Shown in pieces: positions 1 through 64,000 of a DNA stretch of 64,000 nt. Origin of the DNA: Omphalotus guepiniiformis (lineage: Eukaryota; Basidiomycota; Agaricomycetes; Agaricales; Omphalotaceae); the NCBI GenBank assembly GCA_028554645.1, contig JAQOOI010000076.1, positions 62,001 to 126,000 on the forward strand, given 5' to 3'. The translations under genes were made by a program, and so were the position numbers. Every line of letters starts with the position of its first letter. Position 1 is the first letter of the stretch. Under the pieces are notes generated by a model. It was given only the letters and a program-made list of their open reading frames with translations, had not been told where the DNA came from and searched no databases.

Positions 1-2
1 TC

Positions 3-3000
3 TTGTAACAGGCTGTTCATGGCACAAATCTCTTTGCCAGCAGCAACACCTGCCACATATTCTGCCTCTGTAGAGGAGAGTGTTACAAAGGGCTGTAGCT
101 TACTGCTCCAGCTAACCACACCTGATCCAAGTTTGACCATATACCCACTAGTGGACTTTGAGTTGTCCCTGTTACCACCAAAGTCTGCATCACAGTATGT
201 AACAAATAGATCTGGCTGGCAGGGATCAGGACCATATTCAAGCTTCATGTCCATTGTTCCCTTCAGATATCTGAATGCATGCTTTACTGCAACCCAGTGT
301 GCCATGCCAGGATTTGAATTGAACCGTGCCAATACACTAGCTGTGTATGCAATATCAGGACGACTGGTGGTAGCAAGATACAACAAGGAGCCAACAGCAC
401 TAATATATGGAATTCTGGCCATCTCTTCCTTTCCTTCAGCAGTCTTTGGACACTGTGCAGTTGACAGAGCAGCTCCTGGATCCATGGGTGTACCAACAGG
501 TCTACAATCAGACATGCCAAACTCATTAAGTTTGTTGACAATATATTGTTTCTGACCCATATACAATTTTCTCTCCTTTCTATTTCTTGTGATTTCTATT
601 CCCAGCAGATATGATGTAGGACCCAGGTCACGGAGTTTGAAATGCTTTGCTAGCTCTGCCACAAAGTGGTCCAAAGATGCCTCTGACTTGGAAGCAAGAG
701 TGATGTCATCCACAAAGACAGGTACAAAAACCTTAATGTCATCTTTCTGATAGACATATAGGTTTGGATCAGATTGGGTGCGACTAAAGCCCATTGATTG
801 TAACACTCCTGCAAGCTTCTCACCCCAAAGTCTGGGTGACTGCTTTAACCCATACAGGGACTTGTTCAGCCTGCAGACAAATCTAGGACCACGCTCCTTG
901 AACCCCTCTGGCTGTGTCATGAAGATCTCTGTATCAATGTCACTATTGATAAATGCATGAGAGATATCCACAGAGCGCAAATGCAAGTCCTCAATGGCAG
1001 CCAGAGCAAGAATAGTGCGGATTGTAGTCTGTCTCATAGTAGATGAGAATGTCTCTAGATAGTCAAATCCAGGTCTTTGGCTGAATCCTTTGGCAACAAG
1101 TCTAGCCTTGAACCTTTCAATGGATCCATCAGCCTTGTGCTTTATCTTGAATACCCATTTAGATCCAATTGCTCTCTTATCTGGTGGAAGTTCCACAACA
1201 TCCCAAGTGCCATTGGTGAGGTGTGCATTCATCTCCTCCATCATGGCCTCCTGCCATTGTCTGGCATTAGGTCCATCCATAGCCTGCTTGAATGTCAATG
1301 GCTCTGGACCATTGTCAGTCATGATGTGGGCTTCCTCCATATTATCATCATCATCTGGCACATCTGCATCCTTGTTTCGCTTGGGAGCAGGAAGGTTCAC
1401 TTTCCACCATTCACCAGGAGCCTGTCTCTTCCGCTCAGACCTACGGAAAGCAATTGGTCTATTATCTACAAGGACATCCTCAGGTGGTTCAATCTGTTCC
1501 TCCTCTGCAGAACTATCATTGTCATCAGCAGGTTCATTATTCTGCTCAGGGCCAGTATTGTCTTGTTCTGTAGAGGACTCATGGTCAGGTTCAGGTAATG
1601 CAGGGTCATCTGACTCAGAGTCAGAGTCAGAGTGAGGATTATCATCAAGAGGAACATAGGAAGTATTGGGTGGTGTACTAGTTGAAGGTTTAGAAGGTGA
1701 AGGTTTGGAAGGTGGTTGTGAAGATCCAACTTTATAAGTGTACCTCTCATCAAAGTCAGCTCTCTCACTGATCACAACCTTCTTAGTGAAAGGATTCCAG
1801 AACCTCCATCCCTTCACACCATCTGGATACCCAATGAAGATACACGTTTCCATATGAGATCCCAAGTGTTTCCTCTTATCCTTCTGAACATGCACATATG
1901 CAACACAACCCCAGACCCTCAGATGATCCACCTTTGGTTTCCTCTTGTACCATCCCTCATAGGGGGTGCAGTTTGGTACAGCAGATGTAGGGCAACGATT
2001 CCACACATGAACAAGTGCAGCCAGGCACTCTACCCAAAATGACTTTGGTAAACCAGACTCTTCTAGCATTGCAACAATCCTTTCCTCCATCACTCTATTT
2101 GCTCTTTCAGCAACACCATTCTGTTGAGGCCTATTTCTGACAGTGTATTGACGCTCTATTCCACAGCTGTCCAGAAATGCAATGAACTCCTTTGGTATGT
2201 ACTCTCCACCTTTATCACATCTAAAGATTTTGATTCTCTCTCCAGTGGTGTTCTCAGCCCAAGCTTTGTACTTCTTGAATGCATCAAATGCATCACTCTT
2301 CTTCTTCAGAGGAAGTGCTGCACGGAAGCGCCACTTGTCATCAATGAATGTGATCCAGTATCTGTATCCACTAGGAGAATGTACACCAACATCATGGAGA
2401 TCAGAATGAATGAGGCCCAACACAGTATCAGCTCTGGTGTGTGAGGAATGGAATGGATGTGCATGCATCTTGCCAGCCAGACAAGGTTCACATACAGGAT
2501 CTGGCTTTGCATTAGAGTCTAGTTTCAAGCCCTCTGCCAAATTATCCCTCAACATGCGCAATATATCATCATGCCCATGATGACAGAAGCGCCTGTGCCA
2601 CAGCTTCAGATCCAGAGGTAGAGTTGTTGTCAAACAGAGGCTTTCAGACTTATCTATAGTATGTCCATTCAAGTATCCCACATTATTTGCAGTAACACGC
2701 GCAGTAAAAAGAATAGGACCATTTCTATCAAATTCCATTCTATCAGACCAAATATGTACATGAAAGCCTTTATGTTTTGTTAAGTACAGAACAGACAGCA
2801 GATTATTTTTAAGTGAAGGTACATGCAGTACTCTACTAAATTCAACATCCCTAGATACTTTTCCATCAATGATTGGTCTAAACACAACATTTCCTACACC
2901 TTCAGAATATATAATTCTATCATCAGCCAATTTGATAGGTACTCTATAGGGGGTATAATTCCTAATCCAATGGCGATGTGGTGTCATATGAGAAGTGGCC

Positions 3001-3875
3001 CCCGTGTCTGTATTCCAATCAAGTATGTCAGAAGATGAAGTATCATTAGAAGAGAATGTACTTGCACTGCCAGCACTTTCAACAACATCTTCCTCTTTCA
3101 CTTCAGCCTTATTGGCCTGATATCTCCCATTCCCACTCTTTCCTTCATTCCTTGTTTTCAAGGTGGGACATTCAGCCTTCCAATGCCCTTCCTTCTTGCA
3201 GTAATAACAGAACCCCTTCTTCCAATTAGGCTTGATATAGCCTTGTGCTTTGGCAGCAGCATTGGCCTTGTTAACCTGCTCTGCCTGTCTTTTCAGATTT
3301 TGTTCTTCAGCAATGAAGTACTGAAGAATCTTGTCCTTGTCCAATGTGTCCAATAGCAGCAAGTTTGCAGTGAGGTTAGATTCTGGGGGCAATGCACGGA
3401 CTAAGGCCAAAGCCTGCAGCTCTGCATCAAGTTTCTCCAAGGTATATTCCTTGTCTCTGAGATTCCTAATGGTGAAGACTGCATTTTCAATCCTTGTCCC
3501 CAGATCAACTAAACTCTCATCCTCCTCCTTTGTGATGCTGAACAGAGCATCATAGGCATTGAAGCGTGCACCTGGTGTCCTGGACACATGCACTCTTTCT
3601 AGAGCTGACCACATGCCAACAGGATCACCACCAGCAAGATAGGACTTGACATGAACCTTTTGATCTTGTTCCAGAGAAAGGTAGATGTCACCAGCAGCTT
3701 TACTGGCTTTAATCTCCCAATTGGCCAGAGGTGAGCCTTCAGTAGGCTTTGACTCTGCACCAGAGACCAATCTCCAATAGCCCAGACGCATCAACCAAGC
3801 CATCATATCTCCACTCCATTCAGGATAGTTGGAGTTATTGAGAGGTTTAAATTTTGGTGTGTCTGAAGAAGACAT
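3..3875 (-). CDS. copia Gag-Pol polyprotein (partial, C-terminus off window)
   Basis: An uninterrupted frame of 1291 codons on the minus strand, read by me from the complement. The start at 3875 (MSSSDTPKFKPLNNSNY) is the first AUG after the LTR and gives a typical UBN2-type Gag. Visible landmarks are: a CCHC knuckle (CYYCKKEGHWKAEC) from about residue 223; the protease DTGA with Asp at about 290; the GAG-pre-integrase motif LWHRRFCHHGH around 425-435; an integrase core with the copia-typical PQQNGVAERANR; the RT catalytic FVDDI at about 1054-1058 (usually YVDDM); and RNase H YCDADFGG near 1228. The polyprotein makes and integrates the cDNA. A Ser/Asp/Glu-rich linker separates integrase from RT, as is usual in copia. 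Only the last part of RNase H is missing. Identification is secure; activity is not tested. Confidence 0.93.
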   Translation of the reverse strand, partial: MSSSDTPKFKPLNNSNYPEWSGDMMAWLMRLGYWRLVSGAESKPTEGSPLANWEIKASKAAGDIYLSLEQDQKVHVKSYLAGGDPVGMWSALERVHVSRTPGARFNAYDALFSITKEEDESLVDLGTRIENAVFTIRNLRDKEYTLEKLDAELQALALVRALPPESNLTANLLLLDTLDKDKILQYFIAEEQNLKRQAEQVNKANAAAKAQGYIKPNWKKGFCYYCKKEGHWKAECPTLKTRNEGKSGNGRYQANKAEVKEEDVVESAGSASTFSSNDTSSSDILDWNTDTGATSHMTPHRHWIRNYTPYRVPIKLADDRIIYSEGVGNVVFRPIIDGKVSRDVEFSRVLHVPSLKNNLLSVLYLTKHKGFHVHIWSDRMEFDRNGPILFTARVTANNVGYLNGHTIDKSESLCLTTTLPLDLKLWHRRFCHHGHDDILRMLRDNLAEGLKLDSNAKPDPVCEPCLAGKMHAHPFHSSHTRADTVLGLIHSDLHDVGVHSPSGYRYWITFIDDKWRFRAALPLKKKSDAFDAFKKYKAWAENTTGERIKIFRCDKGGEYIPKEFIAFLDSCGIERQYTVRNRPQQNGVAERANRVMEERIVAMLEESGLPKSFWVECLAALVHVWNRCPTSAVPNCTPYEGWYKRKPKVDHLRVWGCVAYVHVQKDKRKHLGSHMETCIFIGYPDGVKGWRFWNPFTKKVVISERADFDERYTYKVGSSQPPSKPSPSKPSTSTPPNTSYVPLDDNPHSDSDSESDDPALPEPDHESSTEQDNTGPEQNNEPADDNDSSAEEEQIEPPEDVLVDNRPIAFRRSERKRQAPGEWWKVNLPAPKRNKDADVPDDDDNMEEAHIMTDNGPEPLTFKQAMDGPNARQWQEAMMEEMNAHLTNGTWDVVELPPDKRAIGSKWVFKIKHKADGSIERFKARLVAKGFSQRPGFDYLETFSSTMRQTTIRTILALAAIEDLHLRSVDISHAFINSDIDTEIFMTQPEGFKERGPRFVCRLNKSLYGLKQSPRLWGEKLAGVLQSMGFSRTQSDPNLYVYQKDDIKVFVPVFVDDITLASKSEASLDHFVAELAKHFKLRDLGPTSYLLGIEITRNRKERKLYMGQKQYIVNKLNEFGMSDCRPVGTPMDPGAALSTAQCPKTAEGKEEMARIPYISAVGSLLYLATTSRPDIAYTASVLARFNSNPGMAHWVAVKHAFRYLKGTMDMKLEYGPDPCQPDLFVTYCDADFGGNRDNSKSTSGYMVKLGSGVVSWSSKLQPFVTLSSTEAEYVAGVAAGKEICAMNSLLQ

Positions 3876-4110
3876 AATTGTGAAGGAAGAATGAATGTGT
3901 TTGTGTGAATGTGTTCCAAGTGATTGTGTCCAGTCAATTAATGAACTGGTAACAATAAATGACAGTAAATGCCACAAATCCAATAGAGCCAACAATATTT
4001 TGTACAGTCAATAGATTGACTTGTAAGGGGTTTCAATAATTGACAATAAATGTCACAGAGCCAACAATAGCAATTGAGCAAGATCAATCAGTTCTGTTCA
4101 AGTTTTAAAG

Positions 4111-4126
4111 GCCGGGGCCCATAACC
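4111..4126 (-). promoter_or_regulatory. candidate copia primer-binding site
   Basis: On the minus strand the LTR end (TTCTAACA) is followed directly by GGTTATGGGCCCCGG. Its position immediately 3' of the 5' LTR is where the tRNA primer-binding site must lie. The sequence is not a plain initiator-Met tRNA 3' end, so the primer is unassigned. Confidence 0.45.
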
Positions 4127-4504
4127 TGTTAGAATCTAAGACAATGCACTACCAGTGATACACTGATCAGACACAATGAATAGAGTTCAATTACAGTTCA
4201 CTGAGATCACTAAAGCGTTGTAATAGTAGCTTAATGCACAAGAATTGCTTTCCAAGTGTCTTAGATTTCTCCAGACATGTAAGGATTTACATATTGTTTG
4301 GTCCTGTTGTGTCAGGCCGCGCATGAGGCGTGAAAATGAGTGTCCACATTTTCGCGCGCGCTCTAAACACTCCAGAATGACCCTACATACATGGTATAAC
4401 TATCTACAATAGGTATTAAAGTCATTAGTATAGTATTATATGTACTTGAAGGACTTTCTAGTGATATGTACAGTATTTGTATAGTATCTACAAGTGTTCT
4501 AGCA
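4127..4504 (-). repeat. copia 5' LTR (378 bp)
   Basis: The plus strand starts with TGTTAGAA at 4127 and ends with TTCTAGCA at 4504. These are near-perfect terminal inverted repeats with the TG...CA ends of an LTR, placed just upstream of the copia leader on the minus strand. The second LTR lies outside the window, so the borders rest on the terminal repeats and on the abrupt change to gypsy gag sequence. Confidence 0.7.
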
Positions 4505-4543
4505 CTTCATTCAACACCATCTATAAGTTTTATAACTTAGAGT

Positions 4544-6454
4544 TTGCTTGTCAAAATTAGCAGCTCACAGAGAAACACACGTCCTAGAAAGACTAAGAAT
4601 TCTGAGAGAGCTGGAACAGAAGAATTGTCACTGAACCAGTCATCCAGAAGGAAAAGTTCCAAAGGAAAAGAGAAAGAAGTCATACCTGAACCAGATTCAA
4701 GTTCCCTTTCGTCTCTTTCGTCCCTAAGTACGATTCCTGAACGGAATACACCTCCAGATTTATCTGAACTCTCAGCTAGATACAAGAAAAATAAGAGGAA
4801 CTTTGTTAACAGTCCTCAATATTTTGCCTTGACACATAAAAGAATCCCTGTTAAAATAATAAGGAACCCGAGAAACAATATGTCTACTCATGACAATGCT
4901 ACTGGGAATGAAGCTCCCCAACAACAAGGACCTACCCAAGGACCTGTTGAGATGGAAGAGATCTTCATTTTTGGAAATGCAACAGGAATGCAGATTCCTG
5001 TTCCTGCAGCTAAAGAGTTGCAAAATGAGAAACTACCTAAAGTCTCTAAGCAGGCCCCCATCTTCGATAAGAAACATCCATCTGAATTGGTTGCATGGTT
5101 GGCAGAGCTGGAAGGCATCTTTGTGTCAACCGGAACTAAAACAGATGCGGCTAAAGTAATGTTGGCTCTCAGATACATGGAGTTCCATACCCGTGAAGAG
5201 TTTCAACGGCTTCAAGCTGTTAAAGATTTGGATTGGGATGCTTTCAAAGAGGCATTAATGAAAAATTTCCCTGAATCTGCAGATAGAGGACTGGGATCTA
5301 GACAAAGATTGTATGCTATCATTGATGCATATAAGCTCATAGTGCTTGGTGCTATTCAGAAACTGATGGCATTTAAAAGAGAGTATGAGATTGAGTATGA
5401 GAAACTATCTTCTGGTACTACACCTGTAGTATCAAACTCAGAAGCTGTAGCTGGTTTCTTGAGTGCACTAGATGAACCCTTCAGAAGGAAACTTCTGGAC
5501 CGCTTAGAAAACAAAGTGATCAATGGCCACTTACAAGTTCAGAGAGAGGATGACCCTGTTACTCTGAAAGATGTAATGTCTGAGGCTGAAAAACTCTGTT
5601 CTGTAAAAAGAGCAGGGGGATACAACTTTGGTTTATTCTTGAATGGTCCAAATCTGGCAGAAGGATACTCTAGGATACTCCCAACAACTGAGCAGAGTGC
5701 TACAAGGAAGTTATATGATCCTTACCAAGTAGCATCTACTGTGAAGTCAGAACCAGATCAGTGGGCAATGAAATTGTCTGCAACAGTGGATAGTCACCAG
5801 AACCAGTTTAACCAGATTAGACAAGCCCAGGAAACGAATCTGGCAGCTCTTGCAAAGCTATCTGAGACAGTTGCTAACTTGGCAAAAATGACCCAAGCAA
5901 CTTCTAGCTCAGTTAGGATGAACATGAATGCTCCAAATTCCCAATCGGGACCTGGAATGAACTCTAATGGACACAATAGTGTACAAAGATCATCCCAGAT
6001 GTCATCTGTGAATAACAATACTCATGCTGACTCCAATTGCTATATGTGTGATGAGCCTGGACATAGATCTATGGACTGTCCACATCAACTTAGATTTATC
6101 AGGTTGGGGTGGATGATCAAAAATAGTGCTGGTAAATGGGCATTGAAAGATGGAGTATATTGGCCAAGAGCTGATCCGTCTGATACTCGGTCTAAGAAAG
6201 AGAAGATTGAGGAAATTGCCAAAAGACATGGATGGAAACAACCTTCCTCTCATGTTGACCAGAACTTGTATGCTTTTGAAGATGAGGATTCTGCTATAGC
6301 AGGTCCCTCTCAAAGTAGTTCATTAGATGCTATCAACAGCCTTGTTGCTCAATTCAGTCAAGTTTGCAATACTTTGCAGAATCGGGCACCAGCAGCTAAA
6401 TCTGAAACTAAGCAGATTTTGAAACGAGAAAACAACTCTGAGTCGAAAAACTAG
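4544..6454 (+). CDS. Gag, element I
   Basis: The frame is open from 4541 (TAG at 4538-4540) to TAG at 6452-6454. The listed start is a TTG; the first AUG is at 4880 (residue 113, MSTHDNATGNE), which aligns with the first AUG of element III Gag. The 112 codons before it are still similar between the two elements (ISSSQRNTRPRKT here, ISDSSRRGKPRTT there), so they look translated without an AUG. The middle holds the capsid-like region beginning LPKVSKQAPIFDKKHPSELV. A CCHC zinc knuckle (CYMCDEPGHRSMDC) starts near residue 499 and should bind RNA. Gag packages the genomic RNA in the particle. The stop lies in TCG AAA AAC TAG, the proposed slip site into the protease frame. Identity is secure, the N-terminus is not. 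Confidence 0.88.
   Translation: MLVKISSSQRNTRPRKTKNSERAGTEELSLNQSSRRKSSKGKEKEVIPEPDSSSLSSLSSLSTIPERNTPPDLSELSARYKKNKRNFVNSPQYFALTHKRIPVKIIRNPRNNMSTHDNATGNEAPQQQGPTQGPVEMEEIFIFGNATGMQIPVPAAKELQNEKLPKVSKQAPIFDKKHPSELVAWLAELEGIFVSTGTKTDAAKVMLALRYMEFHTREEFQRLQAVKDLDWDAFKEALMKNFPESADRGLGSRQRLYAIIDAYKLIVLGAIQKLMAFKREYEIEYEKLSSGTTPVVSNSEAVAGFLSALDEPFRRKLLDRLENKVINGHLQVQREDDPVTLKDVMSEAEKLCSVKRAGGYNFGLFLNGPNLAEGYSRILPTTEQSATRKLYDPYQVASTVKSEPDQWAMKLSATVDSHQNQFNQIRQAQETNLAALAKLSETVANLAKMTQATSSSVRMNMNAPNSQSGPGMNSNGHNSVQRSSQMSSVNNNTHADSNCYMCDEPGHRSMDCPHQLRFIRLGWMIKNSAGKWALKDGVYWPRADPSDTRSKKEKIEEIAKRHGWKQPSSHVDQNLYAFEDEDSAIAGPSQSSSLDAINSLVAQFSQVCNTLQNRAPAAKSETKQILKRENNSESKN
6445..6451 (+). promoter_or_regulatory. 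putative -1 frameshift site, gag to protease
   Basis: Heptamer G AAA AAC, directly before the gag stop TAG. A -1 slip puts the ribosome in the protease frame, which is open from 6442. Element III has the same TCG AAA AAC followed by TAA at 61225-61236. The A-site codon AAC re-pairs perfectly; the P-site changes AAA to GAA, so the heptamer is not fully canonical. Confidence 0.6.
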
Positions 6455-6462
6455 AGTTTCCA

Positions 6463-7860
6463 ATGAAGGAGATTGGTGAAGAAGCTGTATATACTCAGAA
6501 TCCTTCTCACAAAACAGGTCAATCTCCTGAGGAAAGTAAACTTGTAAAGAAAAAGAGAGTTGAAGTCTTACTACCTACACTAAGACCATCTGAAAGGGAG
6601 AAATACAGACCCCCTGCTATGAGAAAAGAGCCCGTTCGTTTTGAACTACCCGTTGATTCTGACACTGAGGAGATTGAATCTCCCTCTGAAAATAACAACG
6701 ATGTTGCACGGAGAGTATCTAACCGTCCGTTTGATCATGTAAAGGCAATAGATAGGCCACCTATACCAAAGGGAATGCCTGTAGGAAGCCAGAACAAGGC
6801 AAATGAGACTGAAGGAGCTCAATCTGGAACTAAAGATGGAATGAGTAATGATACAAGGAATGCTATTGTATACACAAAGCCGCCGCGTAAATCTGAGCCC
6901 GATTTCAAGCTTAGAAACTCACTATTCAAACCGGGTCTAGCAGAAGAAATTGCAGACAAAATCTTTAGATCTGAGATAGATATAAGTAGTGGGGACCTCA
7001 TTGCTATATCTCCGGCACTTCAGAAGATTATGCAGAGAAAATTGAAGAACAACAGGGTGTATAAGCGTCCTGTAAAGGCTTTTGTTCATGAAGTAAGGGA
7101 TGAAGATGATCCTGATGGTATTCTACCAGAAGAAGATGTCAATCTGGTACAGGCAAATTATATGGTCTTTATTGAAGATATGGCCTATGAAAGGGAAGAT
7201 GTGTTTATTGTCCTAGATGAAGACACAGATGACCTTAAGAAAGGCTCAGTGGTACACAAGGATGTTGTGGACCAGTATCAGAAAGATGTACCTCCAGATG
7301 AGAGGAACAAGATCATTATAGTAGCCAGCCAGACTGACAGTCTAAAGGCAATCTACCCAAAGATTAATCACTCTGATCAACAAGTTGAGACAGTAGTTGA
7401 TAGTGGTTCTCAAATCGTGTCCATGGATACAAGAGTAGCTATTGGACTTGGTTTAAGATGGGACCCAGAGACTGTGATCCATATGCAAAGTGCAAATGGT
7501 CAATTACAGGCTACTAGGGGACTAGCAAGAAATGTACCATTTACCTTTGGAGAAATAACTATCTATATGCAGATTCACATAATAGATAAAGTGCCTTATG
7601 ATGTTCTTTTGGGAAGACCATTTGATGTGTTAACAAGCAGTGTAGTCAGAAACTTTGAAACTGGAGAACAAGAGATCACCATTACAGATCCAAACAGTGG
7701 AATGAAGTGTACAATGGGAACATATGACAGAGGTAGAGGAATTAAGGTTAAACCTATTCCTGGTGAACCAAAGCTTGTCCCTGAAACACAGAAATCTGAG
7801 AGTGTCCCTGTGAAAAATGAGGGAGACTCTCAAAATTTTCATCGGACCTCAATGAACTGA
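6463..7860 (+). CDS. retropepsin-type aspartic protease ORF, element I
   Basis: 465 codons from the AUG at 6463; the frame is already open from 6442 and overlaps the gag end. The long N-terminal half is charged and low in complexity. The protease core is in the C-terminal half: VVDSGSQIVSMD with catalytic Asp at about 313, then ATRGLARNVPFTFGEI and the LLGRPFDVL segment near 385, which corresponds to the second conserved block of retropepsins (hydrophobic-hydrophobic-G-R). It should cut the Gag-Pol precursors. Carrying the protease in its own frame between gag and pol is unusual for Ty3/gypsy and recalls the gag-pro-pol layout of betaretroviruses. The stop at 7858-7860 overlaps the pol frame by 40 bases. 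Confidence 0.88.
   Translation: MKEIGEEAVYTQNPSHKTGQSPEESKLVKKKRVEVLLPTLRPSEREKYRPPAMRKEPVRFELPVDSDTEEIESPSENNNDVARRVSNRPFDHVKAIDRPPIPKGMPVGSQNKANETEGAQSGTKDGMSNDTRNAIVYTKPPRKSEPDFKLRNSLFKPGLAEEIADKIFRSEIDISSGDLIAISPALQKIMQRKLKNNRVYKRPVKAFVHEVRDEDDPDGILPEEDVNLVQANYMVFIEDMAYEREDVFIVLDEDTDDLKKGSVVHKDVVDQYQKDVPPDERNKIIIVASQTDSLKAIYPKINHSDQQVETVVDSGSQIVSMDTRVAIGLGLRWDPETVIHMQSANGQLQATRGLARNVPFTFGEITIYMQIHIIDKVPYDVLLGRPFDVLTSSVVRNFETGEQEITITDPNSGMKCTMGTYDRGRGIKVKPIPGEPKLVPETQKSESVPVKNEGDSQNFHRTSMN
7833..7839 (+). promoter_or_regulatory. putative -1 frameshift site, protease to pol
   Basis: Heptamer A AAT TTT in the protease frame fits the X XXY YYZ slippery rule exactly. It lies inside the 40-base overlap of the two frames (7821-7860). 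Element III has the same heptamer, in frame, at 59882-59888. After the slip the pol proteins align (DQGEVAV here, HQGEVAV there), upstream of any AUG. Confidence 0.72.
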
Positions 7861-7895
7861 TAAGAGATCAGGGAGAGGTAGCTGTTTGTATTGAA

Positions 7896-10800
7896 ATGGA
7901 TGAAGATGGCAATGCCACAATTGCTGGATATAAGCTGCCAGACAATGAATTGTTTTCAGAACCTGAAAAGGCTGAGGCATTTGTGTTTGCAGCTGAATCC
8001 ATCATAAGAGAAAACGATATAGCGGCTGCAGATTCGGTTAGATCGTATTTAAATCGGTCTGTAGACTCAGAAAAGAAACAAGTGTTCTGTACCTGGCGAG
8101 AAAATTTAAATTTGAATTCAAAAGAGCACTTAGATACTCAGAATTCAGACTTAGATACTTGCACGGTACTTAATCACACTTCGGAACCCGCATCTGGAAC
8201 TGAAAAGAGGATGAATAAGGGTAAAACGGTCAAAAGAGAACCGAAACCAGTCCAATCTTCAAGACCCAGATGGAGTAGAGATAAGAATGGCAACAAAATG
8301 GCCAGATTGGTGACTGTTTTGGCGTCTAGAAAGTACAAACCAGTTGCTATTAAGGTCAAACCTGTTAAAGCTACCTTACCTGCGGAGTTCCGGATTGAAA
8401 GAAAAATAATTGGAGATCCGTTAAAAGATATGCCTGAGTTACCTACTCATCCTCCAGATTTCACTCCTGGTGAGAGGTACTCTCAAGAAAGAAAAGAAAT
8501 TGTAGACAAGAATCATAATGAAGGTTTCTTATGGCCTGAAGAAATGAAACTTGTACACCATCTTATGAAAGTCCAAGAAAAAGCATTTGCATGGGAAGCA
8601 TCTGAAGGAGGAACCTTTAATACAGAGTTCTTTCCTCCAGTAAAGTTTCCAGTGTTACCACACACTCCTTGGGTAGAAAGGAATATTCCTATACCTCCAG
8701 GGATCTATGATCAAGTGTGTAAAATGATTAAGGACAAAATAGATGCTGGTGTATATGAGCCGTCCAGTTCATCCTATAGATCCAGATGGTTCTGTGTCTT
8801 AAAGAAAGATGGGAAAAGCTTAAGATTGGTCCATAGTTTAGAACCACTCAATAAAGTGACTATTCAACATTCAGGAATTCCTCCTGCAACTGCAGATATA
8901 GCTAGAAGCTTCTCTGGAAGAGCATGTTTGGGTTTACTGGATATCTTTGTTGGGTATGATGAGAGGCTGGTTGATGAAAGTTCAAGAGATCTTACAACCT
9001 TCCAAACACCTTTTGGCCCACATAGATTAGTGAAGTTACCTATGGGTTGGACAAACTCTGTCCCTATCTATCATGATGATGTTACATATATCTTCAGAGA
9101 TGAAATTCCACATGTAACTAAACCTTACATTGATGATGTACCAGTAAAAGGGCCTGTCAGCAGATATGAAACTGCAGATGGAGGTTATGAAACTATCCCT
9201 GAAAATTCTGGCATCAGAAGATTTGTGTGGGAGCATCTGCAGAATATGAACAGAATTGTGCAAAGAATGAAGCATGCTGGTGGTACCTTTGCAGGTACTA
9301 AAGCTTTTATCTGTGTAGCTGAAGGAGATGTTGTTGGACATCATGTCAGTTATGAAGGAGAAAAGCCAGTTGAAAGGTTAGCTGAAGTTGTTCTGACTTG
9401 TGATGCATCAAAATGGTCTGAGAAGAAAGATATCCGGTCATTTTTGGGCACTGCTGGTCAGATGAGGATGTTCATAAAGGATTATGCCAAGAAAGCAAAA
9501 CCTTTGACAATCTTAACTGGAGATGTGCCTTTTCAAATGGGTCCTGCAGAACTGGAAGCTGTAGAAATGATTAAAGATGGGATTAGGAATGCTCCAGCAC
9601 TCCGTCCTATTGACTATGATTTAAGTACTGGAATCACCCTTTCAGTAGATACTTCCTGGATGGCAGTAGGTTTCCAACTATATCAGAGAGACCCTGCAGA
9701 TTCAAAGAAAAAGTTCTACAATTGGATGGGTTCTATTACCTTAAATGAGAGAGAAGCAAGGTTTTCTCAACCCAAGAGAGAACTATATGGCTTGATGTTG
9801 GCCTTACAACAAACATACTACCAGACATATGGATGTAGGGATCTTACTGTGGAAACAGATGCAAGCTATATTAAAGGAATGCTTGACAAACCCAGTAGTG
9901 GTCCCAATGCAACTATAAACAGATGGATTGAAGAAATAAGGAAGTTCCACTTCACCTTGGTACACATCAAGGGCACTGAACATAAGGGACCAGATGGACT
10001 ATCTAGACCACCTAGAGGAACCATACCAACTGAAAGAGCGGCATCTAGAGATCCGGATTCATTTGTTGATGAAGATGATGGTCTGCCGGTGAAATTCAGA
10101 ATGGGAGATGGTGAATCTGAGGTACCCTTTGATTTTGAAGCCTTTAAAGATGAAATAGATACTCGAGGTGGTTACTTGCAGGAAGTTGCAAAGTCAATAG
10201 ACGACTTTGAGGACGATTTGCAAGAAGCTCTTGAAGAAGAACGTCACTTGAATTCCATTAGAGAGCTGTTAGCAACTCAACATCCAGTATCTAACTCGAT
10301 GTTGCAGTTTGCACAGACCTTGGTTATACCTGAAGGAGGTACTGAATGGAGACATGAACACCCATATAGAGAGGATCACAGATCTGCATCTACAAAGGAA
10401 CTGGATGAACAACTAGACCTAATCAAAGATTGGTACCTGCAGGGCAATCAGCCTCTAGCTCACCTAGGTGAGACTGCTATGAAAAAGTTCATTTCCAGGG
10501 CTGTAAAGTTCTTTGTAGACAGAGATGGTAGACTCTATAGAAGGAATGATGATACAGGAGGCCAGCATAGACTGGTTATGCCTAAAGAGAAAAGGATGTA
10601 CATGATGCATGCTGCTCATGACCATCTGGGACATAAAGGAATGTTTGCAACAAAAGCTCTCATAGAGAAGCGTTTTTGGTGGCCAGATTTGAATGGAGAT
10701 GTCAATTGGTTTGTCAAATCCTGCCAAATCTGCCAGAACCGAAAATTAGAATTGTTGAAGATTCCTCCTACTCTTACACACACTCCCTCCCTGTTTCAGA

Positions 10801-11939
10801 AGATTCATGTAGATGTGTTCAAAGTATCACCTCCAAGTAATGGTTGCAAGGATGTTGTACATGGCAGATGTGCACTCTCATCCTGGTCTGAAGGAAGAGC
10901 CTTAAGATCTGACAATGCTAGATCATTGGGGGAATGGTTCTTTGATGATATTATATGCAGATGGGGATGTCCGGATGAAGTAGTAACTGATAATGCACCC
11001 CAGATGCGAGCTATGCTTAAATGGCTAGAAGATAAATATGGGATTAAAGGAATTACTATATCTCCTTACAATTCCCAAGCAAATGGCAAGATTGAGAGAG
11101 CCCACTTTGACATTAGAACTGCCTTGGCAAAAGCTACAGGTGGAGATCTAAAGAGATGGTGGTGGTTCCTCAAACATGTCTTCTGGGCAGATAGAATTAC
11201 AGCTAGAAAAGGACTTGGTTGTTCACCATACTTCCTTGTTACTGGAGCTGAACCTATCCTACCCTTGGATATTGTTGAATCTACATGGTTAGTAAAACTT
11301 CCAGATAGAATCTTGACATATGAGGAACTTATTGGCTACAGAGCTCAAGCTCTAGCTAAGCATAGAACCCATGTGCAGGAGATGATATCTAGAATTGATA
11401 CAACCAAGAAAGAGACTCTTAGACAATATGAAGAAGAATACAGAAATGTTATCAGAGACTTTGATTTCAAACCTGGTACACTTATACAAGTCAGAAATAC
11501 ACAAGTTGAGAAGAACTTGGACAGAAAAATGTATCCTAGATACCTGGGACCCATGATTGTAATAAGGAGAACCAAAGGGGGATCCTACATTGTGGCCCAG
11601 ATGGATGGTACAGTACTCAGAGAAAAGGTTGCTGCCTTCAGAGTACTACCCCATGTAGCTAGATATGAACCAATTGAACTGCCTGAGAACATTCATGAAC
11701 TTATAGACCTAACTAGTGAACAACTAGAAGAGATGGTCAATGATAACTTTGAGTTAGACCCTGAACTTGAGAGAGATTACATCTTTGACAGTATTCCTCA
11801 ACTGAGAATTCCTGCTGAAGATGAAGATCTTGATGAGTCCAGTGATGAAGAACTACAATCTGCAAACAATGCAGATGAAGAAGAACCAGATTGGGATGCT
11901 CCAGTCCAGACCAGGTCTCAATCTTCACAAAATAAATGA
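7896..11939 (+). CDS. reverse transcriptase-RNase H-integrase (Pol), element I
   Basis: 1347 codons from the AUG at 7896. The frame is open from 7821 and conserved upstream of the AUG, so translation by frameshift from the protease is favoured over initiation here. In order: a linker; RT with catalytic YIDD at about 411-414; RNase H with Asp near 585 (SVDTSWMAVGF) and ETDASYI; an integrase zinc domain HDHLGHKG...CQICQ from about 908; an integrase core with D973, D1032 and E1067 (VTDNAP, NGKIERAHF); and a C-terminal domain with a GPMIVIRRTKGG segment like the GPY/F module. RT before integrase marks Ty3/gypsy. The frame is intact, unlike the pol genes of elements II and III. The last 50 residues are acidic. 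Confidence 0.95.
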   Translation: MDEDGNATIAGYKLPDNELFSEPEKAEAFVFAAESIIRENDIAAADSVRSYLNRSVDSEKKQVFCTWRENLNLNSKEHLDTQNSDLDTCTVLNHTSEPASGTEKRMNKGKTVKREPKPVQSSRPRWSRDKNGNKMARLVTVLASRKYKPVAIKVKPVKATLPAEFRIERKIIGDPLKDMPELPTHPPDFTPGERYSQERKEIVDKNHNEGFLWPEEMKLVHHLMKVQEKAFAWEASEGGTFNTEFFPPVKFPVLPHTPWVERNIPIPPGIYDQVCKMIKDKIDAGVYEPSSSSYRSRWFCVLKKDGKSLRLVHSLEPLNKVTIQHSGIPPATADIARSFSGRACLGLLDIFVGYDERLVDESSRDLTTFQTPFGPHRLVKLPMGWTNSVPIYHDDVTYIFRDEIPHVTKPYIDDVPVKGPVSRYETADGGYETIPENSGIRRFVWEHLQNMNRIVQRMKHAGGTFAGTKAFICVAEGDVVGHHVSYEGEKPVERLAEVVLTCDASKWSEKKDIRSFLGTAGQMRMFIKDYAKKAKPLTILTGDVPFQMGPAELEAVEMIKDGIRNAPALRPIDYDLSTGITLSVDTSWMAVGFQLYQRDPADSKKKFYNWMGSITLNEREARFSQPKRELYGLMLALQQTYYQTYGCRDLTVETDASYIKGMLDKPSSGPNATINRWIEEIRKFHFTLVHIKGTEHKGPDGLSRPPRGTIPTERAASRDPDSFVDEDDGLPVKFRMGDGESEVPFDFEAFKDEIDTRGGYLQEVAKSIDDFEDDLQEALEEERHLNSIRELLATQHPVSNSMLQFAQTLVIPEGGTEWRHEHPYREDHRSASTKELDEQLDLIKDWYLQGNQPLAHLGETAMKKFISRAVKFFVDRDGRLYRRNDDTGGQHRLVMPKEKRMYMMHAAHDHLGHKGMFATKALIEKRFWWPDLNGDVNWFVKSCQICQNRKLELLKIPPTLTHTPSLFQKIHVDVFKVSPPSNGCKDVVHGRCALSSWSEGRALRSDNARSLGEWFFDDIICRWGCPDEVVTDNAPQMRAMLKWLEDKYGIKGITISPYNSQANGKIERAHFDIRTALAKATGGDLKRWWWFLKHVFWADRITARKGLGCSPYFLVTGAEPILPLDIVESTWLVKLPDRILTYEELIGYRAQALAKHRTHVQEMISRIDTTKKETLRQYEEEYRNVIRDFDFKPGTLIQVRNTQVEKNLDRKMYPRYLGPMIVIRRTKGGSYIVAQMDGTVLREKVAAFRVLPHVARYEPIELPENIHELIDLTSEQLEEMVNDNFELDPELERDYIFDSIPQLRIPAEDEDLDESSDEELQSANNADEEEPDWDAPVQTRSQSSQNK

Positions 11940-12141
11940 TAAACACACTATATTTGAACAAAGTACGAGATAGACACTGAAAAAGTGACTACCTAGTTGC
12001 AGATGAAAGTAAAAAGTGGGTAACAGTAGTTTGCACTACTAAGATAAACATAAAGGGTGTTTGAGGACGTCCTATACGATGTACCAATACCGTGTAAACT
12101 GCCTATAAATGATACTGAGATGTACAGATGTAACATTAAAG

Positions 12142-13535
12142 TCAGAGGATGTCTGCAGATGGAAATGCATGGAAAGGAGCTGGATCATCAGCAGTACCTG
12201 GACCAGACTCCAAGGGACTCTGGTTGGCCCTGTAAGCCTTCTCCTTCTGTCTTCGGAGCAATTCCAGACGGGAAAACTCCTTGTAGGCGAATCTGTACTG
12301 AGAATGATGATACTGAATGGCATGTTGATGAACACTGAGTTCTGTCTTCAAGAAGTTGGAAATTGATTGAAGAACCTCAGGAGAGAAGTGGTCCAAGTCC
12401 ATGAAAGGGAACAGAGCAGTGATACGAGTCACAATCTCTTCTCCACTCTCCCGGAGTTTGCGCTCATCTGCAGGATAATTGAGTTAGATACTCGAAAAAG
12501 CCGCAGATTGGGTGACTACTCACGGTCTGTCTCCTCTCTAAGGTTGACGATTGGGTTCTCAATCCGAGGCTTCTTCATGACAATCACCTTGTGAGGCTCA
12601 GGAATAGGTTCATTCTACATGAACATTTATAGTCAGTACATAAAACTGCATGAATATCTCCAGATGGAACTAAAAACTTACATCTTTGGGTCCAACTGAG
12701 GTAGCCTGCAAAGTTACCATGGTGCATCAGTCTAGAGAAACGAACAAACAGTTCTGGACATAAATTGGCTCACCCTTGGAGAAGTGATTACTACTCTTTC
12801 CTTGGAAGACTTATGAACTGTGGTAGTAGTGGAAGAACCTTTGGTCTTGTCCTTGCTAGAGTCCTTGTTATCCTTATTGGGAGCATGAATCGACGCAGAG
12901 AGCCCAAGAGAAGGTCCATCTGCCATCTAAGAAAAGAAAGACCATGTTGAGATTTGAGTTAGATACTCAGGAGTTTGATACTTACAGTAACGTCTCCGTC
13001 ACCAGTAATGACCTCAATCTCTTCATCGTCATCATCGTCATCCTCAATGAGTTCAGGAGTTTTAGCTGGCTACACACCGATAGGCAGTTAGATACTCGAA
13101 ATGAGAGGGATGGTCAATAAAAACGTACTTTGCGCTTCTTAGATCCGCTGAGAGTCTCTCTGCGCTTTGCCAAGTCGTCCCGGAAAGCTTTAATGGCGGA
13201 GAAAGTGTCAGGTTCACCTACAGATGGGAACTTTTTGACTGCATCTGCGACCAGATTGACACCTTTGTCGAACAAAGTGAACGCTTCCTCGGACTTAGCA
13301 ACTGCATATGCAGGCAGAGACTTCTTCTGTAATAAGAAATCAAGTTAGATACTGGACCTGGAATCAAAGATTGAACATTTACAAGATGACTAGCAAGGGC
13401 TGTAATAAGCATCCCAAGCAGTTCAGTATCCGCATCTTTGGCCTCCATGGCTCCAGTAGCTCGAGAAAGATATCGCTGCGTTGTGGCAACCCACTCAGGA
13501 CGCTCAGGCCAAGTCTTGGGACCTTTAGGGGCCAT
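12142..13535 (-). CDS. antisense gene A of element I (unknown function, 342 aa, 7 exons)
   Basis: Exons on the minus strand: 13535-13383, 13326-13129, 13069-12986, 12926-12774, 12705-12682, 12614-12524 and 12467-12142. All junctions are GT...AG and the phases add up to 343 codons with the stop. Homologous genes with the same plan lie at 39602-40919 and 54299-55623. Shared features: exon 1 of about 50 codons with a Trp near residue 10; exon 2 ending in KRK, followed by an acidic run (EDDDDDDEE); a conserved LGLSASIHAP; and a C-terminal helical region (FSPEVLQSISNFLKTE). The basic patch suggests nuclear entry. I recognise no known domain. The gene faces pol tail to tail and has a TATA box about 100 bases upstream. 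Four of its six introns carry the element's GTTAGATACT word. Confidence 0.82.
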
Positions 13536-13630
13536 AACTGTAAAATATAGAGATAAAGAAATGATAAAAGTGGAAGGGATGTAGAACCAAGTAATAGATG
13601 GTGCTGAGTCGTTCTGAATCTGCGCTGCAC

Positions 13631-13638
13631 CTTTTATA
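13631..13638 (-). promoter_or_regulatory. TATA box of gene A, element I
   Basis: TATAAAAG on the minus strand, about 95 bases before the gene A start at 13535. Elements II (39522) and III (54188) have TATA boxes in the equivalent place, 80-110 bases upstream of gene A and 90-100 bases from the central hairpin module. Confidence 0.6.
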
Positions 13639-13729
13639 TCTGGTCTACCCCGTCTAAATCTGCACGTTGGTCATTACTCCTATGCTGTTCAAACAGGCAC
13701 CATGAGGCCTAGCCAGCGTAGCAGATTGA

Positions 13730-13769
13730 TCAACGGGGACGTTGAAGTTACTTTTACTTGGGGGAGAGA
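13730..13769 (+). promoter_or_regulatory. central hairpin plus polypurine tract, element I
   Basis: Hairpin TCAACG-GGGA-CGTTGA (13730-13745), followed by ACTTGGGGGAGAGA (13756-13769). It is a second copy of the module found at the 3' LTR border (17172-17205) and occurs at the same place in elements II and III. In element sense it may act as a central polypurine tract (second plus-strand primer). In the other direction it lies upstream of gene A's TATA box and could be a promoter element. The rest of 13770-14374 shows nothing else of note except one GAGTTAGATACTC word at 14006. Confidence 0.65.
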
Positions 13770-14374
13770 GCACACAAAGTTGACAAGGCCAAAATTTTGA
13801 ATTTTTGAAATTTCAAATATCTCAAATCTGGAGATCTAGACAGCTTTGACCGCAGAGGACTTAGCCGAATAGCATTGCCGAGTAACCGAGAGCTCTCAAC
13901 CTTGACAGAAAGGACTTATTAAATTCAATGTATCCTCAAAAAGAAACGATACTTATTGAAAATTGTGGGCTTAAGTCATTTAAAGAATTGTTTCCCTCTA
14001 GAATCGAGTTAGATACTCAATTTGAAGGAGACTCTCAATATGATTTCTTATGTTTCACACCAGATTCATGCCAAGAAAAATGAAATATGTATTTTTGAGC
14101 ATAGAAGCTCAGGACTATAATAAGAGATACTTCGACCTATACTACTATAAAGTAAGTACAGGGAGTATCTACAGAAAAAGCGATGTATAAAATTTTTATA
14201 TATTTGGGCAACCTGGTGTGTTGAACACCAAGGTCACCCGCGACGAAATGCAAACGGATACGGCAGGTCCCAGCCAAGCGAAGAGAACGGCAGATCTGTG
14301 AGATTGGGACTGAGAGATGGAGAAAGTAAAGGGAAAAGGGGGTACGAACTATGTGCGCACCCGAGCCTTGAAAG

Positions 14375-16900
14375 TCACTCTGAGAGGGGATCGTCCCTCC
14401 CAGCTAGTGGACTGCTTTCTGGCACTAAGACCCTGCCCGTCGTCTCCTCCTCCAGCTCGTCCTCCTTGTCCTCATCCTCTTCGACCGTGACTTGCGAGGC
14501 ACCAACCGCCTGAGGCGATTCGTCGATGACTGTAGCAACGGGAGTGGAAGGAACATGGGATGGACCAGCTTGCTGCTCGACCTCTGGATCCACCACGACG
14601 AAACGACCAGATTCGTTCCTAGCGATATAGCTTGCCCGAGACACCAGGTTGATGTCCCATCCAAGCGCGGTAGCCAGTAGTTTGAGCTGTTCGTCCGAAT
14701 AGTCGAATGTCGGGTCGCCAGTCTGAACCTGATGTAAAACGAGACGAGGATCGCGACACGAAGCCTTGATATGATCTTGACGCTGCAAGATCGTCCGGTG
14801 TACCCGTTCCATCGCTCGCATCTGTGCGGAGACGCTGTTCTGCATGTCCTCGTAGGTGTCGATGAGAATCTGCAACTGCTCAGCTTCCTGAGAGACAACT
14901 AAGAAACGAAGAACCTTTAATAAAAGATGTCTAAAGAAATGAAAGGAATACTTACCTGCACTGCCGCTGCAAGCCAACGTGTATGAAAGGCATCGCAACT
15001 GATCGCTGCCTTCCAAACCGTACGACCAGCTACAGGTGTGGTTGTCCTTTGCGCAGGTAGCGCAGCGCCACTCGAATGTCTTGCTGTTAAGTTGGGGACG
15101 GCATTCCCGCCCTTCTGTGTGTGTACCACCTACGCACGAAGCACAGATGGAGTCGCCAAAGAACTGAATAATGATAAAAGGGAATATTAGTGAACATCTA
15201 TCTCGAGTCAGAAAGATACTCACCCTGTCGAATGTGCGGTTGACTGAAACGAGCTGTTGCAAAGTAACAGGACGGCCATAAGGCCATCCAAAGACAACAC
15301 GGCCTGTAAAAGAACTGTTAAACAAACGCTAGAAAAATGAAAGTGAAGGATACTTACCAGGTACCTGCTCAAAGTCCTCCTTGGCACGATTCTGCGGCGT
15401 ACGGCCATCTGAGCGCTAAGGAAGACATTGTCAGTAATAAGAGCTGAAATAAAAGAAATGATGAGACTTACGTGGAGATTTGGGGCCTCATGACGGGTGC
15501 CCGGGGCTAGAGAAACAGAAGATGTTGCGAAATCGGCGCGAGAAGCCCACAAAGGAGCCTCAAAGTCGACGTTGAGATTGACGGGGGCCTTGGAACCCTC
15601 AGTCTTGACCAATTTCTCCTCTTCCTTCTTATCCTCTTCCTCGTCGCTGGAGGCTGGTACAGTGACTGGAGTCGCTTTCGAGCGAGTCTTTCGAGACGCT
15701 GGTTCATCGGCAGGCTCTTCTACCCGCATCTTCCGAATCTTTGGTCGTGGCTTGACCACCTGTTTACCCTTGCCCTGTGTAAGAAAACATGAGAAAAGAA
15801 TAAATAAATCTATAAAGAAAAACATACCTTTGAAGCTGCAGCTGCAGGCTTCTTACCTTCAGAAACGCGAGACTTCTTGACCGGAGGCTCAGAGCTCTCG
15901 GACTCGAAGCCAGTGTCATCGTCGTCGTCGTCGGTCAGCTCAGTAGATTCGGCAGTGGCTTCGACGTCGGAAATCTTGCGTTCCATCTGAGAATGATAAG
16001 ACTAAGAAATGACAATTTTGAACAAAAGAAAAGACTTACCGAACGACCCGGTAAGGACATTACACCAGTCTTGGCCTTTGCCTTTGGCTGAGGTTTTGGT
16101 TTTGAAACCGGAGCTGGCGTCTTCGAGGATCCAGCGCGAGCGGCCTTAGCAGAAGAAGCAAGAGTGGCAAGAGGCGGGAGTAAGATCTCATCGTCGTCGT
16201 TGTCCTCCTCGAGCTGCGGAGTTTGCTTAAGCTTAGGAAATGGAGGTAGTGGTTCCCATAAATTGCGAAGCTGTAAAAAGTTAGCAAAAAGAAATGACAC
16301 GGATCTGAAAGATACTTACTGTATATTTGAGACAGAAAGAATCGAGCTTAGCACGATTTAGGCCCCAAGGCGGCACAATAAATGAAGTTGGTTTTGCTTG
16401 GTGAAGCCATAGCGCGAGGTTGCATACGGAAAGAAAAGAACCTGTGAAATAGTCAGGGAGATGTGTATGTGCTCGCTGGCAGCGATTGAAAGTCAAAGCA
16501 ACGCGAGTCTGTAAAGATGAGGTTAGCTATAACAAAGATGAAAAGAAATTGGTGCCTACCAAGGCAAGATTCAAGTCGTCAAAGGCGGAGGTAATGGTTT
16601 TCAACCTGAGACCCTTGCCGAACTCCTTAAACGATTGGTCGCGTAGACGTCGGTCCAAGTCACCTAGTCTTGAAACGATGGCGGAAAGAGATTTATAGTC
16701 TTCTTCATTCATGTCTGCGAGCTGTGAGGGAGAAAAGGAAAGAAAGAGGCCGTCAATTGAGAACGGTTCTCGAATATATATGTGACACACTGTGAAAAAC
16801 AGCGCGTGAGAGAAGGGAATTAAAAAGGACTTACCGGTACCTCGGAAGGCTCCCTACTGAGAGTGATAGAGGAAGCCAATTGCCTTGAAAAGTCATCCAT
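14375..16900 (-). CDS. antisense gene B of element I: Cys6 zinc-cluster-like protein (659 aa, 10 exons)
   Basis: Exons on the minus strand: 16900-16835, 16721-16560, 16508-16320, 16270-16040, 15986-15828, 15774-15472, 15415-15358, 15303-15224, 15163-14956 and 14898-14375. All are GT...AG and sum to 660 codons with the stop. The N-terminus is folded-looking and is followed by a long basic/acidic linker (KPKPQPKAKAK, then DDDDDD, then RKTRSK). A cysteine cluster at about 423-460 has spacing CX2CX10CX12CX2CX6C, close to the fungal Zn2Cys6 form CX2CX6CX5-12CX2CX6-8C. A C-terminal ATALGWD motif is shared with the other gene Bs. A DNA-binding regulator is the natural reading, but that is inference. 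No stops were found, so this copy looks functional. Confidence 0.82.
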
Positions 16901-17171
16901 CGGGGGACGGAGTGAGATGTGAAAAGAAAAACGAGAATCACTGTCTGTTTAAGTTGAAACTTCGACAGAAGCAGATTGCGGGTTTCGCCGAAGTCTGACA
17001 TTGCCGTCACATGCCGATGTAAATGTATTGACTGGCGATCAATCGAGAAAAGTTTTGCCTAATGGCAGTCCGTGAAACGTGATATTGTGATATTGAACAG
17101 TACGAAATGCGCTTCTATGACAAATCTGCTAGTAATAATTGTATCTAACTCAATTTTGGCCAATCTGGTAC

Positions 17172-17205
17172 GATCGGGGACGATCTTATTTTACTTTGGG
17201 GGAGA
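17172..17205 (+). promoter_or_regulatory. terminal hairpin and 3' polypurine tract, element I
   Basis: Hairpin GATCG-GGGA-CGATC (17172-17185), then TACTTTGGGGGAGA ending at 17205, directly before the LTR start TGTTGCGTC. The position defines it as the primer for plus-strand cDNA synthesis. The stem differs from those of elements II and III by paired changes, which supports a real RNA hairpin. Confidence 0.8.
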
Positions 17206-19051
17206 TGTTGCGTCAAAAAGCCTTTCAGTGCTGAAATCCATCAGATTGAAGTAAATATGGAATGTTCAAGCATTGGAAACTGAACATAAAGGACTAGAGT
17301 CACCCCAGACTGCTAGTTAAGACATGAAACATACTTGTACTCACAATGCCTAAGTGTAGTGATTGCTACAGTACTGAATCTGGTACTAAGCAACTGTGAC
17401 CAATGGGTTATACAAAGAGATACTAGTTATGCCTCTCCAGATGTGTTGGAATTCCAATGTTCCATACCAGATTGAGTTGGTCAGACCCACCCTCTAATAA
17501 CTAGAGACTCTACCAAGTGTTGTTGACTGTAATCCAAGGGGTTGATGGATTTTCACTTCAATTGAACAACTATCTAAGTCCTTTGGACTGATCAAAAGTT
17601 CCAGCTGGTCTTGCTAACTAAGTTGGCACTATAAGATTGAATGCTGAGAATATGGGCAATCTTGAAGATTGTATTACCAGAGAAATATTGTACATTGAGT
17701 ACTATGTGGATATAATGTCACTGAGATGAAATGCCAATCTGTGTAATAATGGAAGTAGATTCAAAAGTTACATCTGCACAAATGAGTTAGATACTCAATA
17801 CTCATGCTGGAAGGAGTTAGATACTGAAAATGAGTATCTCTCTGGATCTGAGTATCTCTCTGAAATTCAGTAACCCTCTGAACTTGATGAAAGACAAAGG
17901 CACTCTAATTGGAGGTCTTAGACGAAACTATGGGATAGAATACTGTCCTAGGAGAAGCTGAGAGCTATCCTAAACAAGAAATATAACCTGAGTACAAATC
18001 TGACCAAAAAGAGATGTATAGGGGTAAAACTTGAAATAAACAGTTACTGTACCTTACTGTGGCTGATAGAAACGATGAAGCATGGTCTAGATAAGCTCTA
18101 GAGCTTCTACACAACTCCTAATGCTGCCCTAGTAGAGGAGAATGTGCCAATTTTGGAGAAACTTATAGGGGACCAGATTTGCAATGCACTAAGGAGAATG
18201 TCACCTGTCAGGATACTGGTTGCTATTTACAGGATCTGGACCTTTATTTAGATACCCTGGGTACGCCCTAACACACCTAGAACGCGGACAAAGCGATATA
18301 TTTCTGTTTTTATACCAATCTATACCCAAAGTTCCTACATTTTGACTATCTAACTGGAAAATTACCTAGAAAACTACCTAAAAAGAAGCCAATCTCTGCT
18401 CAATTGATACTTACTTACTTTTGACTCATTTACTGTTCAGATTACTCTTTTAATTTCGAGATATATGTTTGATTTTATGATTTAGTATATATAGCTTACA
18501 GAGTATCTATTTAGATTTTCTTAAGCAAGTACTGCCCAAAGCTACAAGCCAAAGCAGGAAAACCTTCTTAGACGAAATATAGCCTGGCTCTTTAGAGTTC
18601 AGTTCGAGAAATATCCAGTTGTGAAAACTTCTGTAAAGTCCCTTGTGGCAGATAAATTGAAAGAGATACTGAATCTTTGCTGAAACTGCTGTTCTGTCTG
18701 TGCTGAATCTGCCTGCTGAAACTGTCTGTGCTGCATCTGAAACTGTTCCCTGCATTGTCTGACCATTGGATCGAGTTTAAACATCGAGATTGATTGTCCT
18801 GAATCCCTCCTGAACCCTGAAAACCACCCTTACCTTCTGTCTGAATCTTGTGTTTTGAGATACCCTCTGCCATTTTTCACCCAGATTGAGATAAAGACAT
18901 CTGTAACCCTGCAGATTCAAAGTTCAATTGTTGCGTCTAACTGTGCGGAATCTCTGACAACGCCAGTCACACCTCACCCTACATCATTTTGATTTGAGTT
19001 GGATTGTGCTCATTTGAGTATCTCTCTCGTTCATTTCATAGTCACTACACC
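17206..19051 (+). repeat. 3' LTR of element I (about 1.85 kb)
   Basis: Begins TGTTGCGTC right after the purine tract and ends around 19050-19051 at ...CATAGTCACTA. The end is fixed independently: a 180-base copy of this LTR's last part, inverted inside another LTR at 35288, starts at exactly the same base. The LTR holds several GAGTTAGATACTC words (17784, 17814) and GAGTATCTCTCT words (17833, 17850, 19015). It also holds a glutamine-codon-like CAG-rich stretch at 18660-18750, and near its end a block starting GTGCGGAATCT (18943) that is also present in family III LTRs. A degenerate inverted relative lies at about 31340-33135. No convincing gene lies inside. Confidence 0.8.
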
Positions 19052-22045
19052 GCCTTCCAAGTCACTTGTGGTGTTCGACAGGGTGACCCGCTGTCATGCC
19101 TGCTCTTTAACCTTGCCATCGAACCCCTCGCCATTATGATTTGAGACTCGTCCTTGCGGGGCTTTGTGGTTCCGGGCTCTGAAAGAAACCTTCTGGTCAA
19201 ACTATTTGCTGATGACACCGCGGTATATTTGTCTCACCGAGATTGCTACTCTTGAATCTACATTAAACACCTGGTGCAACGCGTCTAGCGGCAAGTTCAA
19301 CATCTCGAAAACCGAAATTATCCCCGTCGGAACCCAGGCATTTTGCAACCATATGCTGACAACCCGATGACTTCATGACGACGACATTCCCCTCCCTGAG
19401 GGTACCACCATTGCAGCCGATGGAGTGTCTATTCGCTACCTGGGTTGTAGGTTAGGAAATCACATCGACGATTGTGACACGTGGATGCCCACCCTGGACA
19501 AGATCCAAACCACCCTTAACCGCTGTGTCCGTTATCATCCTATGATTGAGGCGAAACACCACATAATCCAATGTACTGTTGCATGTACCACAATGTTCTT
19601 CACTGCTGCGAATGGCATGCCCGAACGCATCCGCACTAGCTTGCAGCGACTGCAGAGCGACTTCCTGTGGGAGGGAACCTCCCCGATGATAAATCGGGAT
19701 ATACTGAGTAGCGACCTAGCTGACGGTGGGCGTAAGATCATAGATATCAAGGCCCGAAATGAAGCGATAGATCTTGTCCGTCTACGCTCGTACCTTGAAA
19801 TGGACCCTGAAATCCGACCCACCTGGGCATACCTCGCTGATGCTCTTCTGAGTGAGCATTGCCTACGTTCGTCTTCTTCTACGCCGCGTTCAAGGATAAA
19901 CCATTCCCTGCAAGACTGGAGACCCAACGTTAGAAACCTCACACCCCAACTGCAAAGCATGCTTAAGACCGCTGCTAAATACAATGCCTGTTTTGCTCCA
20001 GTGCACCCAACAGATGAAGTCAAGTATGATATGCCGCTGTGGTATCACCTCCACGAGAACAAAGGGGTCCGACAAGAGAATAATACAGTGAAATGTAGGT
20101 GCCTGAGACAAAATCACCATGTGGTGACAGTGGGTGAAGCTCTCGAGCTTATCTGTAGGCTCCAAACTCTCGAACATTCAGCGACTGCCCACTGCTCCTG
20201 CCTCCACTGCGTATCTGACCGCGATGATAGAAATTGTGTGAATCCCCATGCATGCGTCACGGTTGCTGCCCGTCAATTACAGCAGATCCACCACGAATGG
20301 GTTCCCGCCTGTCCAGCCCCGAATTCTATACGACGTCCTGAGCGACGCCTCCCAGACACCCACTTCGCTCTGCTCCCTCCGCCTAGGACTGCCACTGTAG
20401 CAGACGGCTTTCATGTATTTGTGGCTCCAACGTCTGCCATGCCCCCTGCCTCTTATTGGCCAGATGAAAGAATCCCAGCCCAAGCGCTCACGGAAGAGGA
20501 AGTTTGGATAGCCACCAAAGTGGAATCCCACTCTAAGGACGATGACACCTACACCATATGGGTAGGGTATGGGCACTTTGTCACTGACCACCCCCAGGAC
20601 AGATCAGCATGAATTGCGTACCAACATCGAAATGGACCATACACCGCTGACCTCGTAGCACTCCTATATCTACTAGATCACCGCCCGCGCAACCATAATC
20701 TTTATGTTTTCTTCTGTAACCCCCATCTCCTGGCAAAACTCAAGAGAGGCCTCGCTGACGAAGAAGACACCGACTTTATGGGGTCAAAAAATGCCCTGCT
20801 CTTCCGACGACTCACCACACACCTCCGAGCTCGTTCGGGCACAGTCATCCTAGCCTCTGCTGATGCTGAAAATGCAGCCCCATCCCAACATGCCGTAGAT
20901 CTTGCCAGGAATAGTGTGCATGTCCCATGCCAGGACTTCCTACTACCCCCACCTTGCCCCGAAGCCACTACGGGAATACACCTTTGTGTCCTAACACAAC
21001 GCCTAGCGTATAAGGCCATTCGGATCCGCACTCCAATCGCTACTTGGGCCACTACTGCACATAACCTTGAAGCCATCCGTAATGCGATACTGGAGGTAAA
21101 TGATGCCACCCCGACAGATGCTGGAATCTGGACTGCAATACGAAGCCAAACCATATCGTGACAGGCTCGTAACTTCCTCTGGAAAGCAGTTCATGGGGTG
21201 CTCCGGATCGGCAAATACTGGTCCCATATTCCCGAGTGTGAGGGAAGGGGAGTGTGTGCCCCTTGTGGTGTGACGGAAGACCTTGACCACATTATGCTCC
21301 ACTGCGCCAATGGTGTCAACACCACCGTCTGGAACCTCGTTCGCGCCCTCTGGCCCTCTCAGTTTGGCCCACTCCCTCCTATCTCCGTTGGTACAATCCT
21401 GGCACCCTCCATTGTCTGCTTCCAAAATACCAAAGGGTCCCTTGAACCTCATAAACAACGATTGTACACGATCCTGATGTCTGAATCCATGCATCTCATA
21501 TGGCATCTTCGTTGTGAGAGTGTGATCTCGAACCAAAGTATTTCCCCTTCCGCGGCTGAGATCACAAACCGCTGGCTGTCAGCCATTAATATGCACCTGC
21601 ATCCCGACCAAGTGCTCACAGATAAATTCAGATCCGGCCCCCATGCCCTGCCGAAACGACTCGCCAGTAACACTTGGGAATACACGTTGAGCCGCAAAGT
21701 GAGGGGAGAAGACGACAGTTGGCTGGTTGAGCCTGAGGTTTTAGTGAGTATTGAGGTGGAGCGAGTGCGTCCGAGCCCAGCGCCGGACTAGCTCGTGTCT
21801 GCCTCCGAGTCTCACACCCTGCCTTGTGCAGCATGCGTAAATGCATTTCCTCACGGTGTGGTCCCACCTCTGCCCGGAACTCCTCGTCACATTTTTCTTT
21901 CCTTCTCTATATTTATACACCCCTTCTGAAGGTTATTTTTTCCCCTTCAAACCTTGCACCCTTGCTGGGGCTAGCTCAGACGCAGTTGCCAGCAGGGTTA
22001 TCCCTCCCAGGATACATACCGCGAAAAAAAAAAAAAAAAAAAAAA
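19052..22045 (+). pseudogene. LINE (non-LTR retrotransposon) relic, 5' part missing
   Basis: Reading three broken frames gives the core of a non-LTR RT. CGVRQGDPLS lies near 19065-19095. A stop (TGA, probably from CGA) follows near 19143, and then FADDTAVYL at about 19203-19230. Long thumb and connection sequence runs from 19425 to 20612. A degenerate RNase-H-like stretch spans 20620-21161. A C-terminal RT zinc-binding (zf-RVT type) segment, CAPCGVTEDLDHIMLHC, is near 21258-21310. The element ends in a 22-base A tract (22024-22045), the typical LINE 3' tail. It starts mid-domain exactly at the element I LTR end, so element I probably inserted into this LINE and the 5' part should lie left of element I. 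Frameshifts and stops make it non-functional. Confidence 0.85.
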
Positions 22046-23197
22046 TCTATTAGAGACAGACCTCAGAGAGAGCTTTTCCACTTAGCCAACAGCTGTTGCA
22101 GCACCCTTCTTAAGTCTATGAGCGCTTGTGGCTGATGATAGGTTGCGTGCTGGTGTTGGAAACTTACCTACTTTATACTTATCTGTCATGTGTTCCCATC
22201 TTCTGTCTTTGGTCAAACTCTACACCCACTAAAACCCTGTCAATTTTTGTCCAGCCCTCGGGCAGGTTTTGTTCATTATGGATCATATTCTTCCATGTTT
22301 ATTGCACTACTCTGGCAAAGAGGCTCTTCCAGCTATATTTAAGGTGTGTTACCCTGCAGTTGTGCTGTTTAATAGTGTTAAAAAATAAACTGCAGAAATT
22401 ATGTGTGTACACAACTTTCTATTTTGGCTGCACACATGCAACACAGAAATGTATGTGTGTGTGCATGCAACATAAATATATGTGTGTGTGTGCATGCAAT
22501 GTCAAAAAAATGTGTGTGCATGTGCAATGTCAAAAATGTGTGCAAGCACCACATGAAATATGTGTGTGCAGACAACACAGAGAATTATATGCCAATTTTA
22601 GTATACTTTCACTTTTTTGATCTTATAATAACTATACAATGCTTTTAGTTACTTATTTTTCTGGATATCATTAGAATTTGACTTCATAGGCTATTACCAT
22701 AAGTGTGAATATAATCAGATAGTGACAGAAAAGATACTGAAGGCTTTTAGTAAGCAATAATATAACTTGAAGTAAGTGTCACCTATGCATCCTTTACATT
22801 AAATATTTGTGTCTTACTTGGCTACAGTTGCCAATCTAACCACTCCATTCTCTAGGTCTGTGCTTATAGGATTGTGTCCTTTAATTTGTCAGAGTATTCC
22901 ATATGACACTTTCCATTATCTTTTCTCTCTCTCTCTCTTCTTTTTCTTTAAAATGTAACTTACTCTTGCAAGTAAATCAACTGAGCAACCATGTATATTT
23001 CTAGCTTCAAGATGAAAGAAGGATTATAAACTTTTCAAATTTGCATTTGTTAGGAGAAATACATATATACACATTGTGTATGAAACTGACCAATTGTTCA
23101 GTAACACATCACAAGACAATAAGCTTGTAAGTTTTAAGGTCTATGACACATAAAAATAGCTGAACTTTCCCCTGAAAGGTTCTGTATCACAACTAGA
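22046..23197. other. gene-free DNA with TG-rich minisatellite
   Basis: No gene or element was recognised. At 22428-22583 about five degenerate units of roughly 35 bases share TGTGTGTGTGCATGCAA. A CT run lies at 22924-22940. The remainder is AT-rich with no long frame that looks coding. Confidence 0.5.
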
Positions 23198-23473
23198 TGA
23201 ATAAAGGGCTCTTCGCCAGGCAGGGTGGATCTGACCATACTGTACAGTCTCGCAGTAGGTAGTTACTTTGTCGAAGGTCTAGAGATGTATCAGCCATAAG
23301 GTCTTGATGTATACTCGTACACCATAGTACTTTCACTTTAAGGCTTAACTATTCTTGTTCTATGCTTTAGCTAGCACTATGGGGTATAGTCTAGCCCTTT
23401 ATTCCCATCATATTCACAGTAGAAACCATTTAATTTCAGGCATTTCAGGTGTGTATGCGTTTTCAGCGCAACA
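23198..23473 (-). repeat. family III LTR fragment
   Basis: Matches the last part of the LTR at 49631-51109 (from GGGCTCTTCGCCAGGCAGG to TTTTCAGCGCAACA) in the same orientation. It is followed by a decayed purine tract and hairpin (23474-23513), as at 51110. The first three quarters of the LTR are missing. Confidence 0.8.
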
Positions 23474-24942
23474 TCTCCCCTAAACTAAATCTAGATCACC
23501 CCCAGTCTGGTGATTGGTCAGTCATACAGCCAAAGATACATTCTAAAGCTTCACAGACAGCCTGTTGATTATATAATACTTATTCACACACATTTCAGAG
23601 TTTGCTGAAGCAGTTGTACACTGTTCATTGCTTTTGCCGGACGATGCGGATCATCAAATTTCAAACTCCGACCGAAAATACTTGTAGCCAACTGTATGCC
23701 TTTGGCAATTGCTGTATGTTCTTTTCAGGTAAGTGACTTTCTATCTCTCTTCATTTTTCACATCTCTATTCAATTACTTGCTTCTTTATTCTTTATGTTC
23801 ATGTTGCTCCAGAACACTCCATGGTCTGTGCGTCGTGAGAACATAATCAGGTGATTTGTTTTGTAGATAAATGGACTTCAAATTTTTACGCCCATATTTC
23901 TGTTTCTTCCTCTCCCACTGCCACAGTGATTCTGGTGTGTCTTCTTTCTTTCTTACTCAGTTATTTCCGTTCTTTACCCCTAATGGCAATCTGCTAGAGG
24001 CAAAGGCAAAGCGCCAGCTTCATCTCAACCTTCTGCCAAGAAGACATGTGCCAGCAGGAAAAGCACCAAACCTTCTTCTCAGCATGAGCTTGTGAACCAG
24101 CTTATTTCAGTTCTCAATGATGTTTATTGTTGCCAGTTCGACAAGTCACGCAAGAACCCTCCCACCGTCTCCAAAATGGTTAAAGCAGTTGAGAATGCAT
24201 TGCCCCTCATGGTAGATGTTCATTGCTCTTGCCGTTTTCGTTTCTTAATCATTTCTCGTCAGAACTTGCTCTTTGAAGAAGTAAATTTCAAGGTCGATGA
24301 ATTTTGCCCCCACGTTCATGGTGTGTGGCTTTCGTTACTTCGAATCTCCCATCTCCTGGAATCCCGGGTTTCATCTCTTTCTGAGTGTGGGTGGTACATC
24401 TCCAAGGCCGATCATCAAGACATATACAGTCTCAACCCCGTAAGCTTGTTTTCTTTTCGATCTTTTCCCATTCTTCACTTATTCATCCTTCACCCTAGTT
24501 TCATGATTTCAAAACTGAACTCGATGATACTTGTGACACGCTCGGTGACAACACCATCCCTGATGCCTCTGATGACAACTTCATAGAAATTTCTGACAAC
24601 GAGTCCGTTCAGATCAAGGTAGAGGTAGTTCCCCACTATCTCTTACATATTTATTCATTCTTATAACATTTCTTTTAGCCCATTCAGAACTCCAAGAAAC
24701 GGCGTCTTGTTGACGTCAATGAAGACAAAGATGTGTTTTCATTCAAGAAGACACGCAAAACTACTCCCTCTGAGAAGAAGGTCCCTGCTTCGATTGTTAT
24801 TCCTAAACCAAGACCAAAGCCAAAGGCGAAGGTTTCCTCTGTGCAAGCCCCCTCTCTTACCGCCAGTCTTGGTGATGACTTTTCTGCACCTGCTATTTCT
24901 GAGGTCCCGCCTCATCCACAAGATTCCTCTGGCCGCTCAGTC

Positions 24943-25811
24943 GATGTGGTAAATATTTTTAAAAAAGGAGGGAAGTCACTCACAAGCTGTATTGCAAAAG
25001 CGCAGGACAAGGTAGGGTTAGAAGTAGGGTTTATAAATCTGCCATACTCTGGCATGTAGCTGAGTTTCAAATCAGTATAGAGGGTGCTTGACCGCTTTGA
25101 GAGGCCTTTTTTCTCACAGACTATAGCTCTACATTAGGATACTTTGTCCACAGTCCATCAACTTACAGTCCACAGTACACCAGTCCGCTTTGGATATATA
25201 TTTTTCCCATGGTTAGTAGACCTGCTTTAGGTTACCTTTTCCCACACTCACTAGATCCGCTTTTTAGGGTATATTGGGCGCTTTTTGAGCCATCAATCCA
25301 TCAAATGTCAAAGCAAACATTATTATGGGTAGTATAGGGTTGGTCAGTAGGTAAATTTCGGAAAATTCTGAAACAATTCCCACGGGTGCGGACCACTAAT
25401 AGGATAGCCTGTGCAAAGTGGCTGTGCAAAACAATCAAAAATGCGGTGGGAAAATGCAAAATACTGGAAAAAAAACCTGGCGGTTTCTGCCAGAAAAATT
25501 CTCAAAAAAATCTGAAAAAATTCCCAGGGGTCCGGACCACTAGTAGGGTATGAGCTGCAAGGTATGGGTGTGATACATGCATGAATACTCACATGAATAG
25601 CCAAATACTTGTCTGATAAATTTTCTCACACAGAATAAAATCCAATAAATCTGAAAAAATTTCCAGGGGTCTGAAAGTCCCATAGGATTTGGTGCACAGA
25701 ATCATCATATACAATAAACACAGATATCCCCACAAATAGCCAAGTATAACTTTAATATTTTTCTCATGCTCATGAATCTGAAAGAAAAAAAGTGTAGTAG
25801 GTAACATTTGA
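24943..25811 (+). repeat. left terminal inverted repeat of foldback element
   Basis: Reverse complement of 26780-27650. Matching ends inward at AACATTT. Confidence 0.8.
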
Positions 25812-26779
25812 TACATGCATGAATACTCACATGAATAGCCAAATACTTGTCTGATAAGTTTTCTCACACTCAGAATAAAATCCAATAAATCTGAAAAAAT
25901 TTTCAGGGGTCTGAAAGTTCCATAGGATTTGGTGCACAGAATCATCATATACAATAAACACAAATATCCCCCACAAATGGCCAAAATACTTTTCAATATT
26001 TTTTTTCATAATCAAAACAACTTTCTAATGAATCTGAAAAAGACTATGTATAGTGAATGTCATTACATGTGGGTGGTCATCATGTCTTGCCTATTGAATA
26101 CTCTAGAATATCAAACCAGATTTTAGCTTAGTTCTCACAAAGTTCTATGTGTCTACTATCTTAGTATCACAAATTCACCAAAATAGAGGCACATAGTAAG
26201 ATGAAACATCCACTGTGAGATTTTAACTAGCCAACACTATTCACAGTATGATATCTGCAGTCTATATTACGGCCTCACTCAGTTAGTTAGTCATTGTACT
26301 TACTACCTGTTTTACATATCTGTACTCAACAGTCTTACTATATATGTTCTACACTGTGGGCATATAGTAATATAACTTCATTATCTATTCTCAATTCATG
26401 ATGCAATAAGCACATCAGTGAACATGAGAAGTATTACAGTCACCTACAATATACATGTATGATATAAGTCTTAGTAGAATAACATCTCATGACAGGTCAG
26501 TGTCTGCACATATATCCATATACATTCCAGAACATTAAACTCATGGGCTATGGAACTGCCAATTTATCTCACTGTTGTTACTTACTAGTGAATGGGGCTG
26601 CTCTTCTGTCAAGACTAGCAGCATAGAATAATAAGTAGGAATAATATTGTTATATATGATGTAGTGACAGAATGTGTTAGTATTGTGATCCATATGGAAG
26701 TCCTTCTAAGACAGTGTGCTTTGAGTCTAGTATTTATGTCTGTTCTATGCTTTGCTAAAACATAAATGTACTAGTACGA

Positions 26780-27650
26780 ACTAAATGTTACCTACTACAC
26801 TTTTTTTCTTTCAGATTCATGAGCATGAGAAAAATATTAAAATTATGCTTGGCTATTTGTGGAGATATTTGTGTTTATTGTACATGATGATTCTGTGCAC
26901 CAGATCCTATGGAACTTTCAGACCCCTGGAAATTTTTTCAGATTTATTGGATTTTATTCTGTGTGAGAAAATTTATCAGACAAGTATTTGGCTATTCATG
27001 TGAGTATTCATGCATGTATCACACCCATACCTTGCAGCTCATACCCTACTAGTGGTCCGGACCCCTGGGAATTTTTTCAGATTTTTTTGAGAATTTTTCT
27101 GGCAGAAACTGCTGGGTTTTTTTCCCCCAGTATTTTGCATTTTCCCACCGCATTTTTGATTGTTTTGCACAGCCACTTGGCACAGGTTATCCTATTAGTG
27201 GTCCGCACCCGTGGGAATTTTTTCAGAATTTTCCGAAATTTACCTACTGACCAACCCTATACTACCCATAATAATGTTTGCTTTGACATTTGATGGATTG
27301 ATGGCTCAAAAAGCGCCCAATATACCCTAAAAAGCGGATCTAGTGAGTGTGGGAAAAGGTAACCTAAAGCAGGTCTACTAACCATGGGAAAAATATGTAT
27401 CCAAAGCGGACTGATGTACTGTGGACTGTAAGTTGATGGACTGTGGACAAAGTATCCTAATGTAGAGCTATAGTCTGTGAGAAAAAAGGCCTCTCAAAGC
27501 GGTCAAGCACCCTCTATACTGATTTGAACCTCAGCTACATGCCAGAGTATGGCAGATTTATAAACCCTACTTCTAACCCTACCTTGTCCTGCGCTTTTGC
27601 AATACAGCTTGTGAGTGACTTCCTTCTTTTTAAAAAGAACCTACCACATC
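26780..27650 (-). repeat. right terminal inverted repeat of foldback element
   Basis: Reverse complement of 24943-25811. Matching breaks at about 26780, where the right arm continues with unrelated CTAGTACG sequence. Confidence 0.8.
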
Positions 27651-27661
27651 TGGTGGGCCGC

Positions 27662-29114
27662 TGTTGCGCTGAAAACGCATACACACCTGAAATACCTGAA
27701 ATTAAACGATTTCTACTGTGAATATGATGGGAATAAAGGGCTAGACTATGTCCCATAGTGCTAGCTAAAACATAGAACACGAAGTTAAAGGCTCAAAGTC
27801 AAAGGACTACGATGTACGAGTATGCATCAAGACCTTATGGCTGATATGCCTCTAGACCTTTGGCAAAGTAACTACCTGCTGCGAGACTGTACAGTATGGT
27901 CAGACCCACCCTGCCTGGCAAAGAGCCCTTCGTCTGGAAGTCGCTATTCGAGTATCTGTGTAATCCACGGGACTTAGGAAGGAAGAAACTACACACACAC
28001 AGGCGTAATAGCCTCATGAGCCTAAATAACGTCGAAAGGACAAAGCTAGAGGTATCGCCAAGCCATCAAAATGGTTTGTTCGAACTTAGCCGACCTCCTA
28101 GAACCTGCAGATTGATGATATACTGGAGATAACACTTTATGATCGGAAATATATAATCAACAATTCCGTTCTGAGATACTAGATGGTCAAAGCTATGAAA
28201 ATGATCGGTCTCGATGACTGTATAATAACTTATTAGTAAAGTAATGAGAGAATTGGCCTTCGAGCGCTGGATATTGGTATATCTACGAGGTGCTATGGGG
28301 TCTAGATGTCGAAATAGGAGAGAATACGGAAGCCCGACGGGGTAAATGACTAGAAACTGCCCTCGGCGCCCCTATAAGTACACTGTAAAACAGTTACAAA
28401 GATGAATAATAACGAAATGCATAGGAGTAGTTCGTTTAGAATGGCTCGAGCGCATGATAAGAAGGGTCTAGATGTACCAAAAACATCACTAAAACATAAT
28501 ACTTACACATATATACCCAAGAACTGCACATAATTACCCTCTAGATGTGCCTACTTACCCAACTCAGTCATATTGTTTATGTTTATATCCATTTTATACT
28601 CGATGTTATCCCTCTGTTCCTTTTACTTACTCCACTCAGTTTTCTATCTATTTATGAAATACTTACAAGCAGTAGAGTACACATACTGTCATGTATAGGG
28701 TCGAGCACCCCAGGTTACGACTGCCCGCCAAATTGGAGAACTTTACATATCTTCTAGAGCGTTAAATCACAGAAGGCCTCTTGATTGTGAATGTCAGGCC
28801 CCGGTTCTTCGAGCTGGTAGAGGCAGACTATTAGGAATTGCAGTGCTCTGATAGAGTGCTAAATATCTGAACATCTGTTGTGTTTGAACTGTCTGTCTGT
28901 CTGTGTCTGTTTGTTTTGCTGTTTCTGGTACTCGTCAAAGGGTCTAGACGGTGATCTTTCAGTTCAGTTAGTCTTCCCAACAGTCTAGCTCGACTTTAGT
29001 CAGTTTTCTGCGTGCGGAATCTTTGCCAACACCAGACTACACTCGCTTTTACAAGGCAACCTTTGAGTTTTAGACGAGTTCCTACATCTTAGAGTGCTCA
29101 TTTCGCTGCTATTA
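27662..29114 (+). repeat. complete solo LTR of family III (1453 bp)
   Basis: Runs from TGTTGCGCTG (27662) to GCTGCTATTA (29114), flanked on both sides by CCGC (27658-27661 and 29115-29118), a 4-base target duplication. No purine tract or leader adjoins it. It therefore looks like the product of recombination between two LTRs, and it defines the family III LTR as TG...TA. It carries a short CAGACAGA-type repeat (on its minus strand) and the conserved GTGCGGAATCT block at 29012. Confidence 0.88.
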
Positions 29115-29772
29115 CCGCTTAGATGATGATGAAACTTTTGTTCACCCAGACAGTGATCAGGCCTTCAGTGTCTCTGAACTGCTTCACGCAAGCGTACAGT
29201 TGACACGGTATGTCAGTCTTATTCTTTATAATCATGTCATACTCATTGCTTTCCTTGTTTAGCTCACTGGCAGCTTGCACTGTACTCGATGTATGGCGGC
29301 TCACATGGCTGATCAGTGTGTTGCCCCAGAAGGCTTTAGCATGTCATTTAAATGCACCCTTTGTCAGAGAGGTTGACAGCTGTGCTCCTGGACATTGACC
29401 CCCAAACGAGCTCTCGAGATGTGTGACACTCTTTACAGTCTAGCGTGTCAAGGCTCTTGTAGTAAGTGCTTTATTCTCTTTACTTTCAATTCTCATAAGT
29501 CTTTGTTTAGATCTTGCAGTAGGTAGGTTGGTCGAGAAAATCTCATCCTACGAGAAACTTCGTTGCAATGTCACAGACCTTGCCACCAGCGCCAACATTC
29601 TTCGTGATTCTATTGTCCAAGACCAAAAGCGACTTTGCGCCTCTACCACCAACCTTTTCCTTATCTTCAACCTTCTTCAGCGCCACAATGATTCCTTCAA
29701 AGGTCGTCTCGACAAAGTGAAGTTGATTGGTGCTGGGCTCGGATGGGACATGTCAGCCATCAGCAAAGACAT

Positions 29773-30748
29773 TAATAGCAGCAAAATGAGCACTCTAAGA
29801 CGTAGGAACTTGTCTAGACTCAAAGGTTGCCTTGTAAAAGCGAGTGTAGTCTGGTGTTGGCAAAAATTCTGCATGCACAAAACTGACTAAAGTCAAGCTA
29901 GACTGTAGGAAAGACTAACTGAACTGAAAGATCACCGTCTAGACCCTTCGATGAGTACAAACAGACAGACACAGACAGACAGACACAGACAGACAGACAG
30001 ACAGACAGACAGTTCAAACACAACAGATGTTCAGATATTTAGCACCCTGTTAAAGCACTGCAATTCCTAATAGTCTGCCTCTACCAGCTTGAAGAACCGG
30101 GGCCTGACATTCACAATCAAGAGGCCTTCTGTGATTTAACTTTAACACTCTAGAAGATACATAAAGTTCTCCAATTTGGCGGGCAGTCGTAACCTGGGGT
30201 GCTCGACCCTATACATGACAGTATATGTACTCTACTGCTTGTAAGTATTTCATAAATATAAAGTGTTATGTCCAGTATAGCATCAATCTGCAGGTTCTAG
30301 GAGGTCGGCTAAGTTCGAACAAACCATTTTGATGGCTTGGCGATACCTCTAGCTTTGTCCTTTTGGCGTTATTCAGGCTCATGAGGCTATTACGCCTGTG
30401 TGTGTGTAGTTTCTTCCTTCCTAAGTCCCATGGATTACACAGATACTTGAATAGCGACTTCCAGACGAAGGGCTCTTTGCCAGGCAGGGTGAATCTGACC
30501 ATACTGTACAGTCTCGCAGCAGGTAGTTACTTTGTCGAAGGTCTAGAGGCATATCAGCCATAAGGTCTTGATCAGATGTATACTCGTACATCGTAGTCCT
30601 TTCACTTCGAGCCTTAACTATTCTTCTTCTATGTTTTAGCTAGCACTATGGAACATAGTCTAGCCTTTTATTCCTATCATATTCACAGTAGAAATCATTT
30701 AATTTCAGGCATTTCAGGTGTGTATGCATTTTCAGCGCAATATCTCCC
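29773..30748 (-). repeat. family III LTR with internal deletion
   Basis: Starts TAATAGCAG inside exon 6 of the gene-B relic and ends GCGCAATA, followed by purine tract and hairpin. Compared with the solo LTR, about 480 bases are missing at 30257 (CATAAATA joins TAAAGTGTTATG). It has an expanded CAGACAGA repeat at 29958-30012. Orientation as in element III (element on minus strand). Confidence 0.85.
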
Positions 30749-30775
30749 CCAAACCAAATCTAGACCGTTTCCGGT
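30749..30775 (-). promoter_or_regulatory. hairpin and polypurine tract of a truncated family III copy
   Basis: Minus strand: stem ACCG/CGGT with loop GAAA (30764-30775), then TTTGGTTTGGGGGAGA up to 30749. The loop differs from the usual GGGA but remains a GNRA tetraloop, which supports selection on RNA structure. Confidence 0.65.
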
Positions 30776-31339
30776 GATACGGCTGCAGAAATACCACTAC
30801 CATTTCCGGCCTCGCGGGATTGATCACTCCAGTACAAACCTACTAAGTACGCTGTATAGTCCTCAGTTCTGCGGTGTATTACACACATTCAACCATCAGT
30901 ATATGTGTACAAAAGTATACAAGACTGTAGAACGGCACTAAATAGGTCTTCTCAGTGTATGTATTACCTAAGTATGCACTCAAGTAAAGCATCGCGGCAC
31001 TTGTTCTAAGGTCCGACATGTATAACTTGATGGCTCCAATATTGTATAAACCAACGCGTAGGTAATGAAGTACTGCGGCACTACTCAGAGGGCCAGACTT
31101 AGAAACTGGGTAGCAGTAGCTCCGTGCGCTAGTCATATCTAATGACCACTGTTGAGCCACAGGAGAGTCTAGACGTACAATGTAACAAGAAGTACTTCCG
31201 ACGATGCAGAAGTAGAACATGTAAGGAGATACAGTGTTAGCAAACTACCACAATACTTTCTAAACGCGGCAAGATTATAACCCAATATAGGATACCCTGT
31301 TCCCACGTACTATACTTCATCCCTACTTTACGCTAATGT
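30776..31339. other. element-internal remnant without a gene
   Basis: Follows the purine tract of the LTR at 29773-30748, so it should be the 3' internal end of that element, but no gene B exon is recognisable. No coding, RNA or repeat signal was seen. Confidence 0.4.
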
Positions 31340-33135
31340 GCAAGAATTAGACTGAGAGGGAGTCTCAAGAAACAACCTCTAACTCAATTCTAGGGGGGTT
31401 TGTGGAGGTGTGGCTGGTGTTGGCAAAGGTTCCACACAGTCAAACTCAACAATTGAACTCAATACTGAGCTAGCAAGTGTCTGCAGTCCGCTCTGAACAG
31501 GGTATAAGTGATAGGGCAACTCAAAAACACAGTTTCAAGACAGAGGGCAACTAGTTTCTCAGCGGTTCTTGGGATGGTTCAGGGCAATAAGCAGAGTGGG
31601 CAACTCGATCCAATGGTCCAAACAGTGACAGTATCAATCAGAACAGCAGCAGCAACAGTTTCAGCAGGCAGAACAGCACAGACAGAACAGCAGAGACAGC
31701 AACAGTTTCAGTATCTCTCTCAAAGTTTGCCACAAGGGACTTTACAGAAGTTTGCACAACTGGTATATTTCTCTATAGCTGAACTCCTAAGAGCCAGGCA
31801 ATTTCCGTCTAGAAGAAGTTCTGCTTTGGTAGTGAGCCTAGGCAGTCCTAACTTAAGGACAAATATCTACAAGTAGGTAGCTCTTATATACAGGTCAGAA
31901 AATAAATATAGTAAATCTTGAAAATGTAAGGGAATCTGAGCAAAGTAAATAGAATAGATAACAGGAAGACTAATTGAGCAGGGATTGGTGTCTTTTTAGG
32001 TATTTTTGTAGGTATTTTCCAGTTAGATACTGTCATGTATAGGTATCTTGGATATAAAATTGTTATAAAAATTGCTTTGTCCATATAGTGGCTTGGCAAT
32101 CAAGTCCAGGGTATCTAACCAGGGTGTACAGCATGCAATATCAGTCCAGAATGGTGCCATATGACAACATCTTTTATGATTTTGAAATTTGCAACTCTTT
32201 TGATTTTCCTAACTGGGGGCTGCTGGTGAGGTTCCTAGCATATCCAGTGGTTATTTCTTCGTTTCAGAGGTCATCTAGACCCTACTCCGTTGTTACTATC
32301 ATCCACAAGCTGTACAGTAGCACATGTGTCTTATCTGGCCAGATCTTGCATCTGATTTGTCTCCAGGAGGTACTTCTCCTTTTAGCTGGTTCTAGCAACA
32401 AGCTATGGGCAGTATTATGTCCCAATAATTGTTTATTCTTCCCTATTTGGGTATCTGGGCTCAGGGTATCACTCAGTTAGATGTTACATTTCAGAGGGAT
32501 ACTCCAGAATCAACATCTAGCTCCATGGTAGGATAGCTTGAGTATCTAACTCCATTTTTCAGAAATGACTTAGAGGATTTTTCCTCTTCAGCCAACAGAC
32601 AAAGGTGGTTCACAGGTTGTAACACCATCCTAAGCATAGTACCAAATGTACAACATATTTCTCTGGTCCGAACAATACAAGATTGTCTGCACCCTCAGCA
32701 TTCAGTCTTTGCAGCCAACCTGAGTTTGCAAGACCAGCTGGAGTTAGATAGTCTAGTGGACTTAGATGTTTCTTAGATTGAATTGTAACTTCCCTCATTC
32801 CCTTGGATTACAATCAAACAACACTCATGAGAGTCTCTAGTTTTTAGAGGGTGGGTCTGACCAACTCAACTTTGCATGGAACATTGGTACTCCAATACAA
32901 AGTGAGAGGCAAAACTAGTATCTCTCTCCATAATCCCATTGGTTACAGTTGCTAAGTACCATATCATGTACTGTAGCTAACTCTACACTCAGGCTTGAGT
33001 AACTAAGTGTGTTCTCATGTTTCAACTAGCAGTCTGGGTGAACTCTAGTCCTCATTGTTCAGTTTCCAATGTTTGAACAACCAAAATCTTTCTCAATCTG
33101 CATGATTTTAAGCCTAGACCACTTTTAGTTGTGAC
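31340..33135 (-). repeat. degenerate family-I-like LTR, inverted
   Basis: Reads as a diverged reverse complement of 17206-19051. The CAG-rich stretch (31630-31720 against 18660-18750), the segment CCACAAGGGACTTTACAGAA (31730), and GTTCAGTTTCCAATG near its end (33059) all occur in mirrored order. It also carries the family I word (GTTAGATACT near 32022, AGTATCTAAC near 32541). The borders are approximate, and no adjoining purine tract was found, so it may be a solo LTR. Confidence 0.65.
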
Positions 33136-33139
33136 AACG

Positions 33140-33825
33140 CGGTGCACCATATGCATGATATCACTCATAACTGTCAAGTATTGCGACATTTGTTTGTACT
33201 ATATAAATAGAAATACTGGATATAAGAAATAGAATCTGGGCAAGGAAGGACAGGTTCCTGAGCCCCCCCCCTACTAGAGCTAATAGCATTTGTGTGTGGA
33301 AAAGCTTAAGTCCCTCCAAGTGATTGGAAGTTTTAAAAGCGTTAACTGTCACGTTTGTTTATAAGTCAGTGTGTCTGAGTGTTTACAAGCAGAATCGTCT
33401 GGTACCACAGAGCCTGTGTGTGTAGCGTGAATAAGAGTAGATCGTCTGGTCACTCGTTGAACTCATTGTCTGGCAGTTCTGAAATCCTCCTATAACCAAT
33501 TCCACTAAGTGAGAGGGTGTCTGGCATCTCCCAACAATCGTCTGGTTGTTGTATCGTTTGTAGTCACTGGTTGCGGTGATTTGTTAAGTTACGTGTTAGT
33601 TTGTGTGCATGGTGTATAGCATAGATTTACCTGTGCCGTGTCGGTTTTGACTGTTCCTCCAAGCTCCTCTTACAAAAACCTTACTCACTCCACAGGGTTT
33701 GTTAGTTCCCCAAACCCTATGAACTTAAAAGTCCTTATGTGTTGTGTGTGTGTTTTGAGTGCTTTGTAGATTCATTCGAGTCAGCTAGCACTACTTCTCA
33801 TTCATACCCCATACCAAGCACATCA
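33140..33825 (+). repeat. putative 5' LTR of a fourth gypsy family (left border uncertain)
   Basis: The right border is set by ...AAGCACATCA at 33825, followed by TC and the primer-binding site. A TATATAAAT at about 33200 could be its promoter. The left border cannot be fixed without a second copy. Confidence 0.45.
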
Positions 33826-33827
33826 TC

Positions 33828-33846
33828 TGGAGCCCACTGCGAGGGG
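33828..33846 (+). promoter_or_regulatory. primer-binding site, fourth gypsy family
   Basis: TGGAGCCCACTGCGAGGGG lies two bases after the LTR end. It is nearly identical to the site of element III (63195-63211). It begins TGG, as needed to pair with a tRNA ending in CCA. Confidence 0.65.
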
Positions 33847-33936
33847 TTTCTGATTAATAAACTAAGTGAAGTGTTTTAGGTTCCGTATGAGACAGAAGAG
33901 TTATAGTCACGGTTGTCTAACCAACAATCAGACAAA

Positions 33937-34490
33937 ATGTCTAGACAAAGTTCACGGCCTTCAACAGTAGAGAATACCAGAGAGTCGTTAGCCTGTGCAA
34001 AGGCAATCAAAAGAGTTAGTAGCTACAGGAATTCACACCCTGAAGTTGTTGCTCAACCCCGAGAATCAATTAACGTAGTTGACGCAGAAGATTCGAGTAT
34101 TAGACAGTCGCGGAACTTTGACAAAGAACTATCTGATTACAGAGAAGGTACTTCAACCCAGTTTCCTAGGCCAGACCCACTGTCGCATCGAAACTCAGTA
34201 GTCCCACCAACAATTGATAGACATTCTCATTTGGACGAGGAAATATCTGAAGTCCACACACTTCTATTTGATTTACATATTTCACTGAACTCTGCATCTA
34301 TTTTACCTATAATTCAAGAAAATATCATAAAAATGCCAGCTATGGATAAGATTCTGAGGAGAAGAGAACATGGAGCACCAGATTTGTGTCGTGATCATGA
34401 TGTAGATGACGTCAGAGACTATCTGGGAGAGATTGAGGATATTATCCAAGATTTCAAAATAGAGGAAGAAGCAGATAAGAAATCAGTTGC
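33937..34490 (+). pseudogene. truncated Gag of a fourth gypsy family
   Basis: The frame starts at ATG 33937 (MSRQSSRPSTVENTRESLA) and resembles the N-terminal extension of the Gags of elements I and III. Further on, APDLCRDHDVDDVRDYLGEI matches the capsid-like APIFDKKHPSELVAWLAEL of element I. At 34491 a family III LTR cuts the frame, so only about 185 codons remain and the zinc knuckle is lost. Unlike elements I and III, this copy does have an AUG where their extensions start. Confidence 0.7.
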
Positions 34491-36046
34491 TAATAGCAAG
34501 ATATTGAGCACTCTAAGACGTAAGAACTCGTCTAAAGTCAAAGGTTGCCTTGTAAAAGCGAGTGTAGTCTGGTGTTGGCAAAGATTCTGCACACAGAAAA
34601 CTGACTAAAGTCGAGCTAGACTGTAGGAAGGACTAACTGAACTGAAAGATCACCGTCTAGACCCTTCGACGAGTACAAACAGACAGACACAGACAGACAG
34701 ACACAGACAGACAGACACAGACAGACAGACAGACACAGACAGACAGACAGACAGACAGACAGTTCAAACACAACAGATGTTCAGATATTTAGCACTCTAT
34801 TAAAGCACTGCAATTCCTAATAGTCTGCCTCTACCAGCTCGAAGAACCGGGGCCTGACGTTCACAATCAAGAGGCCTTCTGCGATTTAACACTCTAGAAG
34901 ATACCTAAAGTTCTCCAATTTGGTGGGCAGTCATAACCTGGGGTGCTCGACCCTATACATGACAGTATGTGTACTCTACTTCTTGTAAGTATTTCAGAAA
35001 TAGATAGAAAACTGAGTGGAGTAAGTAAAAGGAACAGAGGGATAACATCGAGTATAAAATGGATATAAACAGAAACAATATGACTGAGTTGGGTTGGTAG
35101 GCACGTCTAGAGGGTAATTATGTGCAGTTCTTGGGTATATATGTGTAAGTATTATGTTTTAGTGATGTTTTTGGTACATCTAGACCCTTCTTGTCATGCG
35201 CTCGAGCCATTCTAAACGAACTACTCCTATGCATTTCGTTATTATTCATTTTTGTAACTGTTTTATAGTGTACTTATAGGGGCGCTGTAGTGACTATGAA
35301 ATGAACGAGAGAGATACTCAAATGAGCACAATCTAACTCAAATCAAAAATGATGTAGGGTGAGGTGTGACTGGCGTTGTCAGAGATTCCGCACAGTTAGA
35401 CGCAACAATTGAACTTCGAATCTGCAGGGTTACAGATGTCTTTATCTCAATCTGGGTGAAAAATGGCAGAGGGTTTTCCAGTCATTTATCCCGTTGGGCT
35501 TCCGTATATTCTCCTATTTCAATCTCTAGATCCCATAGCACCTCGTAGATATGCAAATATCCAGTGCTCGAAGGCCAATTCTGTCATTACTTTCACTAAC
35601 AAGTTGTTATACAGTCATTGAGACTGATCATTTTCATAGCTGTGACCATCTGGTATCCCGGAATGAAATTGTCGATCATATATTTCTGATCATAAAGCAT
35701 TATCTCCAGTATAGCATCAATCTGCAGGTTCTAGGAGGTCGGCTAAGTTCGAACAAACCATTTTGATGGTTTGGTGATATCTCTAGCTTTGTCCTTTTGG
35801 CGTTATTCAGGCTCATGAGGCTATTACACCTGTGTGTGTGTAGTTTCTTCCTTCCTAAGTCCCGTGGATTACACAGATACTTGAATAGCGACTTCCAGAC
35901 GAAGGGCTCTTTGCCAGGTAGGGTGGATCTGACCATACTGTACAGTCTCGCAGCAGGTAGTTACTTTGTTGAAGATCTAGAGGCATATCAGCCATAAGGT
36001 CTTGATGCATACGCGTGCATTGTTAGTCCTTTCACTTCGAGCCTTT
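34491..36046 (-). repeat. family III LTR, truncated, with a 180-bp insertion
   Basis: Starts TAATAGCAAG in the gag relic and follows the LTR at 49631 as far as CTTCGAGCCTTT (36046), lacking about the last 60-120 bases. The CAGACAGA repeat is longest here (34679-34762). At 35288-35467 it is interrupted by an inverted copy of the last 180 bases of the family I LTR. Confidence 0.85.
35288..35467 (-). repeat. inverted 180-bp end fragment of family I LTR
   Basis: The reverse complement of about 18872-19051, starting exactly at the LTR terminus (TAGTGACTATG) and inserted after GGGGCGCTG of a family III LTR. The inner border is blurred because both sequences read AGAGGG there. Confidence 0.8.
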
Positions 36047-36221
36047 CAGTGAGTATCAGTAAGTGTCAGTGACATTTTGCAGGTGTCAGTGAGTGTCAGT
36101 AACATTTCACAAGTGTTAGTGAGTGTCAGTGAGTATCAGTAAGTGTCAGTGAAATTTCACAGGTGTCAGTGAGGTCAGTGAGTGTCAGTGAGTATCAGTG
36201 ACAATTCGCAGGTCTCAGTGA
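36047..36221. repeat. tandem repeat, unit GTGAGTATCAGTAAGTGTCA-like
   Basis: About eight imperfect units built from CAGTGAGTATCAGTAAGTGT, some ending in GACATTT(T/C)(G/A)CA. It lies between the truncated family III LTR and the family II LTR remnant, and may be part of the latter. Confidence 0.75.
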
Positions 36222-36420
36222 GATCACAACTGTACTGACTAGCCTAGAACCTTGATACACATGTTGTACCGTAGGTAATAGAACATGCTTTATTACTCAA
36301 ATCACAACACATTTTGATTGACAAGGCGGGCACCTTTCAACCCTCTATACCCCTCACTGCAAATGCCTAAAATGATTAATCACCTGGCTTTTAATGCAGG
36401 TGCCGAAAATTGGCGCATCA
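36222..36420 (-). repeat. 3' LTR remnant of element II
   Basis: The minus-strand LTR starts TGATGCGCCA at 36420, directly after the purine tract. Only about 200 bases (perhaps 375 with the tandem repeat) remain before other repeats. Confidence 0.6.
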
Positions 36421-36456
36421 TCTCCCCCAAACTAAAATCTTGACCGTCCCCGGTCA
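36421..36456 (-). promoter_or_regulatory. terminal hairpin and polypurine tract, element II
   Basis: Minus strand: stem TGACCG/CGGTCA with loop GGGA (36441-36456), then TTTTAGTTTGGGGGAGA ending at 36421 beside the LTR. Confidence 0.78.
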
Positions 36457-36986
36457 ATTCTTCAGCCAATCTACTGACTTTATTTTATAGTACAGCAGTT
36501 GTTAAGAGTTCAATAAAATTTTCCTTCAACATTATTCATCCGGTCAATATTCCATTATTCAAACACCGGATCGAAAGCCGCTATGGCATGATCACGTGAC
36601 TTTTTGCTGAACTGCCGGAACTGAATACAAACAGCTTTGGCCTCACGAACTCAGAAGTGTGTTTTCCTAACTCGCTCATTTTAAAGTTTTTCTGGAATAT
36701 CGGCCCTCAACACGAGCTGTTTCCCATCATAGGTGAGTCATTATTACCTTATACGTTGTCATATCTTTTTATTCACATCTTTTTGCTTTTCATGCTCGTC
36801 ACTTTATTATATATGGGCTCAACTTCGTTTTTTCTTTCTTCATATGATTCCTATTCCTCCGACTCTCAGAATTTACAGAACGAGCAGGAACTTGGTGCTC
36901 TCCCTTCTGACCTTCATTTTACTGCTTTCAATCGTTCTATCCTTCTTCTTTGTTGGTTGTATTCTCTCCCTACTTTGTTTGCTCCA

Positions 36987-38907
36987 ATGGCTCCCAAGAA
37001 AGACGGCTCAGGTAACAAGAAGAAATGCGACTCTGGGCGAACGACTTCCGCAGGGACGTCTACTATAGCTCCTCGTAAGAAAGCCCCCCCCATCTTTTCA
37101 CCGGTTTCTCTTCCTCGCGTGCAGCACATTGCGCTCCAAGAGGCTATGGTTGCGATCCAGCGCCATGTCTCAGAGGTTTATATTCGCCTCTTCGAAAAAG
37201 ACGACAATCCTAGCTTCCGAGTTGCTCATCTAATCACGCCCTTGGATAACGCTTATACCGCCTGGGTAAGATTCATTATGTTTTATTCAAATCATTTCCT
37301 TACTAAGGTCTTTATTACTTTCTAGCACACATTCTATGAAGACTGGACTTCTGATGATGATTTTCCCTACTATGCAAGATGTTTTTGGTGGTCAATTTCT
37401 CGTCTAGCTTGGCGTCTACAAGATACCGGCCTTTCTGACTTCGAAACTCTCGAACCGATGGTAATTCCCAAGGCAATGCTTCGTGAGCTGAAAGCGCTCA
37501 AGTTCAAGGTTCGTTTTTTCTCATATCATTCTTTTTGTATCGTTACTTACAACTCTCTTTCAGCCTTTTCCTTTATCTCGTCAACTCCCTCCCGTTGAAT
37601 CCTATCGTTTTCAAAGCGAGAACTCCTTTGACTTCTCCTCTCTTCCGGAATTCAATGTCTCGGCACTTCCTGAACTTCCGTCCAAAGCCTCTCCAAAAAA
37701 ACTCAAAGAGTCGCCTCCCGTTGAAGAATCTTCTGACGACGATGACGATTTAGACGACAAAGAAGAGGAAGAGGACGAGTTGGAGTCTCCGCCAAAGAAA
37801 AAGGTGAAGCGTCTTCCTTCCCCAGCACTTCGGTCGCAGATTCAAACTCGGTCGACGACTTCGATTCCTACATCAACTCGTTCTGGTGCTTCACGCAGTT
37901 GAGGTCGTCCCAAAAAGGTCAAACCCGAGGTAGGTCTCTTTATCCAATCCTTTCATTACATTATGTTTACTAACTAATCCCATTTCTAGGAAACGGTTGA
38001 GGTTAGCGCTGGCGAAGACGACGAGGTAGTCAAAACTGTTACTGCCAACCCCTACGAAATTACATACACTACCAACGCAGTAAGTTCCATATTATATCTT
38101 TATTCTTTTTGTTTCTTAACTGTTTTCTTTAGCCAACCGGCAGCAAGAAATCCTTTATCAGAGATTCACGCCTCGCCACTTCCGCAGCTACGATCCCCTT
38201 CAATTTCGTTGATCCTACCGGCCTACGACACAAGTTCAAGGACCTCGTCACCGTCAATCGGTCTCTCCAAGGTTACAGCTTGAACCCCATCTGCGCTGGA
38301 TGCCTAGCCGGCAATCTCAGTCAGCCGTGTGTATGGCACGGAGAGGACAACAAATGTAGCGTCTGCGAGAAATGGAAACGACCTTGTTCCTTTCAATATT
38401 TGCTCCACGGTATCACGAAGGTGCGCGACCTTGCTTTCCAGGAAGGACGTCAACACCCTGCTGGTACGTAGTCCATTTTTAATCTTTTTCATTCTTTCTA
38501 ATTTCGTCTTATTAGCGATCAACACACACGTTTCGAATTTACTACAACTTCACGCTGAGTTCGACAACCTTGTTCGACAATCAAATCAAACTCGCGAGTC
38601 CGCTAAACATTTGAGTTCATTGATTCAAACCGAACAACAGCGTCTTCGCAAATCGTGTGTAGATGCTCGCAGCGTTCTTCGTTCTCTCGAGCCAGATGCG
38701 GAATTCTTAGCGAATAAAGGCCAGATGGAATTGTTAGCTGCGGCTCTTGGGTGGCAAGTCGACGACTTTCGGCTTCGTAGCGCAATCAGCACCAACGACC
38801 AAGGCGAACCGATAGCCGTAGACCCTGCGTTTTTAGACAAGGCTAGAGAAACTGCAAATCAAAGTGCAGGAGTTGGGGAATCGCAGGAGGTAAGTCCAGA
38901 AGCTTAG
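36987..38907 (+). pseudogene. antisense gene B of element II (one in-frame stop)
   Basis: Exons 36987-37265, 37326-37508, 37564-37929, 37990-38079, 38133-38463 and 38516-38907 join in phase (547 codons with the stop). A TGA at 37900-37902 interrupts exon 3 at about residue 267, just before GRPKKVK, an AT-hook-like basic motif; an arginine CGA there would be the simplest ancestor. Before it lies an acidic run (DDDDDLDDKEEEEDE) and PKKKVK, which looks like a nuclear localisation signal. The Cys cluster is at about 360-391, CX2CX8CX8CX2CX6C. The C-terminal helical region carries LLAAALGWQ. The rest is intact, so the loss is recent, or the stop could be a sequencing or allelic difference. Confidence 0.75.
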
Positions 38908-39396
38908 GCACTGGACTTACACTTTCTATTCATTCTATTCACCCCAGCTCCTTCTTTTGAACGTGTTTATCTCTGCTTTTCTTGACGGTCTTATTTCGTT
39001 GTAGGTCGCCACTTGTCGAAACGAACATTTTATACGAACATTATCTTTACCATACCGCTGTTTGTACCTAAGTTTAAGTTCTACCTCTTGCTTGTAGACA
39101 CTTAGGATACTAAAATATCATTGTCATTGTGCTCTCTTTTGCTTATTATGAGTGAATTCAAACCTTAAGATTCTAAGAAATTGAAGTTGCAGCTGACTTT
39201 CTGAAGTCCAGCTGGAATCCAAAATCAAAGATTGATGCTCAGCGCTTAAATTCCATATTAAGAAATGACCACAACATTCAATATTACATTCTTTTTACTT
39301 CGTTTTTCCTTCTATTCTTTTATGTTTCTTTTAATTTGAGGGACGATTATACACCGGATAATAATTATATTCATAATTTTTCCGCAACTTGTCACC

Positions 39397-39434
39397 CTCT
39401 CCCCCAAACCAAAAATTTCAGCGCCCCCGCTGAA
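39397..39434 (-). promoter_or_regulatory. central hairpin plus polypurine tract, element II
   Basis: Minus strand: stem TTCAGCG/CGCTGAA with loop GGGG (39417-39434), then TTTTTGGTTTGGGGGAGAG. It lies between genes B and A as in elements I and III, about 90 bases before gene A's TATA box. The 450 bases before it (38908-39396) hold no gene. Confidence 0.65.
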
Positions 39435-39521
39435 CATTATACCCCTAAGAGAATTTGAAGACGATTTTTCGACCTCAAAAATTTTCAGCCAGGTACAATA
39501 CATTTTTCAGCTATAAAAAGA

Positions 39522-39529
39522 ACAAATGT
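39522..39529 (+). promoter_or_regulatory. TATA box of gene A, element II
   Basis: TATAAAAA lies about 80 bases upstream of ATG 39602. Confidence 0.6.
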
Positions 39530-39601
39530 AAGGATTATAAATTGCATCAAACCAACATTCATTTGTTCTATAACTCGTTATCACAAGCTCTTACTTTCTC
39601 A

Positions 39602-40919
39602 ATGGCCCCTACTCCCTCTTTCATCAAAGAAGACTGGCTTGCTTTGCTGGAACTTCGTCGCGGCACCTTTGACCGTGCTCGTGCTCGTAATGTTCCTGAT
39701 GGAGAGATGTTCCAATTTGCTAAGACACTTTGTGACTTCTTGGTACGTTATTTCATTTTTAATAATCGCCCGGCGTTTAATAATAATTCGAGTTTAAGGT
39801 TAAACCCCTCAATATGGCTACTACAGCTGCCGACAACGAACTTTTCAAGAAGTTTGAAGACAATGTCACTGCCCTGCAGGCGGTTATGGCGGCTCGTCCT
39901 CAAATGTCGCCTCTTCATTCTGTAGCCGGACTTCAGAAACACCTTGACTGTATGGTTCAAGAACGTCTCAAGAATGCCACTGCTGCTGCTGAAGCAGTCG
40001 CTAAGGCTAAGGAAGAAGGTAACAATCGGAAACGCAAGGTACAAATATCTACCGGACTTATATTCATTATCTAACTTTATCCCAGGGCAAGGAAACCCCC
40101 AAGTCAAAGGCTGTTTGTGACGACGACGACAATGTTGAAGTCATTATTACCCCTCCTCTCGACAAAACTGTCGGTGAAGCACTTGTAAGTAATTTCCACC
40201 CGGTAATTAATACTTTGTACTAACATTTTGTACACATTGTTCTTACAGATGACTGACGGTACCAAGGACTCTAGCAGCGCTAAAGAAGCTAGTGCCATCA
40301 AGAATCTTACTGTAAGTCCCTCATTATTTTCAACCGGACATATATTAATTTGTTACTAGTTCCGCAAGGCAGAACTTATTGCGAACCAACACACCGTTGT
40401 AAGCATGCCATACTCAGCCGTTCCGGGATTGGATCAATCCTCTGGCGCGTACAGGAAGGCTAACCACTACATTTCAAAGGGCTTTGCGACATCCGGCCAA
40501 AAACGACTTAAGTTGGAAACAGCTGTTTCAAACCTTAGTGAAGAAACTGACTGTAAGTACATACTTAATAGTATTCAATATACATTCTGACATTATTCTT
40601 TATAGTTGAGAAGGCCCTACGTGATATGGCTCACACCAGTGTTCTTAAGACACTCGCGTTCGTTCCATACTACGATTACGACCAGCTCACGCTCGAATCT
40701 CTTAAGGCTATACACAATTGCCTCCGTACCGAGTGTTCTACTCTCGCACACATTGTTCAAACCAACGGTGCTCGTTATCGTGACATGCAGAAGCTAGCAG
40801 ACAATCTTTCCTTAGTTATTAAGAAGAAGTCCATCAAAGGTAGTTCCGATGTGGATGGAGATGACTCCATGGACTCAGTAGATTCTACCTCTACCACCGA
40901 CATGACCACTGATGAGTAG
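39602..40919 (+). CDS. antisense gene A of element II (349 aa, 6 exons)
   Basis: Exons 39602-39742, 39799-40038, 40086-40184, 40249-40311, 40360-40552 and 40606-40919 sum to 350 codons with the stop, with no interruption. It matches gene A of elements I and III in plan: a short first exon containing EDW near residue 10; exon 2 ending RKRK; an exon 3 with DDDDN; and a C-terminal FVPYYDYDQLTLESLKAI region followed by an acidic Ser/Asp tail. Function is unknown; a nuclear role is suggested only by the basic patch. It stays open although this element has lost gag and protease and has a stop in pol. Four of its five introns contain (A/C)CCGG, the word of this family. It faces pol tail to tail. Confidence 0.82.
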
Positions 40920-41078
40920 TTCCCCTGGTACCACTTTATTTACAATGTTCTTTTTAAATGTCTGGCATATATTATATATATACCTAAACACTGTCCTTAC
41001 TATACATTATGTTCATACTCAGAGTCATGTAGTGACTAGATAACTTTGTAATGAAGGATACTAGTTGCAACTTTGAGT

Positions 41079-44000
41079 TCACGTCTGTCTTTTTGACCTG
41101 GTTTTGACTCCTTCGTCCCAATCTGGTTCCTCATTGTCTTCTAAGTGGTCTCCAAGATCCGAATCACTGTTTTCTTCATCAGAATCATCCCCTTCAAGCC
41201 TAAGATTGGGTATGGCATCAAAAATATAATCTGTATTTTTGACCAAGTCTTTATCTTCATCCTCAATTATAGCCTCCAATTGCTTACTATCCAAGTCTAT
41301 TAGCTCATGAATATTGTCTGGCAATTGTATAGGTTCGTATCTGGCTGCATGTGGTAGGACTCTAAATGCTGCAACTTTTTCTTTGAGCACTGATCCATCC
41401 ATCTCTGCAATAACATATGATCCACCTTTTGTCCTTCTGATTACAATCATGGGACCCTTATATCTTGGATACATCTTTCTGTCTAAACTCGTTTCAATCT
41501 GAGTATTCCTGACTTGAACCAGAGTTCCTGGCTTAAAATCATAATCCTTTATAGTATTTCCATATTCTTGTTCAAACTTTATCAATGCTTTCCTTTTGTT
41601 TTCATCTACTCTTTCCTTCATTTCATTCACATGAGTTCTATGCTTAGCCAGAGCTTGTGCTCTGAATCCAAGTAATTCTTCATGAGTCAGAATTCTGTCT
41701 GGAGGTTTAACCAACCAAGTTGATTCCACAATATCCAAAGGTAGTATTGGCTCTGCCCCAGTAACTATGAAGTATGGAGAACATCCAAGACCTCTTCTAA
41801 CAGTCACTCTATCTGCCCAAAAGACATGTTTCAGAAACCAGTATCATCTCTTCAAATCTCCACCAGTTGCTTTTGCCAAAGCAGTTCTGATATCAAAATG
41901 AGCTCTTTCTATCTTTCCATTTGCTTGAGAATTGTATGGAGATATAGTAATACCTTTTATACCATACTTCTCTTCCAACCATCTCAACATTGCTCTCATA
42001 GCTGGGGCATTATCAGTGATAACCTCATCAGGGCAACCCCATCTACAGATAATGTCTTCAAAGAACCATTCACCCATTAACCTTGCTGTCTCTGATTTCA
42101 ATGCTCTTCCTTCTGACCAAGAAGACAATGCACATCTACCATGAACAACATTTGAACAGCCATTACTAGGTGGTGACACTTTAAACACATCTACATGAAC
42201 CTTTTGAAACAAAGAAGGTGTATAAGTAAGAGTGGGTGGTATTTTCAGAAGTTCCAACTTTCTATCTTGACAAGCCTGACATGATTGGACAAACCAATTA
42301 ATATCTTTCTCCATATCTGGCCACCAAAATCTCTTGTCTATGACAGCTTTAGTTGCAAACATCCCTTTATGACCCAAATTGTCATGTGCAGCATGCATCA
42401 TGTACATTCTCTTTTCCTTAGATACAACCAACTTATGTTGACCATCTAGTTCTTCATTCCTTCTATATATTTTACCATCTTTATCAACAAAGAACTTAAC
42501 AGCTTGTCTTAGAAAAGATCTCTTTTCAGTTTTATTCAAACTTTTAATAACAGCTGAGTTCTTGTCTTGATGCCAATCCTTTATTAAAGGTAGAAGATCA
42601 TCCATCTTCTTTCCTTCATCCCTTCTATGTACCTCACTGTAAGGATGAGAATTACTCCACTCTGGATCTCCTGGTGGAATTACTAAAGTTTGAGCAAAAG
42701 CACTCTTCACCATTCCATGAGCTTCTAAAATTCTAATCCTATAACATTCTGCAATCTTTTCTTCTTCTATGCATTCTTGCAAATCATCTTCAAAATCATT
42801 TTCAGAGCTTGCCATTTCAAAAAGATAGCCACCTCTATTGTCTATTTTATCTCTGAAAGACTCAAAGTCTAGTGGTATATCATCTTCTTCATTTTGCATT
42901 CTAAACTGTAATGGTTCTCCATTATCTTCATCTACATAGTCTTCCTCATTTACAGGTGGTCTTTCAGTTGTTATACCTCCAGGACCCCTTCTAGATAGAC
43001 CATCCGGTCCATGTAAAGTTCCCTTAACATGTACCAATGTAAACTGATATTTCCTTATATCCTCTATCCACCTGTTTATAGTTGCATTAGGGCCTGAACT
43101 GGGATGATCCAACATGCCCTTTATATAGCTAGCATCTGTTTCCACAGTCAAATTCCTACACCCATAAATCAAGTAATAAGAAGCTTCTAAAGCTAATTTC
43201 AGACCATACAGCTCTCTCTTTGGTTGAGAAAACCTTGCTTCCCTTTCATTCAATGTAATTGAACCAAAGTAGTTAAAGTACTTCTTCTTAGGATCTTCTG
43301 GGTCAGTTTGGTATATATAATATCCAACTGCCATCCAAGAAGTATCTACAGCAAGTGTAATCCCATTTTCTGACATATAGTCTATAGGTCTCAAACAAGG
43401 TGCAACTCTGATAGCTTCCTTAAGAGCTACTACAGAATCCCATTGTTCAGCCTTCATCTCAAATGGAACATTTCTGGTCAAATATTGCAAAGGTGCAGCA
43501 ATCTTAGCATAGTCCTTTATAAATTGTCTAAGTTGGCCAGCAGTACCCAAGAAAGCCCTGACATCTGTCTTAGAGTCAAATCTTTGCCATGTAGTAACCA
43601 CTTCTGCTATCTTATTAGAAGGTGCTTGACCCTCATATAAACAACGGTGACCAACAACCATGCCTTCTTTTACACAAATGAATGCCTTTGTACCAGAAAA
43701 TGTACCACCAACATATTTCATTCTTTGTATCACTCTATTCATATTCTGCATATGTTCCCATACAAATCTCCTTATACCATTGTTTTGAGAAATAGTTTCA
43801 TATCTGCCATCTGGTAACTCATATCTTGTTGCTGGGCCCCTTACAGGTACATCATCAACATAAGGTATAGTCACATGTGGAATTTCATCTCTTAGAATGA
43901 AAGTAACATCATCATGAAAGATAGGTACTGAGTTAGTCCAACCCATAGGCAGTTTTACTAGTCTATGTGGCCCAAATGGTGTTTGGAAGGTGGTTAAGTC

Positions 44001-44961
44001 TCTAGAATCATCATCTATCAACCTTTCATCATATCCAACAAAGATGTCCAGTGTTCCTAGACATGCTCTTCCTGCAAAGTTTCTAGCAACATCTGCAGTA
44101 GCTGGTGGAATTCCTGAATGTTGTATAGTAACTTTATTCAATGGTTCCAGACTATGCACCAGTCTCAAACTTTTTCCATCTTTCTTTAAAACACAAAACC
44201 ATTTTGATCTGTAAGAAGAACTTGAAGGTTCATAAACTCCAGAATCAATTTTTGCCTTTATAATTTTACACACATCATCAAATATACCAGGTGGTATTGG
44301 AATGTTTCTTTCAACCCAAGGTACATGTGGTAAGACTGGAAATTTCACAGGTGGAAAGAAATCTGTTCTAAAGTTTCCTCCTTCTGCAGGTTCCCAAGCA
44401 AAAGCTTTTTCCTGTTGTTTCATCAAATGATGAACTAACTTCATTTCTTCTGGCCATAAAAAGCCCTCATCATGATTTTTGTCTATGATATTCTTTCTTT
44501 CTTCATTGTATCTTTCCCCCGGAGTGAACTCGGGTGGGTTTGGAGATAATTCCGGCATTTCTGCTAACGGATCACCAAAAATATTCCTTTCTACACGAAA
44601 CTCAGCCGGTAAAGTAGCTTTAACTGGTCTAACTTTATCCTTTACAGATCTGTACTTTCCATACACATCTACAAACTCTTTATTATTTTTCTCTTTCCCT
44701 ATATTACAAGAATTTTCTTCTTGAAACATAGTACCCTTCTTTTCTTTCAACTCTTCTCTCCAACTACAGAACACTTGCTTGTCTTTTCCCCTACTCTTTA
44801 TAGTAGTAGAGTTCATATAAGCATCTAGCACTTCTGCAGCTTCTTTATCTTTTCCCACATACTCTTTAGCAGCAAATACAAAAGTTTCTGCCAATTCTTC
44901 TTTCTTAAAAGTTCCATCTTCATCAGGTAGTTTATACCCATCCACAAACAATTCACCTGAT
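41079..44961 (-). pseudogene. Pol (RT-RNase H-integrase) of element II, one stop codon, N-terminus lost
   Basis: One frame on the minus strand from about 44957 (GELFVDGYKLPDEDG) to 41079, interrupted only by TGA at 41844-41846, where elements I and III have TGG (Trp in LKRWYWFLKH). RT carries YVDDVPV, RNase H has AVDTSWMAVGY and ETDASYI, and integrase has HDNLGHKG, CQACQ, ITDNAP and NGKIERAHF. The stop falls after the integrase active site. The 5' end lacks the frameshift overlap: after DQG the sequence changes and an in-frame TGA lies at 44960-44962. The TTG at 44951 should not be read as a real start. Confidence 0.88.
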
Positions 44962-44980
44962 CAGCCCACATAAACCATCA

Positions 44981-45019
44981 AATTAGACGGAACCATCCGC
45001 CGTGTGGTTCCGTCTAGTT
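44981..45019. repeat. inverted repeat / hairpin
   Basis: AGACGGAACCA (44985-44995) and TGGTTCCGTCT (45005-45015) form a perfect 11-bp stem with a 9-base loop, extendable to 15 bp with one mismatch. It sits just beyond the broken end of element II and may be a trace of another element. 45020-45551 shows no further gene. Confidence 0.7.
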
Positions 45020-45551
45020 AGACGGCTTACCGGGCATCATGCCTTTCCTCTGAAAACGGCTTGCAATTTAGGGGACTTGAAGCTTTTGAGAGTGCTCGGG
45101 TAAGTAAGGTATGGGTGTCCTGTCATCAACGTGCTGATGCACGACTCGTCACGCGTCTCGCTTCTCTCTTGACCTTTCCGACACCGTCCGTACCTCTCCG
45201 CTCGTCGTCGAGCTCGACGAGCTCAACATTTCCTTATATTTCCTTATATTTCACCTCTACACCTCCAATAAGATTTCCCCTGCACTATAAGCTCAACCTC
45301 GTACCTTTCAAGCTATACTTGTGGACTTAATAGCTCTTATTCTCATGTAACACACTGTTCTCTAGGAGTAATTGAAGGATTACTTGCATCATTGGTTAAA
45401 ATAAGACTGAAAGCATATTTATTTCAACTATCTATTGACCATGTAAGGCCACAGTACTAGTGAGGATGGTATATGGCAGTGGCAGGGGAAGGGATTGAGT
45501 GAAGATTTTTGAGTGTGTAATGGGGGCAGGGAGACAAAGTCGAGGGGCTGC

Positions 45552-48097
45552 TTATGCAGTGTCGTTGTCGTTGTCAGCACCGGCTCCACCGCTGCGAAGG
45601 CCCGTCTCGATGTTGACGTTGACGTCGTCCTCGTTGCTGTCACTATCACTATCAACGAACTCTTTACTCTTGTACGTTGGGGGTAGCTGGGCAGCAGCAT
45701 CTGCTTTGCGTGTCTTTTTCCTTGCAGGCTTCCGTGTCGTAGATGATTCCTTCGTTCGGCTTCCTTGACTGACTTTCTGCTTTGCCTTCTTGCTCGTCGA
45801 CTTCCGCAGGCCATGATCTGTCGTCTCTTTCGTACGTCGCCTCTTCCTCGCAGTAGAACATGCAGCAGAATTGGTGTCTTCATGAAGGGCGTTGTCATCG
45901 TTGTCATCGTCGTTATCATCATCGCTACCGGCACACCCTTTCCCAATATCTCTGTACGTTCCGTTCTCCTTATCCTTGCCCCGTTCACCTTTCTTTCTCT
46001 TCTTATTTCCTGAAGAGCCATGTGACGACGACTTGCCACTGTCCTTCAACCTCCTGTATTCCTCCATCTCCTGATCCACATTCTTGGCTGTCATAGGCTC
46101 CCACCGACAGGTTCCCGTCTTGAGGCGATGATGCAGGAGGCGTACATCCTCCATGGAAGTGATACAATGAGGGCTTATGAGCTTTGGTAGGGGCTCGCCA
46201 GCGTCATTGTTGCTCGATTCCTCCTTGAACGGCCAGCCAATGAGTCGGACATGATAGGTCTGCACAATCGCTGTGCGATACCTGTCGTAGCCCATGTGTA
46301 ACTCTGGATTACGAACAATTTGACCTGTAGTGTGAAACCTGCATTTTCAGCAATATACGGCGCACAGAGAGAACATAGAGACTCACGGAGGCCAGCATTG
46401 ATCATTGATACACATTTGGTTCGCCATTCTGATGAATTCTTGGGTCGTATCTCTAAATCAACCTTTGAGACAGTATTTAAAGACCGGACGGTACCAAAAG
46501 TACTCACGAGATACGTCTCTAGAAATAGACCATAGTTCGAACATTGATAAGAGGTTCCATGGATCGACTTTCATTTGCTTGCGAAAGAAGTCCTCCACTG
46601 TATTGTCAGAGGTCCCAAATGCTGGTGCAGATGAGCAATTTGCTGTTTCCCGGGTGACGTAGAGGAATGACTTGGCTCCAGTACGCTTTGAGAGCATGAT
46701 CAGCTAGTTATACCGTGTTAGATACACTATGCTGCATTGCTTGGAAAAGTACACTCACCTCCATCATAGCATTGTCAAAGGTGCTTCGTACGTCCTGCTG
46801 AACTGATACTTTTGATGTTCGCACACCGACTTCCTTGAGTGCACGATCCTCCGCGAGCTCCTGTTTCAATTCCTCAATCTTCTTCGTATCCTCTTGCAGC
46901 TTTCGGTAGTCTTCGTCTGTGTTGATGATGTGGCGTAACTCCTGTAATTTGGGCATTGGTGCACCTGGGGCGAGCTCTATTGAACCACAATAATCAGCAA
47001 TGAGGTTTGGATAAAAGTATGAACCACGCACTCCCGCTAGCAACCAAATCCTTCCTTGCGAAATGAAGAAGGGCATTGTGGGCCGCAGGTGCCCTCTTGC
47101 CCTTTGCGCGAGACATATTATTAGCTATACCCTTAACCTTGTCAAGGGTATAGCTGTACTTGTCAGCAATTTCCTGCAGACGTTCTTCATAGGCACCGGT
47201 TGCCTCCTTAATATCCAAAGCAAGCTGATCCTGCAAGGCCTTGATATTTGCTCGGCTCAAAGCCCTCGAAGCTTTCTCAGCCTCCGTTAGCATGTGTTTC
47301 TGCGTCGGTGCACGAGGTGGTTGTGTCCCATCCGTAATTGGAACATTGTAGGAAGTGCGAGGAGGTGCAGGGGGAAGGTAGTCATTCTGAGAGCCTGCAG
47401 CATCAGGGTTGATGGCTGGCGTTGGTTGAGAAGGTTTAGGAGGGATAAGATCGTTCCTTGAAGGTGGTAGACGGGCTGGTGCAGGTCCGAACGTGTTCAC
47501 AAACTCAATCGGGGCTTCTGTTGAGTTTGCGCATACAGCATCCACGTCTGAAGCAACTTGATTGTGTGTAGAGGGTGAGGTGCTGAAATTACTGCACGGA
47601 GGAGTTTTCGGTGCAGAAGATGTAGGTGAAATGAAGTCGTTTTGGGAGGATAGGAAAGACGAGGGGTACACATCATCGCAAGTATGGTTTTCCTGCACCC
47701 TATTGCTGCTGACAGAGGCGGTAGGTGTATAGTCTGAGTTACTATGGGGTGCCGCAATGCTGTGACCAAAGTCATTGTGACTGAAGTCGTCAAAGTGGAA
47801 GTTTTCGAAATTGAGCGCGTTGAAGGCGGCATCCGGCTGGTATAGACTGCCAGCAAGATGAGCAGAGTGATGGTCTAGAGGCCATGTCAGCATTGAGGGA
47901 AGATCAACGTGATTGTTGGTGGTGCCCCATGACTGAGCATACGGCCCAGCTGTCGAGAACGAAAGATCAGAGGTGTAGTTGTGGGGGAGGTACTCGGAGG
48001 TTTCGGTGAAGGCCTGTGTGTTTGACTTGAGATATTCATTGCATGATGGCTGCTCAGAGACTGAAGGGTTCAGGAGGTTGATTAAATCGGCTGGCAT
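45552..48097 (-). CDS. uncharacterised 772-aa protein, 5 exons
   Basis: Exons on the minus strand: 48097-47032, 46976-46759, 46703-46508, 46452-46387 and 46324-45552. The GT...AG junctions are in phase, giving 773 codons with the stop. The N-terminal 250 residues are Ser/Pro/Asn-rich and look disordered. A coiled-coil-like stretch (SRANIKALQDQLALDI) is followed by NNMSRAKGKRAPAAHNALLHF. The middle is folded-looking (FDNAMMEVLIML, VEDFFRKQMKVDPWNLLSMFELW), then HVRLIGWPF and LKTGTCRW. The tail is very basic and acidic with nuclear-type KKRKK and RKRRR. I recall similar predicted proteins of mushroom genomes but cannot name a family or function. It is divergent from the gene at 48454, 356 bases apart. 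Confidence 0.72.
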
Positions 48098-48453
48098 GAG
48101 GATGAAGATGAGCGTGCAAGGCCAGTTTTGAATGTGTAAGCACTCACAAAGTTTCGCTCAACAAAGTCACGTTTGACCGCGATGCTCATTGCGTGAAACG
48201 CGCTGAAACGCGTCGCTGTCGTGTTTCCCTGCAAGCGGACGCCGACCCATGTTGTGATGTTGTGATGACGGGTGGTGATAAAAGATAAGTGCTTACAAAT
48301 TCAAAGATTGGTCAGGTGTTATCGCTGATAAGCATGAAAGCGTCCATCCACATGGTAGCGCTGGTCGGTTATCCCTCTGTTAGTTACTCCATGTTCGAGT
48401 TCGACTCCGACTTTCTCTCTCTCTTTCTTCCCCCCATCATACCTCAAGACTGA
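48098..48453. promoter_or_regulatory. shared promoter region between divergent genes
   Basis: A 356-base gap between two divergently read genes, with CT-rich stretches (CTCTCTCTCTTTCTTCC at 48415) just before the right-hand start. No clear TATA box. Confidence 0.4.
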
Positions 48454-49630
48454 ATGGCAGGTACGTGCTACTTGCCATGTTGATCTTCCGTTCATAGATG
48501 TTTTTTATTTCAGGAAAAGACAAAGAAAAAGGGAAGGGAAGGTCGGAAAAACTCAGGCCCAAGGCTCGTCATGGTACTTTTTTTTGTTCATATATCTGTG
48601 TTCTGAATGGTTGACATTCTGCGTAGGTCAACGCTTGCGTGCAACTCAATTGTCCGACATGTTTGCTGGTACGTTCCTTGCTAATGCTCGAATGTATAAC
48701 TCTGACTTCAATGTGCTACTGGCATAAGACTTGAAGAGGGCGCAAAAGGATGGCCAGGAACATCTTGGTGAGTACTTGCTCTTAATTCTTTTCATATGCG
48801 GGTAATACTAAGTACACACACACTGTCTGCAGCTGCCTTGACTGATAGAATGGAGCAGCTTCAAGTTCGTACGTCGTCATGGATTGTTTTATTTTGTGTG
48901 TTACTCAAGGTAATATTAGTCCTTGCAGATGAACTGTATTCCCCGTCAGAAACAGATGAACCTCCCACTGATGATGAAACAACCGATGACGACGAAGACA
49001 AACATACGTTCGAACAAGCGCAGCTGCATTGCGCAGTCAATGAAAGCCGTCGAGACCAGCTACGTCGCTCTCATGAGGTGGTTGGTGAGTCAAGTGCTGC
49101 GGCAGCGCGTCCCACTCTGCATACTTCAAAAGAAATACCGGCTTCTCCCTCCAAGCTGCCACAGCTACCCCGCTACAAGTTTAAGTCGCCTCCTTCGACT
49201 CCATCGCGGCCGGTTCACCAGACTCCACAGCGCTCTCCCTCAAAGAAAGGCTGGAATGCCTATGTACTCTATCGTGGCTCCAAGCATGGTGCTTTCTCAT
49301 CATGGTATGTGTGTTGGGCAATTTTTTTTCATTTCAGAGTGTCTCATTTTATTCCTTCAGGTCTCAAATTCCCTCTGCCGACAAGAACAAAGGTGGGGTA
49401 TTCAAGGGATTTTTCTCCTACCCGACAGCGAAGGCAGCCTACCTTCAAGCCTGTAAAAGTGGTGTAATCGAACGTCTCAACTCAGTTCCTTCAAATCCTG
49501 ACATAGTCTACTACTGGGTAATTACTCAAGGTGTCAACCCTGGAGTGTATGAAAATGTGTACGTTCTGTTATTTTCGTTATTCATTGTCTGCTTTGAAGC
49601 TCACGGCCACTGTTTTCTCCAGGCATGCGG
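48454..49630 (+). pseudogene. micro-exon gene with RNase H1 N-terminal/viroplasmin-like domain, cut by element III
   Basis: Starts ATG 48454 with a 7-base first exon (ATGGCAG), then small exons that join in phase: 48514-about 48573, about 48628-48669, about 48730-48769, about 48832-48867, about 48930-49303, about 49362-49558. The product begins MAGKDKEKGKGRSEKLRPK. An acidic Ser/Thr-rich part follows, and then a folded domain (AYVLYRGSKHGAFSSW, GGVFKGFFSYPTAKAAYLQA) that resembles the small domain shared by caulimovirus viroplasmin and RNase H1 N-termini. The next exon starts at 49621 and runs into the LTR of element III at 49631, so the gene is broken here. Its remainder should lie beyond the right end of element III. 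Confidence 0.65.
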
Positions 49631-51109
49631 TAATAGCAGCGTAATGAGCACTCTAAGACGTAGGAACTCGTCTAAACTCAAAGGTTGCCTTGTAAAAGCG
49701 AGTGTAGTCTGGCGTTGGCAAAGATTCCGCACGCAGAAAACTGACTAAAGTCGAGCTAGACTGTTGGAAAGACTAACTGAACTGTAAGATCACCGTCTAG
49801 ACCCTTCGACGAGTACCAGAAACAGCAAACAGACAGACACAGACAGACAGACACAGACAGACAGACAGACAGACAGACAGTTCAAACACAACAGATGTTC
49901 AGATATTTAGCACTCTATTAAAGCACTGCAATTCCTAATAGTCCGCCTCTACCAGCTCGAAGAACCGGGGCCTGACGTTCACAATCAAGAGGCCTTCTGC
50001 GATTTAACGCTCTAGAAGATACGTAAAGTTCTCCAATTTGGCGGGCAGTTGTAACCTGGGGCGCTCGACCCTATACATGACAGTATATGTACTCTACTGC
50101 TTGTAAGTATTTCATAAATAGATAGAAAACTGAGTGGAGTAATTAAAAGGAACAGAGGGATAACATCGAGTATAAAATGGATATAAACAGAAACAATATG
50201 ACTGAGTTGGGTAAGTAGGCACGTCTAGAGGGTAATTATGTGCAGTTCTTGGGTATATATGTGTAAGTATTATGTTTTAGTGATGTTTTTGGTACATCTA
50301 GACCCTTCTTATCATGCGCTCGAGCCATTCTAAACGAACTACTCCTATGCATTTCGTTATTATTCATCTTCGTAACTGTTTTACAGTGTACTTATAGGGG
50401 CGCTGAGGGCAGTTTCTAGTCATTTATCCCGTCGGGCTTCCGTATTTTCTCCTATTTCGACATCTAGACCCCATAGCACCTCGTAGATATACCAATATCC
50501 AGCGCTCGAAGGTCAATTCTGTCATTACTTTACTAATAAGTTATTATACAGTCATCGAGACTGATCATTTTCATAGCTTTGACCATCTAGTATCTCGGAA
50601 CGGAATCGTCGATCATATATTTCCGATCATAAAGCGTTATCTCCAGTATATCATCAATCTGCAGGTTCTAGGAGGTCGGCTAAGTTCGAACAAACCATTT
50701 TGATGGCTCGGCGATACCTCTAGCTTTGTCCTTTCGACATTATCGAGGCTCATGAGGCTATTACACCTGTGTGTGTGTAGTTTCTTCCTTCCTAAGTCCC
50801 GTGGATTACACAGATACTTGAATAGCGACTTCCAGACGAAGGGCTCTTTGCCAGGCAGGGTGGGTCTGACCATACTGTACAGTCTCGCAGCAGGTAGTTA
50901 CTTCGCCGAAGGTCTAGAGGCATATCAGCCATAAGGTCTTGATGCATACTCGTACATCGTAGTCCTTTCACTTCGAGCCTTTAACTATTCGTGTTCTATG
51001 TTTTAGCTAGCACTATGGGACATAGTCTAGCCCTTTATTCCCATCATATTCACAGTAGGAATCGTTTAATTTCAGGTATTTCAGGTGTGTATGCGTTTTC
51101 AGCGCAACA
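49631..51109 (-). repeat. 3' LTR of element III (1479 bp)
   Basis: Plus strand TAATAGCAGCG...GCGCAACA. The same sequence restarts at 63214, so the two flank element III. On the minus strand it begins TGTTGCGCTG right after the purine tract. It holds a CAGACAGA repeat (49827-49880), several TCTAGACC words and a 78-codon frame (50873-50637) that is also open in the LTR copies at 27896, 30502 and 35936. Confidence 0.92.
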
Positions 51110-51144
51110 TCTCCCCCAAACCAAATCTAGACCGTCCCCGGTCT
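51110..51144 (-). promoter_or_regulatory. terminal hairpin and polypurine tract, element III
   Basis: Minus strand: stem AGACCG/CGGTCT with loop GGGA (51129-51144), then ATTTGGTTTGGGGGAGA ending at 51110, beside the LTR. Confidence 0.8.
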
Positions 51145-51617
51145 GGTGATCGGTCAGTCATACACCCAAAGATACATTCTAAAGCTTCGCAGACAGCCTG
51201 TTGATTATATAATACTTATTCACACACATCTCAGAGTTCGCCGAAGCAGTGGTACACTGTTCATTGCTTTTTGCCGGTCTATGCCGATCATCAAACTTCA
51301 AACTCCGACCAAAATACTCTCGGCCAGTTGTTTGCCTTCAGCAATTGCCGTAGGTTCTTTTCAGGCAAGTGACTTTCCGTCTCTTTTCCTCTTTCACATT
51401 TCTTATTCAGTTTCTTGCTTCTCTATTCTTTCTTTTCACGCATCTCTCAGCCTTTCACTGGTCCGTGCGCCGTGGGAACGTGGTCAGGTGAGTCGTTCCA
51501 TAAGTAAACGGACTTCAACTTTTTCACGCCCATTCTTCCTTTCTCTCTATTTTTCACTCAGAGTGGCTCTAGCCTTCTGTTTTTCTCTATACATACTTGT
51601 TCTTTTCTTTTCTTCTA

Positions 51618-53538
51618 ATGGCGCGAACTACCGGCAAAGCTTCCAAAGGGAAGGGCAAAGCAGCCTCTTCTTCTCAAATTTCGGCAGTGGCCAAGAAAAC
51701 TCGAGCCGGTCGAAAGACCGCGCAGATCAACCCTCACGAACAAGCCAATGAAGTCATCGCATGTATTGTCGACGTCTATCGTCGTTACTTTGATAAACCA
51801 CGAAAGAATCCCCCCAAGGTCTCAGAAATGACCAAGGCCGTGGAAAGTGCCACTCCCTTCATGGTATGTTGTATTTCTTATAGTTTTAATCTTTCATTCT
51901 TACATTTTCTCTTCTAGGATACTCTCTTTGAGCACGTCGACTTCGACATCGAGGATTTCTGTCCGCATGTGCGCCCGGTGTGGCTAGCTTTAGTGCGACT
52001 TTGCAACCCCCTCGAATCTCGACTCCCATCTCTTCACAAGACTGGTTGGTATATCTCGAAGGACGATCGACAGGAGAAACATAGTCTCGAGCCTGTAAGT
52101 CCTTATTCCACCGTAATCTTTTTAATCTTATTCAATATAATTTCCTAGTTTCACGACTTCGATACCATCCTCAGCGACGATTGTGGCGACGACGATACCG
52201 TTCTTAGCAACTCAGAGGATGAGGTCCTCGAGTCTGACGACGAGTCCGTCCAAGTCAAGCCTGAGGTTCGTTTTCTTCTTCCTATTCCCTTCAAATTTCT
52301 TTCTTATATCCTTTCATATTCTAGCCTGTTCTGACTTCGAAAAAGCGAGCGCTCGAGCTGCTAGAAGACGACGACGACATGGATCTCTTCTCTTTTAAGA
52401 AGCCTCGCGCGTCCACTCCTTCCAAAACACTCAAGACTGGTCCACCCGTTCGCGCAGTGAAGCCCAAACCGAAGCCCAAGCCTAAGGCAAAGGCCCCGAC
52501 TCCCAAAGAGCCATCTCCTGTTGCTAGCGAAAGGTCGCCGACCCCTGCTCCTGCTTCATCAGCGAGGGCTGGTCCTTCTCATCAGGTCTCCGAGGCCGGC
52601 CTCTTCACACATCCTGCTAGCGACACGGTCTTCAACCTTGCCGACTTGCTCCATGCAACTCGAACCATCGACGCAGTAAGTCTCTTTCTTATTTATTTTA
52701 TTACTCTTTCATTTATCTTTTATAGCTCACTGGCAGCTTGCCATGTACGCGATGTACCGCAGCTCACGCAGCAGAGAAGTGTGTCCCGCCCGAAATACAG
52801 AGCACCTCCTACAAATGCGCCGTCTGCTTCAAAAGCAGGCAACCTTGTTCATGGACCCTGACGCCGGCTCGTGCCCTCGAGATGTGAAATACGATCTACG
52901 GGTTGGCTCGTCAAGGTTCTCATAGTAAGTTTAATCATTTATTTCTTTTTATTTAACATCTTTTCTCATTTCCTCCTTATTCAGACCTCGGCGCAGAAGT
53001 TATTGGTCTCGTCGAGAAGATCTCTGTATACGACCAACTTCGCCGCAGCGTCTTGGACCTCGCCGACAACGCCAACAAGCTTCGCGAGTCCATCGAGCGG
53101 GACCAGGAGCACCTTCGTGGTTCAGTCACCGATCCTACCCTTCTTTTCAACATTCTTCATCGTAACGACCCTTCATTCAAGGACGAAATCGAAGATTTGA
53201 AGATGATAGGCGCGGGCTTGGGCTGGGACATGTCGGTTTTGGATCGAGACTCGAGCTTGGTGAAAACGGAGACTGGTTTTCAGATCCAACCGAGTTCGTC
53301 GCGCCTTCCCCTCGACTTCTCTAAATCCGACACTCGCAGCACCATCGAGCGCATGGTAACCTCGGCTCTCGTGCCTCTTCGCTCTTCGGCGAATGCTTCA
53401 TCTTCCCGGGTACCTGCGTCGGCTAGTTCTTCCTTTCCATCCTCCCTCCCTACCATTACGACACTCAACACCGCCCGTTCCCCGGTGGAGGAGGAAAGCG
53501 TTGGTCGGATCCTGGCAGAGGATAGTCCGGAGAGGTGA
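51618..53538 (+). pseudogene. antisense gene B of element III (one in-frame stop)
   Basis: Exons 51618-51863, 51918-52094, 52149-52265, 52325-52675, 52726-52924 and 52985-53538 join in phase over 548 codons. Only a TGA at 52885-52887 (about residue 351) breaks it; the relic copy at 29.4 kb has TGT there. Exon 1 is basic (KASKGKGKAA, TRAGRK). Residues about 180-300 hold an acidic patch (EDDDDMD) and KPKPKPKAKAP. The Cys cluster lies at 304-338, CX2CX8CX11CX2CX6C. The C-terminus has a helical stretch and the shared AGLGWD motif. A 5' untranslated intron is likely (GTAAGT-like site near 51363). Function as for the intact copy at 14375-16900; whether the stop is real needs reads. Confidence 0.75.
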
Positions 53539-54050
53539 CTCGGGATCTTCGTCGAGGCGTAGCCTACAGTCTTCGGACTTTAAATAATATTTTCATTACA
53601 TCGCAGCAGGGAGTCTCTTTATAGAGCTCCAAAATCATTATATCTAGCAAGGGTTCTCTTCATAGAGGCCCAAATATCTTTGTTTTTCATTTCTTGTACC
53701 ATGTACATAGAAATCTCGTGGCCTTAGTGCCAAATAAAAGCTTTCATGTTCTTTCTTTATGTGTGAATCCATTGTTAAGTTCAAATTTAATTTAATATCT
53801 TTAAGATTGCCTTCGTCGAGGCTGTAAGTATGGACTCGACTTAGAGAAATCCCAGCTCGAAGGTAATAAGTAGTAACTAGACCCCTTTATTTATAAGTCT
53901 CGTGCCCTTACTTATCACTTCTGTGCCTCAGGCACTTATTTGTTCGTTTCAACCAATCTTAGATGTTGATTTATTGAAATCTAAAACACTTTAAGTTTCG
54001 TTTTTATGAAATCTTTAGAAATTTCAAAATTCTATGTCCTAGATGGACTC
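53539..54050. other. 3' untranslated / intergenic DNA between genes B and A
   Basis: An AT-rich stretch with an AATAAA signal at 53733 (CCAAATAAAAGC), a plausible polyadenylation site of gene B. No other feature. Confidence 0.5.
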
Positions 54051-54088
54051 CTCTCCCCCAAACCAAAAGAAGTTCAGCGTCCCCGCTG
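54051..54088 (-). promoter_or_regulatory. central hairpin plus polypurine tract, element III
   Basis: Minus strand: stem CAGCG/CGCTG with loop GGGA (54075-54088), then TTTTGGTTTGGGGGAGAGG. It lies 100 bases upstream of gene A's TATA box. Confidence 0.68.
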
Positions 54089-54187
54089 CATATCTCGGCT
54101 AGTCCTTAGTTAAGTCCAGGGTGCCTTAATCAGTCGGGCATGTTACTTCGTCGAAGGGACCAGGAGTTCCGCTTTCAGTCAGAAAAG

Positions 54188-54195
54188 TATAAAGG
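54188..54195 (+). promoter_or_regulatory. TATA box of gene A, element III
   Basis: TATAAAGG lies about 110 bases upstream of ATG 54299. Confidence 0.6.
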
Positions 54196-54298
54196 AGGGT
54201 CGCCGAAGGTGGGTCCAAGTTATCAGTACTCTTTAAGACCTTCAACCTGCATTCTCGACCTTACTTTCGTCTTCTTCTCGTTCATATTTCATCGTCAC

Positions 54299-55623
54299 AT
54301 GGCTCGAGGATCCAACAAGACCTGGCCCGAGAGGGATCAATGGTTAAAGGAGACTCAAGAGGCCATTACTGCCGCTCAAGCCGTTCAAGCCTTCCCCAAA
54401 GCCAGTCCCAAGCTTCTAGGACCAGTCGTGACGGCTCTAGCCGATCATATGGTTTGTTTATTATATTCTTCAGGCTTCGTCGAGCTCATATTTCTTCATA
54501 GTCAAAGCCTTTGAATGCCAAAGTGGTGGCCAAGGATGATATCGCCTTTGATACCTTCCAGAAAGGACTCAACACTGTGATAGCTATTACAGAGATTGAT
54601 GGGGTAAATCGTCCCTACCATCTAAATGGGCTCGAGGAGTTCTTTGCCAAGCTCGAGGTGCTTCGACAGCCCACTCGCAAGCGCAAGGTAACTCTCCTCT
54701 TTCCTCATTAATCTTTACAAGCTTCATTCTATACTCTTCACAGAACGTTAAATCTCCTCTTATCATCGAAGACGATGATGATGATGATGAGATCGAGTTC
54801 GTCGGAGGTCGGATTGCTTCTACTCCAGTAAGTATCCATATTTCTTAGGTCGAGACTCCGACTTGACCTAAGTTTAGGACTATAAAGCCGGACTCGCAGC
54901 CGCATTGGGTCTTTCTGCATCCATGCATGCCCCTTCTCAAGAATTAAGCCTTCCACCTGGCCTCAAGTTCAACAAGAAGGTCAGGGTAAGTGCGGTGTCT
55001 TCTTATCCATCATATTATAACTTCGCCGAACGTTCAGGACGTCGCGAATCGTTCCTCTACTCTTTCATTGGCCCTCGGCGATGTACCTGGAATGGATGTA
55101 CGTTCTCGTTCCTACCTCAAGGCCATGTATTACTTATCAGTTGCTCAGGATAACATTGCAGCTGCCAATGGCAAGCGCATTCGCCTCGAGCAACCCATTT
55201 CCGATCTTCGTGAGGATATTGAGGGTAAGTAAGCATGGGTTCTCCCTGTCTCGACCCTACTGATCATATTGACCAGAGGATAAGACCCTACGAGAAGCCG
55301 CCATCGCTACAACTTTCCGTCATATCGCGCTCACTCCATATCTCGAACTGCCCAAGCTTAGCGTCGAAGCTTTACGCTCAGTTCTCAATTTCCTTCGTAC
55401 CGAACAAGTCACTCTTCAGCATGCTGTACATTTCCATGCCAATCAATACCAGTTCGTTGTTAAACAGATGGACAACATTCAACGAGAGCAATTTAGTCGT
55501 CTCTCAGTCGAGGACAAGCAAACCGCTGATTCTTCATCTTCGGAGACCCCTCAAGATGCTACCATGGAGGAGGCTGGATCTAGCTCAGCTGATACCACAG
55601 CTACCAACTCTAGCAGTGCCTAA
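54299..55623 (+). CDS. antisense gene A of element III (354 aa, 6 exons)
   Basis: Exons 54299-54451, 54502-54687, 54744-54827, 54878-54985, 55038-55224 and 55277-55623, all GT...AG, sum to 355 codons with the stop. It shares with element I gene A the start (M-A-x-x-x-x-K-T-W-P-E-R), equal exon 1 (153 bases) and exon 3 (84 bases) lengths, exon 2 ending TRKRK, the acidic run (EDDDDDDEIE), LGLSASMHAP and the C-terminal SVEALRSVLNFLRTE helix. The tail is Ser/Thr/Glu-rich. No known domain was recognised. The gene is undamaged although pol and gene B of the same element carry stops. It ends 192 bases from the pol end, tail to tail. Confidence 0.84.
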
Positions 55624-55814
55624 GTAAGTTTCGTCGATCCCCGTAATCTAGTTCTTTCTAACTGAATTGTTGTGAGAATAGGCGCTAGACCCTGTATTCA
55701 GAGTCTCCAACCTACTTTACACTCCCAACTCATGATATAGTTCATATACCTTCATACATATAACTCTTTTGAGTTTCTTATTACTGTCATTACTTTGAGC
55801 CTTCAGAATATCGA

Positions 55815-58800
55815 TTAAGTACCACTTCGACGCAATAGAACAAACTGTTTATTGCTTCTAGTTCGCACTCCAGTGATCTCTTCAGGTTCTGCGCTTAAAT
55901 CCCTCTCAGGAGAAGGATGATCATCTTCTTCATCAGAATCTTCTTCATATTCCTCATCTCGAGGCATTCTTAAGTTCGGAATGGAGTCAAAAATGTAATC
56001 TCGACTTTGTTCGTCGTAAGTATCCTCATCTTCGTTCACCATACGTTCTAACTGTTCTGCAGTAAGGTCTATGAGGTCTAGCACGTTCGTAGGTAGGTCT
56101 ATAGGCTCATATCTTGCAAAATGCGGCAGTACGCGAAAGGCAGCAATCTTTTCTTTAAGTACCGAGCCATCCATTTCAGCAATAATGTAGGCACCACCCT
56201 TAGTTCGTCTGATGACAATCATAGGTCCTCTATACCTTGGATACATCTTCCTGTCCAAGCTCTTCTCAATTTGAGTGTTTCGAACTTGTACTAGAGTTCC
56301 AGGTTTGAAATCATAGTCTTTTATTACATGTTCATAATCTTGTTCAAACTTCTTCATAGTTCTTCTTTTCTCTTCGTCGACCCTGGAAATCATGCCCATA
56401 ACATGAGTTCTATGCTTTGCCAAGGCTCTAGCCCTGTAGCCGATCAATTCTTCGTAAGTAAGGACTCTATCTGGTACTTCTACCAACCAAGTTGATTCTA
56501 TAAGGTCTAGAGGCAGTATTGGTTCTGCTCCAGTTACTAAGAAGTAAGGAGAACATCCAAATCCTCTTCTAGTTGTTACTCTGTCTGCCCAAAGCACATG
56601 TTTGAGAAACCAGTACCAACGTTTAAGATCACCTCCCGTTGCTTTTACTAAAGCTTGACGGATATCAAAGTGTGCTCTTTCAATCTTTCCATTGGCTTGA
56701 GAATTATAGGCTGAGATACGAATCCCTTTAATCCCATACTTCTCTTCCAGCCATTTCAACATTGCAATCATGCTTCTAGCATTATCAGTTACCACTTCTT
56801 GAGGGCAACCCCATCTACATATTATATCTTCAAAGAACCATTCGCCTAAGGCTCGAGCTGTCTCATCTCTGATTGCTCGTCCCTCTGACCAAGAAGATAA
56901 AGCACATCGGCCATGTACAACGTTCTTACAGCCATTACTAGCCGGAGATACTTTGAATACATCCACATGTACCTTCTGGAACAGAGAAGGGGTGTGAGTA
57001 AGGGTAGGTGGTATTTTCAATAGCGCTAGAGCTCGATCTTGACATGCCTGACACGTTTTCACGAACCAGTTGACATCTCGCTCCAGTTCTGGCCACCAGA
57101 ACCTCTTTTCTATCACAGCCTTCGTAGCATACATTCCTTTGTGTCCCAAATGATCATGAGCACTATGCAGGATATACATACGGCGTCCTTTCTCAACTAT
57201 TAGCTGATGTTGTCCACCAACTTCATCATTTCTTCGATACATACGTCCTTTCTTGTCGACGAAGTATCGAGACGCCTTCGAAAGAAATTTCCTTCGAGCT
57301 CGAGCATCCATCTCATCCAGCATATCCGATTCAGGATGCATTAAGAACTCTTTTATTCTTGGTAGCAGTCGATCTAGCTCAATCCCTATGGTAGTTCTAT
57401 GTTCTTCCATATAAGGATGATCATGTTCCCATTCTTCTGTCGATTCAGGAGCTACTAGAACCTGTGCAAACTAGTCTAGAGTCTTTCCTTGTTCAAATAG
57501 TATGTGTTCTCGCCAGTAGGCGAATCTTCGTTCTTCTTCAATTAATTCTTGAATATCATCTTCGAAGTCTTCTACTGACAAGGCTAGACCCTGTAAGTAT
57601 CCACCTCTAGAGTCTATCTCATGCTTAAAGTCTTCAAAGTCATAAGGGCCCTGCTCATTCTCATCTTCCTGACGAAATCGCAATGGTTCCCCATCATCTT
57701 TATCTAGATAATCTTCCTCTTCAGCAGGTAATCTCTCTGTTGGTTCACTACCCGGTGGTGGTCTAGATAGTCCATCAGGTCCATGTATAGACCCCTTGAT
57801 ATGTACCAATTCAAAGTGATACTTTCTTATTTCTTCAATCCAACGATTAATAGTTGCATTTGGGCCACTACTTGGGTTATCTAACATCCCTTTTATGTAG
57901 CTAGCATCCGTTTCTACAGTTAGATCCCTACAACCATAAGTTTGGTAGTAAGTATGGGCTAGCGCGAGCTTGAGCCCATATAACTCTCTCTTAGGCTGTG
58001 AGAACCTTGCTTCTCGTTCATTTAATGTTATAGATCCAAAGTAGTTATAAAACTTCTTCTTAGGATCTTTAGGATCTCTTTGGTATAAATAATATCCTAC
58101 AGCCATCCATGATGTATCCACTGCTAGAGTAATGCCGCTAGACAACGAATAATCAATTGGTTTCAATGCAGGAGCATTTCTAATGCCTTCTTTTAATAGC
58201 TCGACGGCTTCTAACTCTTTTTCTCCTATCTCAAAGGGAACTTGTGAACTAGTCAACCTCGTGAGGGGTCTAGCCTTCTTTGCATAGTCTTTAATGAACA
58301 TCCTGAGTTGTCCTGCAGTCCCCAAGAATGATTTAACGTGTGTACGCTTCGTCCATTGAGTTGCATCCCATGACAAAATGGTCTTAGCCATCTTTTCTTC
58401 AGGTAATTCACCCTCATACGAGACTCTATGTCCCACAACATTTCCTTCTGCGCAGCAAATGAATGCTTTAGGTCCTGAGAAGGTTCCTCCAGCATGTTTC
58501 ATTCATTGAACAATTCTATTCATATTTTGCATGTGTTCCCATACAAATCTTCTAATTCCACTGTTCTCAGGAATTGTTTCGTATCCTCCACCTTCGAGCT
58601 CATATCTAGTAGACGGTCCTTTCACTGGAACATCATCTATATAGGGTCTCGTTATGTGTGGAATTTCTTCTTTCAATATATAAGTGATATCATCATGATA
58701 GATTGGTACTGAGTTAGTCCAACCCATTGGTAGTTTTACAAGTCGGTGAGGGCCAAAAGGAGTTTGAAACGTCGTCAAATCCCTCGATCCCTCATCTACG

Positions 58801-59882
58801 AGCCTTTCATCATAGCCTACAAATACATCTAGCAGTCCAATACAAGATCTGCCTGCAAAGCTTCTAGCTATATCAGCCGTAGCAGGAGGTATGCCTGAGT
58901 GTTGAATTGTGACCTTATTTAACGGTTCTAGACTGTGTACTAGCCGTAAACTTTTGCCATCTTTCTTCAAAACACAGAACCATCTGGATCTATAAGAGGA
59001 GCTCGAGGGTTCGTAGACCCCAGAATCAATCTTATCTTTAATTATTTTGCATACATCTCCATAGATCCCGGGCGGAATAGGTATATTCCTCTCGACCCAT
59101 GGAGTATGTGGTATAACAGGAAATTTAACAGGTGGAAAGAACTCTGTCTTGAAAGTTCCCCCTTCTGAAGCTTCCCATGCAAAACCTTTCTCTTGTACCT
59201 TCATTAAGTGATGTACTAGCTTCATTTCTTCAGGCCATAAGAAGTCTTCATCATGATTCTTCTCAATAATAGCTTTTCTTTCTTCATTATAACGTTCTCC
59301 AGGTGTGAAGTCTGGTGGATTTGGTGACAAAGTCGGCATCCCTTCTAGCGGGTCACCAGTTATGTGCCTTTCTATCCTGAACTCTTCTGGAAGCGTAGTT
59401 TTTACTGGTTTCACTTTTATTGCCACAGGTTTGTACTTACTGCCGAATACTGCAAACGGTTTTCGAAATCTAGCCTTACTTCCACGAGGTAGGATCCTAC
59501 AGTGTAAGTTTGGCATTCGCCGAACCATTTTCTCAGTTCGAGCAGCCGTATTGAATACAGTAGCTGCCTCGAGACCCTCATACGCAGGTCTCGAAGGTAC
59601 TTTCTCATCCTGTACTCTAGCTTCACGCCAAGTACAATATACCTTGCAATTATCTTCGGTTATTTCCTTCTTCATGTAGCTTTTAAGCATAAGGGCAGCC
59701 TTGGGATCACTCTCTTCAATGCTAGCTCGAGATGCATATACATATGCCTCAGCCTTCTCATTATTAGAGAATGTCTCCTCATCAGGCAGTCTATACCCAG
59801 TTATTTCATATCTACCATCTTTTCCTAGGCCAATACTTACAGCAACCTCTCCCTGATGGCCTGTCAGATCTTCGAGGATTGA
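55815..59882 (-). pseudogene. Pol (RT-RNase H-integrase) of element III, two stop codons
   Basis: The frame is entered by the -1 slip at 59888-59882 and runs 1356 codons to 55815. It is interrupted by TGA at 58503-58505 (between RT and its C-terminal part, where elements I and II have AGA) and TAG at 57471-57473 (between RNase H and integrase, where element I has CAG). RT carries YIDDVPV, RNase H AVDTSWMAVGY and ETDASYI, and integrase HDHLGHKG, CQACQ, VTDNAR and NGKIERAHF. The C-terminus has GPMIVIRRTKGG and an acidic tail. No frameshift, so decay is limited to point changes. The TTG or ATG starts inside the frame are not needed. Confidence 0.9.
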
Positions 59883-61216
59883 AAATTTCCATCTTGTGGA
59901 CTTCTTTCCTCTTCTGCAGCTTTTTGGGTAGCTGGTGTAAGTTTTTCTTCTCCTTCAGGCTTCGGTCCAATACCTCTGCCTCGTTCATATGTTCCCATTG
60001 TGCAGGTCATGCCAGAATTAGGGTCTCGAATCGTTAATTCTTGACTTCCATCCTTATTTGTCTTAATATTACTTTCTGTTAAAACATCGAAGGGTCTTCC
60101 CAACAGAACTTTATATGGAGCTTTATCCATCACATGAATCTGCATATAAACGACTATTTCACCAAAGGTAAACGGTACGTTCCTAGCTAGACCCCTGGTT
60201 GGGCTTAGCTGTCCACTAGCACTTTGCATATGGATAACAGTCTTTGGATCCCAGGCTAGACCTAGTCCCATTGCTATATCCGTGTCCATTGATACTATTT
60301 GAGACCCACTGTCAAGTATACACTCGACTGGCCCTTGTTTATTAATATCAGGAAAGATAACTCGCAGACTATCACTTGGTCTGGCTACAATGATAATCTT
60401 TCCTCGTTCAGATGGCGGAACATCTTCGAGATATTGTTCTACAACATCTACATGGACTAAAGATCCTGTTTGCAAGCCGCTCGAGCCTTCGAGGACCTGT
60501 ACAAAGCAGTCTCCCCATGCTAGATCATCAATATCCACTACTTGAGTGTCATATGGCAAAGAGATAGAATCCTCAGGTAGATCAGTGTCTTCTGGGTTTT
60601 CCTCGTCTCTAATCTCTTGTACAAATGCCTTTAGAGGCCTCTTATATACTCGACTATTCTTAGTCTTTCTATTCAATATTTTCTGCAAAGTAGGGGAAAT
60701 AGCAATTACTTCTTCCATACTTATAGGTATTTCACTCTTTAATATCTTCGTTGCAACTTCTTCAGCAACTCCAGGCCTGTACACGCCACTTTGTAGTTTG
60801 TATTCAGGTCCCTTAGGCAAATCAAATGTTACTTTCTTCTTCGCCGAGCCTCGAGACTCTTCTATATCCACACTAGGTGTTCTAGCGGTCACTGGGGACG
60901 TTTCTAGACCCTCCTTTGGTGGTTGGATTCGTCTCTCAATAGGCTTTATGTTATCAAATGGTCTTTTATTTAAGTTTTTCGTTTCCGGGACGTTATGCGC
61001 GGGCGCCTCTTTGCCTAATTCGGGCTCAGGGGTTTCCAACGACTCATCCGTCATGTTTATGGGTTTATACAAGTGTCGATTAAAGTTCTTAGGACGCTCT
61101 AGCACCACTTCGAGGCGTCTAGACGTCTTTCCAGCATTATCTTCCTCCGGAGCTTTGCTGGGAACAGGGCTAGGTAACTTCTTTGCACCAACTAGCACCT
61201 GTTTAAGCTCCTTCAT
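59864..61216 (-). CDS. retropepsin-type aspartic protease ORF, element III
   Basis: 450 codons from the AUG at 61216, intact. The frame opens upstream within the gag end (EKLILSMKEL after the slip; EKLEFPMKEI in element I). The N-terminal half is charged. The protease core has CILDSGSQIVSMD, then TRGLARNVPFTFGEI and LLGRPFDVL. The last codons overlap the pol frame and contain the slippery AAATTTT at 59888-59882. Confidence 0.88.
   Translation of the reverse strand: MKELKQVLVGAKKLPSPVPSKAPEEDNAGKTSRRLEVVLERPKNFNRHLYKPINMTDESLETPEPELGKEAPAHNVPETKNLNKRPFDNIKPIERRIQPPKEGLETSPVTARTPSVDIEESRGSAKKKVTFDLPKGPEYKLQSGVYRPGVAEEVATKILKSEIPISMEEVIAISPTLQKILNRKTKNSRVYKRPLKAFVQEIRDEENPEDTDLPEDSISLPYDTQVVDIDDLAWGDCFVQVLEGSSGLQTGSLVHVDVVEQYLEDVPPSERGKIIIVARPSDSLRVIFPDINKQGPVECILDSGSQIVSMDTDIAMGLGLAWDPKTVIHMQSASGQLSPTRGLARNVPFTFGEIVVYMQIHVMDKAPYKVLLGRPFDVLTESNIKTNKDGSQELTIRDPNSGMTCTMGTYERGRGIGPKPEGEEKLTPATQKAAEEERSPQDGNFQSSKI
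59882..59888 (-). promoter_or_regulatory. putative -1 frameshift site, protease to pol, element III
   Basis: A AAT TTT in the protease frame (GGA AAT TTT CAA). The same heptamer is in the same overlap of element I at 7833-7839. Confidence 0.72.
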
Positions 61217-61224
61217 CGAAAGTA

Positions 61225-62892
61225 TTAGTTTTTCGAACCTCCAGGAGTGTTTATAGACACTTGTCCATCAGACAAGGCCTTATACTCAACTCCCATCCTT
61301 TCTAGCTGTTCAAGTACTTGTACAGCCAATGTATCAACTTCATTATTTTCCATTCCCAGGGGGCTAGCTTCGTGCAGCTGCACCTGGTATGCATTTGGCA
61401 TAGATTCTACTTCATATAAGAACTGATCTGGGTGGACTTCTACATCCCATCCCTTCTCTTTTGCAATTTTCTCAATCTTTTCTTTTCTAGTCTCTTTATC
61501 TCCTTCATTTATCCAAGGAAGTGGCGAACCATCCTTTAGTTCCCATCTATTCCTCGCATTTCGCTTCATCCATCCCTTACTTACAAAGTGATGTTGAGCT
61601 GGACAGTCTTGTGAACCATGTCCTCTGCCTCCACACATGAAACAAGCTAGATCACGGGCAGGCATAACTCTACTCGTGTCCAGAAGTCCTCTGTTAGGCA
61701 TAGAAGACATACCAACATTCGTCGAAGACGCTAGACCCATATTTCCAGTGTTTCTACTTGACATTTGTACCATCCTTATCAAGGACTTCATCATCTCTTG
61801 ATTCTGGTTCGTCATAGTGTCTAGCTTCTGGTGAATGGTCTTAATTTTCGTCTCGTTATCATCTACTGTGTACGAAATCTTTCGTTCCCACTCATTCTGT
61901 GCTTCTTCCTGCTTTATAGCAGTTAACCTGTCAGTCATAGATGGTCGGCTCGAGAGGGGTCTAGCTCCAGTGTTTATGACACCTGGTAGGCTCCAACTCG
62001 CTCCTACATCATATAATTCCTCAGGAGGAATAGCACATACAGCTTTTGCAGCTTTTACAACTTGCTCTAGAGTCCAAGGATCATCTCTTCGACGAACCCC
62101 TTCTCCAGTACCATTAGTTGATAATTTTCGAATAACTCTCTTTCTAAACTGTTCTTCTAGAGCAGCTAGATATCCTTGTACTGCCTCGAAGTTCGAGATG
62201 ACAGCATGTCCACTCATTAACTTCTTTGCTTCAATCTGATACGCCCTCGAGAAGGCCAAAAGCTTCTCTAGTTGACCAGATGGCACTAGCATGTACTTTT
62301 CAATTACACTCATGAGCCTCTGCTTCGAGCCATATCCGTCCTTATCACTAGAATCCGGATAGCAGTCAAGCAAGGCAACTCTAAATGTTTCCCAATCATC
62401 TCCTGAAGCTGCATCAAGCGTAGCTAGCTCCTTTCTCGTCTCATAAGTCATGTATTTCAAGGCTAGATGGATCTTCGCCATCTCAGATCTGATATTTAAA
62501 GTCCTAAAGATTTCCTCTAAGTCCTCGAGCCATCCTGCAAGTTTCTCAGGACGATCTCTATCAAATATGGGTGCCTTCTTTGAGACTTTCGGTAACTGCT
62601 CGTTTTGTACTTCGGCGAGCACCTCAGCAGGTAGCTCTCGTAAGTATGCATCTACTACTTCAGTTTGTTGAGGTCGGCGCGGCCGATTTCCTCCAGGATT
62701 TCGATTCGCCGCAGCCTCATCATTATTTGGTTGTCTCTGCTGCTGTGGGTTTCGCCCTTGACCAGCAGGTCCAGCAGTAGCATTATTTCCTTCATCAGGC
62801 ATGTTTGTAAAATCAGAGAATTCAGGACTTGGTAGTCTTATATCTCCTATAACTTCGTTTGTTCCTCTATACCTCTCTCTAGACAGAGGCAA
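61225..62892 (-). CDS. Gag, element III
   Basis: The frame is open from 63057 (TAA at 63058-63060) to TAA at 61225-61227. The first AUG is at 62802 (MPDEGNNATAG), aligning with the first AUG of element I Gag; about 85 codons upstream are conserved but have no AUG, and the listed start is a TTG. The capsid-like region begins LPKVSKKAPIFDRDRPEKL. The zinc knuckle CFMCGGRGHGSQDC (CX2CX4HX4C) lies in the last third. The stop context TCG AAA AAC TAA repeats that of element I. Intact; packages the RNA. Confidence 0.88.
   Translation of the reverse strand: MPLSRERYRGTNEVIGDIRLPSPEFSDFTNMPDEGNNATAGPAGQGRNPQQQRQPNNDEAAANRNPGGNRPRRPQQTEVVDAYLRELPAEVLAEVQNEQLPKVSKKAPIFDRDRPEKLAGWLEDLEEIFRTLNIRSEMAKIHLALKYMTYETRKELATLDAASGDDWETFRVALLDCYPDSSDKDGYGSKQRLMSVIEKYMLVPSGQLEKLLAFSRAYQIEAKKLMSGHAVISNFEAVQGYLAALEEQFRKRVIRKLSTNGTGEGVRRRDDPWTLEQVVKAAKAVCAIPPEELYDVGASWSLPGVINTGARPLSSRPSMTDRLTAIKQEEAQNEWERKISYTVDDNETKIKTIHQKLDTMTNQNQEMMKSLIRMVQMSSRNTGNMGLASSTNVGMSSMPNRGLLDTSRVMPARDLACFMCGGRGHGSQDCPAQHHFVSKGWMKRNARNRWELKDGSPLPWINEGDKETRKEKIEKIAKEKGWDVEVHPDQFLYEVESMPNAYQVQLHEASPLGMENNEVDTLAVQVLEQLERMGVEYKALSDGQVSINTPGGSKN
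61228..61234 (-). promoter_or_regulatory. putative -1 frameshift site, gag to protease, element III
   Basis: G AAA AAC before the gag stop, as at 6445-6451. Confidence 0.6.
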
Positions 62893-63194
62893 GTTGTTTC
62901 GAACAGGGATTCTACTACGACGAGGGGGTCTAGACTCGAATATTAATTCTTCTTGTCCAGCCTCACGGGAATTTCGTGTAGTTCTAGGTTTTCCACGACG
63001 GCTAGAGTCACTAATCTTTGCAAGAGACTCGAATTCGAAGTAGAATACCTTGAAGTGTTATGCAAATGTACAATTTCCACTTCGAGAGGCAAATCAAATC
63101 GTCAATTCAATTCGCCGAGGTCAAAAGACAGCGATATTTAGACACAGAGGTCTTTCAAGAGTAAAACTCGATATAATTGTTTTCTGAAACTACC

Positions 63195-63211
63195 CCTCGC
63201 GGTGGGCTCCA
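63195..63211 (-). promoter_or_regulatory. primer-binding site, element III
   Basis: Minus strand TGGAGCCCACCGCGAGG, two bases after the 5' LTR end (...CTATTA, TC). It matches the site at 33828. The pairing tRNA should end CCTCGCGGTGGGCTCCA; I cannot name it. Confidence 0.7.
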
Positions 63212-63213
63212 GA

Positions 63214-64000
63214 TAATAGCAGCGTAATGAGCACTCTAAGACGTAGGAACTCGTCTAAACTCAAAGGTTGCCTTGTAAAAGCGAGTGTAGTCTGGCGTTG
63301 GCAAAGATTCCGCACGCAGAAAACTGACTAAAGTCGAGCTAGACTGTTGGAAAGACTAACTGAACTGTAAGATCACCGTCTAGACCCTTCGACGAGTACC
63401 AGAAACAGCAAACAGACAGACACAGACAGACAGACACAGACAGACAGACAGACAGACAGACAGTTCAAACACAACAGATGTTCAGATATTTAGCACTCTA
63501 TTAAAGCACTGCAATTCCTAATAGTCCGCCTCTACCAGCTCGAAGAACCGGGGCCTGACGTTCACAATCAAGAGGCCTTCTGCGATTTAACGCTCTAGAA
63601 GATACGTAAAGTTCTCCAATTTGGCGGGCAGTTGTAACCTGGGGCGCTCGACCCTATACATGACAGTATATGTACTCTACTGCTTGTAAGTATTTCATAA
63701 ATAGATAGAAAACTGAGTGGAGTAATTAAAAGGAACAGAGGGATAACATCGAGTATAAAATGGATATAAACAGAAACAATATGACTGAGTTGGGTAAGTA
63801 GGCACGTCTAGAGGGTAATTATGTGCAGTTCTTGGGTATATATGTGTAAGTATTATGTTTTAGTGATGTTTTTGGTACATCTAGACCCTTCTTATCATGC
63901 GCTCGAGCCATTCTAAACGAACTACTCCTATGCATTTCGTTATTATTCATCTTCGTAACTGTTTTACAGTGTACTTATAGGGGCGCTGAGGGCAGTTTCT
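63214..64000 (-). repeat. 5' LTR of element III, running off the window
   Basis: Repeats 49631 onward with no difference noticed over the visible part, including the CAGACAGA repeat (63414-63464). Confidence 0.92.

What the first reader, a model, noticed from the sequence alone, without database searches (positions are those of the whole stretch)
12142..16900. Gypsy families that carry two multi-intron genes in antisense, conserved in three diverged elements
Seen: in elements I, II and III alike, pol is followed by gene A and then gene B on the opposite strand (12142-16900; 36987-40919; 51618-55623), with matching exon plans and 5-9 introns each. Known: sense introns are lost when the genomic RNA is copied, while antisense introns survive. 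Inferred: these are stable cargo genes of a distinct gypsy lineage, kept through many transposition cycles, not captured once. Antisense extra ORFs are known in some plant LTR elements, but I know of no fungal pair like this.
Basis: partly seen in the sequence, partly recalled or inferred. Interest (0 to 1): 0.95.

Follow-up and report, generated by a model that had tools for sequence, protein, structure and literature searches.

The report
Fungal retroelements with two backward genes
A group of large jumping genes in a fungus carries two extra, intron-split genes written backwards behind its copying enzyme, conserved by selection and probably encoding proteins that act in the nucleus for the element, with a second purine-rich copying signal and hairpin between them.

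Summary
Elements I, II and III each carry, between pol and the 3' LTR, two antisense genes with 5-9 predicted introns and matching exon plans. In the same genome 144 of 150 scored integrase loci have an A-type gene antisense 0.6-0.8 kb downstream, in five families. The A searches showed no A gene outside element families, though 10 of 127 A loci lack a listed pol. Pooled pN/pS is 0.08 (A) and 0.11 (B) in 17 family-I copies. Gene B encodes a six-cysteine zinc-cluster-like module, below the Pfam cut-off.

Beyond the finding: (1) each gene borders a polypurine tract (PPT) with a short hairpin whose arms covary. One is the true PPT at the 3' LTR; the other lies between A and B, as a central PPT would. 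Three chromodomain elements with other or no antisense genes also have a PPT hairpin, so it probably belongs to the PPT. (2) Gene B is replaced en bloc: two elements 93-100% alike in pol and A have B bodies 48-69% alike.

Antisense extra genes are known (plant Retand, fungal Boty); this is a new variant. Function is inferred and expression untested.

The parts
12142..13535 (-). gene A, element I (7 exons: 13535-13383, 13326-13129, 13069-12986, 12926-12774, 12705-12682, 12614-12524, 12467-12142)
   Evidence: model; pooled pN/pS 0.08 over 136 pairs, 14 of 17 copies open, splice sites 12/12 in 15 of 17
14375..16900 (-). gene B, element I (10 exons; zinc-cluster exon 15163-14956, last exon 14898-14375)
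   Evidence: model; pooled pN/pS 0.11, 11 of 17 copies open, splice sites 18/18 in 16 of 17
4541..11939 (+). gag, pro, pol of element I in three overlapping frames (4541-6454, 6442-7860, 7821-11939)
   Evidence: ORFs; protease, RNase H and integrase H2C2 domains, and a weak CCHC match
13729..13746 (.). stretch holding hairpin A of element I (6-bp stem, GGGA loop in pol sense)
13760..13770 (+). internal polypurine tract of element I
   Evidence: read; kept in the copies aligned, most with one more C on the gene strand
17172..17185 (.). hairpin B of element I (5-bp stem, GGGA loop in pol sense)
17198..17205 (+). 3' PPT of element I, abutting the LTR
17206..19049 (+). 3' LTR of element I (5' LTR at -2781..-937, outside the window)
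36421..36428 (-). 3' PPT of element II; hairpin within 36440-36457
36987..38907 (+). gene B, element II (this copy has an in-frame stop at 37900-37902)
39395..39405 (-). internal PPT of element II; hairpin within 39417-39434
39602..40919 (+). gene A, element II (6 exons)
41079..44960 (-). pol of element II (two adjoining ORFs)
49631..51109 (-). 3' LTR of element III (5' LTR 63214-64692)
51110..51117 (-). 3' PPT of element III; hairpin within 51128-51145
51618..53538 (+). gene B, element III (this copy has an in-frame stop at 52885-52887)
54050..54059 (-). internal PPT of element III; hairpin within 54073-54090
54299..55623 (+). gene A, element III (7 exons)
55815..63057 (-). gag, pro, pol of element III (several ORFs)

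Best explanation
A and B are genes of the retroelement itself. They belong to a group of long (15-16.5 kb) Ty3/gypsy elements and travel with pol. SHOWN: position, antisense strand, conserved exon plan, purifying selection, presence in five families (I and IV are close, II, III and V more distant), a six-cysteine module in B, PPT plus covarying hairpin at the border of both genes, and en bloc divergence of gene B. INFERRED: each gene is transcribed from its own promoter just inside its PPT (B from the edge of the 3' LTR, A from the A-B interval), is spliced, and makes a nuclear protein acting in trans on the element. B is the likely nucleic-acid- or chromatin-binding partner (zinc cluster plus coiled coil), and its fast-replaced body sets a specificity. 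The internal PPT plus hairpin most likely works as a second plus-strand origin, as a lentivirus central PPT does. The pair probably arose when an element with one antisense gene and one PPT gained a second such module.
For: 117 of 127 A loci have pol downstream, 622-817 bp between matched stretches, and 117 of 117 are on the opposite strand; lineage V 27 of 27, at 612-619 bp. So 144 of the 150 integrase loci scored have an A-type gene. Pooled pN/pS is 0.08 (A) and 0.11 (B); within B it is lowest (0.04) in exons 8-9, which include the zinc exon. Between I and IV the ratio is 0.09 for the A last exon and 0.22 for the B last exon, at dS near saturation (1.6 and 1.4). Six Cys plus one Lys are invariant in B of five families, with one gap in V. 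10 of 10 sites have a stem of 5 bp or more, against a mean of 0.64 and a maximum of 4 in 2000 shuffles. 17 cells have both sides changed, reached by 0 of 500 shuffles; one pair shows all four Watson-Crick types. Chromodomain elements with confirmed LTR borders have a GGGA-loop hairpin 2-4 nt from the PPT (L051, L054) or an AGGG-loop hairpin overlapping it (L055). L029 against L063: pol and A 93-100%, B body 48-69%. In 29 of 31 lineage-V pairs A is 99-100% alike, while the B last exon is either 55% (13 pairs) or 87-100%.
Against: No RNA or protein data. B reaches no Pfam cut-off: Zn_clus E 0.15 (V) and 0.78 (II) on isolated zinc exons, no Zn_clus match for I and III (best for III was a PHD variant, E 0.039), none for full V_B. 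The AlphaFold model of the zinc exon was poor (pLDDT 60.6). The link of V_B to B of I and II is weak by HHalign (pairwise E 6e-4 but probability 29%), and V_A is not detectably similar to A of I-III, so V rests on position and exon plan. In one search two measures are less strong: pairs with a double change reached by 21 of 500 shuffles, pair types by 58 of 500; the sites are also related by descent. Hairpin spacing in the comparators (2-4 nt, or overlap) differs from the A/B elements (11-14 nt). In 4 of 7 comparators (L052, L053, L056, L057) no PPT hairpin was seen, but their LTR borders were not confirmed. Short hairpins as such are not rare (3-11 per stretch of about 2.1-2.3 kb in the comparators). 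The internal PPT also lies upstream of a TATA-like box of gene A (by eye, about 85-135 bp), so a promoter role is not excluded.
Confidence: 0.62

Rival explanations
1. The palindrome plus CCCCC box is a promoter site (UAS) for A and B, read by the zinc-cluster protein B; the pair is an autoregulated unit, and the likeness to a PPT at A is incidental.
For: Both genes have the motif on their upstream side in all five families. B looks like a zinc-cluster, coiled-coil protein, and such proteins bind inverted repeats; the II and III B sites read CCG-N4-CGG, which I recall as the Leu3 type.
Against: A like hairpin lies at the PPT of chromodomain elements that have no gene between pol and PPT (L051, L054). 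B versions only 58% alike in protein share one identical hairpin (C74 and C19 copies). At V_A the box changed but stayed all-purine. Spacing to the PPT is 11-14 nt in the 7 sites listed; spacing to the TATA-like box is looser (by eye).
Confidence: 0.2
2. A and B are host genes captured by an ancestral element and now passengers without a role.
For: Multi-intron structure typical of host genes; a Zn2Cys6-like module is common in fungal regulators (recalled).
Against: Purifying selection; no A gene outside element families; fixed position relative to pol.
Confidence: 0.1
3. The antisense transcripts act as RNA (double-stranded RNA, small RNA control) rather than through proteins.
For: Antisense RNA control of LTR elements is discussed as an alternative in PMC7264820 (passages).
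Against: pN/pS of about 0.1 and kept splice sites show selection on the protein. Both roles can coexist.
Confidence: 0.08

Closest known systems
Boty / BcGypsy1 brtn (Botrytis cinerea, Sclerotinia)
   Same: Fungal gypsy-type element with an additional antisense gene between pol and the 3' LTR (PMC7264820 section 5; PMC8365987 passages).
   Different: One gene reported; in the passages read I saw no pair, intron plan, zinc module, internal PPT or hairpin. The original paper (Zhao 2011) was not read.
Retand, Grande, RIRE2 antisense aORFs of plant gypsy elements
   Different: TRP28 domain or none; the word intron was not found in the main text of either paper; no hairpin-PPT pair in the passages.
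HTLV-1 HBZ
   Same: Antisense gene with a promoter in the 3' LTR, nuclear protein (PMC10186651 start of abstract in listing; PMC11963269 passage).
   Different: Retrovirus, bZIP protein (recalled), one gene.
Central PPT of lentiviruses
   Same: A second polypurine tract inside the element; the central PPT and its termination sequence are mentioned in PMC3185511 (passages).
   Different: Here it lies between antisense genes near the 3' end and has a covarying hairpin; function untested.
Tf1/Tf2 and Tosmo mosaic elements of fission yeast
   Same: One segment strongly divergent on an otherwise near-identical backbone, ascribed to inter-element recombination (PMC10085805 passages).
   Different: There the divergent part is U3/Gag, here an antisense gene.

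Membership tests
Ty3/gypsy LTR retrotransposon | LTRs, PBS, PPT, target duplication | tested here: met
   LTRs 99.8% alike; PBS TGGAGCCCACCGCGAGGGG after the 5' LTR, PPT at the 3' LTR; 4-bp duplications in 3 of 4 copies examined
Ty3/gypsy LTR retrotransposon | protease, RT, RNase H, integrase in gypsy order | tested here: met
   Pfam: aspartyl protease, RT_RNaseH, Integrase_H2C2 in that order; RT gave no RVT_1 hit and the integrase core no rve hit at E 0.1, RT was seen by motif only
[quoted passage not shown]
   144 of 150 integrase loci; LTR borders checked in I, III and two sister copies of I only
antisense aORF between pol and 3' LTR (plant and Boty type) | antisense transcription | not testable with these tools
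   no RNA data
Zn2Cys6 (Zn_clus) transcription factor | CX2CX6CX5-12CX2CX6-8C spacing (recalled) | tested here: inconclusive
   V_B CX2CX6CX8CX2CX7C fits; I-IV have a longer first gap; all six Cys plus one Lys invariant
Zn2Cys6 (Zn_clus) transcription factor | Pfam Zn_clus above its curated cut-off | tested here: not met
   12.6 (V) and 10.3 (II) bits against 21, no match for I and III; met only by the different L055 antisense ORF, 21.3 bits over profile positions 1-15 of 39
central PPT | internal polypurine copy of the 3' PPT | tested here: met
   I-IV share the G-run plus AGAG at the internal site and GGGGGAGA at the LTR; V is all-purine
central PPT | primes a second plus strand | not testable with these tools
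   needs plus-strand DNA end mapping

The most novel reading that the evidence does not exclude
The element is built of repeated modules, each an antisense gene ending in its own hairpin-PPT. Fusion of two modules gave a second plus-strand origin, and gene B is an exchangeable specificity cassette (idiomorph-like) that lets otherwise identical elements differ in what they bind or evade. It would be a two-gene accessory system with allelic types inside a retrotransposon.
Probability: 0.3. Interest if true: 0.88.

Novelty: new variant of a known kind. Interest (0 to 1): 0.76.

Why it matters
Antisense extra genes of LTR retrotransposons have been catalogued for years with unknown function. Here the genes are intron-rich, paired, under strong purifying selection in the family tested, present in five families of one genome, and tied to a replication signal. 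That makes their function testable: RNA-seq, plus-strand mapping, binding assays. A hairpin linked to the PPT, kept through compensatory change, would be a new cis element for plus-strand priming. Block replacement of gene B points to selection for variety in an element-encoded protein, a possible arms race with the host or with sister elements.

Tried and rejected
Homologues outside the genome: protein searches with B (residues 330-620) and A found none at E 0.001. That database is built from public genome and metagenome predictions and appears poor in fungi, so this says little. IMG/VR scan with pol: none. Pfam on full A and B: nothing above a cut-off. PDB sequences: nothing useful for the V_B zinc stretch (E 1.3); Leu3 at E 0.34 for the L055 ORF. 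A and B as paralogues: HHalign gives no support. AlphaFold of the zinc exon: poor, not used. No structure library was searched.

Considered and demoted: the hairpin as a binding site of B (see rivals). At first I read the CTCCCCCAAA box as a promoter element; its position against the LTR and the comparators changed that. The comparator scan was first run from the pol stop on and missed the L051 and L054 hairpins, which overlap the end of pol; a second scan with settings chosen after seeing them found them. Breakpoints of the mosaic at the two PPTs: not seen. In family I the high-divergence zone runs from about 14.0 to 16.78 kb; in V its 3' edge is graded.

Rows dropped or weak: V_B was left out because its loop has 3 bases (it pairs), and a second family-II B variant was put in. 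In one search the C53 copy (L041, L042) and L049 showed no hairpin in the stretch fetched, and L043 has one G-T pair. The IV_B loop is ACCT, not TCCC, in 3 of 3 copies seen (L030, L047, L048); 6 family-I copies have TCCT in the B loop and 3 have an arm change; 10 of 127 A loci have no listed pol, 10 of the 92 B loci given to it have no A within 4 kb, and 45 of 127 A loci have no listed B (the B list is truncated and used a family-I query). These were not resolved one by one. One search used 46 of the 53 L055-type matches and 30 of the 150 chromodomain hits.
Full report
WHAT IS THERE. Each of the three elements has pol and, on the opposite strand downstream of it, two split genes. LTRs found by self-comparison enclose them in I (-2781 to 19049, with a nested 5.3-kb insertion) and III (49631 to 64692); the LTRs of II were not worked out. 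Two sister copies of I and element III have 4-bp target duplications (CCGT, ACGG, CCGC); the window's element I matches at 3 of 4 bases. So the unit with both genes transposes as one. The LTR pairs are 99.8% alike in I and III and 99.9% in the two sister copies, so these insertions are recent.

ARE THE GENES REAL. In 17 family-I copies (window plus all 16 fetched loci that hold the genes; about 40 copies exist) pooled pN/pS is 0.08 for A and 0.11 for B over 136 pairs each; pairs are not independent. Within B it is lowest (0.04) in exons 8 and 9, which include the zinc exon. A is open in 14 of 17 copies and B in 11 of 17. All 12 splice-site dinucleotides of A are kept in 15 of 17 copies, all 18 of B in 16 of 17. 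Families I and IV, further apart, give ratios of 0.11 (pol end), 0.09 (A last exon) and 0.22 (B last exon); dS is near saturation for A and B, and the zinc exon was too diverged at silent sites to give a ratio. Gene A of II and III is 25% and 37% identical to that of I, with matching intron phases.

HOW WIDESPREAD. Whole-genome searches with the last exon of A from three families gave 127 merged loci with the family-I query. 117 of them have the integrase end of pol 622-817 bp downstream, all 117 on the opposite strand. Of 150 integrase loci (187 candidates, 150 scored), 117 have such an A. 27 of the other 33 form lineage V (52-54% identical in the 112-aa piece). V also has two antisense split genes in these places: 27 of 27 at 612-619 bp. 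B of V is weakly related by its zinc module (HHalign E 6e-4, probability 29%) and has introns of the same phases before and after the zinc exon. A of V is not detectably similar in sequence and is assigned by place and exon plan. 10 of 127 A loci have no listed pol and were not resolved. A decayed sixth type may lie on C33.

WHAT B LOOKS LIKE. B has six cysteines as CX2C..C..CX2C.K..C, invariant in I-V with one gap, followed by a stretch that reads like a coiled coil (by eye, no program run). It resembles a fungal Zn2Cys6 cluster but stays below the Pfam cut-off, and I and III give no Zn_clus match at all. A different antisense ORF in a chromodomain gypsy family of the same genome (L055) does reach that cut-off, barely and over part of the profile. 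Of 46 of its 53 genome matches, compared with 30 of the 150 listed chromodomain hits, 27 lie within 600 bp of a chromodomain and all 27 are antisense. Two more chromodomain elements (L052, L053) have antisense ORFs of 279 and 250 aa, stop to stop. Antisense genes behind pol thus occur in several gypsy groups here.

THE PPT AND THE HAIRPIN. Upstream of each of the six genes in the window, and nowhere else in it, lies a CG-YCCC-CG palindrome with at least 4 paired bases next to CTCCCCC. The composite pattern occurs 137 times in the genome, against 0 for the reversed control. On the pol strand the box next to B is GGGGGAGA, abutting the TG of the 3' LTR: the PPT. The box next to A is a second, internal purine tract, longer than the first in I-IV (GGGGGAGAGAG and alike) and still all-purine in V where the letters changed (GGGGAAGGG). 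10 of 10 sites have a stem of at least 5 bp within 45 nt of the PPT, against 0.64 expected and at most 4 in 2000 shuffles. In 10 hairpins (V_B left out, a second family-II variant included) 94.3% of cells pair and 17 cells have both sides changed, reached by none of 500 shuffles; one position shows all four Watson-Crick pairs. Two other measures are weaker: pairs with a double change 21 of 500, pair types 58 of 500. The sites are related by descent, so the figures are not probabilities. DNA dyads and RNA hairpins give the same pattern. What leans to the PPT: of 7 chromodomain comparators, the 3 whose LTR borders were confirmed by the other LTR all have a hairpin at the PPT. L051 (8 bp) and L054 (6 bp) have a GGGA loop 2-4 nt away, with no room for a gene between pol and PPT; these two are related. 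L055 has a 13-bp stem with an AGGG loop overlapping the PPT. In the other 4 no PPT hairpin was seen, but their LTR borders are not known. The spacing differs from the A/B elements (11-14 nt), so common origin is not proven. I therefore read it as a PPT-linked structure and the internal copy as a second plus-strand origin. Whether it primes is untested.

GENE B IS REPLACED EN BLOC. In family I, 10 of the 11 copies tabulated differ from the window by up to 20-25% in windows through the B body, as a patchwork with some identical windows, and mostly by under 7% outside it; one window in gene A near 12.7 kb reaches 17%, and L015 is alike through most of B. In lineage V two B versions sit on one backbone. 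L029 and L063 are 93-100% identical in pol and A and 97-99% around the 3' PPT and LTR border, but 48-69% through B. The edge is sharp near the B start codon and graded (73-85%) from the B stop to the start of A, across the internal PPT. The proteins are 58% identical over 613 aligned residues with an almost unchanged zinc cluster, and introns of the same phases from the shared start on. In lineage V, 11 pairs with A at 100% have B at 55% and 10 have B at 100%. Mosaics of this sort are known for Tf1/Tf2 and ascribed to inter-element recombination (PMC10085805, passages), there in Gag and U3.

MECHANISM. Transcription from promoters inside each PPT, splicing, and nuclear action of A and B on the element are inferred; the nearest functional model is HBZ of HTLV-1. 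Low pN/pS with strong block divergence suggests a protein with a fixed core and a changeable body. The two-module origin (one antisense gene per hairpin-PPT) is a hypothesis suggested by L055, where I saw one hairpin-PPT and the Zn2Cys6 ORF, besides a smaller overlapping antisense ORF.

PRIOR ART. Antisense aORFs in plant elements and Boty brtn: PMC7264820 (section 5 and passages), PMC11963269 (passages), PMC8365987 (passages). Fungal LTR surveys PMC3248453 and PMC3411680: the word antisense was not found (passages only). PPT structure: PMC3185511, PMC11381356 and PMC10085805 (passages) gave no such hairpin. Searches for a fungal antisense pair, a zinc-cluster cargo, an internal PPT or a PPT hairpin (only the top 6-25 rows of each seen, as titles and openings of abstracts) listed none that I recognised; the library holds only open-licence papers.

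CHECK. Mended: counts and wording on comparators, weaker measures, HHalign probability, capped lists and unresolved loci.

Noticed in passing
L055:421-1290, L052:343-1179, L053:347-1096: Antisense genes are not limited to this group: chromodomain gypsy elements carry other ones. L055 has a Zn2Cys6-type ORF (290 aa); L052 and L053 end in VIDLT-type acidic motifs that look like SUMO-interacting motifs (recalled).
   Followed up: partly
C15:178464-193824, C4:30037-38875, C1:2138-5606, C13:4424-7891, C78:96-689: Relatives (36-51% where the match is long) of the L055 antisense gene lie in clusters, several near contig ends, with none of the 30 chromodomain hits compared nearby: perhaps a subtelomeric gene family from which the element gene came, or the reverse.
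   Followed up: no
window 6380-6460 and 7800-7870; 61200-61290 and 59850-59970: gag, pro and pol of element I lie in three overlapping frames stepping -1 each; the ORFs of III overlap too, and AAATTTT occurs in the pro-pol overlap of both, a possible slippery site.
   Followed up: partly
window 7821-11939: RT has the motif PYIDDVPVKG and gives no RVT_1 hit at E 0.1: an atypical gypsy RT.
   Followed up: no
window -786 to 4517 and -9436 to -4126: Two copies of another LTR element (391-bp LTRs, about 5.3 kb, 99% alike), one nested in element I; no stem-loop of this kind seen at its ends (by eye).
   Followed up: partly
target sites of I, its sister copies and III: Target duplications CCGT, ACGG, CCGC all contain CCG or its complement, which hints at a target preference; 4 copies only.
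   Followed up: no
L058:1732 and L061:1771: Behind the 5' LTR of two chromodomain elements the sequence starts TAAGATCGAAGC rather than TGG, so they may self-prime like the Tf1/sushi group.
   Followed up: no
C33:7560-12561: Degenerate A (58%) and B (44%) remnants on one strand: a possible sixth, decayed family.
   Followed up: no
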